A DNA stretch of 64,000 nucleotides, taken from positions 1 to 64,000 of the forward strand of contig NC_063068.1 of assembly GCF_022605165.1 (NCBI RefSeq), read 5' to 3'. Positions 1-64,000 of this stretch are shown one piece after another. This DNA comes from Purpureocillium takamizusanense. Lineage: Eukaryota; Ascomycota; Sordariomycetes; Hypocreales; Ophiocordycipitaceae. Every line of letters starts with the position of its first letter. Position 1 is the stretch's first letter. The position numbers and the translations under genes were made by a program. The notes beneath the pieces were generated by a model that saw only the letters and a program-made list of their open reading frames with translations, did not search any database and was not told where the DNA came from.

Positions 1-155
1 CCTAACCCTAACCCTAACCCTAACCCTAACCCTAACCCTAACCCTAACCCTAACCCTAACCCTAACCCTAACCCTAACCCTAACCCTAACCCTAACCCTA
101 ACCCTAACCCTAACCCTAACCCTAACCCTAACCCTAACCCTAACCCTAACCCTAA
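1..155. repeat. Telomere repeat array
   Basis: Twenty-five uninterrupted copies of CCTAAC followed by a partial copy, starting at base 1. This is the C-rich strand of TTAGGG, the usual telomere repeat of filamentous ascomycetes, read into the chromosome, so base 1 is at or near a chromosome end. The array is perfect and ends abruptly at non-repetitive DNA, with no degenerate copies at the junction. Confidence 0.98.
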
Positions 156-1125
156 GACTTATAGTCTACGCACGAAACGATTCCGCGCTCGGACCTGAGA
201 TATAGCGGTGTGACGCGAGACTCGAGCAGTGCTCACTAATGCACACTGATTGTGATCAAGGCCAATCTTCCTATGTATAGCTGGCGTGCCATGTCGTGCT
301 ATATCGTGCCGTGTCGGATGGGATGCCCATTCGCCAGCTGGAACCGAGCCCAGGAGAACGACGAGAAGCTTTGGCCCGAAGCCCGTAGTACGAATCAGTA
401 GTGTAACCTCGCAGGTTGAGGCTTCCGCTAAGGCCGAACGAAATCAGGTTGTAACATAGCATATTGTCGTTTGCATTTCGCGGACACTCTAGTAAAGACA
501 GCTTGGTGTGTGTGCGCGGCACACAACGCCAACGCCCGCCGCCACCTAGTTCTGATATGTTCCTGACGCCGATTAACAGCCGCCATGTGACAACCTGCCG
601 TCTATGGGTATGCGCATGTCACCAGCGGCTTTGGAGCTTGATCCTCTGGGTCGTCGTGGTAAGTGTTGCGCCTGTCCAAGTATTTCCGTCGACACATTGC
701 TTGGTCATCATAACTAGGACTCTGCGGGCGCGACGCCCTGGGTACAGCGTCACTGGCCCTGCCGACCCCGTTTCCAGCTAGCCACGGTGCCCTGGTACTC
801 AAGCCAAAGGGACGGCGATCACCGAGCGAGTTTAGCAACCGTAAAGAAACAATTCCACATGCTCAACTCCATGTATATTCCGATGCCGGGAAGGCCGTGA
901 TCTGTGAATGCATAATTTTGACCAACTCTCCCAGATCGCTAGCAAATACACCAAAGAGCCCAAAAAACCTTTTCCCAGACACCTACTAAGATTGTCGTGA
1001 TCGTGGACCAGAGCCTCTACCCCACCGTTCAAAATGGACTTGATTAAAATCGAAGCAAAACGAGCTACGAAGGTTAACATATAGCTCATGCTACTCTGTC
1101 CGAGACTCTGATGTCTGTCTCTGTT
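156..1125. other. Subtelomeric DNA without a supported gene
   Basis: Nearly 1 kb between the telomere and the first gene relic. Short open frames exist on both strands but none shows a recognisable domain, a signal peptide or a coherent intron structure. I see no obvious tandem repeat in it. Confidence 0.6.
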
Positions 1126-2927
1126 CTAGCTACGCAGTTCACATTTCAGGAACATGCGTTGTGCTGGCCTCTTTGCATTAGGGGCATTACGGTCAATCGC
1201 CGGGAGTGGCTCTGTTGTCCCATGGCCGTATTTATCGCAACGTTTGAAGTCAAACTTTGCCAGAAACATTGCTGTGCAAATGACGATTTCCAGTTTGGCA
1301 AACTGAGCGCTCGATGTTAATGTCCTTTTTATACCCCTAGCGTTACTGTAAGTAGACTCACTCTCATGCCTGCTGTTTCGGTTTCAGTCTTTTGATCATC
1401 TTGAAACGCGGAACCCGGGCTCAGCAGGTCTACTTACGGCACTGATGAAGACCACCTCCCCAGCCGAGGTACGCGTAAGGTACCTCCTGGTCTTCCTGCC
1501 TTGACGGTAAATACCGTCCAGGGTCCCACTTGCCCGGGTTATGGTATATGTGCTCATTCATGTGAATGTCATCCATGGCGTACATCTTACTCTTTTGTTA
1601 GTTCGTATACCCCGAGCGCCTCTGAATTCCAGACCTAACATACGGCGAACGCGTTATTCGGGATCATCTCGTCACTGTCGCCAATTCTGATGCCTCCACC
1701 GCTGATGTTCTTTCGAAATGAAGCACCAGTCATGACAATGCGGATAGAGTCTCGGAGGCCGAGTTCGATAAGTGGGAATTCATGCTCCCACTCGCGTATC
1801 GACAGCCTAGATAGGACATCGGCTGCGGTCTCATACCGTGAAATTCGGTGCTTGAGCACGACTTCGTCGACTTCTCTCCTTAGTCTCTCGTGCCAGTACG
1901 AATCGTATGAAAGGAAGCATGGGATCCAGGCGGCGTTGTACCAGCTATTAATGAGGCCGGCGAAGATGGCGCCAATAATGAACTATTGCAACAAGACAGG
2001 TGAGCGACGAGACTCATGGTAAACAAAAAATAAGAAGTAACATACGGACGATATAGCAATGTCATCATCTCGTTGTTCAATCATAGCTTGCATGGCATCT
2101 GTACTGGTCTTTCCACTTATTCGCCTTTCCTCTACGATCTGCTTAAAAATCCAATGAAGTTTAGTGCCAGCCCACATTTTGCGCAGCCTGCTTAATGTGG
2201 GTAGATGCGGGAACATGATCTCGCACGCTGAAGTCCTGTGTAACTGATCGTATAGGGCGAGCGTCTTGGTGAGCAATTTGGGGCAATTGGCGATGTCATG
2301 GCAACCCAAGACGCGATGCGTAAGTCGATAAATGAGATTAACCATGACATCAAACGGGTCAATTGGAAGGGAAGTGTCGATTTTTCCGAATGCGTCCATA
2401 GTGTCAGCTGTAAGGTAGTGCAGATTCGTCTCTAGGTGATTCTTATGCATGCAACGCTTAAGCATGTAATTGAAGTGTCCGGTTAGGTCACCATTGTAAA
2501 AGCGGTCGACTTTTGGCATGGGCGCAAGAAGCGTATCGAAACTGACATATAACACCTATTAAGCGGTATTCGCGTTCGGATTTTCCATTTGCACTTACCC
2601 AGCTATTAGATCAAGGCCACGAGCTGTGCAAAGCGACGACCTCGCCGCGTGGCCCGATAAGGCAACGACGAGATGTGGCCCGCAGTAGAAACTGAATTGC
2701 CCGGAACTGTTTGTTCGTTTGCCGCTTTTGAGGAACTTTCCCCTGTCCCAGAAAAATTTGACAGATCCAAGTACGGGCCATCCTCTAAGGAGATAGGGTG
2801 CGCTACTCGGAAATGGCCGCCGCGCGTTTTGCCAGCTTAGGATCACTATCATCCCGCCGAGGAGCAAAGCTAAACCCGCAGCTGGCAGGCTCAGGAAAGA
2901 AGCTAGTGCGTCCAACGTATGATGCAT
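1126..2927 (-). pseudogene. Cytochrome P450, CYP51-like fold, probable relic
   Basis: Five exons can be traced on the minus strand: 2927-2599, 2541-2046, 1982-1644, 1585-1438 and a last one ending at 1126. The first starts with a hydrophobic membrane anchor (residues 14-32). Exon 2 carries the helix F-G region (RLTHRVLGC, LHWIFKQIVEERR); exon 3 the I-helix (FIIGAIFAGLINSWYNAAW) and ESIR-like helix K (GLRDSIRI, then FRKN); exon 4 the PERF-like stretch (WDPGRYLPS) and haem loop GWGGGLHQC; exon 5 the L-helix end (AQFAKLEIVI). Three signs of decay: the haem loop has Leu where this family normally has Arg (GRHxC), the intron before exon 4 would need an AAG acceptor, and no acceptor joins exon 4 to exon 5 in frame. 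Membrane-bound monooxygenases of this kind usually belong to secondary or xenobiotic metabolism. Still-functional with an unusual splice is the alternative. Confidence 0.72.
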
Positions 2928-3504
2928 GCTGGCAGAGGTTGTATGAAAATTGCCGTATCAGTGCGGTGTGGGTGTTCGGCTTGGAGGCAGGATCAGGGCT
3001 GGCCAATTCAATACGGCTCCCCGCAATCGTGGCCTGCCATCTTGTGCTGCTGGACCATCATATATGCGGTATTCTCTGGCCCGCGTCGAACCTTGACCGC
3101 TGACGTGTGATCATGCGCTCGCCACTGCGGAGTCGTTCTCATTTTCACCACGTGTCTGGAACATGCATGCAGCTCTAAAGCAATTACGCTGTTTGTCTTG
3201 ACCTTGCTCTGTAGTCCAATTGATGGGAGTAAGCACAGGAGCACAGCCGATGGGTCATACTTCGGATCTTCCTCTGCCCAGCGTCTAACGTCCCGCCACA
3301 TCGTTGCGGTAGCGAAACATTAGCGTAATGCCATGGCACGATAATGGAAGCTACTGCATGCCTCGATACGTGTCGGTTCTAGCTTAAGTGCGGCACGACC
3401 ATAACTAAGACATATGCCATCCCTAGCTTATCTACTAATAGATTCTATACCCCTCGTTATGCCTTATTGCTACGAGCATCAGGCCTCGCGTAAGTTGCCG
3501 TTTT
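2928..3504. other. Intergenic, no supported gene
   Basis: Lies upstream of the P450 relic and presumably includes its former promoter. A 97-codon open frame on the minus strand (3008-3301) has no recognisable feature. Nothing else is visible. Confidence 0.5.
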
Positions 3505-3594
3505 GAATTTCGCGGTTATAGAGCTAACTGTATCGAATTTCGCGGTTACTAGGCTAGCTATATTGAGTTTTGCGGTCACTAAGCTAGCCGGATA
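3505..3594. repeat. Three tandem 30-bp repeats
   Basis: Three head-to-tail units of exactly 30 bp: 3505-3534, 3535-3564 and 3565-3594. Each begins GAATTTCGCGGTTA or the variant GAGTTTTGCGGTCA and has a GCTAGC/GCTAAC core. Copies differ mostly by transitions. They sit at the left border of the AT-rich block. Confidence 0.85.
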
Positions 3595-4440
3595 AAGTCT
3601 CGTAATACTTAAACTTCCTTTTGCTATATTAGGGTAAGTAGCTAAGGTCTTATTATTATCTTATAGGATTTTATAGCTCGGAAGAAGGATTATATAATCT
3701 CGAATAAGCTAAAATTATCGGAAATCTCTAGAAAAAAAAATAATAGGGATCCCTTTAAATATATTATTAAATCCTTAAAATTTATAAATACTTTCGTTAA
3801 CTAAATAAAGTATATACTTATTAAAGTATTAACTAGATTAAATAAGAAGAGGTTATTTTTAAAAGCCTAAGTTATAATACTATTATTATAGCTATATAAA
3901 GGGCTAACTTATTATAAATAATGCCTTATAATAAAGTCTCTTATAATAATATATTAGTTAGCTATTAGCTACATAAATAGTATCTCTAAAGTTATATTAA
4001 TACTTAGTCCTTAATAGATATTGACTATTATTACGCTATTAATAATAAGCTAAAGGATATATTAAGATAATACGAGGCGCTATTAGTCTATTAAGAGTCT
4101 TATATTATAGCGTATATATATTATAATATATAGTTAGGTATTATTATTTTCTTAGGTATTAACTAATAAATAAGTATTATAAGTAAGGTATATCTTAATA
4201 AAGTAGTAGGAATTATATATTTATATTTAAGGCTTTTATAATAAGATAATATTATTTTATTTTATATTAGTAAGCATTAATATATAGTCATATAAAGGGC
4301 TATTCTTATTAATATTAACTTAAAAGACCTAGGATAGTTATTTATTACGGTATTATTATTTAGGTTATCTATTTATAAAGATAAGTCTAGGGAGTTATAG
4401 TGGCGCTTTTTAAGTAAAGTAATTAGCTATAGGCTAGAGG
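3595..4440. repeat. AT-rich block, probable RIP-mutated repeat relic
   Basis: About 850 bp composed almost entirely of A and T with very many TA dinucleotides, in sharp contrast to the GC-rich DNA on both sides. All six frames are full of stops. Such sharply bounded AT islands in ascomycete subtelomeres are typically transposon copies degraded by repeat-induced point mutation. I cannot name the original element: no inverted terminal repeats or transposase motif survive that I can see. Confidence 0.7.
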
Positions 4441-5759
4441 GGCGTAAGTCTAGGTCTAGAGTTCTAAAGAAGACGTTGAAGTTCGAAGGCACTGGGAGGT
4501 CTCTCGTAAGGCTCGGGTCTTTTTGAGGAGGAATTGCCAGCGGCTTGGAACCCAATTTGAACTCGTTGACTGGTGTTTGAGAAAAGGCATTCGCGATCAG
4601 GAACTCGCCCCAGGCATTCGGATGGAGGCCGTCATAGCCTGCAGTGTCATTATTGTCAGCATGCTTCCAAACTTGCCACTCTTCGTAGCCGTCGCTCACC
4701 TGCGGGACAACCCCCTGGTTGGCAATTATAATTTTGCTCAAGATCAACCAAGTGGATCGGAGACTGATGAGTCGACCACTTCGATATTGCATTTGGGAGC
4801 AGGTTATTGTAGATGTTAGTGTTCTTCACCAGGTCTTCTCGACCGCCAATGAAGCTGCGCTGTGGCACGTTTGCAACTGCAAATTGGAGTTCTGGATTTA
4901 CCGCTCTGGCGTTTGAAATCAGGGTGTCCATGCTGTCGATGGTGCCCTCTGCGTCGCTGTAGAACCAGCCCATGTCATTGAAGCCAAGCATGGCCAGCAT
5001 GAGATCGGCTTGATTCTGCTCCAGAGCTGCTTGGATGAGGCCTTTGTCTACAGCGGCCGGTCGTCCCCAAAGACAAAAGTGGTTACAGTTCGACAGAAAT
5101 GACCCATCTACACCTTTGGCGTAGCCACCGGTAGCGTCAATTGGCGCCAGCGTCGGAGTAGTGCCGTACAAAGGGGGAGGCTGTGGTGGTGATGAAGGCT
5201 GGGGCGTCCGTGTTCCTGTGTAAGGACCCACGAATTTGACGATTCCATTTTGCTGAAACCATTGCCATATGCGGTATCGCCAGGTCCAGTCGCCTTCCTA
5301 ACCTTGGGACATGGAGTCGCCGACGATCATGACTCTCAGGACATCTTGACGCCCAGCAAGAGTCTTTCCAATGGCGGAAGTGTTTGTCGACGCGATTAAA
5401 TGCTCCACCATTTCTTCGGAATCTGGCAAGCTGATGCCAGCCTACAGTGGGGGCAATGCAGGCGCCAGTCGACTGACGACAGCATATTCAGGGAAAGTTG
5501 CGATGTTTGAGGGGATTGGTACAGCGGGTACACTAGAAAGTTGCTGAAGCTCTGCCGACACGGACGCCGCTACCTTGACGGCCGATGCGAAAGCTATATT
5601 AGTCTTTGTCGCATTGCTGGCCTGCGTCTTTGCCGTGTCGGCCACTATCCCAGAGGTCGTGACTGCCGCATCGACCAAACCAATACTTGAAACGAGCGTC
5701 AAACAAAAAGAAAGAGATATGAGATTTGAAAATGACATTGTAGAATCCGACTCGCGCAT
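4427..5759 (-). pseudogene. SGNH/GDSL hydrolase, inactivated and 3'-truncated
   Basis: Minus-strand gene for a secreted lipase/esterase-type SGNH hydrolase. The likely start is the Met at 5738 (MSFSNL, then a hydrophobic signal peptide ending near VDAA); an upstream Met at 5759 is also in frame. Catalytic blocks are all recognisable: GDSMSQG (Ser nucleophile), GFNDMGW (block III Asn), and DGLHPN (block V Asp-His). A good intron lies at 4639-4699 (GTGAGC donor, CTGACA branch, CAG acceptor) and joins CPAG to YDGLHPN in frame. The frame is broken by two TAG codons, at 5442-5444 and 5298-5300, the second just after the catalytic block. Recognisable family sequence fades near 4460, where the AT-rich block begins, so the usual C-terminal region is missing. 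Both stops fit CAG-to-TAG mutation. Confidence 0.85.
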
Positions 5760-6274
5760 TTACGGAAATTCAGGACTGGATCGCGATGACCAGGCATGAG
5801 AGTTGTCATCGGAGCGCTCGCTACATCCACTTATGCTTTTCGCGATTAATAACATTTATTCACTGCATCATGTCACATACATGAATATTGCAGCCTTGAC
5901 ATGTGAAACGTACGCACTCGAGCCTCTTGCCGGCTGCTAACGGCCAATAACTTGCGCGGCGATGGGCCCTGTCGCTTCGTCGACCGAGGCCAATGCAGGG
6001 GATTCTGCAACGGAAATTAATTATCCGTTGAATACTACCGTGACATTTAATAATTGGCACAACCATGTATGATGTCCTGCAGCCCGAAAGACGCCATTGC
6101 GCCGGACCAAACCAGGCAGAATAGCACTTTGTTTGTGGGCCAGGGGTGTCACTCACGAGGCGATTGAAGAAACCACTCTCGTATAACACTTGTCGCACAA
6201 GCTGTCTACCGTGGCATGCCTATTGGGCTAACATTACACCAACTTTTCTCTCGCACTTTTGCTGATGATCAAAG
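5760..6274. other. Divergent intergenic region
   Basis: Separates the GDSL relic (minus) from the secreted-protein gene (plus) and so must hold both promoters. A 112-codon minus-strand frame at 5860-6198 shows nothing recognisable. No repeats seen. Confidence 0.5.
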
Positions 6275-7499
6275 ATGTTGCGAGCCAATGTCAGCGTTCT
6301 TGTCGCTTTGGTTTGCTTGATCTTGATCCACTGCAATGCTCGCGTAGTAGATCACTCATTTCCGCAAAACAGGCCGGCGTACGTGCAAGATGCAGGCAAA
6401 TTAAGCAAGCGAGAGACAGTGGGCTAACGCGCGTAGCGACAGGTACACCGTTGGCCTCAGCAAAAGGGATGGCAGCAAATCTTGCCTATCAGTCTGCGCT
6501 CCCAATACCTGCGGAGCATCATTTTGCGATAAGCACAAAAAGCGCAGTCTGCTCGACGTTATCAACTTTCCAAATGCCACAACCCATGTGGGACCTGACT
6601 CATATGCACATCTCCTCAAACGTCAACTTGAAGAGATTGAACAAGACGGAATCGGAGAATACCTTGAAGGTCAAAGCGAAAGGAACAATGTGGAAAAGTT
6701 ATGCCACTATTCCGCTGGAGGTTTTTATGGTCCCAGCTTTTGCGTTCAGCATAGATTTGACACTGCGCCCCTCGATGGAGGCCAGTACCTAGCCGGCACG
6801 GCCGACACAGAACTCACAGGCTGTATAGTCTTGACAGTTGTGTCTGCTCGTGCTGTCTATATGGTAACGCCTTTTCATATTCGCTCTGCTACTGTATCCG
6901 CAACACGCCATGACTGATCATGGACTACGACAGTGTCACTTCTGGGAAGATATCCACTACCAACCGGCTGGTCTGGACGGCCGAGTGCGTCCCTTTATCG
7001 GTTTTTACGCTGTCCTCAACATGATAAGAGGTCAAGGGCCTACACCTGGGGCTGTCGGGCCTGCTCTTAGCAAAGAGCTGTTTACTGGTTCCGACGATCA
7101 TGCCTGGGCGTTCATCATGGCACCGCGTAATAGAGCTCAGCCCAATAATGAGGTATTACGGTCGTGGCAGGCTGAGTACGATGATTTGTAAGTGCGCTTC
7201 CCCTCCTCTCCCCTTTAAATCGCATTCTCAACAGTGCTTCGGTATATTGATAGAGCCTCGCTCTCATCAACAGGCGTGCTTTACTTCAATCGCTCGTACC
7301 TGGAATTGGAATCACGTCGTATAATTACAGCCCTTTGTACCCGGCAAATAGGCAGGGGATACCTTGGTGGAGGGGCGTCGCCCTCTTCGAGTACGACGTC
7401 AACGCTGACGGACATGGTCTGGCAGACTGGCGTCTTTGGATGGAAGCAACAAGTTTCAGAGGCCGAAACCTGGGTTTGAACGTAGCAGGACGTAGTTAA
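6275..7499 (+). CDS. Secreted protein of unknown function, 334 aa
   Basis: Four exons, 6275-6378, 6443-6863, 6934-7187 and 7274-7499, splice to one 334-residue frame; all introns have GT-AG ends (GTACGT, GTAACG, GTAAGT donors) and the first has a GCTAAC branch point. Residues 1-23 form a clear signal peptide. After a KR site comes a Cys-rich patch (SCLSVC, NTCGASFC), then a segment reading LTGCIVLTVVSARAVYM joined by splicing to CHFWEDIHY, and a C-terminal part with YNYSPLYPANRQG and DVNADGHGLADW. The GC...VxVS...VY...HFWE pattern reminds me of a widespread family of uncharacterised fungal secreted proteins, but I cannot assign a function. It is intact although it sits between decayed genes, which suggests it is under selection or recently arrived. 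Effector-like is inference. Confidence 0.7.
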
Positions 7500-7552
7500 A
7501 CATGCATCTAGCAAGAATTTGCAATAAAAATATGATCCTGTTCGGAACTCGA

Positions 7553-8923
7553 CTATCGACTTTCATACTCTTTCCGCTGGAACTGTCTCCATTGAGCATA
7601 CAAAGGATTTCCTGTAGGCCATGAACAAGGGTCAAGAACATAAGTAATGGCGTAGCGAACATTGTCGCCTTCTCTCTCTAGCCGTTCGGACTCAATGGTC
7701 TGTCCAGGGTCAACTTCTTCGACTGAGAACCTTCCAAAAGGGTACCCGATCCTAGATCTCGCACCGCCAGCGAAAAAAACCATTCGATCCTCGTATAAGA
7801 CATCAAAGTAAAGTTTCGTCATGTTTGCCAGCTTGCTTGTGCAATGATCCATGATCGATCGAAATGTACCAGCGTCAAGATACACCGTTTCTAAAGCCAG
7901 CTCGCGGACTTCTGTTCGCTTAATAAACTCAAGCAAGTCCACTTCCCTAGCAGTGATCCCGCGGAGTCTGCAACGCCCGAGGGTAGGCAGCCTTTCCAAT
8001 TCAACGACACGTTGTAAAATCTTTTCGCTACCGTACCCAGAAGTCATGCCTGCAATGCGGACGGAAAGGTAGTGTAGCTCGAAATCCTCAAGCCGGGGAC
8101 ACAGTGCAAACAATTTTGAGAGGCCTGAGAAGTTGCAGTCGTCTTCCGCTTCTGATCGTATTTCCGCTGCATCTCTCTTTACCTTTGGCCAGTTCTCCTC
8201 ATCCTCGTCTCTGTCTTTGTGGTACCAGAAACGTCGAGTTGAAATGCTGATCGATAGCGATCGTAGGCTAACAAGTGACTCGGCGATTCCGGGGTCGTTC
8301 CAGTCAATTATATTGAGTTGATCGCTAGCCAGGCTGCATTGTTGCATCTCCGCGTCGTTGAGAATATTGAGATTTTGGATTCGCAAATTGCTCGCCGCCA
8401 AGGCACGTAGGGCTGTGTCAAATGTGTACACAGTGCATCGCCATAACTTTTTCTTGGACATACTGAAGGGCTTATCAGCGGGTAAGACCCTTTGTTTATC
8501 GTTACGTACAACGACTACCCTCAGCGTGAGGGATGTGAGTGTCCCCGTCCCGCTATGTTTTGCAAGGCCATTGAACGCTTGACTGAGCAATGCTATTCCA
8601 TGCGCCCGGCTCATTGTCTCTTGGCGCGAAAGATCTCGGGTTTGTCGTTTGCTTGCCTCAGCTTCTTCGGCAAGCCCAGTGAGGGAAAGTTCCTGCACGA
8701 GGCACGGAAGTCCTCCACCCTGGGCCAATTGAGCAAAAGTCCGTAGAACTTCGTTTGTCAAGTCCACGTGTTTTAATTGGAAGAAGCTTTTGAAGCGATG
8801 ACATGACGACTTCACCGCCAGAGAGCTGCAAGTCAGGCGGAGGTTCCTAATGTCGTCCAGGTCTAGCAGTTCGATAAAAAGCTCGATGACGTGGTCTGGA
8901 CAGCTTTCTAGACTTATTGCCAT
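7553..8923 (-). CDS. F-box domain protein, 456 aa
   Basis: Single-exon gene. Residues about 4-45 form an F-box (LESCPDHVIELFIELLDLDD, then IRNLRLTCSSLA), followed by several hundred residues with leucine-rich, LRR-like spacing (e.g. LTSLTLRVVVV, LVSLRSLSISIS, RLEDFELHYLSV). F-box proteins bind Skp1 and bring substrates to SCF ubiquitin ligases; the C-terminal part would select the substrate, which cannot be predicted. Many such genes expand in subtelomeres of filamentous fungi. The frame is uninterrupted. It converges on the secreted-protein gene, with 53 bp between the two stops. Confidence 0.8.
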   Translation of the reverse strand: MAISLESCPDHVIELFIELLDLDDIRNLRLTCSSLAVKSSCHRFKSFFQLKHVDLTNEVLRTFAQLAQGGGLPCLVQELSLTGLAEEAEASKRQTRDLSRQETMSRAHGIALLSQAFNGLAKHSGTGTLTSLTLRVVVVRNDKQRVLPADKPFSMSKKKLWRCTVYTFDTALRALAASNLRIQNLNILNDAEMQQCSLASDQLNIIDWNDPGIAESLVSLRSLSISISTRRFWYHKDRDEDEENWPKVKRDAAEIRSEAEDDCNFSGLSKLFALCPRLEDFELHYLSVRIAGMTSGYGSEKILQRVVELERLPTLGRCRLRGITAREVDLLEFIKRTEVRELALETVYLDAGTFRSIMDHCTSKLANMTKLYFDVLYEDRMVFFAGGARSRIGYPFGRFSVEEVDPGQTIESERLEREGDNVRYAITYVLDPCSWPTGNPLYAQWRQFQRKEYESR

Positions 8924-9136
8924 ATTGTCGTTAGTCGCTAAGCAACCAAAAATTGTAGAGATGACGGCCTTTGCGGATACCTAAGTACCTTTTATAGGTC
9001 TCGGCGCCCTGTCGAATTATAGGGCAGCTAATTATAAGCCTAGGAATAGGCAGACGCCCTACCTTACCTGCCTAATATAGTGCGGTATATAGTGGGATTA
9101 ACTCCGGAGGGCAGTGGGATTAGGCGCACCGGCTTA
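8924..9136. other. Short AT-leaning spacer
   Basis: Separates the F-box gene from the end of the extended phosphotransferase frame. Around 8985-9120 it is enriched in TA and TTATAGG-like words, milder than the 3595-4440 block but similar in flavour. Possible small RIP-touched remnant. Confidence 0.4.
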
Positions 9137-10273
9137 TTAGCCGGCTGCCGTCTGCTCCCCTTTCTGCTCCCTAGCCCAATCACTTCGGCTTACTAACTCG
9201 AGCCACCAGGGATGTTCCGACGCAGTGGAATAGGCGGCCAGAGGCGGGTCACCCTGGTCCTTGCCTAGAATCTGGGCGAGTTCGAGCCATCCTCTCGTTC
9301 GGTTTGCCTGCCGGGCTTCGGGTGTCAAAGCCCACTGCGAATGTCGACTCAAGGCTATAATAAGCTGCTCGACCTCCTACATCCTGTCCCATTCGGAACA
9401 GTCAACATTGCGCAATCGCTGCTCCAAGAGACAGAACCAAGAGCCATCAGGGTGACCTTGGGATAGCCTTTTGACCGTAACCCATTCCCAGCATGGAGGG
9501 AAGAAGCCACTGCTTTCCAAGTCGATTATACCACAAACCTGGCCGTTGGCGACCATAATGTTGCCCCAATCCAAATCTCCATGTGTGAACACGTTCGGCT
9601 GCTTGCTGACTGCTGCGCTTCGATCGTCAACAAATGCAGTAATGTCCTCATTCCATGAGTAGTCCCTGACTCTCTCCCTACAGAAATCCGTGGCAGTTCG
9701 TAGACCAGTGCGAAGTGGCTGTCTCTGGAGAAGCGCGGCTTGAATATTCGACGATTGCAGCTGGCGAAGTTGATGGATGAAGGTCACAACCTGATCAGCA
9801 ACGGATTCCCGCTCCTGAACTGACAACATGGGCCAAGCCCTTTCTAGTGTTGTCCCCGGCATCCTGTCCATGAGGAGGTGTTCAAAGTCCGCGGATCGAT
9901 AGTACTTGCCGACGTGAGGCACCGGAACATTCGTATTTGCCTTGACGAGCTCAAGGTTGCGTTTTTCCGCACTCAGGTCAGATCGGCCGATTCTAACAGA
10001 CTTGCATACTGACTGATCTTGTCGGACACTGATCTCTCGGTCGACAATCTGGCCCATGGAGAATGGGTGGGTGATCTCGTGCAGTACCTTGAGAATGTCG
10101 CCGTCGTTTGCAGGTCGCGGTTCATTGAAATGCGAGGCACGGAGGTAGTGCTTGGTCGCCTCTCGTCGAGTATGGCAAGTGGGGGCGTTGGTGAAAAAGT
10201 GTCCTTGTGGGACAGGACTGTCTAAAAAATCTTGCATTCTTCGAAGATTGGGACCGGTGGAAGCTTCATGCAC
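9137..10273 (-). pseudogene. APH/choline-kinase-like phosphotransferase, interrupted by a TAG
   Basis: A 298-codon frame (10273 to 9377) has the aminoglycoside/choline phosphotransferase fold: ANTNVPVPHVGKYY in the N-lobe, MPGTTLERAW at the hinge, Brenner motif THGDLDWGNIM (residues 230-240) with the catalytic Asp, and IIDLES (249-254), where Leu replaces the more usual Trp. A TAG at 9377-9379 stops it, but the same frame stays open for 79 more codons to 9137 and still reads like the family's C-terminus (WALTPEARQANRTRGWLELA, EHPWWLEL). The simplest reading is a Trp codon turned into a stop, so a recent pseudogene. Alternatively the protein really ends at 298 residues. Substrates of these fungal enzymes are mostly unknown. 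Confidence 0.6.
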
Positions 10274-10780
10274 GAATATGAGGACCGTCGTGGAATTTGC
10301 AAACGGGAGTTGTTGCTGTCACCGACGCCAAGACCCTGTCAGTGTCGCATGTAAATACCTACCTAATAATCGGGATGGCAGTTTCACGAAGAGCCTCCAG
10401 CGGGGCATCCGCGCCGTTGCAGCGCCTGGTCTACGGGCCACCAATCAAGGCCGGTGAGTCACCGGCGGCGGCTTACTACTTCGTACGTGTGAGGCTATCG
10501 CTCTTTGCGGTCGCCGGCCTGGATCAATCATCAGACACGGCAGAGCGGTGCCGCCGTGAGATGACGACTTGGGGCGGCGGGTTCATGTGGAGAGGTTGAT
10601 AAGAGCCGCCACTGGGCACCTGGCCGATGAACAACAACTGCCTCTTCGGTTCACTTCTGCCCTTTCAAACCGCCGCCGTCGCCTTGTCTCTTTCTTTGCG
10701 CCGACAGCCCGCCCTGTCGTCCGTCGCTATTCCAGACCGGGTTCGATAACGAGTGCCGTGCTCAAGTCTCGTATACGACG
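10274..10780. other. Divergent intergenic region
   Basis: Lies between the phosphotransferase-like gene (minus) and the GrpB gene (plus). It contains one copy of the 9-mer TACTTCGTA at 10477-10485, discussed among the findings. No gene supported. Confidence 0.5.
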
Positions 10781-11407
10781 ATGCCGTCAGTGCCCCTCAA
10801 AGAGCTTGTCAAGCACGACGACTTCGACCCGGAGCTGGTGGAGCGCATCGCGGAGCGCAAGTTCCAGCCGCCGGTGGCCATGGTGGAGGCAGACCCGAGC
10901 TGGGCGCGACACTTTGCCGAGGCCAAGGCGCGCATCGAGGACGCGCTCGGCGCCACGGCCGTGTCGGTCGCGCACGTGGGGTCGACGAGCGTGCCCGGGA
11001 TGCCGGCCAAGGCCATCATCGACGTGGACCTGACGGTGCGCGACGTCCGCGACGAGGCGGCGTACGTGGGGCCGCTCGAGAGGAGCGCGGGCTTCGTCTT
11101 CCTGCTGCGCGAGCCGCACTGGCACGAGCACCGCTTCTTCTGCCAGGGCGGCGCGCGCGGAGAGCAGTTCCCCATCAACCTACACGTCTGGGGGCCGGGC
11201 TGCCCCGAGGCGGAGCGGCACCGCATCTTCCGCGACTGGCTGACAAGGTCACCCGACGACTTTGCGCTGTACGCGCGGACGAAGCGCGAGGCGGCCGAGG
11301 TGGCGGCGCGCAACGGCGAGTCGGTCATGCAGTACAACCTGCGCAAGGAGCGGACGATTCGGGATATTCTGGACCGGGCGTTTCGCGACCTGGGGTACGT
11401 CGAGTGA
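10781..11407 (+). CDS. GrpB/UPF0157 family protein, 208 aa
   Basis: Single-exon gene for a full-length GrpB-family protein, a nucleotidyltransferase-fold family. The hallmark HVGSTSVPGMPAKAIIDVDL (residues 65-84) is complete and includes the GS and DxD-type metal-binding positions of that fold. NLHVWGPGCPEAERHRIFRDWL near residue 135 is also characteristic. Some bacterial relatives are fused to dephospho-CoA kinase, but the reaction catalysed by stand-alone fungal members is not established. Codon use is strongly GC3-rich, and that creates long spurious frames on the opposite strand. Start chosen at the first Met of the conserved frame. Confidence 0.88.
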   Translation: MPSVPLKELVKHDDFDPELVERIAERKFQPPVAMVEADPSWARHFAEAKARIEDALGATAVSVAHVGSTSVPGMPAKAIIDVDLTVRDVRDEAAYVGPLERSAGFVFLLREPHWHEHRFFCQGGARGEQFPINLHVWGPGCPEAERHRIFRDWLTRSPDDFALYARTKREAAEVAARNGESVMQYNLRKERTIRDILDRAFRDLGYVE

Positions 11408-12078
11408 TGAGTGAGGATCTGGTGATGGTGGCACGTAGTGGCGGCGGTTCGTGGGTCGGCGGTTTGAGACGCCCCCAATGATCACGGGAAAAGTCTTGTT
11501 GGGCTGTTCAAGACCCAGGGAGTTTGACACGGCTGGCTGCTAAAAGTAATTTACTGGTGGATAGGCACTTATAGGAGCTCCTACAGGTGGCTTCCGGCTT
11601 TATGCAGCGACTTCTTCTTGTTTGTCGGGAGACTTCCCCAAGAAGTCGGGTGCTCAAGGAGCAGGCTGGCGCTCCACTGTCATAAGGCCAGGAGAGGCAC
11701 CTACTAGAGAGAACCTTCCTGGCTGGGTTCAGGGGCTTACAGCGCGCAAAGCACCCAAGGCCCCCGGGCCATTTCTCCGCATCCAACCCGCCCCAACCCG
11801 CCGCCCCTCCCCCAAAGATAGGTCGCCTCCACAGTCCCCCAACCCCTGCCGCCAACCGGCAACGAATGATGGCGGCGGGGGTCCGTCCCCGTTTGCACAG
11901 CGTGGCTGGCAACGGCAATGGGCGGGCTTTCTCGGTAAAAGAGCAACGCCAGTGCCTGCCACCCCGCCATCTGTCTTGTCGCCGCATCCACCAGTCTCGG
12001 CTCGTCTGGCTTCCTCGTCTTGGGGGCTTCTTCTGTCGTGATGGATCCCGTGTCCAAGTCGTTATCACGCAACCCAAC
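11408..12078. other. Intergenic with C-rich tracts
   Basis: Upstream region of the 3-hydroxyisobutyrate dehydrogenase gene. It contains pyrimidine/C-rich stretches (about 11760-11880), common in promoters and leaders of GC-rich fungi. No gene supported. Confidence 0.5.
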
Positions 12079-13291
12079 ATGAGAGTCGCAGCAACACGCC
12101 TGGGCGGCCTCGTCCAGAGGAGGGGCTTTGCCAGCACGGCGCGCCGCCTCGACACCTACGGCTTTGTCGGTCTCGGCCAGATGGTAGGCGTTCCCGTTTC
12201 CCCCAACAACACCACAGCCGGCGGTTGCGTTTTCGTCGGCGGGTTTTGTTTTTGCCCATCATGACGGCTCACACGGGAGAGTTAGGGCTATCAAATGGCC
12301 AGGAACCTCCAGGCCAAGCTCAAGCCGACAGACAAGGTGGCCATCTTCGACATCAATCCCCAGGCCATGAAGGGCCTCGAGACGGAGATGAAGGCGGTGG
12401 GCAACGGCGCGACCGTCGAGCTGGCGGCCAGCGCCTTTGATGCATCCAAGGACGCCGTGAGTCTTGTTGCTGTCCCCCGCGCCCCCCGTCCGCCCGTTCT
12501 GGCTGGCCGGCTGGCGGCTGTCACCCATGACAACTTTTCTAACGGACCGTCTGTCTACGCAGGACACGGTCATCACGGTCCTCCCCGAGCCGCAGCACGT
12601 GCAGGGCGTCTACAAGTCGATCCTAACGTCGTCCCTCCCCGAGAAACGAGACCGCATCTTCGTCGACTGCTCGACCATCGACCCGTCAACGTCGCGGCAG
12701 GTGGCGGCGTCGGTCGCGTCGGCGGGCCAGGGCACCTTCGTGGACGCGCCCATGTCGGGCGGCGTGGTGGGCGCGACGGCGGGCACGCTGACCTTTATGC
12801 TGGGCGCCGACGAGGCCCTCGTGCCGCGCGTGGAGCCGACGCTGCTGCGCATGGGGCGCAAGGTGCTGCACTGCGGCGCGCAGGGGGCGGGCCTGTCGGC
12901 CAAGCTGGCCAACAACTACCTGCTGGCGCTCAACAACATCGCGACGGCCGAGGCCATGAACCTGGGGATGCGCTGGGGGCTGGACCCGAGGACGCTGGCG
13001 GGCGTCATCAACGTCAGCACGGGCCGGTGCTGGCCCAGCGAGGTCAACAACCCGGTCCGGGGCGTCGTCGAGGCGGCGCCCGCGGGCAGGGACTACCGCG
13101 GCGGGTTCGGCATCTCGCTCATGAAGAAGGACCTGCGGCTGGCCATGGTGGCGGCCGAGGAGGCGGGCGCGCGCATGGCCATGGCCGACGCGGCCTACGG
13201 CGTGTACGAGGCGGCCGAGAAGCTCGATGAGTGCAAGGGGCGCGACTTTTCCGTCGTGTACCGCTATCTGGGGGGGAAGGAGGGGGAGTAA
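12079..13291 (+). CDS. 3-hydroxyisobutyrate dehydrogenase, mitochondrial
   Basis: Three exons, 12079-12183, 12286-12456 and 12563-13291, give 334 residues. The enzyme oxidises 3-hydroxyisobutyrate to methylmalonate semialdehyde with NAD+ in valine breakdown. Residues 1-24 are Arg/Ala-rich without acids, a mitochondrial presequence. Splicing of exons 1 and 2 restores the Rossmann motif GFVGLGQMGYQMA; DAPMSGGVVGA (about 153-163) is the substrate-binding signature; the catalytic Lys is in LSAKLANN (about 206), and the C-terminal GFGISLMKKDL is typical. Length and all motifs are as expected. The acyl-CoA dehydrogenase at 53.5-55.1 kb acts in the same general pathway area but is not adjacent. Confidence 0.95.
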
Positions 13292-14892
13292 CTTGTATGG
13301 TAGAGCAGCAGATGCCAGTCGATGTCTTTGTATGCCCTCGGAGTGCGTAGGTGCCCACTATCGCATGGTGTTCCATGCCTCTCTGATGGTGCCTTTTATC
13401 CTACAAGAAGAAAGCGAGAGACGCAGACCATGGAATACCAGACTTTCGCCACAACACTCACTGCTCTACAGCTCCGCAAACCCAACCGTCAGCACAGCTT
13501 ACAGCAGAAACGTGCTGCACAGCGCCCTGCGTTGAAACAATTCGTCCCGCGACTCGCTCGGCCGAGCGGCCGGACCAGCACCTCCTCCTGCTACCCACCT
13601 TTTTCTTTCCATTCACAAAAAAGGAGGCGTCCGGGACGGCGCCGACCCGAGAGAGAGCGCTGCCACTACTGCTGATGAGCCCACGCCGTCCCTGCACGTC
13701 AAAGACGCACGCACGCACCCTGGCCTTATTAGCGCCCGCCACTTCGGAGTTGTTGCGGTCTTGACTAGCGGCCGTAGTTGTAGCACTACGAGTACGAGGT
13801 GACAACGGGGATAACCAGAGAGAGAGAGCGTCCCGCGATACTTATTGTTCTGACAGCAAGAAAGGACAAGGCATCGTGAGTCCGCCTGCTGCTACAAAGC
13901 CACCCTGATCATCGAACACTCTGCCCCCGTCATCGACGGATGAAAGGGACAACTGCTGATGAGCTGCTGGTCCGTGGGTACGTGATTCAAGACGACCGTC
14001 GTCCATGCTTCTTCCCCCCCTCCCTCCACTCTCCCCATTCCCCATCCACCAACAATCGTGCTGCCCCCACGCGCCGCCGTCAGCTCACCGGACCCAGCGG
14101 ACTTGGGTTGCGGACTTTGGCCCCATCTGGTGGTGGTGGTGGTCCCTTTCGATGCGCCCCTTCGGGCCCCTTGTTGGTCTCTCGCGCACCCAAAGAAAAG
14201 TCGCGGCCGTCATCGCTCAGGCTAGCGGTAAGTAGAAGTATTGATTGAGAGGGCGAGGGAACAGCCCGGCAGGATCAAGGGCCGATAGGGCTACTGCTAC
14301 TACTACTACTGCTAGCAGTCTCTTGGTATGGTCAGATTCCGCTCTTGGTTATAGACACCAAATTATCATACATCCATATTTGATCCCCACGTTGCCGCCC
14401 GCCCGCCCCCGACGTCCCGTCACAGACGTGAAACCACCACTACTTGTGCCTTCAACGGGAACCGGGACCGCGCGGCGAAGGACGACGGTGCAGACGCCTT
14501 CTCACACACACTCTCTCTCTCTAACCCTTTTTTTCTTGCTCTCTTTTCACCCCCGGTACAGCGCTTCCCGTTACGTATCGCCAATTTTACTTGTCCTTCT
14601 GTCAGTTGTGCTGCGATCCGACCAACTTGATTGTTGTAGCGGCGGCGACACGGACGATTCCATCCATCCATCCATCCATCCACACGCGGAGCCGCTGAAC
14701 ATCCAGCCAGCAGCAGGCGCAACAGTCTCGACTCTCCGCGAAAAGAAAAACAGAAGATACACACAAACGAATCTCACAAGGCAACGATCAGACGGAGAGG
14801 GCGAGCAAGATTGAAAACTAGAAAAACCCAAGAAAAAGTCGACACAGGAAGAAACAGGAGCGACTTGCGCCTCCCCGCCGCCCGCAGCAGCC
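13292..14892. other. 1.6-kb upstream region of the RTA1-like gene
   Basis: No gene supported. It is rich in C/T tracts and contains a (CATC)n microsatellite at 14661-14682 and CT-rich runs at 14505-14525 and 14535-14555. Open frames here are low-complexity and run through these tracts. Probably promoter plus a long 5' leader. Confidence 0.55.
14661..14682. repeat. (CATC)n microsatellite
   Basis: Five and a half perfect CATC units in the putative leader of the RTA1-like gene. Candidate length-polymorphic marker. Confidence 0.9.
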
Positions 14893-16232
14893 ATGTCCTC
14901 GGGCAACTCAACCGGCGCGCGCATGAAGGACTGCACCCAAGTCTCCTTTGGGTGCCCCGTCGAGGGCACCGTGCTGGGCTACTACCCCAACCTCGGGTCT
15001 GGCATCTTCTTCACCATCGCCTTCGCGCTGTGCCTCTTCGCCGCCGCGGGCCTGGGCGCGTGGAAGCGCACCTGGACGTACGGCGCGGCCATTACCGTGG
15101 GCTTGATTCTCGAGACGGCCGGTGAGTTGTCTCTTTTCTTTCTCTCTCTCTCTCTCTCTCTCTCACTCTCTCTCTGTCTGTAATGCCGCCGTGACCATGT
15201 TCTTGTTCCCAACGCGAAGCCGGACACGTGGCTTCTTGACTTGAGTTGCGCAACTTGAAGTTGAAGAAGAAGAAGAAAGCAGGTTGGTAATGAAGAGACT
15301 GACTTTGGACACCACAGGATACGTCGGCCGCATCCTCCTCCACTACAACCCCTGGAACAACGGCGCCTTTGAGCTCCAAATCTGCGCCATCATCCTCGCC
15401 CCGACCTTCATCTGCGTCTCCGTCTACCTCACCCTCAAGCACGTCGCCCTGCACCTGGGAGGGCCGACGCGCCTCTCCCGCATCCCCCCCGCCTGGTACC
15501 CGCGCATCTTCCTCCCCGCCGACCTCACCTGCCTCGTCGTTCAGGCCATCGGCGGGGGCATCGCCGCCGCCGCCGGCCACGAGAACCGCAAGCTCCAGCG
15601 AGCCGGCAACCAGGCCATCATCGCCGGCGTCGCCCTGCAGGTCGTCGTGCTCGCCCTCTTCGGGCTCATGGGCGCCGACTACTGGCGCCGCGCCGCGCGG
15701 CACGTGTCCTCGGGCAAGGCGTCGCGGGAGACGCTCGCGCTGTGGAACGATGGGAGGTTTCGGCAGTTTGTGTGGGCTGTCACGGCTGCGTACATGGCCA
15801 TTCTCGTGCGTTGTGTGTACCGGTGAGTCCACAAACAACGTCCCTTCGACCCTTCCCATCATCCCTATCTTTCTCCCTCCGCTCTTCCTCTGTGCTGGAC
15901 CTCTTCCTGTGCTTGGAACGCCCACTGACACATTACCGGCACATCGCAGAATCGTCGAGATGAGCGGCGGCTGGGGCAACCACATCATGCAGGACCAGCC
16001 CAGCTTCCTCGTCCTCGACAGCACCCTCGTCCTCATCGCCGTCTACCTCCTCACCATCTTCCATCCGGGCATCTTCTTCCCGCAGATGCGCAACGGCTAC
16101 GCCAAGGACATGGCCCGAGCGAACCCTGACCACGCAGCCGCTGATGCGGAGCGCGACGGCGAGAGTGACGAAACCAAGAATGAGACGCCCGGCTCAGCCA
16201 ACGAGAGGTCAAAGGTTGAGCAGCCGGCTTGA
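14893..16232 (+). CDS. RTA1-like seven-helix membrane protein, 338 aa
   Basis: Exons 14893-15121, 15318-15822 and 15950-16232. The product has about seven hydrophobic helices, e.g. GSGIFFTIAFALCLFAAAGL near residue 35. The spliced ETAGYVGRIL and the following N-W-N-N-x-x-F-x-L-Q stretch match the RTA1 family, as do FLPADLTCLVVQAIGGG and the late GNHIMQDQPSFLVLD. The C-tail is acidic and soluble. Yeast Rta1/Rsb1-type proteins are membrane proteins linked to resistance to aminocholesterols and sphingoid-base export; a transporter mechanism is not firmly shown. Intron 1 carries a (TC)n tract at 15141-15176. Start is the Met directly after a long leader. Confidence 0.88.
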
Positions 16233-16458
16233 GTCGTCGCACGCGAGCTTCCTCCACAGGCGAGCAAAGAGGGGGGGCGAGTCGCGCGCCCCGGCATCGG
16301 ATAGACGGCGTTGAAGCGCATCATGTTGTCATTTCATCGTCCTTGCAGGACAGTAGAGTTGCAATGCATATTTTTCAAGGCTTACGAGAAGCAAGACTTG
16401 GACTCCATGCCCTTTGCTCGCTATGCCTCTAGTGTACCCATGATGCGATGCTAATAAT

Positions 16459-18934
16459 TCACTGCTTGACCAGCCTATCATTCTCCCCATCGTCGTCACT
16501 CTCCTCTTCCTCTTCCTCCTCCTCATCCTCCTCATCCTCATCGCTCTCTTCCCCTTCTTCCTCCTCATCGTCCGTCTCTTCTTCCGTCTCATCCTCCTCC
16601 GTCTCTCCATTGTCTTCTTCCTCGGCCAGCCAATCATCCAGAGTTTTGGCGCCAACCTTTTCGCCGAGACCATTCGCCCTTTGCGGCGGCGTGGCCCGGG
16701 CTGCGTCGTCAAGCCTCTCCGTTGCGGGCGTAGCCTTGTCGCCGTCGTGGCGGGATGACGGCCCGCCTCCATTCTCGTCCCGGAGTCTCGGATCCGGCTC
16801 CTTGCCAGCCTCGACCCAGTCCGGCAAGGTCTCGTATCCACTCAGGCCGTGAATGCCGCCTCCGCCGGCCAGGACCAACGTTGACGACCCGAGCAGAAAG
16901 CCCTTTCTCGATTCCGACGGGCTCGGGGCCTGTGGGGCAGGCTTAGGGGCCAGGAGCATGAGCGTCGCCAGCTGGGGGACGCCCAGCAAGGATCGATACA
17001 TTCTCGCCCGGTCTCTGAGGTCGTACGACGTGTCGTACCTGACAAGCAGCACCACATAGTCCCACAGCCTTTCAATCGGATGCTTGTCCAACTCTTGCGG
17101 CGGATCCTCCTCGGCTGCCCTTTCTTTTTCGGCCTCGCTCTGGCGATTAATGTGGTGCAGGTAGACCTTGGCGGCGAGCAACAGGATCTGGCGCTTGGCA
17201 GCCTCCGACTCGCTCACAAAGTCCTTGAGAAGGATTCGCAAGACGTCTGGTGCAATATTGTCCTCGCCATTGAGTCCAGAGAACTCGCCCACAAGCCAGA
17301 TGATGGTGGCCCGGGCCTGCGGATCCGTGGCAGAGTCGAGGTTCTTTGCAAGCCTTACCACGGTGCCAACATGGCCCTCAGCATCTTGCTGTATCAGGTG
17401 GCGGATGACCGTCAGAGACTCGGCGGCGAGCGTCCCATCTAGACTCGTGATCTGCCCTAGGAGCAACTTTAAGCACCGGGGGGCCGTCGTCACATCGGAC
17501 TGCGCGCATCGTCCGATCGCGCGAACGGCTTCTCGCACCAGCGCCTTGTTCGACCCTTGCGAAAAGTGCTCAAGCTCCTTCAGGATGAGGCTCTTGACAT
17601 GAATGGGGCTGTGGGGAAAGATGATGGCCAAGACCTCCAGTTTCAGTTCCCAGACGGGCGCCGTGTCCGTCGACTTGACCAGGAAGTGGCTGGCGTACTT
17701 TACAAAATCCGTTGGCCGGAGGAGGCAGACCGAGACGATGTTGTAGAGGGCAATCTGCTGGATGTCCTGGGCCCCGCGCAGCAACGCAACGAGTGGACCG
17801 ACGGCGAGTTTGACGTACTCGGGCGTCCCGACAGCGACGTAGCACCGCGCAACGGCGACAACGACGGCAGAGTTGCGGCTCTGGAGCAGCGGTCGTAGGG
17901 CGTTGAGGAGGAGGAGCAGGTCGGGATTCATGGAGGAGCCGCGGCCCGAGGCAGCACCCGTGGACTCGCTGTAAAAGTCATCGGTCGAATTATCCTGTGT
18001 AGGGCTCTTCGATCCTTGACTCCGCGGGAAGCACTTGCGCGCGTAGCAAGTCATCAGACGCAGCATGGCCAACTGACTCCACTCGTCCATGTCCACGATC
18101 TTGCGCACCAGGGCGCGGTAGTGCTTGTGTATCAGGTCGATGCGCTCGGGGCAGATCTCGAGGAACGAGGATACTGCCGCGCCGGCGACGTAGTATTGCT
18201 TGTCGCCGAGAAGGGCGGACAGGTATTCGATGAGCTGCGGCGACTGGCTAGGGTCGAGGCGGTAGCACTTGGGGATGGCCAAGGCGGCGGCCTTGCGGAC
18301 GTAGGGGCTCATGTCGACGACGCCCTTCTTGATGGCAAGAGAGACGATCTGGCTGATGACGGGGACGCGGATGCCCGACATGGTCTTAAGGGCGAGGGCG
18401 CGGACCTGGGGGTTGGTGTCGGACAGCGACTTCTGGATGGTGTTGATGGAGAGGAGGGCGAGGTCGGGCTCGTGCTCGGCGTGGTGGATGAGGTAGATGT
18501 AGACGAGCTTCTTGATTTCGATGTTGGGCGAGGCGACATTCTTGACGACCGAGGAGAAGAATGGCAGCGTCTTGTGGTTTCGGTACATCATCTAGAAGCA
18601 TCGTCAGTCGTCTCCGTCCGTCTGTCCGCCTGGCTAGACCGCGTCGAGGCCACGACGACAGCAGTGCGTGCGTGCTCACCGAGATGACCCGTCGCAGGCC
18701 GTCGAGAATCTCCCGGTCATTCCTGCTGTCGAGGAGCTTCCTCATCTGGTTGCGATCGAGCGGGCGGGCGCTGGTTCGCATGTTGCTCATGTTGCGCGTC
18801 GCCTGGGCGGCATCGAGGGTCAGCTCTCTCGCTGCGGAAAGAGTCGTCGTTAGCAGAGGGGCGGGGACAGACAAGGGGATGCGGCATCGCTCACCAGTCT
18901 CCATGAGACCCGAGATCCTCGCTATCGACTCCAT
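16459..18934 (-). CDS. APL6: AP-3 adaptor complex subunit beta
   Basis: Exons 18934-18895, 18831-18680 and 18591-16459, 774 residues. The large beta subunit of the AP-3 coat builds vesicles carrying cargo from Golgi to vacuole. The spliced N-terminus reads MESIARISGLMETG, ARELTLDAAQATRNMS; the trunk shows adaptin/HEAT repeats including LVYIYLIHHAEHEPDLALLS, NPQVRALALKTMSGIRVP and MSPYVRKAAALAIPKCY. A 100-residue Ser/Pro-rich hinge is followed by a strongly acidic tail (EEEDNGETEEDETEEE region), as in fungal AP-3 beta. No separate ear domain is visible, as expected for fungal members. It converges on the RTA1-like gene, with 226 bp between. Confidence 0.95.
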
Positions 18935-20802
18935 CGTTGCCGGTAGGAGCTGCGCCCGTGCGGTGTGTGGATTGGATTGGACGCTGTCGAGAAGGTGCTG
19001 GGTTGAATTGAATCGGGAGGGATGACGCCGCCGTAACTCATGGATGGCAGCTGCGGCCCCCCCCCCCCCACCAACCCAGGAAGCTATCGGGGTACGTACC
19101 CTCCCGCCTTCCAACTTTCCCAGTCCTCCCAGTCCTCCCAGCGCACCCGAAAGATTTACCCTTTTCTCAATTTACTTCTATAACTCCAAGCATGTCCCAT
19201 GACCGTTTATGTCCTTGACAGTCCAGTCCCGCCCGTCTCCGACGTAGTCTTCTGAGCGTTTCAAACGCTTTCTTGCCCATTCTGCTACAAACCTGCCTGC
19301 TCTTGTTCGTGGTGAACTACTAACCCTTACCATCCTTGCTGGTCGCAGCGCTGATGAGTTCAAGTTCCTTGTCGTTCCGTGTGCCGTCGCTTTGTTCCTG
19401 GCGTTGCAGGCAGCTTACTAAAGAGAGCATGTCTACACGATCCATGGAACTGAGGACCGACGTATTTCGTGCTTGTTCAATTGAGCGACAGCCTGAGTCG
19501 ACACATGGTTCAATGAGACGGGAACGAACCGAAGCAATCAGTACAAACGACTCAGTTTCCGAAACAAGCCCCTCAATAAAAGCCCAGATGCTCCTCCTTG
19601 ACTTGCGCGGATTCATTGAGTCATTGCTGTTCGCCCGACTGAGAGTAGCTACCTCCTGTGCAAGGATAAACGATAGGCTGGCTTTACAATTCTCAGCTCG
19701 CTCTCATTCCCTCACAACGTGGGCGACCTGTTCCGATAAAGACATGTGGTCCGCTGGTTACTTTGGCGGCGAGGGGCCGAGCTCGGAAAGACGCGGATGG
19801 TACAATATGAACAGGGCCGTGCTTGTAGGACTGACATGATAGGACAGCAAAGGGCATAGAGCTTCAAAGTGCTGGCGCTCCTTGTCTGCCCTTGTATCAT
19901 TGAACCCGGCTCATTTCTCACGAGTGAACGGATCGAGTACATCGACTCGAAGTTGAGGTAGGTCAGGCAAGTTGTGTCTGTCCAGCAAACACAGACGGCC
20001 CGGACCCAATCACTCATGCAGAGAGAGTGAAAGCAGACCAAAACCAAGGCCAGGATGCTCTGATACAGACGAGCCGCGACGATTCATCGACTTTTGAACC
20101 GAGTTGCAAGCTGCTCGTCGCATTGGCAGCTCTAGGTGATTGCTTGTGGTGCAGCTCAACTGCCATAATGACCTCAGGACACAAACTACTTGGATCCTAG
20201 ACGCCGAAATTTGGAACACTTTTCTTGCGCTCGCAGAACAGACTACTTTCGTTTCAATGGGCGGCATGTCTGTCGTATCTCTCGTGGCCATAGCGGCACT
20301 CGTGGCCCTGGTGGCCCTGGTAACTCTTGTGGCCCTTGTGGCCGTCATAGGGATCGTGGCTCTTGTGGCCTTGGTGCCCATGATTCTTTATCTAGGTCTT
20401 TGTGGGTTCCTCGTTCGGCTTGGAGACCTTGTGTACGCGGGAGGATATACGTTGAGCCCGTAAGGACAAATGCTTCTGCGTTGAAGCGATTCGGGGTGTC
20501 GGTGTCAACAAAGGGTGGCCACGAACGGACTTTTTTACGCAGTCCACGTCTGTTCATGAGGACAAAAGATCGTCATGGCGCCTGCCTCGCCAGCCAAGAG
20601 CTACTTAAAGCTGGTCCAGTTCAACGTCGCCAGATTGGTCTCGATCTCGCTATAACGACTCAACCCGATCAGTCTTGTCCTTTTACACCCAAGAAGAACC
20701 TCACTTGTCACCACGTCCAGATCACACACAACTCCGTTCCCGTCCCTCTCAACATACCCCGAACCTCACGCAAGGCCCGGGGGCAACCTCACCACCACCA
20801 CC
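18935..20802. other. Intergenic, 1.9 kb, no confident gene
   Basis: Lies between divergent AP-3 beta and the gasdermin-like gene. A run of ten C residues lies near 19059. The only structured element is the 9-bp-periodic, His-coding stretch at 20254-20391, annotated separately. Other open frames (e.g. 19336-19839) show no domain. Confidence 0.5.
20254..20391 (-). repeat. 9-bp-periodic tract encoding a Gly-His-rich peptide
   Basis: On the minus strand one frame reads NHGHQGHKSHDPYDGHKGH and continues with further Gly-His-x triplets to a TGA at 20254. It is built from GGCCACAAG-type 9-mers. A CTAG just upstream could act as a splice acceptor, so this could be the last exon of a small metal-binding-like protein, but I could not find a convincing first exon. 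On the plus strand the same DNA encodes a Val/Ala/Leu-only run, which looks spurious. It may be a relic. Confidence 0.4.
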
Positions 20803-21711
20803 ATGCAGGACTGTTCTACGTACATCCTCCCGTGCGACCTGCGCGAGGCTGACCCCCGACTCCTCCAGCTAGGCACCGTCCTTCTCCATCCGACCGACAC
20901 CTTCCTCACGACGCATCTTGACGCCCAAAGGCTCGCCCGTGCCGCCAAGGTGGGGATCCACACGTACGTCGAGCGGAACGTGCAGGTGATGCAGCCGCTG
21001 CTCTTCGACGAGGTCAACTACCTCTTCCCCGTGCACCCCAACAAGGTGGGCACCTTCAAGGCCAACAGGCAGATCCCGCGGCACCTCCTAACCCAGCTCG
21101 AGGTCGTGCACTTTACGGACCCCCCCAGTGGCAAAGAGGTGGCCTCCATGCTCAAGGCGCACCCAGTCATCAAGGCACACCTCGAGCTGGGCGTTGTGAA
21201 CTACCAGCCCGTGTACATGGTCACGGGCCTCATGATCGCCTCGGACATGCAGTACCGCGAGCGGCCCGCACCGATGCCGACGCGGACCCCGGCGCGGGCG
21301 CAGGACATGGAGCGGAAGCTGGTCATCGAGCCCGAGGCACGGGAGGCGCTGACGGCGGTGCTCGAGAAGTCGAAGCGGCACCAGGACAAGGAGCTGCCGC
21401 TCGACTTCTTCCAGGTGTCCCCCAACGGAGACTCCACGACACCCCGGCGCATGGAGGTTGACCCGCTGCGGATCATGGCCAAGCCCGACCACATGGTGGC
21501 CATGCCGGGGAAGACCATCTACGCGTACAAGCTCACCAAGATCGACGTGAGCAGGTGGATGGGCTCCGTCGCGAAGCCCGTGCCGGAGCCGGTCCTGACA
21601 AAGCAGGGATACATGGTCCGCTATCGAGACGTTCCCGTCGGGCACGTATACACGGCGAGTGTTGAGGTGCCCGCAACTACCAACTTTGACTGCGTGTACG
21701 GCGGTTGGTGA
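20803..21711 (+). CDS. Candidate gasdermin-like (RCD-1/HET-Q1 type) protein, 302 aa
   Basis: Single-exon gene without signal peptide or membrane helix. Three segments resemble what I remember of a fungal family related to the cell-death proteins RCD-1 and HET-Q1: the N-terminal DLREADPRLLQLGTVLLHP, the central strand NYQPVYMVTGLMIASDMQ (about residues 139-156), and PGKTIYAYKLTKIDV (about 235-250). The last two sit where vertebrate gasdermins have their conserved YVVTE and SGxxLAFRV strands. Between them lies a charged, variable linker, as in the pore-forming fold. Fungal members cause allorecognition cell death by permeabilising the plasma membrane. No protease gene of the HET-Q2 type is adjacent, so an RCD-1-like, protease-independent mode is the more natural guess. 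Family membership is from memory and needs a profile search; it could be an unrelated uncharacterised protein. Confidence 0.55.
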   Translation: MQDCSTYILPCDLREADPRLLQLGTVLLHPTDTFLTTHLDAQRLARAAKVGIHTYVERNVQVMQPLLFDEVNYLFPVHPNKVGTFKANRQIPRHLLTQLEVVHFTDPPSGKEVASMLKAHPVIKAHLELGVVNYQPVYMVTGLMIASDMQYRERPAPMPTRTPARAQDMERKLVIEPEAREALTAVLEKSKRHQDKELPLDFFQVSPNGDSTTPRRMEVDPLRIMAKPDHMVAMPGKTIYAYKLTKIDVSRWMGSVAKPVPEPVLTKQGYMVRYRDVPVGHVYTASVEVPATTNFDCVYGGW

Positions 21712-22274
21712 GATCAACCGGTTTGCGGCACCTCGGGGGAGGGGTCTCCGAGGCTCTCGAGTTGTCAACAATAAGCCCAAAGTCCGGTGTTGCGAACACA
21801 TGAGGGGTGATCATGTCAAAGGTGCGTCAGCTTGAACCAGCCAGGCCTTGATCGAATGCATCCTCGCGCTGGTCGGGTTTCCCCAGCGGCGGGAAGTCTT
21901 CTCGTACGCCAGGTCGAAACGAGGCGACAACTCGGTGCCATTCGGTCAAGTAATCCATATTCTTTGTTACTATTGCCTAAAACCCATTTCATGTGTTGTG
22001 CGTTCTGACTCTGAGTGCGTGTAAGTCTGTGTCGTTGGTTGGGATTGCCTAATTCGGTCAGTACTCAGTAATCGGATCGACAACGCCCCGCCCCCACCGC
22101 CCACCATCAATCATCATCCATCACCCATCCATAGCTATCTATCACACTCAAACCTCCACCATCATCATCACCCTCACACATCACAACAACACAGACAACC
22201 ATCACAAGTCCGCAAACAACGATGCCAACCACGTCCGCTCACGCCCACCCTCGGCTCGTCATCGAACCGTCGCC
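21712..22274. other. Intergenic, same-strand spacer
   Basis: Contains the 3' end of the gasdermin-like gene and the promoter/leader of the next gene. From about 22085 on it becomes rich in CA and CATC (TCATCATCCATCACCCATCC type), a leader-like composition. No gene supported. Confidence 0.5.
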
Positions 22275-23297
22275 ATGACTCGCGGCGGCGGCGGCGGCGG
22301 CGGCGCATCGTCGCCCCTTCCCCCCTCCCCCTTCCTGCTCCCTCCCGCGACGCCGTCCGAGCTCCTCACGCACACGCTCGCACACCTGAGGCACCCAACC
22401 ACACTCATCGTTTGCTGGCCCAAGGAGCAGTTTGTCGAGGCGCTCGTGCAGGACGTTCGCCAGCAGCAACAGCAGCAGCTGGAGCAGGAACAAGAAGAGC
22501 AACGGCCACACGTAGCACCGCGTGGCGACGACACAGCAGATGAGAATGGAGAAGGGGGCGCGGGCGCGAGCGCGAGCACGGCAGTCGATGCTCAAGGGGG
22601 GTCCGGTACCGCCGAGAGCCAGCAGCGGCCCGCGATACCAGCCCAACAACTCCTCTCCGCGACCCTCCTGCAGGTCTCCATCTCGCGCCACATCCGCATG
22701 CTCTTCGTCCCGAGCGTCGTCCACCTGCGCGCCCACCTTGCCGCTTCCTCCTTCTCTGGCACCATCTCGTCATCTTCTACCCCTCCTCCTCCACCGGCGG
22801 GACACCCGCCGCCACAGTCCGACATCATGGCCCCGCCAGCAGGGGATGGCAAAGGCGGCGACGGCGACGACGCCTGTCCCCGCAACAGGAGGCCGACAAC
22901 AAGGCAGCACCACCGCCAACAACAACACCGACCTCTGCTCCTCGTCTACGGCCTCTTGGAGCTGCATCGCGACGGCACCGAATGGTCCGCCCGAGGGCTC
23001 AACGCCTCGCTCGCGGAGCTCGTCGAGTGCGCCGCTCGCTGTGGTGGGCTGGTGCCCGTGCTCGTGGAGCCAAGGCGCATGGAACGCGACAAAGGCGCTG
23101 ACTTTGGGGGCCAGCATCATCACGATGGAGGGGCCAGCAGCTGCAGCAGCCCCGAGCTGCTGGCCGCCTTGGCAGAGCCGGTGCCCATCTTGAGCGGTGC
23201 GGAGCGCCGGCGCGACGGTTCGTGGCGTGGCAAGACGGTGCCCATCAGGAGGGTCCTCGCGCGGTGGTTTGACGTGCCGCCGCCGGCTGGTGGGTGA
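22275..23297 (+). CDS. Uncharacterised low-complexity protein, 340 aa
   Basis: Single-exon open frame; I do not recognise the family. It begins with a run of Gly from a (CGG)n tract, then a segment of alternating helix/strand character (LTHTLAHLRHPTTLIVCWPK, FVEALVQDV), a Gln-rich insert, LLSATLLQVSISRHIRMLFV, a Pro/Ser/His-rich linker, and finally LLLVYGLLELHRDGTEWSAR with LAELVECAARCGGLVPVLVE. The two ordered parts have the rhythm of a RecA-like alpha/beta domain with no Walker A motif, as in some recombination-mediator or Elongator subunits, but that is only an impression. Its 3' end faces NUF2 at 229 bp. Low-complexity inserts may be strain-variable. Confidence 0.65.
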   Translation: MTRGGGGGGGASSPLPPSPFLLPPATPSELLTHTLAHLRHPTTLIVCWPKEQFVEALVQDVRQQQQQQLEQEQEEQRPHVAPRGDDTADENGEGGAGASASTAVDAQGGSGTAESQQRPAIPAQQLLSATLLQVSISRHIRMLFVPSVVHLRAHLAASSFSGTISSSSTPPPPPAGHPPPQSDIMAPPAGDGKGGDGDDACPRNRRPTTRQHHRQQQHRPLLLVYGLLELHRDGTEWSARGLNASLAELVECAARCGGLVPVLVEPRRMERDKGADFGGQHHHDGGASSCSSPELLAALAEPVPILSGAERRRDGSWRGKTVPIRRVLARWFDVPPPAGG

Positions 23298-23526
23298 AAA
23301 AGCTGTAGAGAAACTCAAGATACGAGAAAGCAGTACCGGTTTGTTCATCATGGTGTTCCCAGTGTCTATGCAAAACGCACACCGAGTCCGTACGCAATTC
23401 CCAAAGCCCACGCAAAGTATCCCAACCCCAACGCCAGACTATGGTATCATCTCGCCCCCTTTCTTTCATGCACGCATACAAGCCACCATCCAGAACGCCG
23501 CCGCCGCACGCCATCGGCACACGCGC

Positions 23527-24995
23527 TTACTGCCCAATCGTCTGCTCCATCTCCGTTATGTACAGCTTGATGTGGGCCTCCATCTTGAGGTACTCATCGT
23601 ACGCGGTGTGGACCTCGTTCTCGATGTTCTCCTTGAGGTCGAGCATCTAGTAACGTAGCGGTAGTCAGCCAGGAAAGTCCCGGGAGAAGCAGACGCTGAG
23701 AGGGAAATGAGAGATGGGCTTACCTTCTTCTCCGTCTGCTCGATGCGCACCCTCCGAATCTCCATCTCCTTGGTCTTCTCCGTGTGCTCCTCCGTCAGGC
23801 GTTTATGGACGGCCCGCAGCTCGTGCATCTTCTCCTTGGCCTCGTGCGCCTTTTGCCCGCTCTGCTCGCGGAGCTTCTCCGTCCGCTCCGTCCACTTGGC
23901 CAGCTGCCGCCGCAGCATCTGCTCGGCGCGCTCCACCTCGCGCGCGTTGTTGCCCCTCTCGGAGAGCGCGTCGCGCTGCTTGGCGTTGCGCGCCATCTCC
24001 TCCTCCTCCTTGCCCAGCTCCGCCGCGATCTCGTCCAGGATCTTGATGCACGACGCCACGTCCGCCGACACCACGGTGAAGGAGTCGGCCGACGTCTGCA
24101 GCGCGCGGGCCCGGCGGTCCAGCGCGTCGATGTGCGCCTTGTCGTTGTTGAGGATCTCGCGCAGCTCCGCGAGGTTGTCCTGCAGCGCCGACGGGCTCTG
24201 CAGCATGTACGGCCGCAGCTTGGCGCTCTCCTGCTTGAGCGTCATCTTGTCTTGCGTCCGTTGCTCGAGCGCGCTCGTCAGCTCGCCCTTCTTCTGCTTG
24301 GCGTCCTCGAGGCGCATCGCCACCTTCTTCTGGTTCTCGCGGAGCTCGAGCAGCCGGCTCTTGAGCTCCTCGTTGCGCATCGTCTTCTCCCGCACCTGCG
24401 CCTCCATGGCCTTGCGGTTGTGTCGCATGTCCTCGAGGCGCGCCTCGTTGTCCTGGTTCTCGGCGTAGAGCGTCTCGATGCGCGACTTGGCCGACTCGGT
24501 CTTGTTGAAGTGCTCGTCGATGACGCTCGTCTGCGACTCGCGGAAGCGCACAAAGTTGATGAGGTAGCTGAAGATCTTGACGAGCCGCTCGTACGTCGGC
24601 TTGTACAGGTCGTTGAACGTAAAGTCGGTGATGCCGCACTCGAACAGAAGCCTCCGCAGCGACACGTAGAAGCCCATGAGATTGCGAGTGTCGGGTGGGA
24701 TCACGTCGGCGAACTCGCCGCACACGTCTTCCGCCGCGGCGCGCATCGCCGGTTCGACCGTCTCGCGCGTCGCATTGAGCAACAGCTCGGCGAACCACTC
24801 GAAGATTTGTTGCACGTGCGACGGGTTCGGTTTCTGCAGGTCGGCAACGGTAAAGTTGATGCCTATATCGGTGATGCAGCCCACGATCTCGCGGTCGGGC
24901 AGGCGCATGAACGCGTCGGCTTCCTCTTCCTTCTTGCGAGACCGGCTCTGCTGCTGGTTCGAGGGGATGATGCTCATCCGCGGGTTGTATGCCAT
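23527..24995 (-). CDS. NUF2: Kinetochore protein NUF2 (Ndc80 complex)
   Basis: Exons 24995-23724 and 23646-23527 encode 463 residues. I start at the Met of [16 protein letters not shown]; an upstream in-frame Met at 25010 is less likely. The N-terminal calponin-homology domain (about residues 25-160) is typical: [37 protein letters not shown] and [20 protein letters not shown]. The rest is one long coiled coil that pairs with Ndc80 and binds Spc24-Spc25. The second exon restores the terminal coil ([20 protein letters not shown]). NUF2 links kinetochores to spindle microtubules. Extended open frames on the opposite strand here are codon-bias shadows. Confidence 0.97.
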
Positions 24996-25433
24996 CTTGA
25001 AAGTTTGCAAGCGGCGCGATTAATGGGTTGGTTGTCGCGTTGTATGTCGGTGATGTGTCGCGCTTGGCTCTTGGAAGGCGGCGCGATAAACACTTGACGC
25101 GTTGCTGGAGGAACACTGGGCCCCACGACGGCACGTGACTCAACTCGCCTTCACAACCACGTTCACCAAGCACGAGCCCTCACGTCATTGCTCAGACGGA
25201 TCGCATTCCTAAGAAGTGATGGTGCACGATAAATGAGTATACCTATCTAGATTCAAATGAACAGTCTCTTCATCTGATATGGTCGTCACAACGATGCGGT
25301 CCATCCTCTCACCACTCGCAACGCGCTCTGCACACATCATGTCCACTTCTTATATCGTAAACGCTTTCTTATACAAACGCACAGCGCATGTCTCCAATTC
25401 GTAGTCGTACACTTCTCCCCATCCGCCGTGCCT
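24996..25433. other. Intergenic
   Basis: Promoter of NUF2 and 3' flank of the thioredoxin gene, which run in the same direction. No gene, repeat or structure noted. Confidence 0.5.
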
Positions 25434-26098
25434 TTACTGAAGGAGGTTCCGCAACCCCTCGACCAGGGCGGGCGGATTCGCGCCAACCACCTCACCAACC
25501 TTCTTTCCGCCCTTGAAGAAGAAAAAGGTCGGCATCGCCCGCACGCCCAGCGCCTGCGTCACCGCTTGTACCTCGTCGACGTCAAACTTGACAAAGTGCA
25601 CCTTGTCCTTGAACTCGGCCTCCTCGGAATGCCTGTCATGTCGTCAGCCACCCAGCCTCTTTATCGCAACGAAACCGCAAAGGCCTCCGCCGATCAATCG
25701 CCACCTGCTAAAGGCAAGGACCGACCGACGGCAACAGATGATACGGATGAACAATAGAGACGAAGCAGTACAGGGCTTTTATGCGTACTTGGCCAGGATG
25801 GGCGCAATGGCCTTGCATGGCCCGCACCACGTCGCGAAGCAATCAACGATGACGTTCTCGTTGTCCGACACGACCTTTTGGAACTCCTCCGCGCTGTGAG
25901 AGACGCACCACAGAATCAGCGGAATGTTACCACAGCTGGGGGTGGTAGTATCGGACGGGTCGGCGTCACTCACCTCTTGACCTCGTGGACGATCCTCCGC
26001 GCGGGCGTCGAGTGAAAGGCCCTGAATGCGGCTTGGGCCGTGACGCCGCTTAGCCTGGCCTGCGGCGCGAGGGACCGGACGAGACGGGCTGAAAACAT
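25434..26098 (-). CDS. Mitochondrial thioredoxin, 142 aa
   Basis: Three exons: 26098-25974, 25893-25789 and 25632-25434. Residues 1-35 ([18 protein letters not shown], then [10 protein letters not shown]) form a mitochondrial presequence with an R-rich cleavage region. The catalytic centre [17 protein letters not shown] (WCGPC at 64-68) is spliced in frame to [20 protein letters not shown], and the cis-Pro loop is [15 protein letters not shown]. It reduces protein disulfides in the matrix. The second intron begins with GTACGC inside the lysine codon of LAK. Length after removal of the presequence (about 105 residues) is normal for a thioredoxin. Confidence 0.96.
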
Positions 26099-27145
26099 GT
26101 TTATACTCGCGTCTATTTGGAATGATGCAAGAAGAGAGATGGAGTCGGCCACGTGCGTTGGCAAGGTTGTGAGGTGCTCAATGAACAACGTCCTCACAAT
26201 TGTTAGCGTCACGAACAGGTTCAGACGCGGATGAGCTAAGCAGTTCCACTGGCATCCCGGCGCGCTGGCCCATCCCGGCGCGACATCTCCCACCCCCGCG
26301 ACGAGGCAAGATGATGCATCGACACCGACAGTCACAGTCACAGCTGACAGGCTGCGGCTCTTGACCGAGGCATTCAATCATCTCTTGGCTAGATTAATTG
26401 CATGCGCTGGGGTCGTCTGCATCCGGAGGAGTTGAACCCAATGCCCTTGATCCCTGAGGCCCGCAGCCCCTGCAGTCACAGTCATGCACGCACACCAGAT
26501 TGGGAGACAACTCAAATCATTCATTTTCTATCCGCATCCCGAGTCCTTGGAGCGCGCCTTGCTAATAATCCAACTAGACACGCTCGTCATGCTCGACCGA
26601 CCCATCCCGCGGGCCAGGATCCCACGCATTGGATGCTAGATGGAAACCATGTCCATCCTCCAAAACAAAAAAGCTCAAGGGACCATCTCTTTCCGACGCA
26701 CGGGTATCATATGCGGTGTATGTACGAATAATATAGCGAGGCAAAATCAGAAATGTCCAATAACATGGAGCTGCGACCAGTTGAGAAAGGCAGGCTCCAT
26801 GAAGTGTGTCGTACAAAGAGCAGAGTCAGTTGCAGCAGCTTCCTGTTGTGATTTTCCAAGTTTTTATCCTTTTTTGATGTGACTTTCTTTGTTTTCCAAG
26901 TTTTTTTTCTTTTTGGATTTTTTGCTTTATCCAAGGAAATAGTAAAAGAGTGACTTCGGTCAGTGTCGAATGCGCTGGACGAACACAAAGGAAATAGGAA
27001 GCTGCATTCTTCGCCCGGGTCTGTGGAGTATGGTATCGCGATGCCGCCAAACAATATTTTGGCTGTCGACGCGTGGGAAGCTGCTCTGCATCTGACTCTG
27101 CTCTTGTTAGAACACTCCAATGGGTCGCCTGCCCTCTCCTCACAC
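26099..27145. other. Intergenic, about 1 kb
   Basis: Promoter of the thioredoxin gene and 3' flank of the next gene. It contains T-rich tracts near 26850-26930 (TTTTTATCC, TTTTTTTTC types). No gene supported. Confidence 0.5.
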
Positions 27146-29527
27146 CTAGTGCTTTTCGAGAGATTCTCTCGGATAGATATCCAAAAGCCTGGCGCTCCCG
27201 GCGCTAAAGTTCCTGCTGTGACCTTGACCAACATTCACGCTCCTGGCACGTTGGACATCGGCCTTTTCCAGGCTCACTGGGCTGACTGGCGACACGGGCG
27301 AGACCTCGCTGTCATCGTCACCAGACTCCATGTTCATTAAGACTTCGTGGCTTCGCATCGTGTCGCGATTGTGCAGGTGGTACTGGACGAGATGGGGTCT
27401 GGCCCCTACAGCGCCCCATTTGACGTCGCCCTCGCGCATCGGCTCGTCCTCGTCACTGCTGGGTCGGCCCTCTCCAGACGGCCGCCCAGCCATCGCGACG
27501 CCAGAATGTCGGCGCGGGGCTAACCGCGATAGGTAGTCGTCGTCGGTAATGGCCGCTTCATCCGGCGTGCCGCTGGAGGGAGACTCTGTCATGGCATGGT
27601 CCCGATGGTTGGCCTTGGCAATGCTGTCCCGCAAAGTGGCAGACCGCTTGCTGCCGATCCGTCCAGACAACCAGGATCCCTCGGAGTCAATGGATGCGAG
27701 TGAGATGGACTGGTATGGATCCTCTACCGACTGGGCACCATATACCTTATCGTCTGACCTGGACGCGGCTTGGGCACCCTCAATAAGTCGGGGCGCAGAC
27801 GAGGGCGTACCAAGGCGACTCGACACGGTCGGCCGGGATTCTGTCTCGGGCGTCTTCACCTCGGCAACCATGGGCAAAGGCGGCGGCTCCGACTCGGGCG
27901 ACTGCACACGCGAGTCGGGGGGGGATAGCGGAAAATCGGGGAGGTCTTCGCGGAACCGCGACCGCGTTCGTTTAGGTGCGGCACCGACTTTGCTGGCAAG
28001 GTAATTCGGGTGCGAGACATCTTCGCCTTGTAGCTTCGCGAGCGCCTCCGCCTGCGCTTGAGCGGCAGCTTGCATCTCCTCGCGAGACGTGTTGGAGAAC
28101 GAGGACGGGCCGGAGTTGCGTCTGCTTCGTCCTCCCCATCTCAGAAACGAGGTAATGGACAGGCGAGCATGCTTGTTGCTGCCCACTGAGTCCTTGCGCG
28201 GCTCATCGTCGACTACCATGCGGTCCTTGTCCGAGCCGAGGGTCGACTTGGACAGCGACTTTTTGGCGCGTAGGAGCCCACCGAGGAGGGAGCCCTGCGA
28301 TGCTGTTGACGCTTGGGCCTCACGGGCAGCGGGTAACTTGGTGTGCGCCGCGGTACTAGCGGCGGCAGCTTGATGGTCGGTTTCTGTTGACTCCTCTTTT
28401 GGTAGAGTCTCGGAGCGGTGAAACGATTCTAACGGCTCCTTAGACGATGTCTGTTCCAATTCAGACAAGGGCTCCCCCGTGGGTGATGCTCGTCTCTTGG
28501 AGGAGGTTACCACAGCCGAAGGTGGGTCGATGCCCAACCCAACCAGCTCACGGCCCAGGACACCACGTTCGAGATTCTCGGGCGGCGGCGTCCCCGACTT
28601 TCGGGCCTCTGCCTCGTCTCGCCGTTGCTTCTCGGCCCTGCGCGCCAGCCTGCGCTCGACGCGCTCCTGCTCGAGTTGGCGCTTTCTCTCACGTCTGCGG
28701 TTGTCGCGCTCCATGAGTTCTCGCAGGTCGCTGGCGTCGAGCCCGTCGGCAAGGTCATCGATACGCTTGCGAGAATCCAGACCTCCCTCCGGAATGGCAT
28801 CCCACTCAGCAATCCGCTTCTTCTGAGTCCCAGACGCGGCTGGGTCGGAGGCTCGCGAGGGCGTCCATCGGGACCCTTGGGCGTAACGAAGCGTCGGCCG
28901 CGGCGCCAGGGAATCCAGAGCGGAAATTTTGTAGGCGACAAAGTCGGAGTCGGACGATCGGCTGGAGCGAATCGAGTCTGGGAGCGGCAGCGAGATGTTT
29001 GACGTGGGTTTGTCCCATTGGCCCGTGGTGGCGTTCGTCTTGGCCCTCTTACTGCTCTGCTTGGTCAAGGCTCCTCCAGTGGTCGAGGCGTCAACGCCGA
29101 GCCGGGTAGGCATGTGAGCGCTCATAGCCTTGATCTCGGCCTCTCTCTCGTGGTCCTCTCGCCTCCTCTTGCTGCTGCGTCTTCTCGAGGGAGGCGGATT
29201 GATTCTGTGGTGAAGGGTCGGTGTGCGCGTCCAGCCGAGCTCCTGCTGACCGGTATCAGCGGCGCCGCCGGCGCGACCAGCTGGCTGGCGAGCGGCATGG
29301 GGTCTGTCTACTCGAATCGAGTCGTTACGACCGGGCGAGAAGCTGTACGTCCGCGGGCGGCGGCGGAGCTTGACGGGCTCGGTTCGCTGCTTCTTCTTGG
29401 ACGCGGCCCTCGCGGCGGCAACGCCCTCGTCATGACCGTGAAGCTGCGGACCCTCGCCATCCGAGAGGGCCGCGCCGCTTCTGGACCGCTTGCGAGAGCT
29501 CTTGCGGCGAAAGGGCCACAGGGCCAT
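27146..29527 (-). CDS. Large disordered basic/Ser-rich protein
   Basis: Single-exon frame of about 793 residues from the Met of MALWPFRRKSSRKRSRSGAA; an in-frame Met at 29569 would add 14 residues but lacks the conserved look. I do not recognise a folded domain. The sequence is rich in Ser, Arg, Glu and Pro, with a basic coiled stretch (REERKRQLEQE-type, about residues 280-330) and a C-terminal triple SPVSP run. Short patches look conserved rather than random (MALWPFRRKS, RRRPRTYSFSPGRNDSIRV, SISSFLRWGGRSRR-like), which supports a real gene. Such proteins are often scaffold or signalling substrates; no function is claimed. Confidence 0.75.
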   Translation of the reverse strand: MALWPFRRKSSRKRSRSGAALSDGEGPQLHGHDEGVAAARAASKKKQRTEPVKLRRRPRTYSFSPGRNDSIRVDRPHAARQPAGRAGGAADTGQQELGWTRTPTLHHRINPPPSRRRSSKRRREDHEREAEIKAMSAHMPTRLGVDASTTGGALTKQSSKRAKTNATTGQWDKPTSNISLPLPDSIRSSRSSDSDFVAYKISALDSLAPRPTLRYAQGSRWTPSRASDPAASGTQKKRIAEWDAIPEGGLDSRKRIDDLADGLDASDLRELMERDNRRRERKRQLEQERVERRLARRAEKQRRDEAEARKSGTPPPENLERGVLGRELVGLGIDPPSAVVTSSKRRASPTGEPLSELEQTSSKEPLESFHRSETLPKEESTETDHQAAAASTAAHTKLPAAREAQASTASQGSLLGGLLRAKKSLSKSTLGSDKDRMVVDDEPRKDSVGSNKHARLSITSFLRWGGRSRRNSGPSSFSNTSREEMQAAAQAQAEALAKLQGEDVSHPNYLASKVGAAPKRTRSRFREDLPDFPLSPPDSRVQSPESEPPPLPMVAEVKTPETESRPTVSSRLGTPSSAPRLIEGAQAASRSDDKVYGAQSVEDPYQSISLASIDSEGSWLSGRIGSKRSATLRDSIAKANHRDHAMTESPSSGTPDEAAITDDDYLSRLAPRRHSGVAMAGRPSGEGRPSSDEDEPMREGDVKWGAVGARPHLVQYHLHNRDTMRSHEVLMNMESGDDDSEVSPVSPVSPVSLEKADVQRARSVNVGQGHSRNFSAGSARLLDIYPRESLEKH

Positions 29528-32500
29528 GGTGGCGTCGGGTTGTGTCGTTTCGCGTGGGATCAGTTGCAAGTCGTCGTTGTACGCGAGTCGGATGTTATGA
29601 CAGGACTAGGCGGCTCGTATGGTTGCATCGTGGTCGTGTAATTAAATGTCGGGTCTCGAGGTCATGCATTCGCCAGACAAATCGTTGGGCGCGGCGACGG
29701 TGACCGCCCGTGCGGGTGTTCGTGGCACGGCGAAAAATACGCTGGTGCTATATCGGTCTCGGCGACGACGGGGAAGGGTCCGCTGAAGACACAGGCGAGC
29801 GACAAGAGAAGGGCCGTGCAGCGCGTGTGGACGATACGCGTTGGGTGCCAAAGGAGCGAGGCGCGCCGCTGTGGTATGCAGCAATCAATCGGCTCTTGCG
29901 GTGTGCCGGCGCTGCGGGGAGTAGGGTGAGTTTGACCTTTGCTTCGTTCCTCCCGAGGGCTTCCTTGGCGAGGGCAGGATGTAAATGCGAGTCGTCGAGT
30001 CGAATACGTATGGAAGCAGCCCGTCTATCGGTTAAGATGCCCCAGCGTGTGGAGTGTTGAGAAGGGTCGAGGCGGTGGCAGCAGATGGCCCTGGATAAGA
30101 TGTGCGTGCGTGCGTGCGTGCAGGCGAGCGAGGGGGCGATACGAGCAGGCAGAGGAGCAGAATCGAACAGAGAAGTTGGACCCAACGTAATTGGAGCCGA
30201 GGGTGGCGGGAGGGAATGCGATTAAAAATGGCGGCCATTCCGCCTGGGGGAGCGGCCAGGATGGCAGGATGGGAGGGCCGTCGACGGCGTCTGTCTGTCT
30301 GTCTGTGTGTGGGCGTCTCTGTCCCGCCTGTGTCTGTGTGAGCGAGGTGGCTGTCGTGGGCCCTGCCAGACCAGAAGGGGGGGAGGAGTCGCTGGGGATG
30401 CTTGCTGGGACTGGGCGGATACACGTCCCGTGGGGCGCTGGAGAAAAAGGTAAAGTAGGTATGTACCTCGACTTGGCACAGTACGAAATGCAACAGCAGC
30501 GGCGGGGGGAGCAGGCAGGACTGAGCTGCGTTGCGGCGCCTCCCCAGGTAATGGATCCATCCACCCTTGTGCCCTTCCCTCCTTCCGTCGCCGCCTCCTT
30601 TAACCTCCAACCATTCACGGTCCAGGAGCAGTCACGTCTGGACGCCCGCTCTGTGCTTGTTTCTTGGACGAAATGGCTGGGGCCCGTCATGCACTGGATT
30701 GGCGGACAAAGCACTGACACCATCCACAATTCCACTTCAACACACTCACTCCCATCCCCGTCCACTCCTGGATCGGGCCCGCCCACTGCCGCTGCCGCCC
30801 ACCCTGGCATCCTGGCCTGGTCTGGCCTGGCCTGCCCGGCAAAAGACGGCGGGCTTGGCTTCCATTGCTTGGAACGCTGAAGCGTCCGGGATGGAGCGTG
30901 CGCTTGGTTCTTATTAGCGTCCTGTCCTGCTGGCTCTTCCCACCGATCGGGGGGGCCACGCTCGGGAACCCGCCGCCACGGACGCATCCAAGGTTGCCCG
31001 GGTTGGTGGCGGGACTGGCTGGCGAGGAGCGGCGCCTTGGGTGGTGAGAGACCTTCCAGGGCTGTGCCGCAGACACTCGACCAGGAGCGCCCCAGGACAA
31101 GCTTGTCGTCCGCCCCTGAGTGCGAGGGCATCTTCGGGGGGCATTGAGGCGTAGGTTGCAGCACGCGCCTCACAGAAGGCGCAGCACAGGCTGCTCAGCA
31201 CAACACGGGCAGCACGCAGCACAGGCGGCGACGATGGAGACGGCTGCTGGGTCGCGACCCATCAGTCAGTGGGCTGGCACCCGCCCCGCCAACAGGCGGG
31301 CAGAGTGTGTGGATGGCGTCGGGTGGGATCCATGGCGTGGAATGGAATGGCACCAGCAGGCTCCGCCAGCCGCCTGCCGGGCTCCCGCCATGCACGCCGT
31401 GCAATTCAGTCCAAGCGGCCGCCGGGTTGGGAGGCGTCGACCCGATCCGGGCGTATGGCTTGCCCCGGAGCAATTTTTGGCTCAACCCGCTGCGGCCGAG
31501 CGATCAAACGTCAGTGCTGAAAGCCTTGGAGCCGCCGCTCGGCCAGAAGAGCCTGTTTGACCGCGGGAGAAGCCCCTAGGTCCCAGAAACAATCTCCACC
31601 ACACCCATCACGGCGCTGGCTGACTGCGCTGCCTCGACTGCCTCCCCGAAACTCGATGGCGGGCGACCGTGGCTGGAAGACAAGCCCACGTGCATTTCGC
31701 ACAGTACCACCATCAAGGCATATTGGAGCTTACCTACTAAGAAAGTAACTGCTACCAGGTAGGGGGTGCGGTCCCTCGCACAGGCTGCCTGCCCTGGCAG
31801 CACACCTAGCACCAGACAGCTTGTTGGCGGTGCCCGAGGGTACCGGGCGGCGGCATTCTCTTTCCATGCATACGCAACAGCGCCTTACCTGGGTCAGGCA
31901 GACACTCTTTCTGCTATAAAGGGTAGGTAGATACTGTACATGCTACGCATCACCAACCGGCCTACAAAACGCGAAGAGTCGGAAGGCCCCATTGGGACAA
32001 AGTCGCCTAAATAAAAGCTGCACGGTATCATTTTGTACTTACTGTACCGTGCTGCATTGTGCAGTGCAGTCAGCCAGCACAGGCTGGAGGAGCGGGCTGG
32101 CTGGAAAGTGCAGGCGCTACTGGTCCCTCTTTGCTCCTGCCCTCTCGATGGATGTTTCCATGATGCAAGTTCCAACACTCCATGCCGGCCCCGCGTTCCG
32201 GCCAGCCAGCAATTGTCATTGCCACGCCCTCAGACCACCATGTATGTCCGTCCCATCCCAGCTTGTGTGCCGTTGGCTTTGTTGCTCGATTGCGCAACAA
32301 TACCACCAAATCCGTCCACCTCAGCCACCAACCGCTGCGAAGCACCCAGTATGCATAAGGTCCGGCATGTACGGTACAGCACAGTTTGGACGCAGGCACA
32401 ACACAGCACCGCAACGCACCGCACCGCACCGAATCGCACGCACCGGGGGACACACCGATCGTTCCAGATTCGACCGCCCCTCCCGGTTCCGTCCCGTCTT

Positions 32501-35500
32501 GTTCGACCAAGAATAAGCACAAGGCGATGGGTGGATGTGCTCATCAGTAACACGAGTACTCACACTTTCGTTCCGAAGCGTCCACCCGTTGGGACCAGCC
32601 AGGCCGCTCAACCTTGCGACGCGCGCGAGGGGCCATGGGGCGTCTCGGTCTCCCTCCCCATCTCTCAAGACTGACCTGCGCCAGCAGCTCCCGTCTTCAG
32701 GCCCAGCGTCCCGCCCCTCCCTCATCAACGTCCACACAGTTCGTCAGCGACTTTCGTCCGCCTCGTGTCCTCCCTCGTTGCCGTCCGTCCACGGGACCAC
32801 GCGAGAGGAAGAGGGGTTGGCGAGCCGCCTGGACGATTTGACTCGCTGCGCGTTGCCACTTCGCAGCCACATGCCTTAGTGTGCGCCTCTCTGCTGCTCG
32901 CTGTGATCCCGTGCCTCATCTTCTCTTCTCCTCCAAAGGGGGGCTTTTTTTGGGCCAAAAGCAATCGGTGTGTCGGTCGAGCTCTGGGCTGCTGCTTCCC
33001 GTTGGTGCAGAAAAATCACCAGTGCTGCAACAAAGTGCAGCATGAAACTCTTGTTTCTTTTTACCCGGCCCGGCGTTGAGACTACGTACTACTACTAGCA
33101 ACAAACCCGAGGGTCGTCGAATCGTAGTTGGCGCAAGACATGGAGGGCGGTTTGCCGGTGCCTGATTCAGATCAAGCCGACACTGTCTCGATCCTGTCCT
33201 GTCCGACACGATACAGTACGTACAATGATGACTGGCTGACCGCACTGGATCAGGAACCAGACCTGGACCAGTTGTGTGCGCGTTCGCCACACGTACGTAC
33301 GAGTCCTGTGCTCCAGTCGTTTGGGCCGCCGTCGCGCTGCTTTTACGAGAAGGCACAACCGGCCACACGTCTTCCTGCCCGAAAGGAGCCGTTTTCGTTT
33401 TGCCCATCTGCGGGACGGCTGCAGGCCAAGAAAGAGAAGCGTGCGACCAGCAACGAGGCCCTTTTCGTATCAACCAGGAACCGCGTGCCTGAGACCCGCT
33501 GTGGCTCCTTCGTATTCGCCCGCCTCGCGCTCCCTTGGATTCCCCCTCCCTCCCCTCATGGAAATCGGCCGCGTTGCACAGAGGACTGCTGTAATGTGTA
33601 CGAAGTACTTATAGTTGTTCGAATTCGCAGGAGTAGTCGTACAGTGTGAAAGGGCAAAAGAAGAACTGATAGATGGCGCTGACGAGGACTGGGGCCGAAC
33701 CACGGGACATACTGCGGACAGGCAGCCATGTCATGGCAGCCCGCCGGCACCGCCGATGGCAGATCAAGCGCGCCGAGAGCCACGGGGCAGGACAAGCTCT
33801 GGATGCCAACGCCAATGGGGATGCTGCATGGCCGATCCCTGGCAAGCTCCAGTCCCTGTCGTCATGGGCCTTGGCTCCCTCGCCGCCAACCCCAGCCGCC
33901 CTGCTCACTCCGGCCCATCCCCCCCAACTCGTTCTTCGAATTAGCAGGCTGACCAACGTCATGCATCGAGGCAATGTCCTCGAGAAACCGGTTCAAGTAT
34001 CCATCCACCGGCGCACGCGGGGAGCATAGAGATCGCCGTCATGCGCTTCCGCTTTCGTGACATCTCCCATCGACTATTATATGGCGCCTTTCCGTGTCAT
34101 GCCACCCTCTGATGAGCTGACCCTGGTGGCTATGCACCAGCAACAGCCCGTGTCTGGCGGGCTACAGACAGATGGATGGACAGGTCTGAGATGCGTCGTC
34201 GACGCTGTTGCGATCCCCCTGCAGGATCCCGCCCACCGTGCCTGTTGGGTGCGACCCTTCCACTAGCATCACAGGAGCGCGTGCTCGGGGATGGAGATTG
34301 AATGACTGAACAGGCAGACATCCGCTGCTTTGCGCCCTGAGGTGTCTCTTTTCGTTCCCTACTAGCCTTCAGCTTCTGCTCGATGCGGAGAGGGACATGA
34401 TGGACTGCCAGGTCAACGACTCTGTTCTTGGACAGGGTTGCGCCGCCGTGCATGCCTGCAGTGCAGTTGCAGTGCAGTACAGTGCAGTGGAGCACAGACA
34501 CAAACGAACGTCGGGCACCTTGACAATTGGCTGTGCATCTGTCCCTCCCGATCACTGGCGAATCCGGCAAGTGACAAGGGCCTAACAGAGCCATACCGTT
34601 CGTTTACCACGATACTTAAATCTCCTACTTCATAGACGGCAATGGATACGAACGACGAGCTCGTACGTATAAACCCAACAAGACTTGAGGTTGCCTACGC
34701 CTTTTGATGCGTCAGAGTCCTACGGCAGCTACCGAGGCCTATCGTCAGGGACCGAGCAAACGAGCTGGGACTTCTCTGCCATTGGCTTCCCTTTCCTTTC
34801 AGCGCTGTCATTCGACATGTGTTGGACGCGGGTCGCGCTCAACTCTGCAGCGGTGCTGGTACTAGACTGCCCATGCAGCTGGCAATATAAGTACTACCGC
34901 GAGTGACATGGCCGACGTAGGGATCAACCTCGCTCATCGAATTGCAGGGCTGCGTCGATAGTCGGTATCTGGGTCTACTCCGTCATTATTCAGAATGCCG
35001 ACGCCTACAATGTAGTGACCGACCGTGTTGTCATCTACTTTGCATGCCGCACGTGAGACGAACGGGGCTAGAGTGAAGGTGCAGCCACGTCAACTTCAAC
35101 GGAGGGGGAGGGATGGGGGGGAGGACGACAAGGAGCGATCTGAAAGACGGCCCAGCGCCTCGGAGAATGTTTGCCGAGCCAGGCGCAAGTTCTTTGTCCT
35201 CAAGGCCAGCTCCTAACTACCCCTTTCCCCTTCTAAAAGGCTGCCTCCGCAAGAGGTGAGCATGCCTGCCTTCAGGGAGCTAGCTGGGGAGGGTCGTCGC
35301 AAGGGTCACGGGCGCTCAGTCATCCTGCTCCGACATGGGAAAGGCGAGGTGAGACGGACGACAACTGCCCAAACTGTGGCCTTTTGTGCATTTGTAGAGA
35401 ATCATGCAAATCATCGCATTGTTCCTTCTGGAGCCCGGTTCTCAGAGCTGTCGCGCAGAGAGGGGAGGAGCCGTCCGCAAACACTGCAGTGTAATCCCCC

Positions 35501-36118
35501 TCGATACGTCGTTGTGCGTGCAGCAGGAAGTCCTTCTGCTCGGCGGCGGAGCTCAAAATTTGCAAAATCCTAGCTTGATGAGCGTTCATCTTTACAGGAG
35601 TATGAGCATATCTACACGGTCATCCATCCATATGCGTGTAGCGAACGAGCAGTTTCACGATCACCAAGGACGTCGTCGGAGGGGGGTGTTCACGGCCGCG
35701 CCATGTGTAAGTGACCAAAGGCGCAACTTACCCTACACTTGGCAACCAAAGACCGCGACATGCTGCGGAGTAGTACGTAAGTACCTCCAAATTCCGAAAA
35801 TGGTTGTCTGGCGGCATAGCTGAACCGATTGAACAGGCAGACCAGGCGCGACAGAGGCGTCGGGGTAGGGACGAGTTGGTGGCCTGGATTGCCAAAGCCG
35901 TCGCGACCCACCAAAGGATTGCTGAAGCGGGGATTGGGAAGGCGCAAACGTAGAGATCCCGTCGCTCCTCCAGCCGACGTCTGCCGACTGTTATATGACG
36001 CCCGGCCGTCGCTCTCATCGCAGTCCAAACCTCGACATGTTGCTTGCTTCACATCCATCCGCAGTTTTGATCTCGAACTCAGTAGGACGATAAACTCCAA
36101 GGTTAGCTTATCGGCAAC
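29528..36118. other. 6.6-kb gene-poor interval
   Basis: The longest stretch without a supportable gene. Many 60-380-codon frames exist on both strands, but they overlap one another, lack domains and reflect high GC. Features visible: a TGCG run at 30101-30121, a (TCTG)n tract at 30290-30306, repeated TGCAGTGCAG-type words at 34455-34490, and a TACGAAGTA 9-mer at 33599-33607. It may hold long promoters, non-coding RNAs or rapidly evolving genes I cannot see. Confidence 0.55.
30290..30306. repeat. (TCTG)n microsatellite
   Basis: Four TCTG units running into a TG-rich tail, upstream of the disordered-protein gene. A similar (TCTG)n run lies at about 40597-40616. Confidence 0.85.
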
Positions 36119-37515
36119 ATGGTTAACACTATTGTCGTGGTCGGGTACGCCTCCCCACTGCCCCTTTGTGAGTTGACACATGCTAACGCTTTGTCCAGCG
36201 CGGGCGTCAGTGGCCTCACCTCGGCGCTGCTGCTCGCTATGGGCAGGCGGGCCAGCGTCACGGTGGTTGCGAAACACATGCCGGGCGATTACGATATTGA
36301 GTATGCGTCGCCGTGGGCTGGCGCCAACGTCTCGCCGTATGTCTGCTGCCTGGTCACGGTGGTGGGCTTGAATATGGGTGCGTTTTTTGCTAATGCACGA
36401 GTAAATGTTCCAGAATGGCAAGCCTGGACGACAGCCGATGGGAGCGACGGACCTGGCCGGAGCTGAAGCGCCTGGCCGAGGTGGCCCCAGAAACGGGGAT
36501 ACACTTCCAGAGTAAGTTACGCCTCGCCGCGTCGCGCCTCTGCGTATGGCATCCATGATCTCTCTGACGCCTGAAAACCATAGAGTACCGCATCTACAGG
36601 CGTGAACAGGACATGCAAGGCAGCAAGCGCGTTGCGGACCCCATGTTCGACGATGACCCCTGGTACAAGGACGTGATGCCGGAGTATCGCGAGCTGCGCG
36701 CCAACGAGGTCATCCCGGGACACGACTCGGGATGTGAGTTTACCAGCGTGTGCATCAACACGGCGACGTACCTGCAGTGGCTTCTCGGACAATGTCTCGC
36801 GCACGGCGTGGTGGTACGGCGGATGGTGCTGCGTGACTTGGCGGAGGCCCAGTACCTCAGTCATGCGGGCCGGCCAGCGGACGTGATTGTCAACGCGACG
36901 GGACTCGGCTCGCTGCGGCTCGGGGGCGTGCAGGACGAGGCCATGATGCCTGTGCGCGGCCAGACGGTGCTGGTGCGTAACGAGTGCACGCCCATGGTGT
37001 CGACTTCGGGCACCGACGACGGCGACACGGAGATTCTATACCTGATGCAGCGGGCCGGCGGCGGGGGCACCATACTTGGCGGCACGTACGACATGGGCAA
37101 CTGGGAATCGGCGCCGGACCCCAACATTGCCGTGCGCATCATGCGGCGCGCGGTGGAGGCGTGCCCGGACTTGGTGGGCGGCGAGGGCCGAGGCATCGAG
37201 GCGCTCAGCATCGTGCGACACAATGTCGGGCTCCGGCCGTACCGCAAGGGCGGCGTTCGCATCGAGCGGGAGAGGCTGCGTCTTGGCGACGGCCGGGACG
37301 AGGCGACGGCGCCGTGGGTGGTGCACAATTACGGACACGCGGGATGGGGATATCAAGGGTCGTACGGCTGTGCGGAGCGTGTCGTCGAGCTCGTCAACGA
37401 GATTCGCCTCGGGCTGCCCGTGACCCCCGGGCACCATATACAGACATTTGTGCTAAGCAGGAGACCTGATCCTGATACTAAGTACGTGGTTGTTGAGGAC
37501 GAGCCCGTGGATTGA
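36119..37515 (+). CDS. D-amino-acid oxidase family flavoenzyme, 397 aa
   Basis: Exons 36119-36144, 36199-36336, 36414-36511 and 36584-37515. The first two splice to the FAD-binding VVVGAGVSGLTSALLL (residues 6-21). YDIEYASPWAGANVSP, MASLDDSRWERRTWPELKRLA, and the C-terminal signature VVHNYGHAGWGYQGSYGCA (about 333-351) identify the DAO family; GLRPYRKGGVRIE holds the substrate-carboxylate Arg and DVIVNATGLGS the dinucleotide-binding strand. It oxidises D-amino acids to keto acids with release of peroxide. Fungal DAOs are usually peroxisomal, but the C-terminus EDEPVD is not a PTS1 signal, so location is uncertain or relies on another route. D-aspartate oxidase is an alternative specificity. 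Confidence 0.93.
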
Positions 37516-37803
37516 GGAAGGGACGAAGCACTTGTTGCGTTGACCAGAGATGCGGGAACAAGGAGGCCGTCAAGTTTGAGACACGAGAGACAGCTGGAGG
37601 CGTCTACGTACGAACGTACGAATACGTGCAGCAGTATGTGCAGCAGTGGGGCCAGACCCTGTGTCCACCCCACCTATCGCAAAGCTCCCCCCATACTTCG
37701 TACCTACGTAGCTGCAACATTGAAGCTCCTAATACAGTGTCCATCTCTCTCCCACCACCTCACGGTGACCTTTGCACCATTGCGACAGGGCCGCTCGTTC
37801 ACG

Positions 37804-39393
37804 ATGTCGCCGCCGCAGCCCGCGCCGACACACGTACAGGCATGGCGCTTTGCCATGGCCATCGCGACCGGTCAGCATGCCCTTTCAAAGCTGGTCCCGC
37901 CCGCGCTGTGGTGTCTGGACGCGGTCCTCTGCGTGCTCGTCCTCTGGAAGGTTCCCTGTATGTGTCCGACGATGTCCCCTTTCGCCCTCGTCCACCCGTT
38001 ACTCCTTGGATCCCTTTTTCGGCCCGGGCTCTCTCTCTCTCTCTTTCTTGCATGGGTCGTTGACGAGAGCCTGTGCCATCGTGTACAAACGTCACGCCAT
38101 GCTGACCATGCACTCCCACCGCCCGCAGACACCGAGATCGACTGGGTCGCGTACATGGAGCAAGTCGCCCAGTACGTCGGCGGCGAGCGCGACTACACGC
38201 GCATCGAGGGCGGCACGGGCCCGCTCGTGTACCCGGCGGCGCACGTCTACATCTACACGGGGCTGTACTACCTGACGGACCGCGGCAAGAGCATCCTGCT
38301 GGCGCAGCAGCTGTTCGCGGTGCTGTACATGGCGACGCTGGCGGTGGTGATGCTGAGCTACTGGAAGGCCAAGGTTGGTGCTGCCGCCTCGCCTCCTTGC
38401 ACGTTACGCGAGACGACGATTTGAGTTGTTGCGGAGAACAAAGCTGACCATGGGTGTGTGGTGAATTCCGCGACGCAATAGGTCCCGCCGTACATCTTCC
38501 CGCTCCTCATCCTGTCGAAGCGCCTGCACAGCGTCTTCATCCTCCGGTGCTTCAACGACTGCTTCGCCGCCTTGTTCCTGTGGCTGGCCGTCTACTTCTT
38601 CCAGCGGCGGCACTGGACGCTCGGCAGCCTGGCGTATACGTGGGGTCTCGGCATCAAGATGTCACTGCTGCTGGTGCTGCCCGCCGTGGCCGTGTTGCTC
38701 TTCCTCGGGCGCGGGTTCCGGGGCAGCCTGCGCCTGGCGTGGCTCATGGCGCAGGTGCAGATGGCCATCGCAGTGCCGTTCCTGGCGGGCAATTGGAGGG
38801 GCTACCTGGGGCGGGCGTTTGAGCTGTCGCGGCAGTTCAAGTTTGAGTGGACGGTCAATTGGCGTATGCTAGGTGAGGACATGTTTCTGAGCAAGGGCTT
38901 CGCGCTCTCCTTGCTGGCGGGCCACGCGCTCGTCCTCGCCATCTTCATCACCACGCGGTGGCTCCGGCCCGCCGACCGGCCGCTGTCTTCCCTGATCCTA
39001 GCGCTCCTCAAGGGCAAGTCCCCGTTCTCGCCAGCCGAGGAGCTGCGCGTGTCGAGCCGCGTCACGCCCGACTATGTCATGACGACGATGCTTTCCGCCA
39101 ACGTCATCGGCCTGCTCTTCGCGCGCTCCCTGCACTACCAATTCTATGCGTACCTGGCGTGGTCGACGCCGTACCTGCTGTGGAGGGCAGCGCCGCAGCC
39201 GCTGCTCGCGATCCCGCTGTGGCTCGTGCAGGAGTGGGCGTGGAACGTTTTCCCGAGCACGGACGCGAGCTCGACGGCCGTGGTCAATGTCCTTCTCGTC
39301 ACCGTCGTGCTGACCTATTTTGGTGGTTCCGCCAAGGAGGAAGGTGAAGCAGAGGCGAGGAAGCGGGCATCGACCGATGCCAAGACCAAGTGA
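37804..39393 (+). CDS. ALG3: Dol-P-Man:Man5GlcNAc2-PP-Dol alpha-1,3-mannosyltransferase
   Basis: Exons 37804-37957, 38129-38373 and 38482-39393 encode 436 residues. Splicing restores [17 protein letters not shown], and [20 protein letters not shown] is the luminal family signature with the conserved acidic residues. Later come [34 protein letters not shown] and [19 protein letters not shown], all ALG3 hallmarks. The protein has around ten membrane helices in the ER and adds the first dolichol-phosphate-mannose-derived mannose to the lipid-linked N-glycan precursor. The C-tail is Lys-rich, as in ER-retained proteins. It converges with the EIF1AD-like gene, only 22 bp between stops. Confidence 0.97.
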
Positions 39394-39415
39394 TGTGAAT
39401 CAGGACAAGGGTGGT

Positions 39416-39933
39416 TCACTCCTCGTCGTCGTCTTCGGAGTCGCTGGGCGGCATCTTGCCGACGTTGGATTCGTCCTCGGAGTCGGTCAGGTCGTAAGCG
39501 TTCTTGGCAAACTCCTTTGGCCTGGTCATGAATGGCACACATGTTCAATCAGCTCTCTGTGGTCACTCTGACTGGGTTCCAAAGGCACTATTGTTGGAGG
39601 CGGAGGGGAGGCTTGAACGCACCAGTACGGCTGCTGGCGCCAGAGCTTCTCGTCGCGCACAATGTTGACAATCTCGCCGTCGGCGCGGGTCTCCTCGGCG
39701 CTCTCGCTGTAGCGCTCGGCGACGACGAAGCCCCCGCGCTTGACCCAGATGGTGTTGCGGAAGCGCTGGGCCAGCTCGAGGAGGACGGGCTTGCGGCTCG
39801 GCAGCTCGCAGGCGAAGAGGTTGTTGCCCTCGGGGCGGACGACGCGCACGAGGGACTGGTTGGGCCCGAGAGCGTCGGGCGGGCTCAGGGACGCCTCGGC
39901 GGCGGCGAGGATGTTGCGCTTCGGGCGGCCCAT
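39416..39933 (-). CDS. EIF1AD-like S1/OB-fold protein, 138 aa
   Basis: Exons 39933-39623 and 39521-39416. The product begins MGRPKRNILAAAEASLSPPD and then has an eIF1A-like S1 domain: QSLVRVVRPEGNNLFACELP, LAQRFRNTIWVKRGGFVVAE and ADGEIVNIVRDEKLW. After splicing, the tail is PKEFAKNAYDLTDSEDESN ending in an acidic run, the usual EIF1AD layout. EIF1AD is an 18S-rRNA/40S-maturation-associated relative of eIF1A; the fungal role is assumed by similarity. It is shorter than true eIF1A and lacks its N-terminal tail, so it is not the initiation factor itself. Confidence 0.88.
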
Positions 39934-41514
39934 GTTGTCTGGAATCTTTCGGGATTGGGACGGGAGCCAGCCGCGACGCGTGTTTGAGGCAGAGCGCGCG
40001 CACGTGCGTTAATGGGCGTCTAGCGGTGCGGACAGAATTGGAGACCGATGTCGTCGGTCAATTCAAAAACGCATCTGGATGAATTTTTGGTGGATCACGG
40101 GGCTCCAATGTGCGTGCCGTCGCACGCCCCTCCCACCACCGCGGCGAGCCACTGGCAGGCTCAAGGACGTCCAGTCCAAATCAGTTTTAGTTCAGGTCCC
40201 GCCCGCGATAGGGTCCCTGGCGGACTTTCCACATTGGGCGCCACCGGGGGTCCGACTCGAGATGCTCGTTCCCATCGCCGCCACCACCACCACCACCTCC
40301 GTCACCACCTCCGTTTACCGAACCTGCTGGTGGCCGGCCCCAGCGAGCACTGGCTACATACAAGCTTTTATCCGATCATGGAATCAAGCGGGCTCTCCTC
40401 CCGCCCCCCTCTCTCCAATGGCAACCACTCGTGACACACCGTCTTGATGCGGCGGAGAGGACTGGGTGACTGTCGCCCTGCTGGGCGACAAGGGGATGGG
40501 CCCGACGATGTCGTGATGAAGCTTGATACGTACCTACTGAGGTACCGTAGGTACCGCACCGGCTGCCGGCCTCGCGATCGGACCAGCAGGGCTTATCTGT
40601 CTGTCTGTCTGTCTGTGCGGCCCGCACTGGGGTGAAGGAAGGGATGGTGGAGAAGGAAAGGAAGCTTCGTGGCGATGGATAACTACTTTTTTTCTCCCAT
40701 TCGAGAGAATTGCTACGTACCTATTTTTGTACCAAGTACGTTAGTATTTGCCAGGCTGAGAATCCCCCCCTCCGTCTGCCAGCGAGCTATAGTACGCCCG
40801 TTGGTACGTGTCCATGTTTTCCCACTTCCAGCTCGACCGTGCCTCTGTTACCTGCTACTCCTACTTAGCAGCATAGCTGGGACGGATATCAGGCGAGGGG
40901 AGTAATAATGCACTGTGGATGCTTGTTGTGGACACACACCATGGGGATCCGGGTGGGCTTCCCGCCGACCAACCCGATAGATGTTAGTAGCTCAAGCCCG
41001 GCTGGCTCTTGAGGTGTCCAGCTGATGCGAAGAGATTGACTGCCAGCTGTCTGTCTGTCGCCCGGCGCGCCGTCAACCTCGTACTGTACTAACCTAGCAG
41101 CACACGCCGGTTGGGCGAGGGGGGGTGGCGTTTCCCCGGTGAGTCGTTTCGTTGCTTCTGCTCCCGATGGCGCTTGCTGGGACCGCTCCATCTCTGCTTT
41201 AGTAGTATCGTCCTAGAATTAGTAGAAATATCGTGGAGCTGCCAGCTTTCGTGGGTTGGGAGAGGGACTACTTATTACGCTGGCATAAAAGTTATAAGCT
41301 GCTCGCACTCGCCACGACTTGGTTTGCTTGGCACATCGTTCGATTCCTCGCCAATGTTCTTTTACGACTGCGGGTGAGGCCAGTTCCCCACGATTTCAGC
41401 AACATCGTATACACACACACACACATATATATCCGTGTCGTCTCTCATACACCGTATATACACACAAAGTATAACCACCACGTCCATCAGCAAGTGGTCG
41501 ACCGATCGATCGCC
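39934..41514. other. Divergent intergenic region, 1.6 kb
   Basis: Promoters for the EIF1AD-like gene and the MFS transporter. Contains a GTACC/GGTACC-rich palindromic patch at 40528-40557, a (TCTG)n tract near 40597-40616, and an (AC)n(AT)n run at about 41411-41431 just before the transporter start. No gene supported. Confidence 0.5.
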
Positions 41515-43226
41515 ATGGACTCGGCCATGCTGCGGACCCTCGTCGAGGTGCAGTCCCGCGCCTCGGCCCACGGCGGCGGCAGCGGCGGCGATGAGGCGTC
41601 GCACCCGCTCGCGGCGCCGGCCAAGGCCGTGCCGAGGACGTACCCGGGCGCGCCTCACGTCCGCGGCGATTCGGTCGAGCTGCAGCGGTTGCCGACGCAC
41701 GGACAAGCGGCCGCCGGCACCGGCACCGACTCTTTCGGAGACGGAGACGTCGAGATGAGCCGGCCGAGCACGCCGACGAGCGGCGGGGGGACGGCCGCCC
41801 CCGTCGCGACCATTGCGACCGTGTGGCATCCGTTTATGAACCGCTTCCGCCTGCTGGCCATGTGCCTCACGAACCTGGGCAACGCGCTGAGCGATGGCGC
41901 GGCCGGCGCGCTGATTCCCTACATGGAAAAGTAATACTTCTTTTTTTGCCCCTTCCTCCTCCTCCCGTGCGGCGGACAGAGGAGAGACTGACTGACTGAC
42001 TGACGTACGCACACAGATACTACAACATCGGCTACGGCGTCGTCTCGCTCATCTTCGTCGGCCAGGCGCTGGGCTTCGTCGTGGCGGCGCTGGTCCTCGA
42101 CACGCTGCGCAACCGGCTCGGGCGAGCGCGGCTGCTCGGGCTGGGCCAGGCCATGATGACGCTCGCGTACGTGCCGCTCGTGGCCGAGGCGCCGTTCGTG
42201 CTCGTCGTATTCGCCTTCTTCTTCGTCGGCTTCGGCATCGCCGTCAACGTCGCCATGGGCAACACGTTTTGCGGCGGCCTGCACAACGGCACGCTCATGC
42301 TCGGCCTGCTGCACGGGTGCTACGGCGTCGGCGGCATCGCGGGCCCCCTCGTCGCCACGGCGCTCGTCACCGTCGCGCACGCCGTGTGGGCGCGCTACTA
42401 CATCATCACGCTGGGCATCAGCCTGCTGACGCTCGTATTGACGCTCTGGACGTTTTGGGGCTACGAGAAGGAGGAGGCGGACGAGGAGAAGGAGCAGCGG
42501 CGGCGGCAGCAGCAGAGAAGGCAGCGGGAGCGGCGCGAGTCGTCTGGCTCCGGCTCCGCGAGTGGCGAGCAGCAGCAGCAGATGCCGGGCACCACTGAAG
42601 TGTCGTCGCCGCCGTCACCGTCACCGTCACCGCCGCCTCTGCTGAGCATGTTCACGGCGCTGAGGCTGCGCGTGGTGCTGCTGGGCGCCGTCTTCATCTT
42701 CGCGTACCAGGGCGCCGAGGTGTCCATCTCGGGCTGGGTCATCTCCTTCCTGATCCACGGGCGCGGCGGGGACCCCTCGTCGGTCGGCTACGTGTCGGCG
42801 GGCTTCTGGGCGGGCATCACGCTGGGGCGCTTCTTCCTGTCGGCGGCCGGGGCTCAGCGCCTGGGCGAGAAGCGCTTCGTCTACGGGCTCGTGGCCGGCG
42901 CGCTGGCCTTCCAGCTGCTCGTCTGGTGGGTGCCCAACGTCGTGGGCGACGCCGTGGCCGTGTCCGTCGTCGGCCTCCTGCTCGGGCCCATATACCCGTG
43001 CGCCGCGGCCGTCTTCATGCGCGGCATGGCGTCGCGCGACGTGCTGAGCGGCATGGGCACCATCAGTGCGTGCGGGAGCCTGGGCGGCGCGGTGGCGCCC
43101 TTCATCACCGGTCTGCTGGCCCAGGCCGTGGGCACGTCGGTGCTACACCCCATCGTCATCTTCCTGTTTGTCGTGATGCTGCTGTGCTGGTATGGGGTCC
43201 CGCTCGAAGATAAGAGAACCGAGTAG
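41515..43226 (+). CDS. Major facilitator superfamily transporter, 541 aa
   Basis: Exons 41515-41930 and 42017-43226. A 100-residue disordered N-terminus precedes the first helix (FRLLAMCLTNLGNALSDGA). Twelve hydrophobic helices follow, with family-like motifs: LGQAMMTLAYVPLVAEAPF, GFGIAVNVAMGNTFCGGL, HGCYGVGGIAGPLVATAL, and in the second half AYQGAEVSISGWVISFLI and GFWAGITLGRFFLSA. The central loop (about residues 290-350) is long and made of Arg/Gln/Glu then Ser/Pro runs. The pattern resembles the fungal BSC6/FucP-like MFS group whose substrates are unknown. Splicing adds K to YYNIGYG at helix 2. Confidence 0.9.
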
Positions 43227-43506
43227 TTGGTTACTGGATCGGGTGAAGACGCAGTGGTTCATGGGAATTTCTACTATTGGTAATAATGATGTGCATGCCG
43301 TCCGGTGAAGCTGTTGCTGCTCGCCATTCCCTGCTGGCGGCGGGCGCGTCTATAGGTATACTCGGCTTCTAAATGTGAACTGTGCAGATCCCTTGTCATC
43401 CGTCTATAACCAACACGGAATCGACATTATTTGGTTCTCCATTCTATGTCGCATGTCCAATCTCGTCTCATCTCGCTCGTTCGTCCAATGTCGTAAAGCT
43501 GTCCTC

Positions 43507-44361
43507 TTAGATGCGGCCGCGGGCGGCGTCCTGGACGGTGATTTTGCCCTCGGCAATGTCCTTGACCGTCTGCGTAATGCTCGTCCAGTCGCGGAACGTG
43601 ACGAAGGGCACCTTTTCATTTTCGCACCAGGTGACGAGATCTGCGTTCTGTGTAAGCGTTCTGAACTGTACATGATCTCGTCCAGACGGGGGCCCTCTGG
43701 AGGAATATCAGGAAGAACGCAGATACATACCCTTGTCGGCCTTTGCAAACAGCAGGTCCGTCTCCTTGGCCGCCGACAGATCCGACACGCCGTCGCCGGC
43801 GTAAAACATGGTGGGCCTGTTGGGCAAGGACGAGTACTTGCGGATCTCAATGGACTTGTCGTGGCCGTGGATGCTGTCGTCGTGGAACTCGATGCGCCAG
43901 CCGCCCTCCTGGTCGAGCGTCTTGCCGTCACGGGCGCGCACGTCGTTGCTGACAATCTGAATGTCCCACTGGCCCTCGCCGAGCAGGTTGTCGAGCAGCG
44001 CGCGGATGATGGGCTGCATGCCGCCGCTGAGGATGACGATGGGCACGTTGTTCTCGCGCGACCACGCGTAAAACTCCTTGAAGCCCGGGTCGAGCTTGAT
44101 GTTCTTGAGGAGCGTGGCGACGCACTCGGGGTACGGTGTCTTGATGCTGTCCATCATCTCCTGGAACGAGTCGCGGAAGTGGACGCCGCCGAAGAGCACG
44201 TCCTTGTTGCCCTGGACGCGGCGCTCGCGCCCGTAGCCCAGGTTGTCCGTCATGTAGTCGTTGGAGTCGGCCGTCGTGACGGTGCCGTCAAAGTCGGTGA
44301 AGAAGATGAACCGCGGGTTCGTGGCGAGCGCCGGCGTGTCGCTGGGATTGATGGAGCCCAT
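43507..44361 (-). CDS. HAD-superfamily phosphatase, 254 aa
   Basis: Exons 44361-43731 and 43640-43507. Start at MGSINPSDTP; frames upstream of it are leader. HAD motif I is FFTDFDGTVTTADSND (Asp nucleophile in DFDGT, residues 23-27), motif II IVILSGGMQP, motif III Lys in the HGHDKS region, and motif IV FYAGDGVSDLSAAKE. The pattern matches small-molecule or protein phosphatases of the PSP/MtnX type, commonly annotated CicA-like in fungi. Substrate unknown. The splice joins ADK to DLVTWCENEKVPFVTF through a GCAG acceptor; another CAG lies 7 bp upstream but would shift the frame. It converges on the MFS gene with 280 bp between. Confidence 0.9.
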
Positions 44362-45155
44362 TGTGGCGGTGGTTGCCTCTTTTCTCTGATCTAGATCGTG
44401 TGGGTATCTCGGGCTCAGTGCGTTGGCGAACGAGGGGCAAAGCAGCTGGCGAATGGAGGGGCAATCGAGGGGTAATGAGGGAGAAAAAAGCGGCAGAAAC
44501 GGCGAGGGATGCTGCTTCTTCCAAGTTCTAATCAGCCATCTGTCAGTCGAATCCAAGTCCCAACACGACGTCAGTCGAAAGAGATTAGGCCAGCATGTTC
44601 CCACAATATTTGAACGCCCCGGCCCATTAAAAAACTCGCGTTGACGACTGTCGTGGGAAGCGGCTCAGGAGGTTCTGGCTGGATTGTCGTCATGGAGGGT
44701 CGTCGCGCGTTGTGGGTGGATGCTGGATGGCGGGCGCCGTCAAAGCGCCCCTGCAGCGCCCGTGGTAGCCCCGCTGATCCCGACTCGCAGGGGATGGCTG
44801 GACCCTGCTGCACCGCTGGAGCTGCAAGCGTCGCCCCGCCGTCCGCCCGCCCTCCCTCCCGTGGTCGAACTTTTTTCGCTGACCGCCCGGGCACGCACGC
44901 CGCTGCGGCGGCAGGCTCCACGGCCCCTGGCCCACTGGAATGGACGCCATAGAAGGCGGTCAGCTAGGTTGCATCCATCCCGGCCGCAACGCCGTCGGTG
45001 CCTGGCCTGGGCGGGCAGAATTGTGTCGGCATTGCTCGGCCTGGATGGGGGACCTCGCTTCAATTGTCCGACTCCAACATTGACGCTCCCCGACACCGGT
45101 AGCCCGCGCCGCCGCCGCCGCCGCCGCCGCCGCAACGCCGCAACTCACACCCGCG
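44362..45155. other. Divergent intergenic region
   Basis: Promoters of the HAD phosphatase (minus) and SHE9 (plus). Ends in a (CCG)n tract at 45106-45133 immediately before the SHE9 start. Open frames that cross it are GC-driven. Confidence 0.5.
45106..45133. repeat. (CCG)n trinucleotide tract
   Basis: About nine CCG/GCC units in the SHE9 leader, ending some 20 bp before its ATG. Could form structure in the mRNA leader. Confidence 0.85.
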
Positions 45156-46382
45156 ATGCAGCCCTTTGGTCGCTCGGTTGCGCAAGCAGCCTGGGCTCAT
45201 GGCCGACGGCTGCTCCTCACGGATCGGGCCACGTTCCGGCCGACTCTGGCAGCAGCTACTACCTCGGATGCCCTCCAACCGAACAGGTCCCTCTGCTCGC
45301 CGTGCAGCGGTCGCGGGGCCATTGCTTCCCGGTTGCGCCTCTACTCGACGCAGCCGCCTCCAGACAACAGCGAAAAGGTCCACAAGGTCAACGCCGAATC
45401 CGATCCGCCGGCGCCCGACTCTCTCCCGCAGGCGTCGGAGCTCCCCTCGAGCATGGATCGCCGACGCAGCGACTTCAACCAAAAGTTCAGCCACCTCATG
45501 GACAACCTCCAGTCTCGTGTGCTGACCGCCTCGCACACCCTCAACGACATCACGGGCTACTCGTCCATCGATCGTATCAAAGCCGAGAACGAATCCCTCG
45601 AAGTGCAGCTCGCCGATGCGCAGTCACGCGTGCGGACTGCCCGGCAGGCCTACAAGACGTCCAACACCAAGCGCGCTACGACGCAGCGCGAGGTGACGAC
45701 GCTCCTTGCGCGCAAGGACTCGTGGTCGCCGCACGACCTGGAGCGCTTCACGGAGCTGTATCGCGCCGACCACGTGCTCGAGGGCGAGGTCGCCAGCGCG
45801 CAGGAGTCCTTGACCGAGGCCGAGGCCGACGAGCAGAAGCTCAGCCAGCGCCTCAGCGCAGGCATCCTCAAGCGCTACCACGAGGAGCAGATCTGGAGCG
45901 ACAGGATACGCAGGGCCAGCACCTGGGGCACGTGGGGCCTCATGGGCATGAACTTTGTGCTCTTCGTGGTGCTGCAGTTTGTCGCCGAGCCCTGGCGCCG
46001 AAGGCGGCTCGTCAAAGGCGTTGTCGCCGAGGAGAAGGCCGTGCTAGAGGAAGTTCGCAACGAGCTCTCGGCAGTGAAGCTGAGTCTCGCCAAGAAGGAT
46101 GAGGAACGGGTTCGCCGGCAAGAGCAGGAACTCGGCGCGGAGCTGTCTACCCCTGTGGCGGCGCTGCAAGACGTCTCTGGTGCCCAAGACGAGGGGCCCG
46201 AGGGCACATGGCGGGACATCATACTAGACCCTGGACGGTGGCAGTCGGCCGTTCAAGACCTGGGTAGCGAGAGGAGGATAGACTTGAGAATGAGGGACGC
46301 GTCCGTGCTGGCCCTGGAGGCGGCGCTGGCGGGTGCTGCGGTGGCCGGGAGCATAGCGCTGCTTCTGGCTCGGGGAGCGTAG
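45156..46382 (+). CDS. SHE9: SHE9/MDM33, mitochondrial inner-membrane protein
   Basis: Single exon, 408 residues. The first 65 residues are basic and Ser/Ala-rich (MQPFGRSVAQAAWAHGRR), a mitochondrial presequence. A long coiled coil (about 105-250; FNQKFSHLMDNLQSRVLTAS, TLNDITGYSSIDRIK, LLARKDSWSPHDLERFTELY) leads into RASTWGTWGLMGMNFVLFVV, the conserved inner-membrane helix, a second coil, and a hydrophobic C-terminal segment (ALAGAAVAGSIALLLA). This is the order of Mdm33/She9, which controls inner-membrane shape and fission. Its length is slightly below the usual 450-550 residues. Confidence 0.95.
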   Translation: MQPFGRSVAQAAWAHGRRLLLTDRATFRPTLAAATTSDALQPNRSLCSPCSGRGAIASRLRLYSTQPPPDNSEKVHKVNAESDPPAPDSLPQASELPSSMDRRRSDFNQKFSHLMDNLQSRVLTASHTLNDITGYSSIDRIKAENESLEVQLADAQSRVRTARQAYKTSNTKRATTQREVTTLLARKDSWSPHDLERFTELYRADHVLEGEVASAQESLTEAEADEQKLSQRLSAGILKRYHEEQIWSDRIRRASTWGTWGLMGMNFVLFVVLQFVAEPWRRRRLVKGVVAEEKAVLEEVRNELSAVKLSLAKKDEERVRRQEQELGAELSTPVAALQDVSGAQDEGPEGTWRDIILDPGRWQSAVQDLGSERRIDLRMRDASVLALEAALAGAAVAGSIALLLARGA

Positions 46383-48934
46383 GTGGTGGCATTGCATTGC
46401 GAGCGAGCGAGATGACTCTACCTTGTACCATAAGACATGGCCCATGTACAATATGGCGACGAATCTAGACACGTCTACGTGCTCCTCCCCACGTTGCATG
46501 ACGGGGGTGTCCATCTGGTGTTGGTCTGCAACTTGTATGTGCGGCTATGCCAACAGGACTTGCAGGACTTTGCTGTGACGGCAACGCGACGTGCCTAGAA
46601 GACTAGAGGAGCCCAATATACGAATTCTTTTCCATCTATGCATTGGCTATGGGCCGCACGGGTGGAATGCGCCGCGCCCAAGGGAGTCGGCCTGAAGGCG
46701 AAGCTCTTGCAATTCGATTCGTGGTACCGCAGGGTAGGGTGACGTTGGGCAAGGCAGCCCAAGTCGACGTTTCTCAACGCGCGACCTACGCGCCAGAGCT
46801 TTCACCAGTCAAGAGAGCCACGCCGGAAGGAGCCGTGCATCGCGGTATTGGGCGCCTCTCAGGAAAAGGACGGAGACACGAATACGAACCGACGTCACGC
46901 AGGGTCCAAGATGGGACAGTGAGGCGCAGCTCGTCAAACCCACCATGTCCGTCCTTTGTTGGCGACCTGTTCGCCGCCCCATTCGACCGACGTCCACTGC
47001 CACTGGACACGAGAGCGTCACGTGGAGAAGTGCCGGGTCTAGGAGGCCCGTCGTCCTTGGGCAGCGCGCGCGCCCTGCGGTCGGTTGCGTCACTGGGAGG
47101 CCGCTCGTTGGACGTGTGGTCGCGGGAGGAGGAGGAGGAGGAGGAGGCTGTGCGTGCGGCCTTGGTGCCCAAATGGAATATCCAGTGTCAAATGGTATCG
47201 ACGCGGCTGGCGACAGCTAGGCTGGCTGGGCTGCCTCTGCTGCTGTCCCTCGCGAGGGCGGAACGTATCGCCGGTGGGTGCGGTGCACCCCGAGCAGCCT
47301 CCGGCGAGCACGGCTACTACCTACCTACGCCAGAAGGAATCCCATAATCTGCCGCTGAGATTGATGACGTGCGCTGCATGCAGGCCGCACCGACCGGAGG
47401 GACGGGTGTGGTATCAACATGCGTCTGCGGGCGGCGCGTGTGGCGCCGATGCAGAGAGACGCGGGAGAGCGAGCGCGCGGTGCGCTGCTGCAGAAATGGC
47501 CAGATGGTGAAGCGTGACGATAGCTTACATGTGTACTGTACCTTGTCTATGCAGGTTTCCTTATCCGCCGAGGTTTCCTCTCCCCTCGTTGTCCAGCCGT
47601 GTGGTGGCGTGCCGTCGGTGCCGCGAGACGCGACAGACAGACGGGATTCACAATTTCACAAGCACATGCTCGACGGTGGCGCGCCATTGGTACGGCGCCT
47701 GAAACCGCGCGCAGCTGATGGACGGACGGACGGATGGATGGGCAGCGTGGCTGCTGCCTCGGGAGTTGATGTGCCCCCGCCCTCTTCTCTTGGGTTCTGC
47801 CGGCGACGATGCTGTGGCGACGGTGATGGTTGCTCATCAAGCTTGCCGGATGACACTGCATGGGTAATAAGGTACTAGATGTAGGCAATCGGTAGGTAAG
47901 GTAGGTAGGCACGAGCGATGGGCATGAATGAACCTGGAATCTTAACAAGGTTGGCGGTGCCTGGCAAAGCATCGTGGTTGACGGGGGCGGGCACTCAGGG
48001 ATCCCAGCGCCAGCACAGTCGAACCTACCCCGCCATCGATGCGCGCCAGATCGAAATGCCTGCCTGCCTGACCTCCAGCCCACCAGGAGAGACCTATGGG
48101 AAGCTTGCATGCGGGCCAGTCTCAAAGTCCTGGCCCAGAGTCCTACCTGGAGATGTGTGTGTGCGGCTGCACTGCGCCCACCAGGTTGATGGATGGGCTA
48201 GGTTCCGGTCGGAATTCCTGTCACTGACAAGCCGACACGCCAGAGCAGCCCTGACTGATGGAGCTGGAGGCCTGCCCGGCCTGATACGCCGGACGGGCAG
48301 CGCCTACGACAGCTGGTGGAGGTCCACTGCAGTGCCCTCGGGCTCCAGGGCTCCAGCTGTCCACCCGGACTCCTGGGCAGCACCCCGCTGGCGACTGCAG
48401 CGCCCACCAGCACCTGGCCTACTGGGTGCTCCAGCTGTTGCAGCGCCGCGCACCCCCACCTCTCCCTCCGCAAGTCCCGGGATCCGTCACCCATTACGCC
48501 TGACGAGGTTGTGTTGAGCAATCACTGACGACATTCGCTGCCGCCGCCCATTGCTTGCCTCCGCCTCGGTCCCCTCCCCAAAACACAAAACCTCACCACC
48601 ACCACCACCACCTCCCACACCACCACACCCTCTCTACAGGAACGCGCACACCCGCTTCCTTTCTCCCTCCCACCCTCGCCCCCCTCGACGCCTCTCTCCT
48701 AGGTCTTTACAACCTTCGAGGGGCGCTCTCTCCTTTCCTCTCCCCTCTCTTCTTCTTTTTGGAACACGGCCGACCCTCCGTCCACCAGTCCGCCCTAGCT
48801 GTTACCCGCCGCTGCAGCAGAACCCCTCTCTCGCCGTTGCTCCGCAGCCGTCGAATCTTGAGCCACCCCTCGGCCCCTCCGCCCGCTCACGACTTCGTCC
48901 CGCGCGAACGCATCGCGCTGCACGCCTGCCCATC
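46383..48934. other. 2.5-kb upstream region of PKC1
   Basis: No gene supported; frames such as 46643-47347 (plus) and 47547-48125 (minus) lack domains. A GGTA/TAGG-rich patch lies at 47869-47911. From about 48590 to 48760 the DNA is an almost pure pyrimidine/CA leader (CACCACCACC, CTCTCTCC), typical of strongly expressed fungal genes, so PKC1 probably has a long 5' leader. Confidence 0.55.
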
Positions 48935-51214
48935 ATGAACGACGATGAGGCCATCCGCAGCATCCAGGCCAAGATTGACCGCGAGGAGGCTCTCATGACG
49001 GCCGCCATCAGCATGCGTAATCTCCCCATCAACGAGACTCACCGTTCCCGCATCGACAGCGAGCTACGGGACAATGAGCGCAACATCAAGTTCTTCAAGG
49101 AGCGCCTGGAGGCTATCAAGCAGCGCAAGGTCCAGCAGGGCATGGGCTCCATGTCCCTGGGCGACGACGGCGGCCCGCCTCCCACCCCTCCCCCCAAGGA
49201 TCCCAATGCCGCCTGGGGAGATCAGGGCTCCTACGGCGCCGGCTCGACTCAATACAGCCAAATTGGCCAACACGGCGACTTGATGCCTCCGAGACACCCC
49301 TACGCGCCGCCGGGGCCTGGCTCTGGCATGCCCAAGGCCCGACCCAACTACACGAAGCTTGGTGTGTTCCTCCTTGCTGGGCTCCATCTGCCCGCTGTGC
49401 CTGATTGACTGACTGACCCCTTGTACTTTCTGCAGATCTGATCAAATACGACACGCCGCACCTCGGCCCGCGCATTCAACTCATGCTGTCACAGATCCAG
49501 TTCAAGCTCAACGTCGAGGAGCAGTACCTCAAGGGCGTCGAGAAGATGGTACAGCTCTACGGCATGGAGGGCGACCGCAAGAGCAAGGCCGACGCCGCCG
49601 GCCGCCGGGTCGAGAGCAAGCAGAAAATCGTTCTCTTGAAGCAGGCATTGAAGAGATACGAGGAGCTGCACATCGATATGGACTCGGCTGATGCCCAGGA
49701 CGGTACGTAAACGCGACCCCTACTCCCACTACCCCGCTCGCTCGGTATGTAAGATGGTCACTAACACTGATCAGACGACTCCATCAACACGCCTAACTTG
49801 CGTAAACCCCTGAGCGGACGACTCGTCATCCGTGTCATGGGCGTTCAGGGCGTCGACCACGCCGCCACCGGCCGCTTCGCACGAGGCCCCGAGACTTTTG
49901 TCGCCGTCAAGGTCGAGGACACCGTCATGGCGCGCACCAAGGCGTCCCGCACCGACCGCTGGGATAATGAGCAGCACACCATCGACGTGGATAAGGCCAA
50001 CGAGATCGAAGTCACCGTGTACGACAAGCCTGGCGAGCACCCGATACCCATTGGCCTCCTCTGGGTAAGAATATCCGACATCGTCGAGGAGATGCGCCGC
50101 AAAAGAATTGAGGCCGAGATGAACTTTTCCGGCTGGGTTTCGGCCGATCAGATGGGCAACAACCCCGGCTCGCCGCCGCCGCAGTTCCCCATGAGTCCTA
50201 CTCAGGGGCAGCATGGCGGCGGCTTCGGCGCTCAGGGACAACAGCCGCAGCAGGGCGGCCAGTTTGGCGCCCCTGGCCCGCAGCCTCAGGTCAACGTCGG
50301 GCCCATCGACGGCTGGTTCAATCTAGAGCCCACCGGCCAGATCCAGCTTCAGATGAGCTTTGTCAAACATAACAAGGATCGGCGTCCAGTCGATGTGGGT
50401 CTGGGGCGAAAAGGCGCCGTCCGCCAGAGAAAGGAAGAGGTGCACGAGATGTACGGACACAAGTTCGTCCAGCACCAGTTCTACAACATCATGCGCTGCG
50501 CCCTCTGCGGCGATTTCCTCAAGTACTCCGCCGGCATGCAGTGCGAGGATTGCAAGTACACTTGCCACACTAAGTGTTATCCTAGCGTCGTGACCAAGTG
50601 CATCAGCAAGAGCAACGCCGAGACGGATCCAGACGAGGAGAAGATCAACCACCGCATCCCTCACAGGTTCCAGCCCTTCTCCAACATGACGGCCAACTGG
50701 TGCTGCCACTGCGGTTACATCTTGCCGTTTGGCAAAAAGAACTGCAGAAAATGCTCTGGTACGAGCACATGTCCCCCCCCTTCCCCCCTTGCGGTCCATG
50801 TTTGCTAACCCGCAAGCAGAATGTGGCCTCACGTGCCACGCTCACTGCGTTCACCTGGTGCCTGACTTCTGTGGTATGTCCATGGCTGTCGCCAACCAGA
50901 TCTTGGAAGGCATCCGCATACAGAAGCAGAGGCAGGCCAAGGCCTCGTCCATGTCAGACCGCACCCTGCGCTCTGGCACAAGCAAGATGAGCCCCACGGG
51001 CACGACGCACTCGTCCACACCGTCCTACTCTGGATCCACGCAATCTCAATATGGCGGCGCTGTGTCTTCTGAGGCGACGGAGGCTGCCAAGGTCATGTAT
51101 GCGAACCAGACGTCGCCTCAGCGGCCGGCCCAGCCGGGTCGAATCCCGTCCAACACGGCTGCTGCTGCCGCGGCATCGGCAGCGATGTCTAGTGCGGCCA
51201 GTGGCTACCCGCAG

Positions 51215-51248
<34 letters not shown>

Positions 51249-52763
51249 CGCAACGGCAGTCTGACTACGGGCGATACGGCGGCTACGATCAGCCATCTCC
51301 GCAGCCGACGCAGGAGGACGCCTACGGACACGGCCAGTATGGCGGACAGCCTCAGCAGCGCAAATACAACCCCGCCGACTATGCCAACGTCAATGCTCCG
51401 TACGGCGGACAAGCGCCTGTGCAGGCCCGACCAGCCCAACAACAGCCGACGTCTCCAGTCCAGCAGCAAGCCCCGCAGCAGGCTTACCCCACGCCGGCCC
51501 CTGTCGTCAAGCCGCCGGTCCAGGAGCCTCCCGCGCAGAGGCCCACAGCCGGAGCTGTGGCCGGGCAGCGAAAGACCCTGCCTCTGGCTACGGACCCTGG
51601 CACCGGTCAGCGTATCGGGCTGGATCACTTCAACTTCCTTGCTGTGCTGGGCAAGGGCAACTTTGGTAAGGTCATGCTCGCGGAGACGAAACGGTCAAGA
51701 CGGCTTTATGCCATCAAAGTGCTCAAGAAGGAGTTTATTATCGAGAACGACGAAGTGGAGAGTATCAAGTCCGAGAAGCGAGTCTTTCTGATCGCGAATA
51801 AGGAGCGACACCCGTTCTTGACCAACCTGCACGCCTGTTTCCAGACGGAGACCCGCGTGTATTTTGTCATGGAATACGTGAGCGGTGGTGACCTGATGCT
51901 GCACATCCAGCGCGGTCAGTTTGGCACCAAGCGAGCACAGTATGGACTCCCCCTTTTCCGGCTTCTGAAGAGGGCCTCTGTTAACATATCCAGGTTTTAC
52001 GCGGCTGAGGTGTGCCTGGCACTCAAATACTTCCACGAGAACGGCGTCATCTACCGTGATCTTAAGCTTGACAACATCATGTTGACCCTCGACGGTCACA
52101 TCAAAGTCGCAGACTACGGTCTCTGCAAGGAGGACATGTGGTACGGCTCAACGACCAGCACGTTCTGTGGAACGCCAGAGTTCATGGCCCCAGAGGTTTG
52201 TTCTGTCTACTGGACGTGTACGAGCCCCTCAGCTGACAAAATTAGATCTTGCTGGATAAGAAATACGGCCGCGCGGTGGACTGGTGGGCATTTGGCGTCC
52301 TGATATATCAGATGCTGCTGCAACAATCTCCGTTCCGTGGCGAGGACGAAGACGAAATCTACGACGCTATCCTCGCGGACGAGCCCCTGTATCCGATTCA
52401 CATGCCTAGAGACTCGGTGTCAATCTTGCAGAAGCTCCTTACCCGCGAACCTGATCAGAGATTGGGAAGCGGACCAACGGACGCTCAGGAGGTCATGAGC
52501 CAGCCCTTTTTCCGGAACATCAACTGGGATGACATTTACCACAAGCGGGTTCAGCCACCATTCAAGCCAACGATCAAGAATGCCACCGACACCAGCAACT
52601 TCGACTCGGAATTCACGAGCGTCACGCCGGTGCTCACGCCGGTGCAATCAGGTGAGTTGACAAGTATACGGCGAAGAAGAGCATGTACTAACCGTCTACA
52701 GTGTTGTCGCAAGCCATGCAGGAAGAGTTCCGTGGCTTTTCGTATACGGCCGACTTTGAGTAG
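48935..52763 (+). CDS. PKC1: Protein kinase C (cell-wall integrity pathway)
   Basis: Seven exons: 48935-49361, 49436-49702, 49775-50758, 50820-51939, 51994-52195, 52246-52651 and 52702-52763; 1155 residues, the usual fungal length. Domain order: two HR1 Rho-binding coils (about 1-75 and 145-230), C2-like domain (about 240-360), two C1 zinc domains ([20 protein letters not shown] near 460; [19 protein letters not shown] near 528, completed by exon 4), a Gln-rich disordered linker with polyQ near 690, and the AGC kinase (LGKGNFGKV near 833, [25 protein letters not shown], activation loop [15 protein letters not shown]). The C-tail has the turn motif region and hydrophobic motif [11 protein letters not shown]. 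It acts downstream of Rho1 and upstream of the Bck1 MAPK cascade. Intron 51940-51993 is 54 bp, in frame and stop-free. Confidence 0.97.
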
Positions 52764-53114
52764 GAGGAGAAGTCTGCCGAGGCCTCTCTCGAGGCTCATG
52801 CGGGCTCCGATGGGTGGTCTTTTCTGTCGACGGACAAAGGACGCTCGGAGACCAACTGGGGTGGCGATGGCGGTGCCAGGACCTGCGTCGAAAGCAACAG
52901 CTCCTTTGAGCCGGTCGGTGAGGCCGAACGAGGTGAAGAGGTATCGGACTGCGCGACTGAGGGCGAGGACGACACCGAGGTCGGAGAAGGAGACGAGTCA
53001 AACCTTGACGAGTCCGACGACAGCGACACACGCACCGGGTCGGAAGCACGCAGCGACGTCGACGTCGACACAATGGACGACGATATGCTGGGCCATGAGG
53101 GCAGTGGAGTATGA
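52764..53114 (+). other. Open acidic frame directly after the PKC1 stop
   Basis: The PKC1 frame stays open for 116 codons after the TAG at 52761-52763 and ends at TGA 53112-53114. Composition is far from random: Glu/Asp/Ser dominate ([11 protein letters not shown], then [14 protein letters not shown], then [11 protein letters not shown]). It may be GA-rich 3' untranslated sequence by chance or a readthrough extension. Annotated for its position only, not as a gene. Confidence 0.5.
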
Positions 53115-53542
53115 GGAGCAGCCGGTGAGGCGGCGCACCGCCCGCGCTGGCGTAAGGGTCGGGGATTGGTGGTGCGACGTACGAGAAGTGCGTCGCGAGA
53201 GGTGGACTTTAATATTCTCGCTCGCTACGATTGTTGAGTACGTGGAATGCTTTCGATACCGGGGCAGCGATCGGGGTAAAATTACACGCCTTGGGCTTGA
53301 CGCCTGGGAAAAGGGGTAGGGTCTGCATGGAGCGCGAGGAGAGGTAGCAGAGAAAACTATACATTTTTAATACGAAAGGTGAAGTGCAAGCAGGCAAGCT
53401 ATGAGCTAGATCAAGTTGCGCAGCAATTGGGTCTAGAGGCAATGTATTCACGCGACACTGAATCTAGGTGTGGTTGGTTCGTTTTACATGATTTATATAG
53501 ACTGGCCCCTCTCTGTCCAATGTCTTGAGGAAGCGGTTTGCT
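53115..53542. other. Convergent 3' flanks
   Basis: Region between the PKC1 acidic frame and the acyl-CoA dehydrogenase stop on the other strand. A/T-richer than its surroundings (TACATTTTTAATACG, TTTATATAG), consistent with two opposing 3' ends and polyadenylation signals. No gene. Confidence 0.5.
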
Positions 53543-55131
53543 TTAGTTGGTGTACTCCTTTTGCAGGAGCTTGGCAATGGTGTTGAGCCTGCGTGGAAAC
53601 CAGTTGTTAGTCAAGTCGCATGTCTTGGAGCCGACAGACGTTAAGGAAAGCGAAAATGAGGGAGGGTTAGTTAGGCCTGGACGTACTGGATATTGCTGGT
53701 GCCCTCGTAGATGGCGCCGATCTTGCTGTCGCGGAAGAACTTCTCGGCGAGACCCTCGCGCACAAAGCCCATGCCGCCCATCCACTCGACGGCCTGTCCG
53801 CTGACCTTGCCAGCGACCTGTGCGGCGTAGAGCTTGGCCATGGCGGCGTCGCGGACGAAATCCTCGCCGGCCTCCTTCTTGCGGGCGGCGTTGTAGACGA
53901 GGGCGCGGGCGGCGGCGATCTCGGTGTAAGCCTGAGCGATCTGGTGCTGCATGCCCTGGAACTCGCCGACGAGGGAGCCGAACTGGCGGCGGTCGTTCCA
54001 GACGTAGCGGACGGCGTTTTCGAAGGCGCCGAGGGCGAGGCCCGTCATTTGAGCGGCGATGCCGATGCGGCCCTCGTTGAGCAGGGCGATGGCGTACTTG
54101 TAGCCCTGGCCGCGCTCGCCCAGCAGGTTCTCCTTGGGGACCTCGACGTCGTCGAAGTTGAGGACGCAGGTGCTGCTGGCGCGGATGCCGAGCTTCTTCT
54201 CCTTCTTGGCGATGGAGAAGCCCGGGGTGCCCTTTTCGACGAGGAAGGCGGTGATGCCGCGGTAGCCCTTGGAGGGGTCGAGGTTGGCGAAGACGATGAA
54301 GAGGTCGGCCTCCATGGAGTTTGTGATCCACATCTTGCCGCCGCTGATCTTGAAGCCGGAATCGGTCTCGGTGGCCTTTGTGGCGAGGGCGAAGGCGTCG
54401 GAGCCGGAGACGGGCTCGGAGAGGCAGAAGGAGGCGACGGTGTTGGTGGCGAGGCGCGGCAGCCACTTCTTCTTGAGGGCGGGGGAGGCGTACTTGAGGA
54501 TGGCGGTGTTGCAGAGCGTGTTGTGCACGTCGACCATGACGCTGACCGAGGGGTCGGCGCGGGCGAGCTCCTCGATGCCGATGATGGCCGAGGTGAAGTT
54601 CATGCCCGCGCCGCCGTACTCCTCGGGTATCTCGACGCCCATGAGCCCCTGCTCGAAGAGCTGCTCCACGAGCGCCGGGTCCATGGCCTCGGCCTCGTCC
54701 ATGTCGCGCGCCCTGGGCAGCACCACCTCGGACGCGAACTTGGACACGGACTCGGCCATGGCGGCCTCCACCTCGGACAGGTGGCTGATGGGCGTGGGGG
54801 GGATGTCGGTGATGTCGACCGGTGAGGAGGAGGAGTCGCTGCGGCGGGCGGCCGTCGTGGAGAGGGGGCGAGCGGCGGCACTGCGACACACACACCCCAT
54901 TGTCAGTCTCAGAGCCCATATAACTTCCAAACGCGGCACGCATTGCCAACTTTCCCTTGGCAAGGGAAGGGGGAGGGAGGGGGGATGCTGGGGGTTGGTT
55001 TGAACTTACACATTCGCCCGCGTGGCCTGCCTGGCCGCACCGTTTCGGCTGCTGTTGCTCGCAACCCGCGTGGCCAGTCCGCGTCCGCTACGCAGCGCGG
55101 GGCGAAGGACCCTCGTGAAGGACGACGACAT
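53543..55131 (-). CDS. Short/branched-chain acyl-CoA dehydrogenase, mitochondrial
   Basis: Exons 55131-55010, 54880-53687 and 53588-53543 encode 453 residues. Exon 1 is an Arg/Ser-rich mitochondrial presequence (MSSSFTRVLRPALRSGRG). The body has all acyl-CoA dehydrogenase signatures: EIPEEYGGAGMNFTSAIIGI, the FAD/substrate signature CLSEPVSGSDAFALATKA with KMWITNSMEAD, FDDVEVPKENLLGE, NEGRIGIAAQMTGLALGA, and the catalytic-Glu loop IYEGTSNIQ that exon 3 extends with LNTIAKLLQKEYTN. It introduces the alpha-beta double bond in short and 2-methyl-branched acyl-CoAs, passing electrons to ETF; ACADSB is the closest human type. The unspliced frame would end in an artificial VQA. Confidence 0.95.
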
Positions 55132-55881
55132 TGTGTTGTGCGTCGGGCGTGTGGTGGGACTGTGTAAGCCGTGAAGGTCACCCGACCACGCTCGAGGGGT
55201 AGGAGGAGGGAGAGAGGAGGGGGGAAGAGAGAGAGAGAGAAAGGACAGGATATAAGTCAGGGATCAACAAGATCAAGCCGACGAAGAGGAAGGAGGGCAG
55301 GAAAAAAAAGGACGGCGTTGTTCATGTAGGGAGGGGAGGGGAGAGGTGTGGCAATGGGTTCGGGGACTCCATGGCCCGGTGAAGCTCTGCCGCTGCAACA
55401 GCGGGCGGCGGGCGGCTCGTCGCCTGCTTGCTCTGGCCCAGCCCGCCCTCCGGCCCGGGGCCCCGTCTCGAGGTGGGTGTCGCGCCTTTGCCGGGGCGAC
55501 AAACCGGGGGACATGGTCGCCTTTGGCGCTTTTGTGCCGAGGATAACCAGGCCGGCGGTGGGGCGCGAACGCCAAGCCCGGGGTTTATCCGTCCACGTCA
55601 GGGACGTCTGCGGTGGGGCGGGCATGTGACGCCTCCCCGAGGACAAGGGAGGTAATTCAGTTCGGTGCACGGCGAATCGATTCGCCGGGGCATACCTGTA
55701 CATCGCACGTGACCCTCTCATCAGCCAGCTTGGTGGTTGGTGCGCGGACCCCTGGTTGGTAGGTTCACAGGGAAGCTGCGCTGGGGAGATTTTGGCAACC
55801 AAGTCGTCCGAGCCTCGTTGGTAGACCTACCTTCAGACGACCATCACCACCAGCTAGCGACGCCTTCAATTCCGCGCCATC
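55132..55881. other. Divergent promoter region
   Basis: Between acyl-CoA dehydrogenase (minus) and mitochondrial uS12 (plus). Contains purine-rich runs (GAGAGAGAGAGAAAGG near 55228-55245). Both neighbours encode mitochondrial proteins, so shared regulation is possible. No gene supported. Confidence 0.5.
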
Positions 55882-56700
55882 ATGGTTGGCACCATTCTGC
55901 GGCACCTCTGGGCGCCTCGCGCGAGGCGTGCCGTCCTCTCTTCTTCGCAATCAGCCGCCAGCCGGGCTCTTTCAACGGCAGCCTCGCGGCACTCGTCACG
56001 ACCCTCGCCGTCATCATCCCGCCTCTCCTCCTCACCCTCACCCTCCGCCGTCCTCTCCCGCCTGCCGCCGTCGCCGTTTCCGCGGTTCCCCACGTCCCTC
56101 CCCTCCCCGCGCGCCTTCTCGACGACGGCACCCCGCCCCAAGACGCTCAACCAGGTCCTCCGCGGCATGCGCAAGGGCAAGCGCGCGCGCCACGCCGTCT
56201 CCCCGGCCCTCTCCAACTTGCGCTGCCCGGCCCTAAAGGGCGTCTGCCTGCGCGTCGGCGTCGTCCGCCCCAAGAAGCCCAACTCGGGCGAGCGCAAGAC
56301 GGCCCGTGTCAAGCTCTCCTCGGGCGCCGTCATCACCGCCTACATCCCCGGCGAGGGCCACAACATCCAGCAGCACAGCGTCGTCCTCGTCCGCGGCGGC
56401 CGCGCCCAGGACTGTCCCGGTGTGCGCTATCACCTCATCCGTGGGGCTCTCGACCTGGTGAGTTTTAGTTTTGTGCTCCTTGCATGCCCGCCCCCTCCGG
56501 CCTCGTCGCCCCTTTGCTTCGTGAATTACTCCAGGTCTTTGCTGCGCTTCCTGTTTTTGTGCCGCCTGTCGTGCCGGGCATGTGAGCGACTGCAGGCCGA
56601 ATAGTGTAACTGACTGAATGGACAGGGAGGCGTCGCGAACCGAACGACAAGCCGCAGCAAGTACGGCACCAAGAAGCCGAAAACGGCGACCGTCGGCTGA
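55882..56700 (+). CDS. MRPS12: Mitochondrial ribosomal protein uS12m
   Basis: Exons 55882-56457 and 56626-56700, 216 residues. The first 85 residues are a very long Ser/Pro/Arg-rich mitochondrial presequence extension. The S12 core is [20 protein letters not shown], then [20 protein letters not shown] (decoding-centre KPNSG/A loop), [20 protein letters not shown], and [13 protein letters not shown]. Exon 2 supplies [20 protein letters not shown], completing the C-terminus. It sits at the decoding centre of the small mitoribosomal subunit. Reading past the donor at 56458 would give an unrelated tail. Confidence 0.96.
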
Positions 56701-57171
56701 GCGAGCGTCTAAGCCACGGCATGGAGATGAGAACAGAAAGCTGGGGGGCATTGAGGGACAGCCCCAAGTCATCAATCTATATCATACTGTAACAATACAC
56801 ACGGAGCGTCGGGCATAAGCAAAGGACACGCGAAACCACCACTGCTGTCGTATTACAGCCTATATGTACATTGCCACACCCGTCGCAACAAAATTCGTGC
56901 GAGTGGTTTTTGAACCCAGACAGACGCCGCCTTTACTGCAATGTCAGACCGTCAGACCGTTAGTATAACCGTGTGCTCTTTATACTTTTCCCCCGTGTCA
57001 AGTCGTGGTGATGGCGGCCCGTGGCCGGCCATTTCGAGCTGTTGTGGCCAAGCGCTGCGTCCGCAGACTTGAGGCTGACCGTTATGATACACCCAACGTG
57101 GCGCCAGGCTGTTGTTTCGCCTGCGCCCCCCCCCCTGCCTCCTCTAGTTGCATGCTGGGGTGTTCTTGCTA
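56701..57171. other. Convergent 3' flanks
   Basis: Between uS12m (plus) and the KTR mannosyltransferase (minus). Contains a run of C residues near 57126-57135. No gene seen. Confidence 0.5.
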
Positions 57172-58755
57172 CTAATCCTGCTGGTTCTCGAAGCCCTCGG
57201 GCTTCTTCATGCCGTTAATGTCGAAGTATCGCGATGTGCCTATGAGAGTCAGCAGGTGCGTCGAATCCAGTCACAGAGAGTGATGGCGCATACAGGAGTA
57301 GCCCTTCCAGTCAAAGTTATCCTTGGGATTGCAGTGGCAGCGGAGAGCCAGGCGCGTCTTCTCGCCCGTCGGGCAGTGCGTGAAGGGCACATGCCAGTAG
57401 GCGATGTCGTTGAAAAAGTGGATGTCGCTCTTGTTGAGCATCAGGCCTGCCGCGATAGAGTGGACAGGGGCGTCGCCCCACCGCTCGTAAAAGAAGCCGC
57501 CATCCTGGTCGAGCGACTCGAAAAAGTCAATGTACTGCTTGCTGCGCAGCCAGTTGAGGCTGCCAACCTCAAAGTTGGACCACTAAAAAACAGTCAGCGA
57601 ATGCATGCGTCGCCGCCATGGGGAGGCGCTGGACGCACAAAGTGGCAACGGTTATACGTGTCTCCGCCGTCGTCGCTCAGAAAGCCCATTGAGTTGTCGG
57701 CGGCAATGTGTTCGGGGTGGTTCTTCATGAACTTCTTGGTGCTGTCCCAGAGGGTCTTGATGGTCTCGACGTATTCGTAGAGGCTGAGAACGAAACTGTA
57801 CTTCTTGCCCTGCTCGTGCATGAGGCGAAAGGGGTCGTAGTGGATGTCGCAGTAGAGTTCGATGGAGGGCTCGACGCGCCAGTAGTAGTCGTAGTTCATC
57901 ATGAGGGGCTGGCGGAAGAAGAAGCCCGACTCAAATCGGCACATGTGACGGTAGCTGATGGAGTCGCCGTAGATGATCTTGCGCTCCGCCATGTCCTCGC
58001 GCACCTTCTTGGCCTTTTCCTGGTCAATCCACTCGGGGAAGGACCAGTGCTCCTTGGGAATCTCGCCATAGTGCGTCTTGCCCGAGACGAGCGAAGTCGT
58101 CACCTTCTTGAAAGTGTCGTCAAAGGGCTTGTCGTTGAGGAAGACCCAGTCGTAGTTGTAGCGCTTATTGAACCGGTCCTCGACCTGGCGGATGGAGCGG
58201 GCGATGTCCCACACGTCGCTGTTGCGAGCCAGGGTGACGAAAGTGGCATTCATGCGCGGGCCGGGGGCGATGCCAGTGAGGTCGTTGTCCCAGTTGGGGT
58301 CCTCCGGGCTCAGGGCCAGGGGGAACTCCTTGGCGTCGCCCGTGGGGCGCTTGGTCGTGGAGATGTCGGCGGGCTTGTCGGCGGGCTTGTCGATGGGCTT
58401 CTTGTCCGTGGCTGGCAGCGGCGGCGTAATCTTGGAGTCCGTCTGCGGCGGCTTGGGCTTCTCGGCGGCGGGCGGCGATTTGTCGGAGGCGTGGGGAATG
58501 GCATCGCGGATGCTGACGGCATCGTATTTGGAATTTGAGACGAAGTAAAAGAGGGCGAGAGTCTATTTAATTAGTAGGGGTTCGTCAGCGCGAGAGTCAG
58601 TGGTGCTCCCCCATGCTCTCGGAGTTTATGCGGCGCGCATAAAACAGCACGATATAGTAGGAGGGGGAACTGTCCCGCTGGGGGTCGCAGGGGAGACGCA
58701 CGAATATGGCGATGGCAATGTAGCGCACGTAACGCGAGTTTCCGCCGGCCATCAT
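57172..58755 (-). CDS. KRE2/MNT1/KTR family alpha-1,2-mannosyltransferase
   Basis: Exons 58755-58702, 58562-57639, 57582-57294 and 57239-57172 give 444 residues. The first 18 residues plus the start of exon 2 ([19 protein letters not shown]) form the type II signal anchor for the Golgi. A Pro/Lys-rich stem follows. The GT15 catalytic domain has [55 protein letters not shown], the spliced [19 protein letters not shown] (Glu in NFE is the presumed nucleophile), and [20 protein letters not shown] with [10 protein letters not shown]. These enzymes extend O-linked and N-linked mannans. It shares the protein-mannosylation theme with ALG3, 18 kb away. Confidence 0.95.
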
Positions 58756-61679
58756 GATCGGGATCACTCGCCTGCGATTGCAGCGAGCGGCGGCGGCGGA
58801 CAGGCGTGTCGTAGTGAAGGAAGCGAGAGAGAGAAGAAGACAAAAGAGGTAAAACAATGACGGAGGGGAGGGGGGAGAGAGGGAGAAAGAGCGAGCTCGA
58901 TACGAGAGCAGCAGGAAGAGGGAGAGGAAAACGACCCTGGCGGCGGCCCTCACATCAGGGGTCAGCGTTGCGTGGTCTCACCGGCTACCACCCACGGGGG
59001 CCCGTAGCGTGGATGTAGCGTGTCCAGCATGGGCTGGTGCTGGTGCTGCGCTGGGCTGGGCTGGGCGTGGGCTGGACGGGAGGCGCGGAGCTGAATGGCA
59101 GGTTGAGTTGCACTTTGTACCTGTCCGCAGATATTTACATACGAAGTACTTCGTATACTGAGGTAGCGCGCCACGTCTGCCTTTCTCTCTCTCGCGTTCA
59201 GGTGCCGAGAACCAACCAAGCAGTTTGGGTTACTGCAGAAGATTTAGCTCAGCAGGCGCGCTCGAAAAGGGGGGGCCGCCAGGAGACTTGTCGATGGTGG
59301 CTGGGCGGATAGTGGTGGTGGTGGTGGTGGTCCGGTGCGAGGCCAGGGCTGCCATCTCACTTGGAGGTGGCGCGGTGCAGTGCAGTCTCGAGCCGATATC
59401 AGCAGCTCGCTCATCAGGGCGACGACGGGTAACACGAGATGAAATCAATCGTTGGGCGCGTCGCACGGAGCACCGGCCGCATTGCTTTCTTTGCGCGAAG
59501 AAGACGGCAGACGGCCAAGGCACCACAGCCACCCCCGTCTGTATGACGAGTCGGCGACTGCGTGCTGCGTGGTACGGCTCACGAGGTGTTTGCGCCTTCT
59601 TGGTTTTATTTGGCACATGCCTCTGTATGCTAAGTTACCTCTGGGTCCGAAAGGGGCATCCACGCTCGTCAATAGACATGGTACTGTGGCCGTCCTTGGT
59701 CGCAACGTCTGCCTTCGTGGGTAGCTTTGAGCCCGCATCGAATGGATGGATAAGGTCCTAAGGTGCAGGTGGGTTCAATACATGTGCTTTTTAGAAGGTG
59801 GAAGGTACCTACACAGGCCCGGCTGCGCTGGCGTGGCCCGTCCGCCCGCCCGCTCGCGCCGTCCTTTGATCAAGTACGCAAGGTACCAACCAAAGCAAGG
59901 TAAGGTACCATAATTCCAAGTTATTTACTAGTGTCGCCAGTTGATGAACCCATCTCAGTTATCAGGTACAATGCCAAGCCATGCACCCGCTTGTCACGGC
60001 GCAATAAGCCTCAAACCTGTTGTCCCATTCCTCCGTCCTGTCTGCACGCGGCTGGCCCGGTTGTTGTTATTGTGGCTGTTGCATCGTTGCTCGGGACTTG
60101 CCTTGCATCACTGGTGGGTTCTTGGCTTGGCTCACCCCATCGACACACCATTACGTGTGCAACCGACTGCGACATTGGTGGCGCACATGCCCCAGGGTCC
60201 TTGCTTGTTGGCCTTCCCGCGACGGGCGGCCGTGGATCGTCGACGGGATGGATGGCGGGACGGAGGTGCCAGGTCAGGGTTTGCTCACAGCCAATTACCA
60301 TCTTACTGAATAACTCTGTAGGTAGACACCAACAAGACCAATCAAGGTTGGAGACCACATATCCGTACTTCTCACAAGGACGCACTTCTCACAAGGATGC
60401 AGTACCACATTGCACAGAAGCAGACAAGACACAGTCTGCTCTTTGTCGTGGCAGTCTGCCTGCCTCTCACTTGCCCCGTCAAGCCGCAATAGATGCCTGC
60501 GCGGGAACTCTCCCCGTCATTGGCGGCGGCGGCGGCGGCTGAGCTCAGTTGTGGGCGTGGCGTGTGCTGCCGCTTGCCTGCCCCGGGCGGCTCAGCGTTG
60601 TGCACTTGTTGACGAAGAGCCAGCGCGACGAATAGATACATGCCCAGTTCACTTCAACCCGAGTTCACAAGTACTACCAAGGTAGTTGCCAAGGTGCCTC
60701 TACCTGTATACAATGTGGACCACAAATACCGCCCGCAGTACTACGTACGAAGAAATAAACACAAGCCGTCGCCGCCCAAAGTGAGAAATCATGCACCAAG
60801 ACTCCGTTTGAGTTGGTGCCTGTGCCTCGAACAGCTGGTTGCTAATTGATATAGCTGCCTGGGCCTAGGGGTATGTGGTCAGCGTCCATGTCGCCTTATA
60901 GGTGGGCGGCAGTACGCCCACCTGCATGGCCGCCGTGCGTTATTGCTTCGTAGGTACGAAGTACGATGATGGAAGGCCCCGAGGCCCTGACTAAGAACAT
61001 GCCGTGTGGGTTTCGACCGTCTGGGCACCCACGTGACTGGACGTAGGTAAACGCTGGATGCTCTGCAGTTGGCGCTGATGGTTGCGCTGAGGGCCCGCCC
61101 GCCGCACGCGGAATTTGCCAGCCCATCGCCCACAGTCCGCCAAAGACCAACTACTGCTACCACCAGGTGGGGAACATCGTCAACGTCAGTTCCTCTCCCT
61201 CACTGCGCATCTTCTCAATCTCAAAACGCGGCCGACTCCCATCGCCGCGGCCCGCACGTTGCATCCAAGACGTGCCGTCTACATCGCTTCGTCTCCCATT
61301 GTCCGAGTGAGTCGCTGCAGCATCGCTCGGCCCCCGGGGGTCTTCGCCTCGTTTCGGTATTTTCAGAGCTTCTCTGAAGGGCACCATGATAGATTTGTGC
61401 GACCTGGCATCTCTCGCGACTCTCTTATCCTTCTAGTGGTGAGTCGATCCTTTTTGATCCTCTGCATCACCCTCGCCTGCGGTCTGCGACCCTGCGACAT
61501 GATCCTTGTCTCCCTCCCTGCTCATGCGTTGCGCGCCGGAGCCACCGCTCCCTGCTCGGCAAACATGACCTGCCTTGGGCCCATTTGTCGCCGCCTTGAC
61601 CTCTCTTCCCACGGCATCCGCTGATCCTCTCGCAGTACCATCGAAGCTCTTCCCGCGGCTCTGCTCTAGCCAGTCCAAC
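58756..61679. other. 2.9-kb divergent intergenic region
   Basis: Between the KTR gene (minus) and PAT1 (plus). No gene supported. It contains a (GGT)n tract near 59310-59330, a perfect 18-bp palindrome at 59139-59156, a related inverted repeat at 60946-60961, and a (GGC)n tract near 60523-60539. A possible 5' leader intron of PAT1 runs from about 61441 to the CTCTCGCAG at about 61636. Confidence 0.5.
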
Positions 61680-64000
61680 ATGTCGTTTTTTGGGTTCGAC
61701 ACCAGTGGCCAAGGTCACAACACCGCGGCCCCGGGCTTCTCCCAGGCCCATGATCCGTTTGCTGGACTCTCTGGCCGCGACGACATCGGCGACGACGCCC
61801 TCGAGTTCGAAGATACATACGATGGGCTCGGCGACCAGCTCGACGAAACCGACGATGTCTTCAATGATGATACTTTTGGCGGCGACACCGGCCCCACCGG
61901 CAAGGTTGGCAAGGACTTTGACTTCTTTGGCCAGACGGCCAAGGTCGCCGATGCCATCGAGGAGGAACATGTTCGCTACCACCGCCAGCAGCCCATAACT
62001 AGGTCCAACGTCCAGCAGGCCCAGCCCGCCATGCAGCCGACGTCCTACTATGGCCAGCCTCAGACACAGCGTCCCGCCCGATCGGGTTACGAAAAATACC
62101 GCGACAACGAGCCCATGCCTGACTTGCACGTCGATCAGAGCATCTGGGGCATCGGCCCATCCAAACCCGCCACGGCACAGCCCACCGCTCCTCAGGCCCA
62201 GGCTGGGAGGAAGATCATGAGTCTGGAGGAAGTCGAGGCCGCCATGCGCGCTCAATCGAAACCCGCCCAGCCGCAAGCGTCATTCACAGAGCCCTCGTCG
62301 TACCCGCCTGTCGCCGCCGGCTACCCTGCTCCGCAGCAGCAGTTTCAGCAGCAGCAGCAACACCAGCAGCAACACGCTCAGCCTCATCTGGGTCACGGAC
62401 ATCCCGTCACCATCTTGCAACGGCCCCAGGCGCACCAGCATGCGAAGCTCCCAACAACCTCGGAGAAACTGCCCACGCCGCAGCCGCAGCCGCAACCGCA
62501 GCACGCGCAGCGCCAGCCAGCTCCTACCCAGCCCATGCAGATCCTTCAGAACCCGAACCGCATCTCAACCGATGCCGCCCGCATGGGCGTCCATGGACAC
62601 CAGCCCAGCCGCTCTCAGGGCTCGCTGCAGGGGATCCAGCAGGCCCTCCACGCGCACCCTCATCTGATGCAGATGTCGGAGGACGAGAAAGTCGCTTTCC
62701 TAGACCAAGAAACGAAGCGTGCCAAGCGGAACCACAAGATCTGGCTCCTGTCCAAGGATAACGGGCTCATGACTCCCCAGGACAAGAACTTCATCACCCG
62801 CATCCAGCTTCAACAGCTCGTTTCTGCCACGGGCAATGTCGAGCAAGGGGGCGACGCTCTCTCTGAAGACTTCTACTACCAGGTCTACAGCCACATCCGA
62901 GCTGGCCAGCGTCAGAACCCCAGCCAGCCGCTCAGCAACTTTGCCCAGACGTACCTGTTCCAAACGGGCAGCCGCCATGGCATGCGGAGACACGGGCGGC
63001 CCGCCGAAAACCACATCCAGCGCATGGAGCAGCAGGTCCAGCGCGCGGTGGAGGCCGCCAAGAACAAGCCCAAAAACCCGCAGCTCGTCATCGCGGGCAG
63101 CCTGGGCAAGATTTCCTTCAGCAACGCCAAGACGCCCAAGCCGCTGCTCAACATCAAGCGCACCGAGAGCGAGTCGACCCGACCCAGCAACGGCAAGAAG
63201 TCGCCACCACAGAGCGGACTTGACCGCAAGAGCATTCTTCGCAATGTCGAAAAGGTCTACGAGACGCTCATGAAGATAGAGGACCACGTACGCCTACTGC
63301 CGCCCCCGCTCACCGGTCAACCCGACCCCGTGCTGGAGGAGAAGCATAAGGAATGGAGTGCCATCCTCGACGCCTACAACGCCAAGCTATGGAACGAACT
63401 CAAGGTCCACGAGCCCATCGGTGCCACCGTGCTGCACCCGTTCATCGCCTTCCTCTCTTGCGCCAAGGGAAAGAAGGCAATCCCTCGCATCTTTCCGCAC
63501 CTCAGCTTTGAGCAGCGGACCACCATTTTGACCATGATTGTCTACCATCTCGACCAGCTGGACGTTGTCGACGGGGCCGCCGTCGACAACGGAGAGCACC
63601 TCAACTCGCGTATGCGAGAGAATATTGAGCTGTTCATCTCTACCGTCATGCCTTCGTTGATGCAGTACTTCAACGATACTGGACTGGATATTGTGGACGG
63701 GCTCCTCAACCTGCTTGCCACGAAGCTGAACATTGACCTGATTGCCCGGACCAGAATTGGAGTGTCCATGCTCACCCTGATTTTGAGCCGCGCCGTGCTG
63801 CTGAAGCAGACTGGCGCGGGTAGCCCCGAGCAGTGGGAGAAGTGGTACGTTTGCGCTTTTGTCGAAACTTGGAAGAGAACACACAGCTAACCAAGCACTA
63901 GGGACCAAACATTCGAGATTCTGTTCAGCAAGCTCGAGCCTTCGCTGCCGTACATGTTCCCCGGCAGCGTCAACGCCGGCGTTGACGTTTACGTGTGGCA
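61680..64000 (+). CDS. PAT1: mRNA decapping activator PAT1, 5' part
   Basis: Starts at the ATG at 61680 (MSFFGFDTSGQGHNTAAPGF); exon 1 is 61680-63844 and exon 2 starts at 63902 and runs off the window edge in frame. The acidic N-terminus (FEDTYDGLGDQLDETDDVF, then DFDFFGQTAKVADAIEEEHV) is the Dhh1-binding region; MSLEEVEAAMRAQS is conserved; a Gln/Pro-rich middle follows; then MSEDEKVAFLDQETKRAKRN, DFYYQVYSHIRAGQRQ and GKISFSNAKTPKPLLNIKR, and the start of the alpha-helical C-terminal domain (FIAFLSCAKGKKAIPRIFPH). PAT1 bridges the Lsm1-7 ring and decapping enzyme in P-bodies. The C-terminal part lies outside the window. Confidence 0.96.

What the first reader, a model, noticed from the sequence alone, without database searches (positions are those of the whole stretch)
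20803..21711. Candidate gasdermin-like cell-death protein
A 302-residue single-exon protein has three stretches in the order seen in fungal gasdermin relatives: DLREADPRLLQLG at the N-terminus, VYMVTGLMIA in the middle and KTIYAYKLTKI later, the last two falling where vertebrate gasdermins have YVVTE and LAFRV strands. Fungal gasdermins (RCD-1, HET-Q1) execute allorecognition cell death. If confirmed this is a possible incompatibility or immunity gene; the lack of an adjacent protease would favour an RCD-1-like mechanism. Family assignment rests on recalled motifs, not a search.
Basis: partly seen in the sequence, partly recalled or inferred. Interest (0 to 1): 0.75.

Follow-up and report, generated by a model that had tools for sequence, protein, structure and literature searches.

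The report
Divergent fungal gasdermin without neighbouring protease
The gene encodes a strongly diverged member of the fungal gasdermins, a known family of membrane-pore proteins that kill cells, and it sits near a chromosome end without the protease gene that usually accompanies such genes.

Summary

The genome holds seven further gasdermin-like loci found here; six have a subtilisin-type (S8) match within 6 kb. The window gene's nearest is 979 kb away. It lies 20.6 kb from a telomere. It groups with neither this genome's RCD-1-like nor its HET-Q1-like gene, and has a conserved 48-residue tail (about 5 kDa).

Most likely it is a latent pore-former freed by tail removal through an unlinked protease; RCD-1-like partner activation and changed function stay open. 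Pore formation and allorecognition were not tested. New member of a known kind.

The parts
20803..21711 (+). Open reading frame of the fungal gasdermin-like protein (P0001, 302 aa), single exon
   Evidence: coding composition; family by profile; fold
20836..20874 (+). N-terminal stretch DLREADPRLLQLG (residues 12-24); residues 1-29 are 24 of 29 identical to P0002
20923..20949 (+). Short helix, residues 41-49, with R46/K49 kept as K/R in P0002 (candidate membrane-binding helix)
   Evidence: the role is inferred from RCD-1 as described in PMC12881547 (passages)
21133..21189 (+). Two short helices, residues 111-129, with K111 and K124 kept in P0002
21211..21240 (+). Stretch VYMVTGLMIA (residues 137-146) in a predicted strand; aligned through the family profile with VYMITGIIVA of RCD-1-1
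21268..21495 (+). Segment between the last two core strands (residues 156-231), longer than in relatives, low model confidence
21511..21543 (+). Stretch KTIYAYKLTKI (residues 237-247) in the last core strand; aligned through the family profile with the VWAVRLAKI region of RCD-1-1
21565..21708 (+). C-terminal tail, residues 255-302; 33 of 48 identical to P0002; candidate inhibitory piece
   Evidence: the inhibitory role is inferred
1..154 (.). Telomeric (CCCTAA)n array: the gene lies 20.6 kb from a chromosome end

Best explanation
A fungal gasdermin (fGSDM) of a diverged lineage: residues up to about 254 form the pore-forming gasdermin domain, the last 48 residues a tail. Shown here: family, core fold (predicted), no S8 or CHAT match near the gene, and conservation of the tail in the one close relative. 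Inferred: the full-length protein is latent in the cytosol; a signal removes or displaces the tail through a protease encoded elsewhere in the genome; the freed domain binds acidic inner-leaflet lipids by its basic helices, oligomerises, inserts beta-hairpins and kills the cell, as part of a non-self or stress response. Step confidences: fGSDM membership 0.95; still a pore-forming death effector 0.75; held latent by the tail and freed by an unlinked protease 0.45.
Against: No single-sequence hit in Pfam, NCBIfam or the PDB; the two-row profile of the window protein and P0002 alone does not reach a gasdermin in the PDB (only SEC16 at E 2.1), so the link runs through the wider family. As queries on the genome, P0001 and P0002 find only the window gene, and two of four other gasdermin queries did not list it. 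Mean pLDDT is 55.9, residues 65-89, 156-231 and 265-302 under 50; Foldseek's own TM-scores are low (0.34 by query, 0.50 by target for the best hit). So hairpin tips and tail, which decide pore formation and inhibition, are not modelled. No activator is named. The lineage's stem is very long (4.43 changes per column), so the function may have changed.
Confidence: 0.5

Rival explanations
1. RCD-1-like: no cleavage. Two diverged allelic forms (or a second partner protein) are each harmless, and their meeting after cell fusion builds mixed pores.
For: No S8 match within 979 kb and no CHAT match on the contig; no protease domain among 28 window reading-frame stretches scanned. Best fold and sequence matches are RCD-1.
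Against: Conserved 48-residue tail, whereas RCD-1 (257 and 244 aa) is described as lacking an inhibitory C-terminal part. Lies apart from this genome's RCD-1-like gene C5b in a tree that is not firmly resolved. No second close copy in the genome. P0002 stands for 19 member sequences in one 90%-identity cluster and no second close cluster was found: weak evidence against deeply split alleles.
Confidence: 0.2
2. Changed function: a gasdermin-derived protein that no longer kills, for example a regulator of other gasdermins or a membrane-binding protein.
For: Very long shared stem (4.43 changes per column) followed by short tips (0.30 and 0.28): fast change, then constraint. N-terminus (24/29) and tail (33/48) are better kept between P0001 and P0002 than the stretch around the middle core strand (11/25). 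Longer inter-strand segment, no protease partner found.
Against: Core fold and motif order kept; some basic residues on the candidate membrane helices kept. Only two sequences known, so rates are rough; bootstrap had not settled.
Confidence: 0.22
3. Chance motif resemblance; not a gasdermin.
For: No Pfam, NCBIfam or PDB hit by single sequence; the first wider relatives were found only at E 0.01-7.2.
Against: Those relatives form one family, its profile reaches RCD-1 without the window protein, and other profiles and the fold agree.
Confidence: 0.03

Closest known systems
[quoted passage not shown] PDB 8JYX, 8JYY, 8JYZ)
   Different: 13% identity over the aligned fold; 302 against 257/244 residues; conserved 48-residue tail; longer segment between the last two core strands; apart from this genome's own RCD-1-like gene in the tree; allele classes unknown.
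HET-Q1 (Podospora anserina; PDB 9UV9), cleaved by the S8 protease HET-Q2
   Same: Gasdermin domain (weak profile match, E 0.058) and a tail of about 5 kDa, the size lost by HET-Q1 on cleavage (PMC12881547, passages).
   Different: No S8 gene nearby; the HET-Q1-like gene of this genome is another locus, C2:4310478-4311398 (phmmer E 5.3e-53). HET-Q1's own tail was not seen and not compared.
Fungal hypothetical proteins of about 295 aa (P0003 and relatives; Botrytis, Trichoderma, Aspergillus, Penicillium) and this genome's C5a gene
   Same: TY.L start, LG..I..P, VYMVTGLMIA, FAYQLLKI..W stretches in the same order; same side of the tree.
   Different: 18-26% identity; their tails carry an acidic run that the window protein lacks; C5a has an S8 match 4.7 kb away.

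Membership tests
Gasdermin superfamily / fungal gasdermins (fGSDM) | Sequence-profile relation to a characterised gasdermin | tested here: met
   RCD-1-1 E 4.4e-10 with a 42-row profile that holds the protein; chain confirmed without the protein. Not reached by the single sequence or the two-row profile.
Gasdermin superfamily / fungal gasdermins (fGSDM) | Gasdermin N-terminal fold | tested here: met
Gasdermin superfamily / fungal gasdermins (fGSDM) | Pfam Gasdermin model PF04598 | tested here: not met
   No match. Not diagnostic for fungi: the same whole-genome search also missed the locus that matches HET-Q1 at E 5.3e-53, so it was not used to exclude membership.
Gasdermin superfamily / fungal gasdermins (fGSDM) | Basic amphipathic helices for lipid binding | tested here: inconclusive
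   R46/K49 and K111, K124 stay basic in P0002; amphipathic faces were not modelled.
Gasdermin superfamily / fungal gasdermins (fGSDM) | Forms membrane pores and kills cells | not testable with these tools
   Needs expression or liposome assay.
HET-Q1/HET-Q2-type two-gene unit | Protease gene (S8 or CHAT) within about 10 kb | tested here: not met
   Nearest S8 match 978,925 bases away; no CHAT match on the contig. The genome search scores only its best candidates, exon by exon.
HET-Q1/HET-Q2-type two-gene unit | Cleavable inhibitory C-terminal tail of about 5 kDa | tested here: inconclusive
   A conserved 48-residue tail exists; inhibition and cleavage untested.
RCD-1 allorecognition type | No inhibitory C-terminal part | tested here: inconclusive
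   48 conserved residues follow the last core strand, whereas RCD-1 is described as lacking an inhibitory part; whether this tail inhibits is unknown.
RCD-1 allorecognition type | Groups with RCD-1 among fGSDMs | tested here: inconclusive
   Apart from this genome's RCD-1-like C5b in the tree, but long branches, an open fork and an unsettled bootstrap; RCD-1 itself was not in the tree.
RCD-1 allorecognition type | Two deeply diverged allele classes, both needed | not testable with these tools
   No strains of the species at hand.

The most novel reading that the evidence does not exclude
A subtelomeric gasdermin lineage that has left the protease-gasdermin two-gene unit, changed fast and then settled, with a new conserved tail: either a second, independent origin of protease-free, partner-activated gasdermin allorecognition besides RCD-1, or a gasdermin turned into a regulator of the other gasdermins of the same cell.
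Probability: 0.25. Interest if true: 0.65.

Novelty: new member of a known kind. Interest (0 to 1): 0.42.

Why it matters
Fungal gasdermins are a large known family (about 1900 in 400 genomes, about 80% beside a protease gene; PMC10197012, passages). In the reviews read here RCD-1 is the one described exception to control by cleavage (passages); what controls other gasdermins without a protease neighbour is open. A diverged protease-free member beside seven more gasdermin-like loci of one genome, an RCD-1-like and a HET-Q1-like one among them, gives a compact set in which loss of the protease partner can be followed and tested.

Tried and rejected
Single-sequence searches of Pfam, NCBIfam and the PDB: nothing. 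The two-row profile against the PDB: only SEC16 at E 2.1, dropped as chance. Pfam gasdermin model over the whole genome: nothing, although clear fungal gasdermins are there. Structure prediction on the two-row alignment failed (mean pLDDT 28.9) and was not used. HET-Q1 (9UV9) does not appear among the rows shown by the fold comparisons; that excludes nothing. One other window frame, 29598-29747 (-, 50 codons), also scores weakly with the profiles (E 0.071; 0.0063 and 0.012): taken as chance. A weak match at C1:667046-667330 with a stop (E 0.95) was not counted as a gasdermin locus. Metacaspase-type peptidases (C14) lie on C3 and at 1.1 Mb of C1, not near. Bacterial promoter and terminator scan: uninformative for a fungus. 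Tail against tail with HET-Q1 could not be compared: the PDB chain has 232 residues and no other copy was at hand. Naming the organism: not possible with the tools at hand; a filamentous ascomycete is inferred from the relatives. Allele comparison across strains and dN/dS: no strain DNA and no DNA of P0002. Literature: Clave 2022 and Daskalov 2020 are not held and are known here through reviews only: PMC12881547 (passages, and section 21), PMC10197012 (passages), PMC11760362 (passages). A paper search for orphan or subtelomeric fungal gasdermins (20 of 259 listed) listed no paper on fungal gasdermins besides PMC12881547.

Rows dropped before counts: A3 holds 30 of the 32 relatives (P0007, P0011 left out as short); A2 holds 16 of the 32; A6 holds 42 of 52 proteins (P0006, P0007, P0009, P0011, P0012, P0018, P0023, P0047, P0049, P0052 left out as short or near-duplicate). 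Set B holds 15 of the 18 new proteins (without P0047, P0049, P0052), and came from a query that contained the window protein among 34 rows. The five sets overlap. The tree holds 23 rows, 14 of them chosen from the relatives. The 28 window stretches scanned for Pfam domains are a choice from the frames listed, and two pairs among them are the same frame. Some own-genome gasdermin stretches (C9, C5b, C7) are partial.

Full report
The observation. Codon-position G+C is that of a real gene (0.62/0.43/0.85). The window begins with a telomeric array at 1-154, so the gene lies 20.6 kb from a chromosome end, past an AT-richer cap of about 10 kb (G+C 0.44-0.52 against 0.56-0.65 beyond). Neighbours are an adaptin-type gene that reads as AP-3 beta (16459-18591, -; Adaptin_N, the AP-3 label from recall) and Nuf2 (23556-25010, -).

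Family. Pfam, NCBIfam and the PDB give nothing for the single sequence. The profile of the two finds 32 further proteins at E 0.01 to 7.2, so below the usual threshold in a database of 5.8 billion. Those with an organism named are all fungi, and 26 of 32 are 290 to 310 residues long. An alignment of 16 of them with the two keeps T6, Y7, L9, L23, G24, the P.YMVTG stretch and the AY.L.K.....W.G stretch in every row. A profile of 30 of them, without the window protein and P0002, finds the window frame at E 4e-10 among 977 frames, both stretches in order (the second weak on its own, i-E 0.46), and the protein at 36.0 bits against at most 6.9 for 2000 shuffles. Because the relatives had been picked for likeness to the window protein, five further, overlapping sets were tried; each puts the window frame first of 977 (E 1.7e-11, 2.6e-13, 1.7e-9, 0.011, 3.5e-9) and the real protein above all 2000 shuffles. 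The weakest, 0.011, is from six of this genome's own loci without the closest one. In two of the five sets an unrelated 50-codon frame reaches E 0.006 and 0.012, which marks the level of chance.

Link to gasdermins. Against PDB sequences the two-row profile reaches no gasdermin. The 30-row profile hits RCD-1-2 (E 4.3e-6) and RCD-1-1 (7.9e-6); with the window protein the 18-row profile gives 1.8e-6 and the 42-row one 4.4e-10 for RCD-1-1, and HET-Q1 at 0.067 and 0.058. In these alignments the middle stretch falls on VYMITG/VYMVTG and the later one on VWAVRLAKI/VCAIRLVKI of RCD-1.

The genome's other gasdermins. The assembly (35.6 Mb, 14 contigs) was searched with six proteins. P0001 and P0002 find only the window gene. 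P0003 finds C5a, C4, C12, C9 and the window gene (E 0.004); P0050 adds C7 and lists the window gene at E 0.146; the C12 protein adds C5b and the C4 protein C2, without listing the window gene. That makes eight loci, a lower bound. C2 is HET-Q1-like (phmmer E 5.3e-53), C5b RCD-1-like (3.6e-33), C9 more weakly RCD-1-like (7.4e-8). An S8 match lies within 10 kb of six of the eight (269 to 5958 bases); a random site has probability 0.024, so six of eight has probability about 6e-9. For five of these six, Pfam confirms S8 over its cut-off in open stretches scanned apart; for C2 only the genome-wide match was seen, which is weak (22.6 bits) and has stops inside. The two without are the window gene (nearest S8 978,925 bases away) and C7 (no S8 match on its contig). 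No CHAT match lies on C1 or C7. This fits the share known from the literature (about 80% beside a protease; PMC10197012, passages), supports these loci as true fGSDM units, and makes the window gene one of two orphans.

What is different here. P0001 and P0002 share a stem of 4.43 changes per column (support 100/100) on the side of the P0003 family and C5a; the fork that parts this side from the other own loci has 90/99 and is drawn open, and the bootstrap had not settled. Between P0001 and P0002 identity is highest at the N-terminus (24/29), in the linker 64-90 (21/27) and in the tail (33/48), lowest in residues 131-155 (11/25) and 156-231 (35/76). The tail has no acidic run, unlike the P0003 family, and holds 4 basic and 4 acidic residues.

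How it most likely works. A conserved tail of about 5 kDa beyond the last core strand is what a HET-Q1-like latent gasdermin would have; RCD-1 is described as lacking an inhibitory C-terminal part. I therefore hold tail release by an unlinked protease as the likeliest control (0.45 for this step), RCD-1-like partner activation at 0.2, changed function at 0.22. None of these was tested; pore formation itself is inferred from the family. That P0002 stands for 19 sequences in one 90%-identity cluster without a second close cluster speaks weakly against deep allele classes; the origin of those 19 is not known.

Verdict. Fungal gasdermins are a known and abundant family, so this is a new, strongly diverged member without a protease neighbour; its interest lies in being an orphan among partnered loci in one genome.

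Noticed in passing
L032 4227-5217 (G000:C5:155227-156217): RCD-1-like gene in two frames (first stretch phmmer E 3.6e-33 to RCD-1-1) with an S8 match 2.6 kb away. RCD-1 of Neurospora is described as not controlled by cleavage, so this may be a protease-partnered relative of the RCD-1 lineage.
   Followed up: partly
L031 4878-5798 (G000:C2:4310478-4311398): HET-Q1-like gene (phmmer E 5.3e-53 to the HET-Q1 pore chain) with a weak S8 match 0.9 kb away that has stops inside, and an NPHP3_N/NACHT-type stretch next to it.
   Followed up: partly
L008 3386-7234 (G000:C4): Gasdermin-like gene transcribed away from an ankyrin-repeat stretch followed by an S8 stretch: a multidomain protease arrangement of the kind described for fungal gasdermin partners.
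   Followed up: partly
L030 4553-5320 (G000:C7:1175053-1175820): A second gasdermin-like locus without any S8 match on its contig, near a leucine carboxyl methyltransferase-type gene.
   Followed up: partly
window 1-154 and 1-10000: Telomeric repeat array followed by about 10 kb of lower G+C (0.44-0.52), with an APH-type kinase frame (9380-10318, -).
   Followed up: no
window 22053-23294: Downstream frame of up to 414 codons with glutamine and proline runs and no Pfam match; identity unknown.
   Followed up: no
window 15284-16232: RTA1-like membrane protein gene split over two frames, so probably with an intron.
   Followed up: no
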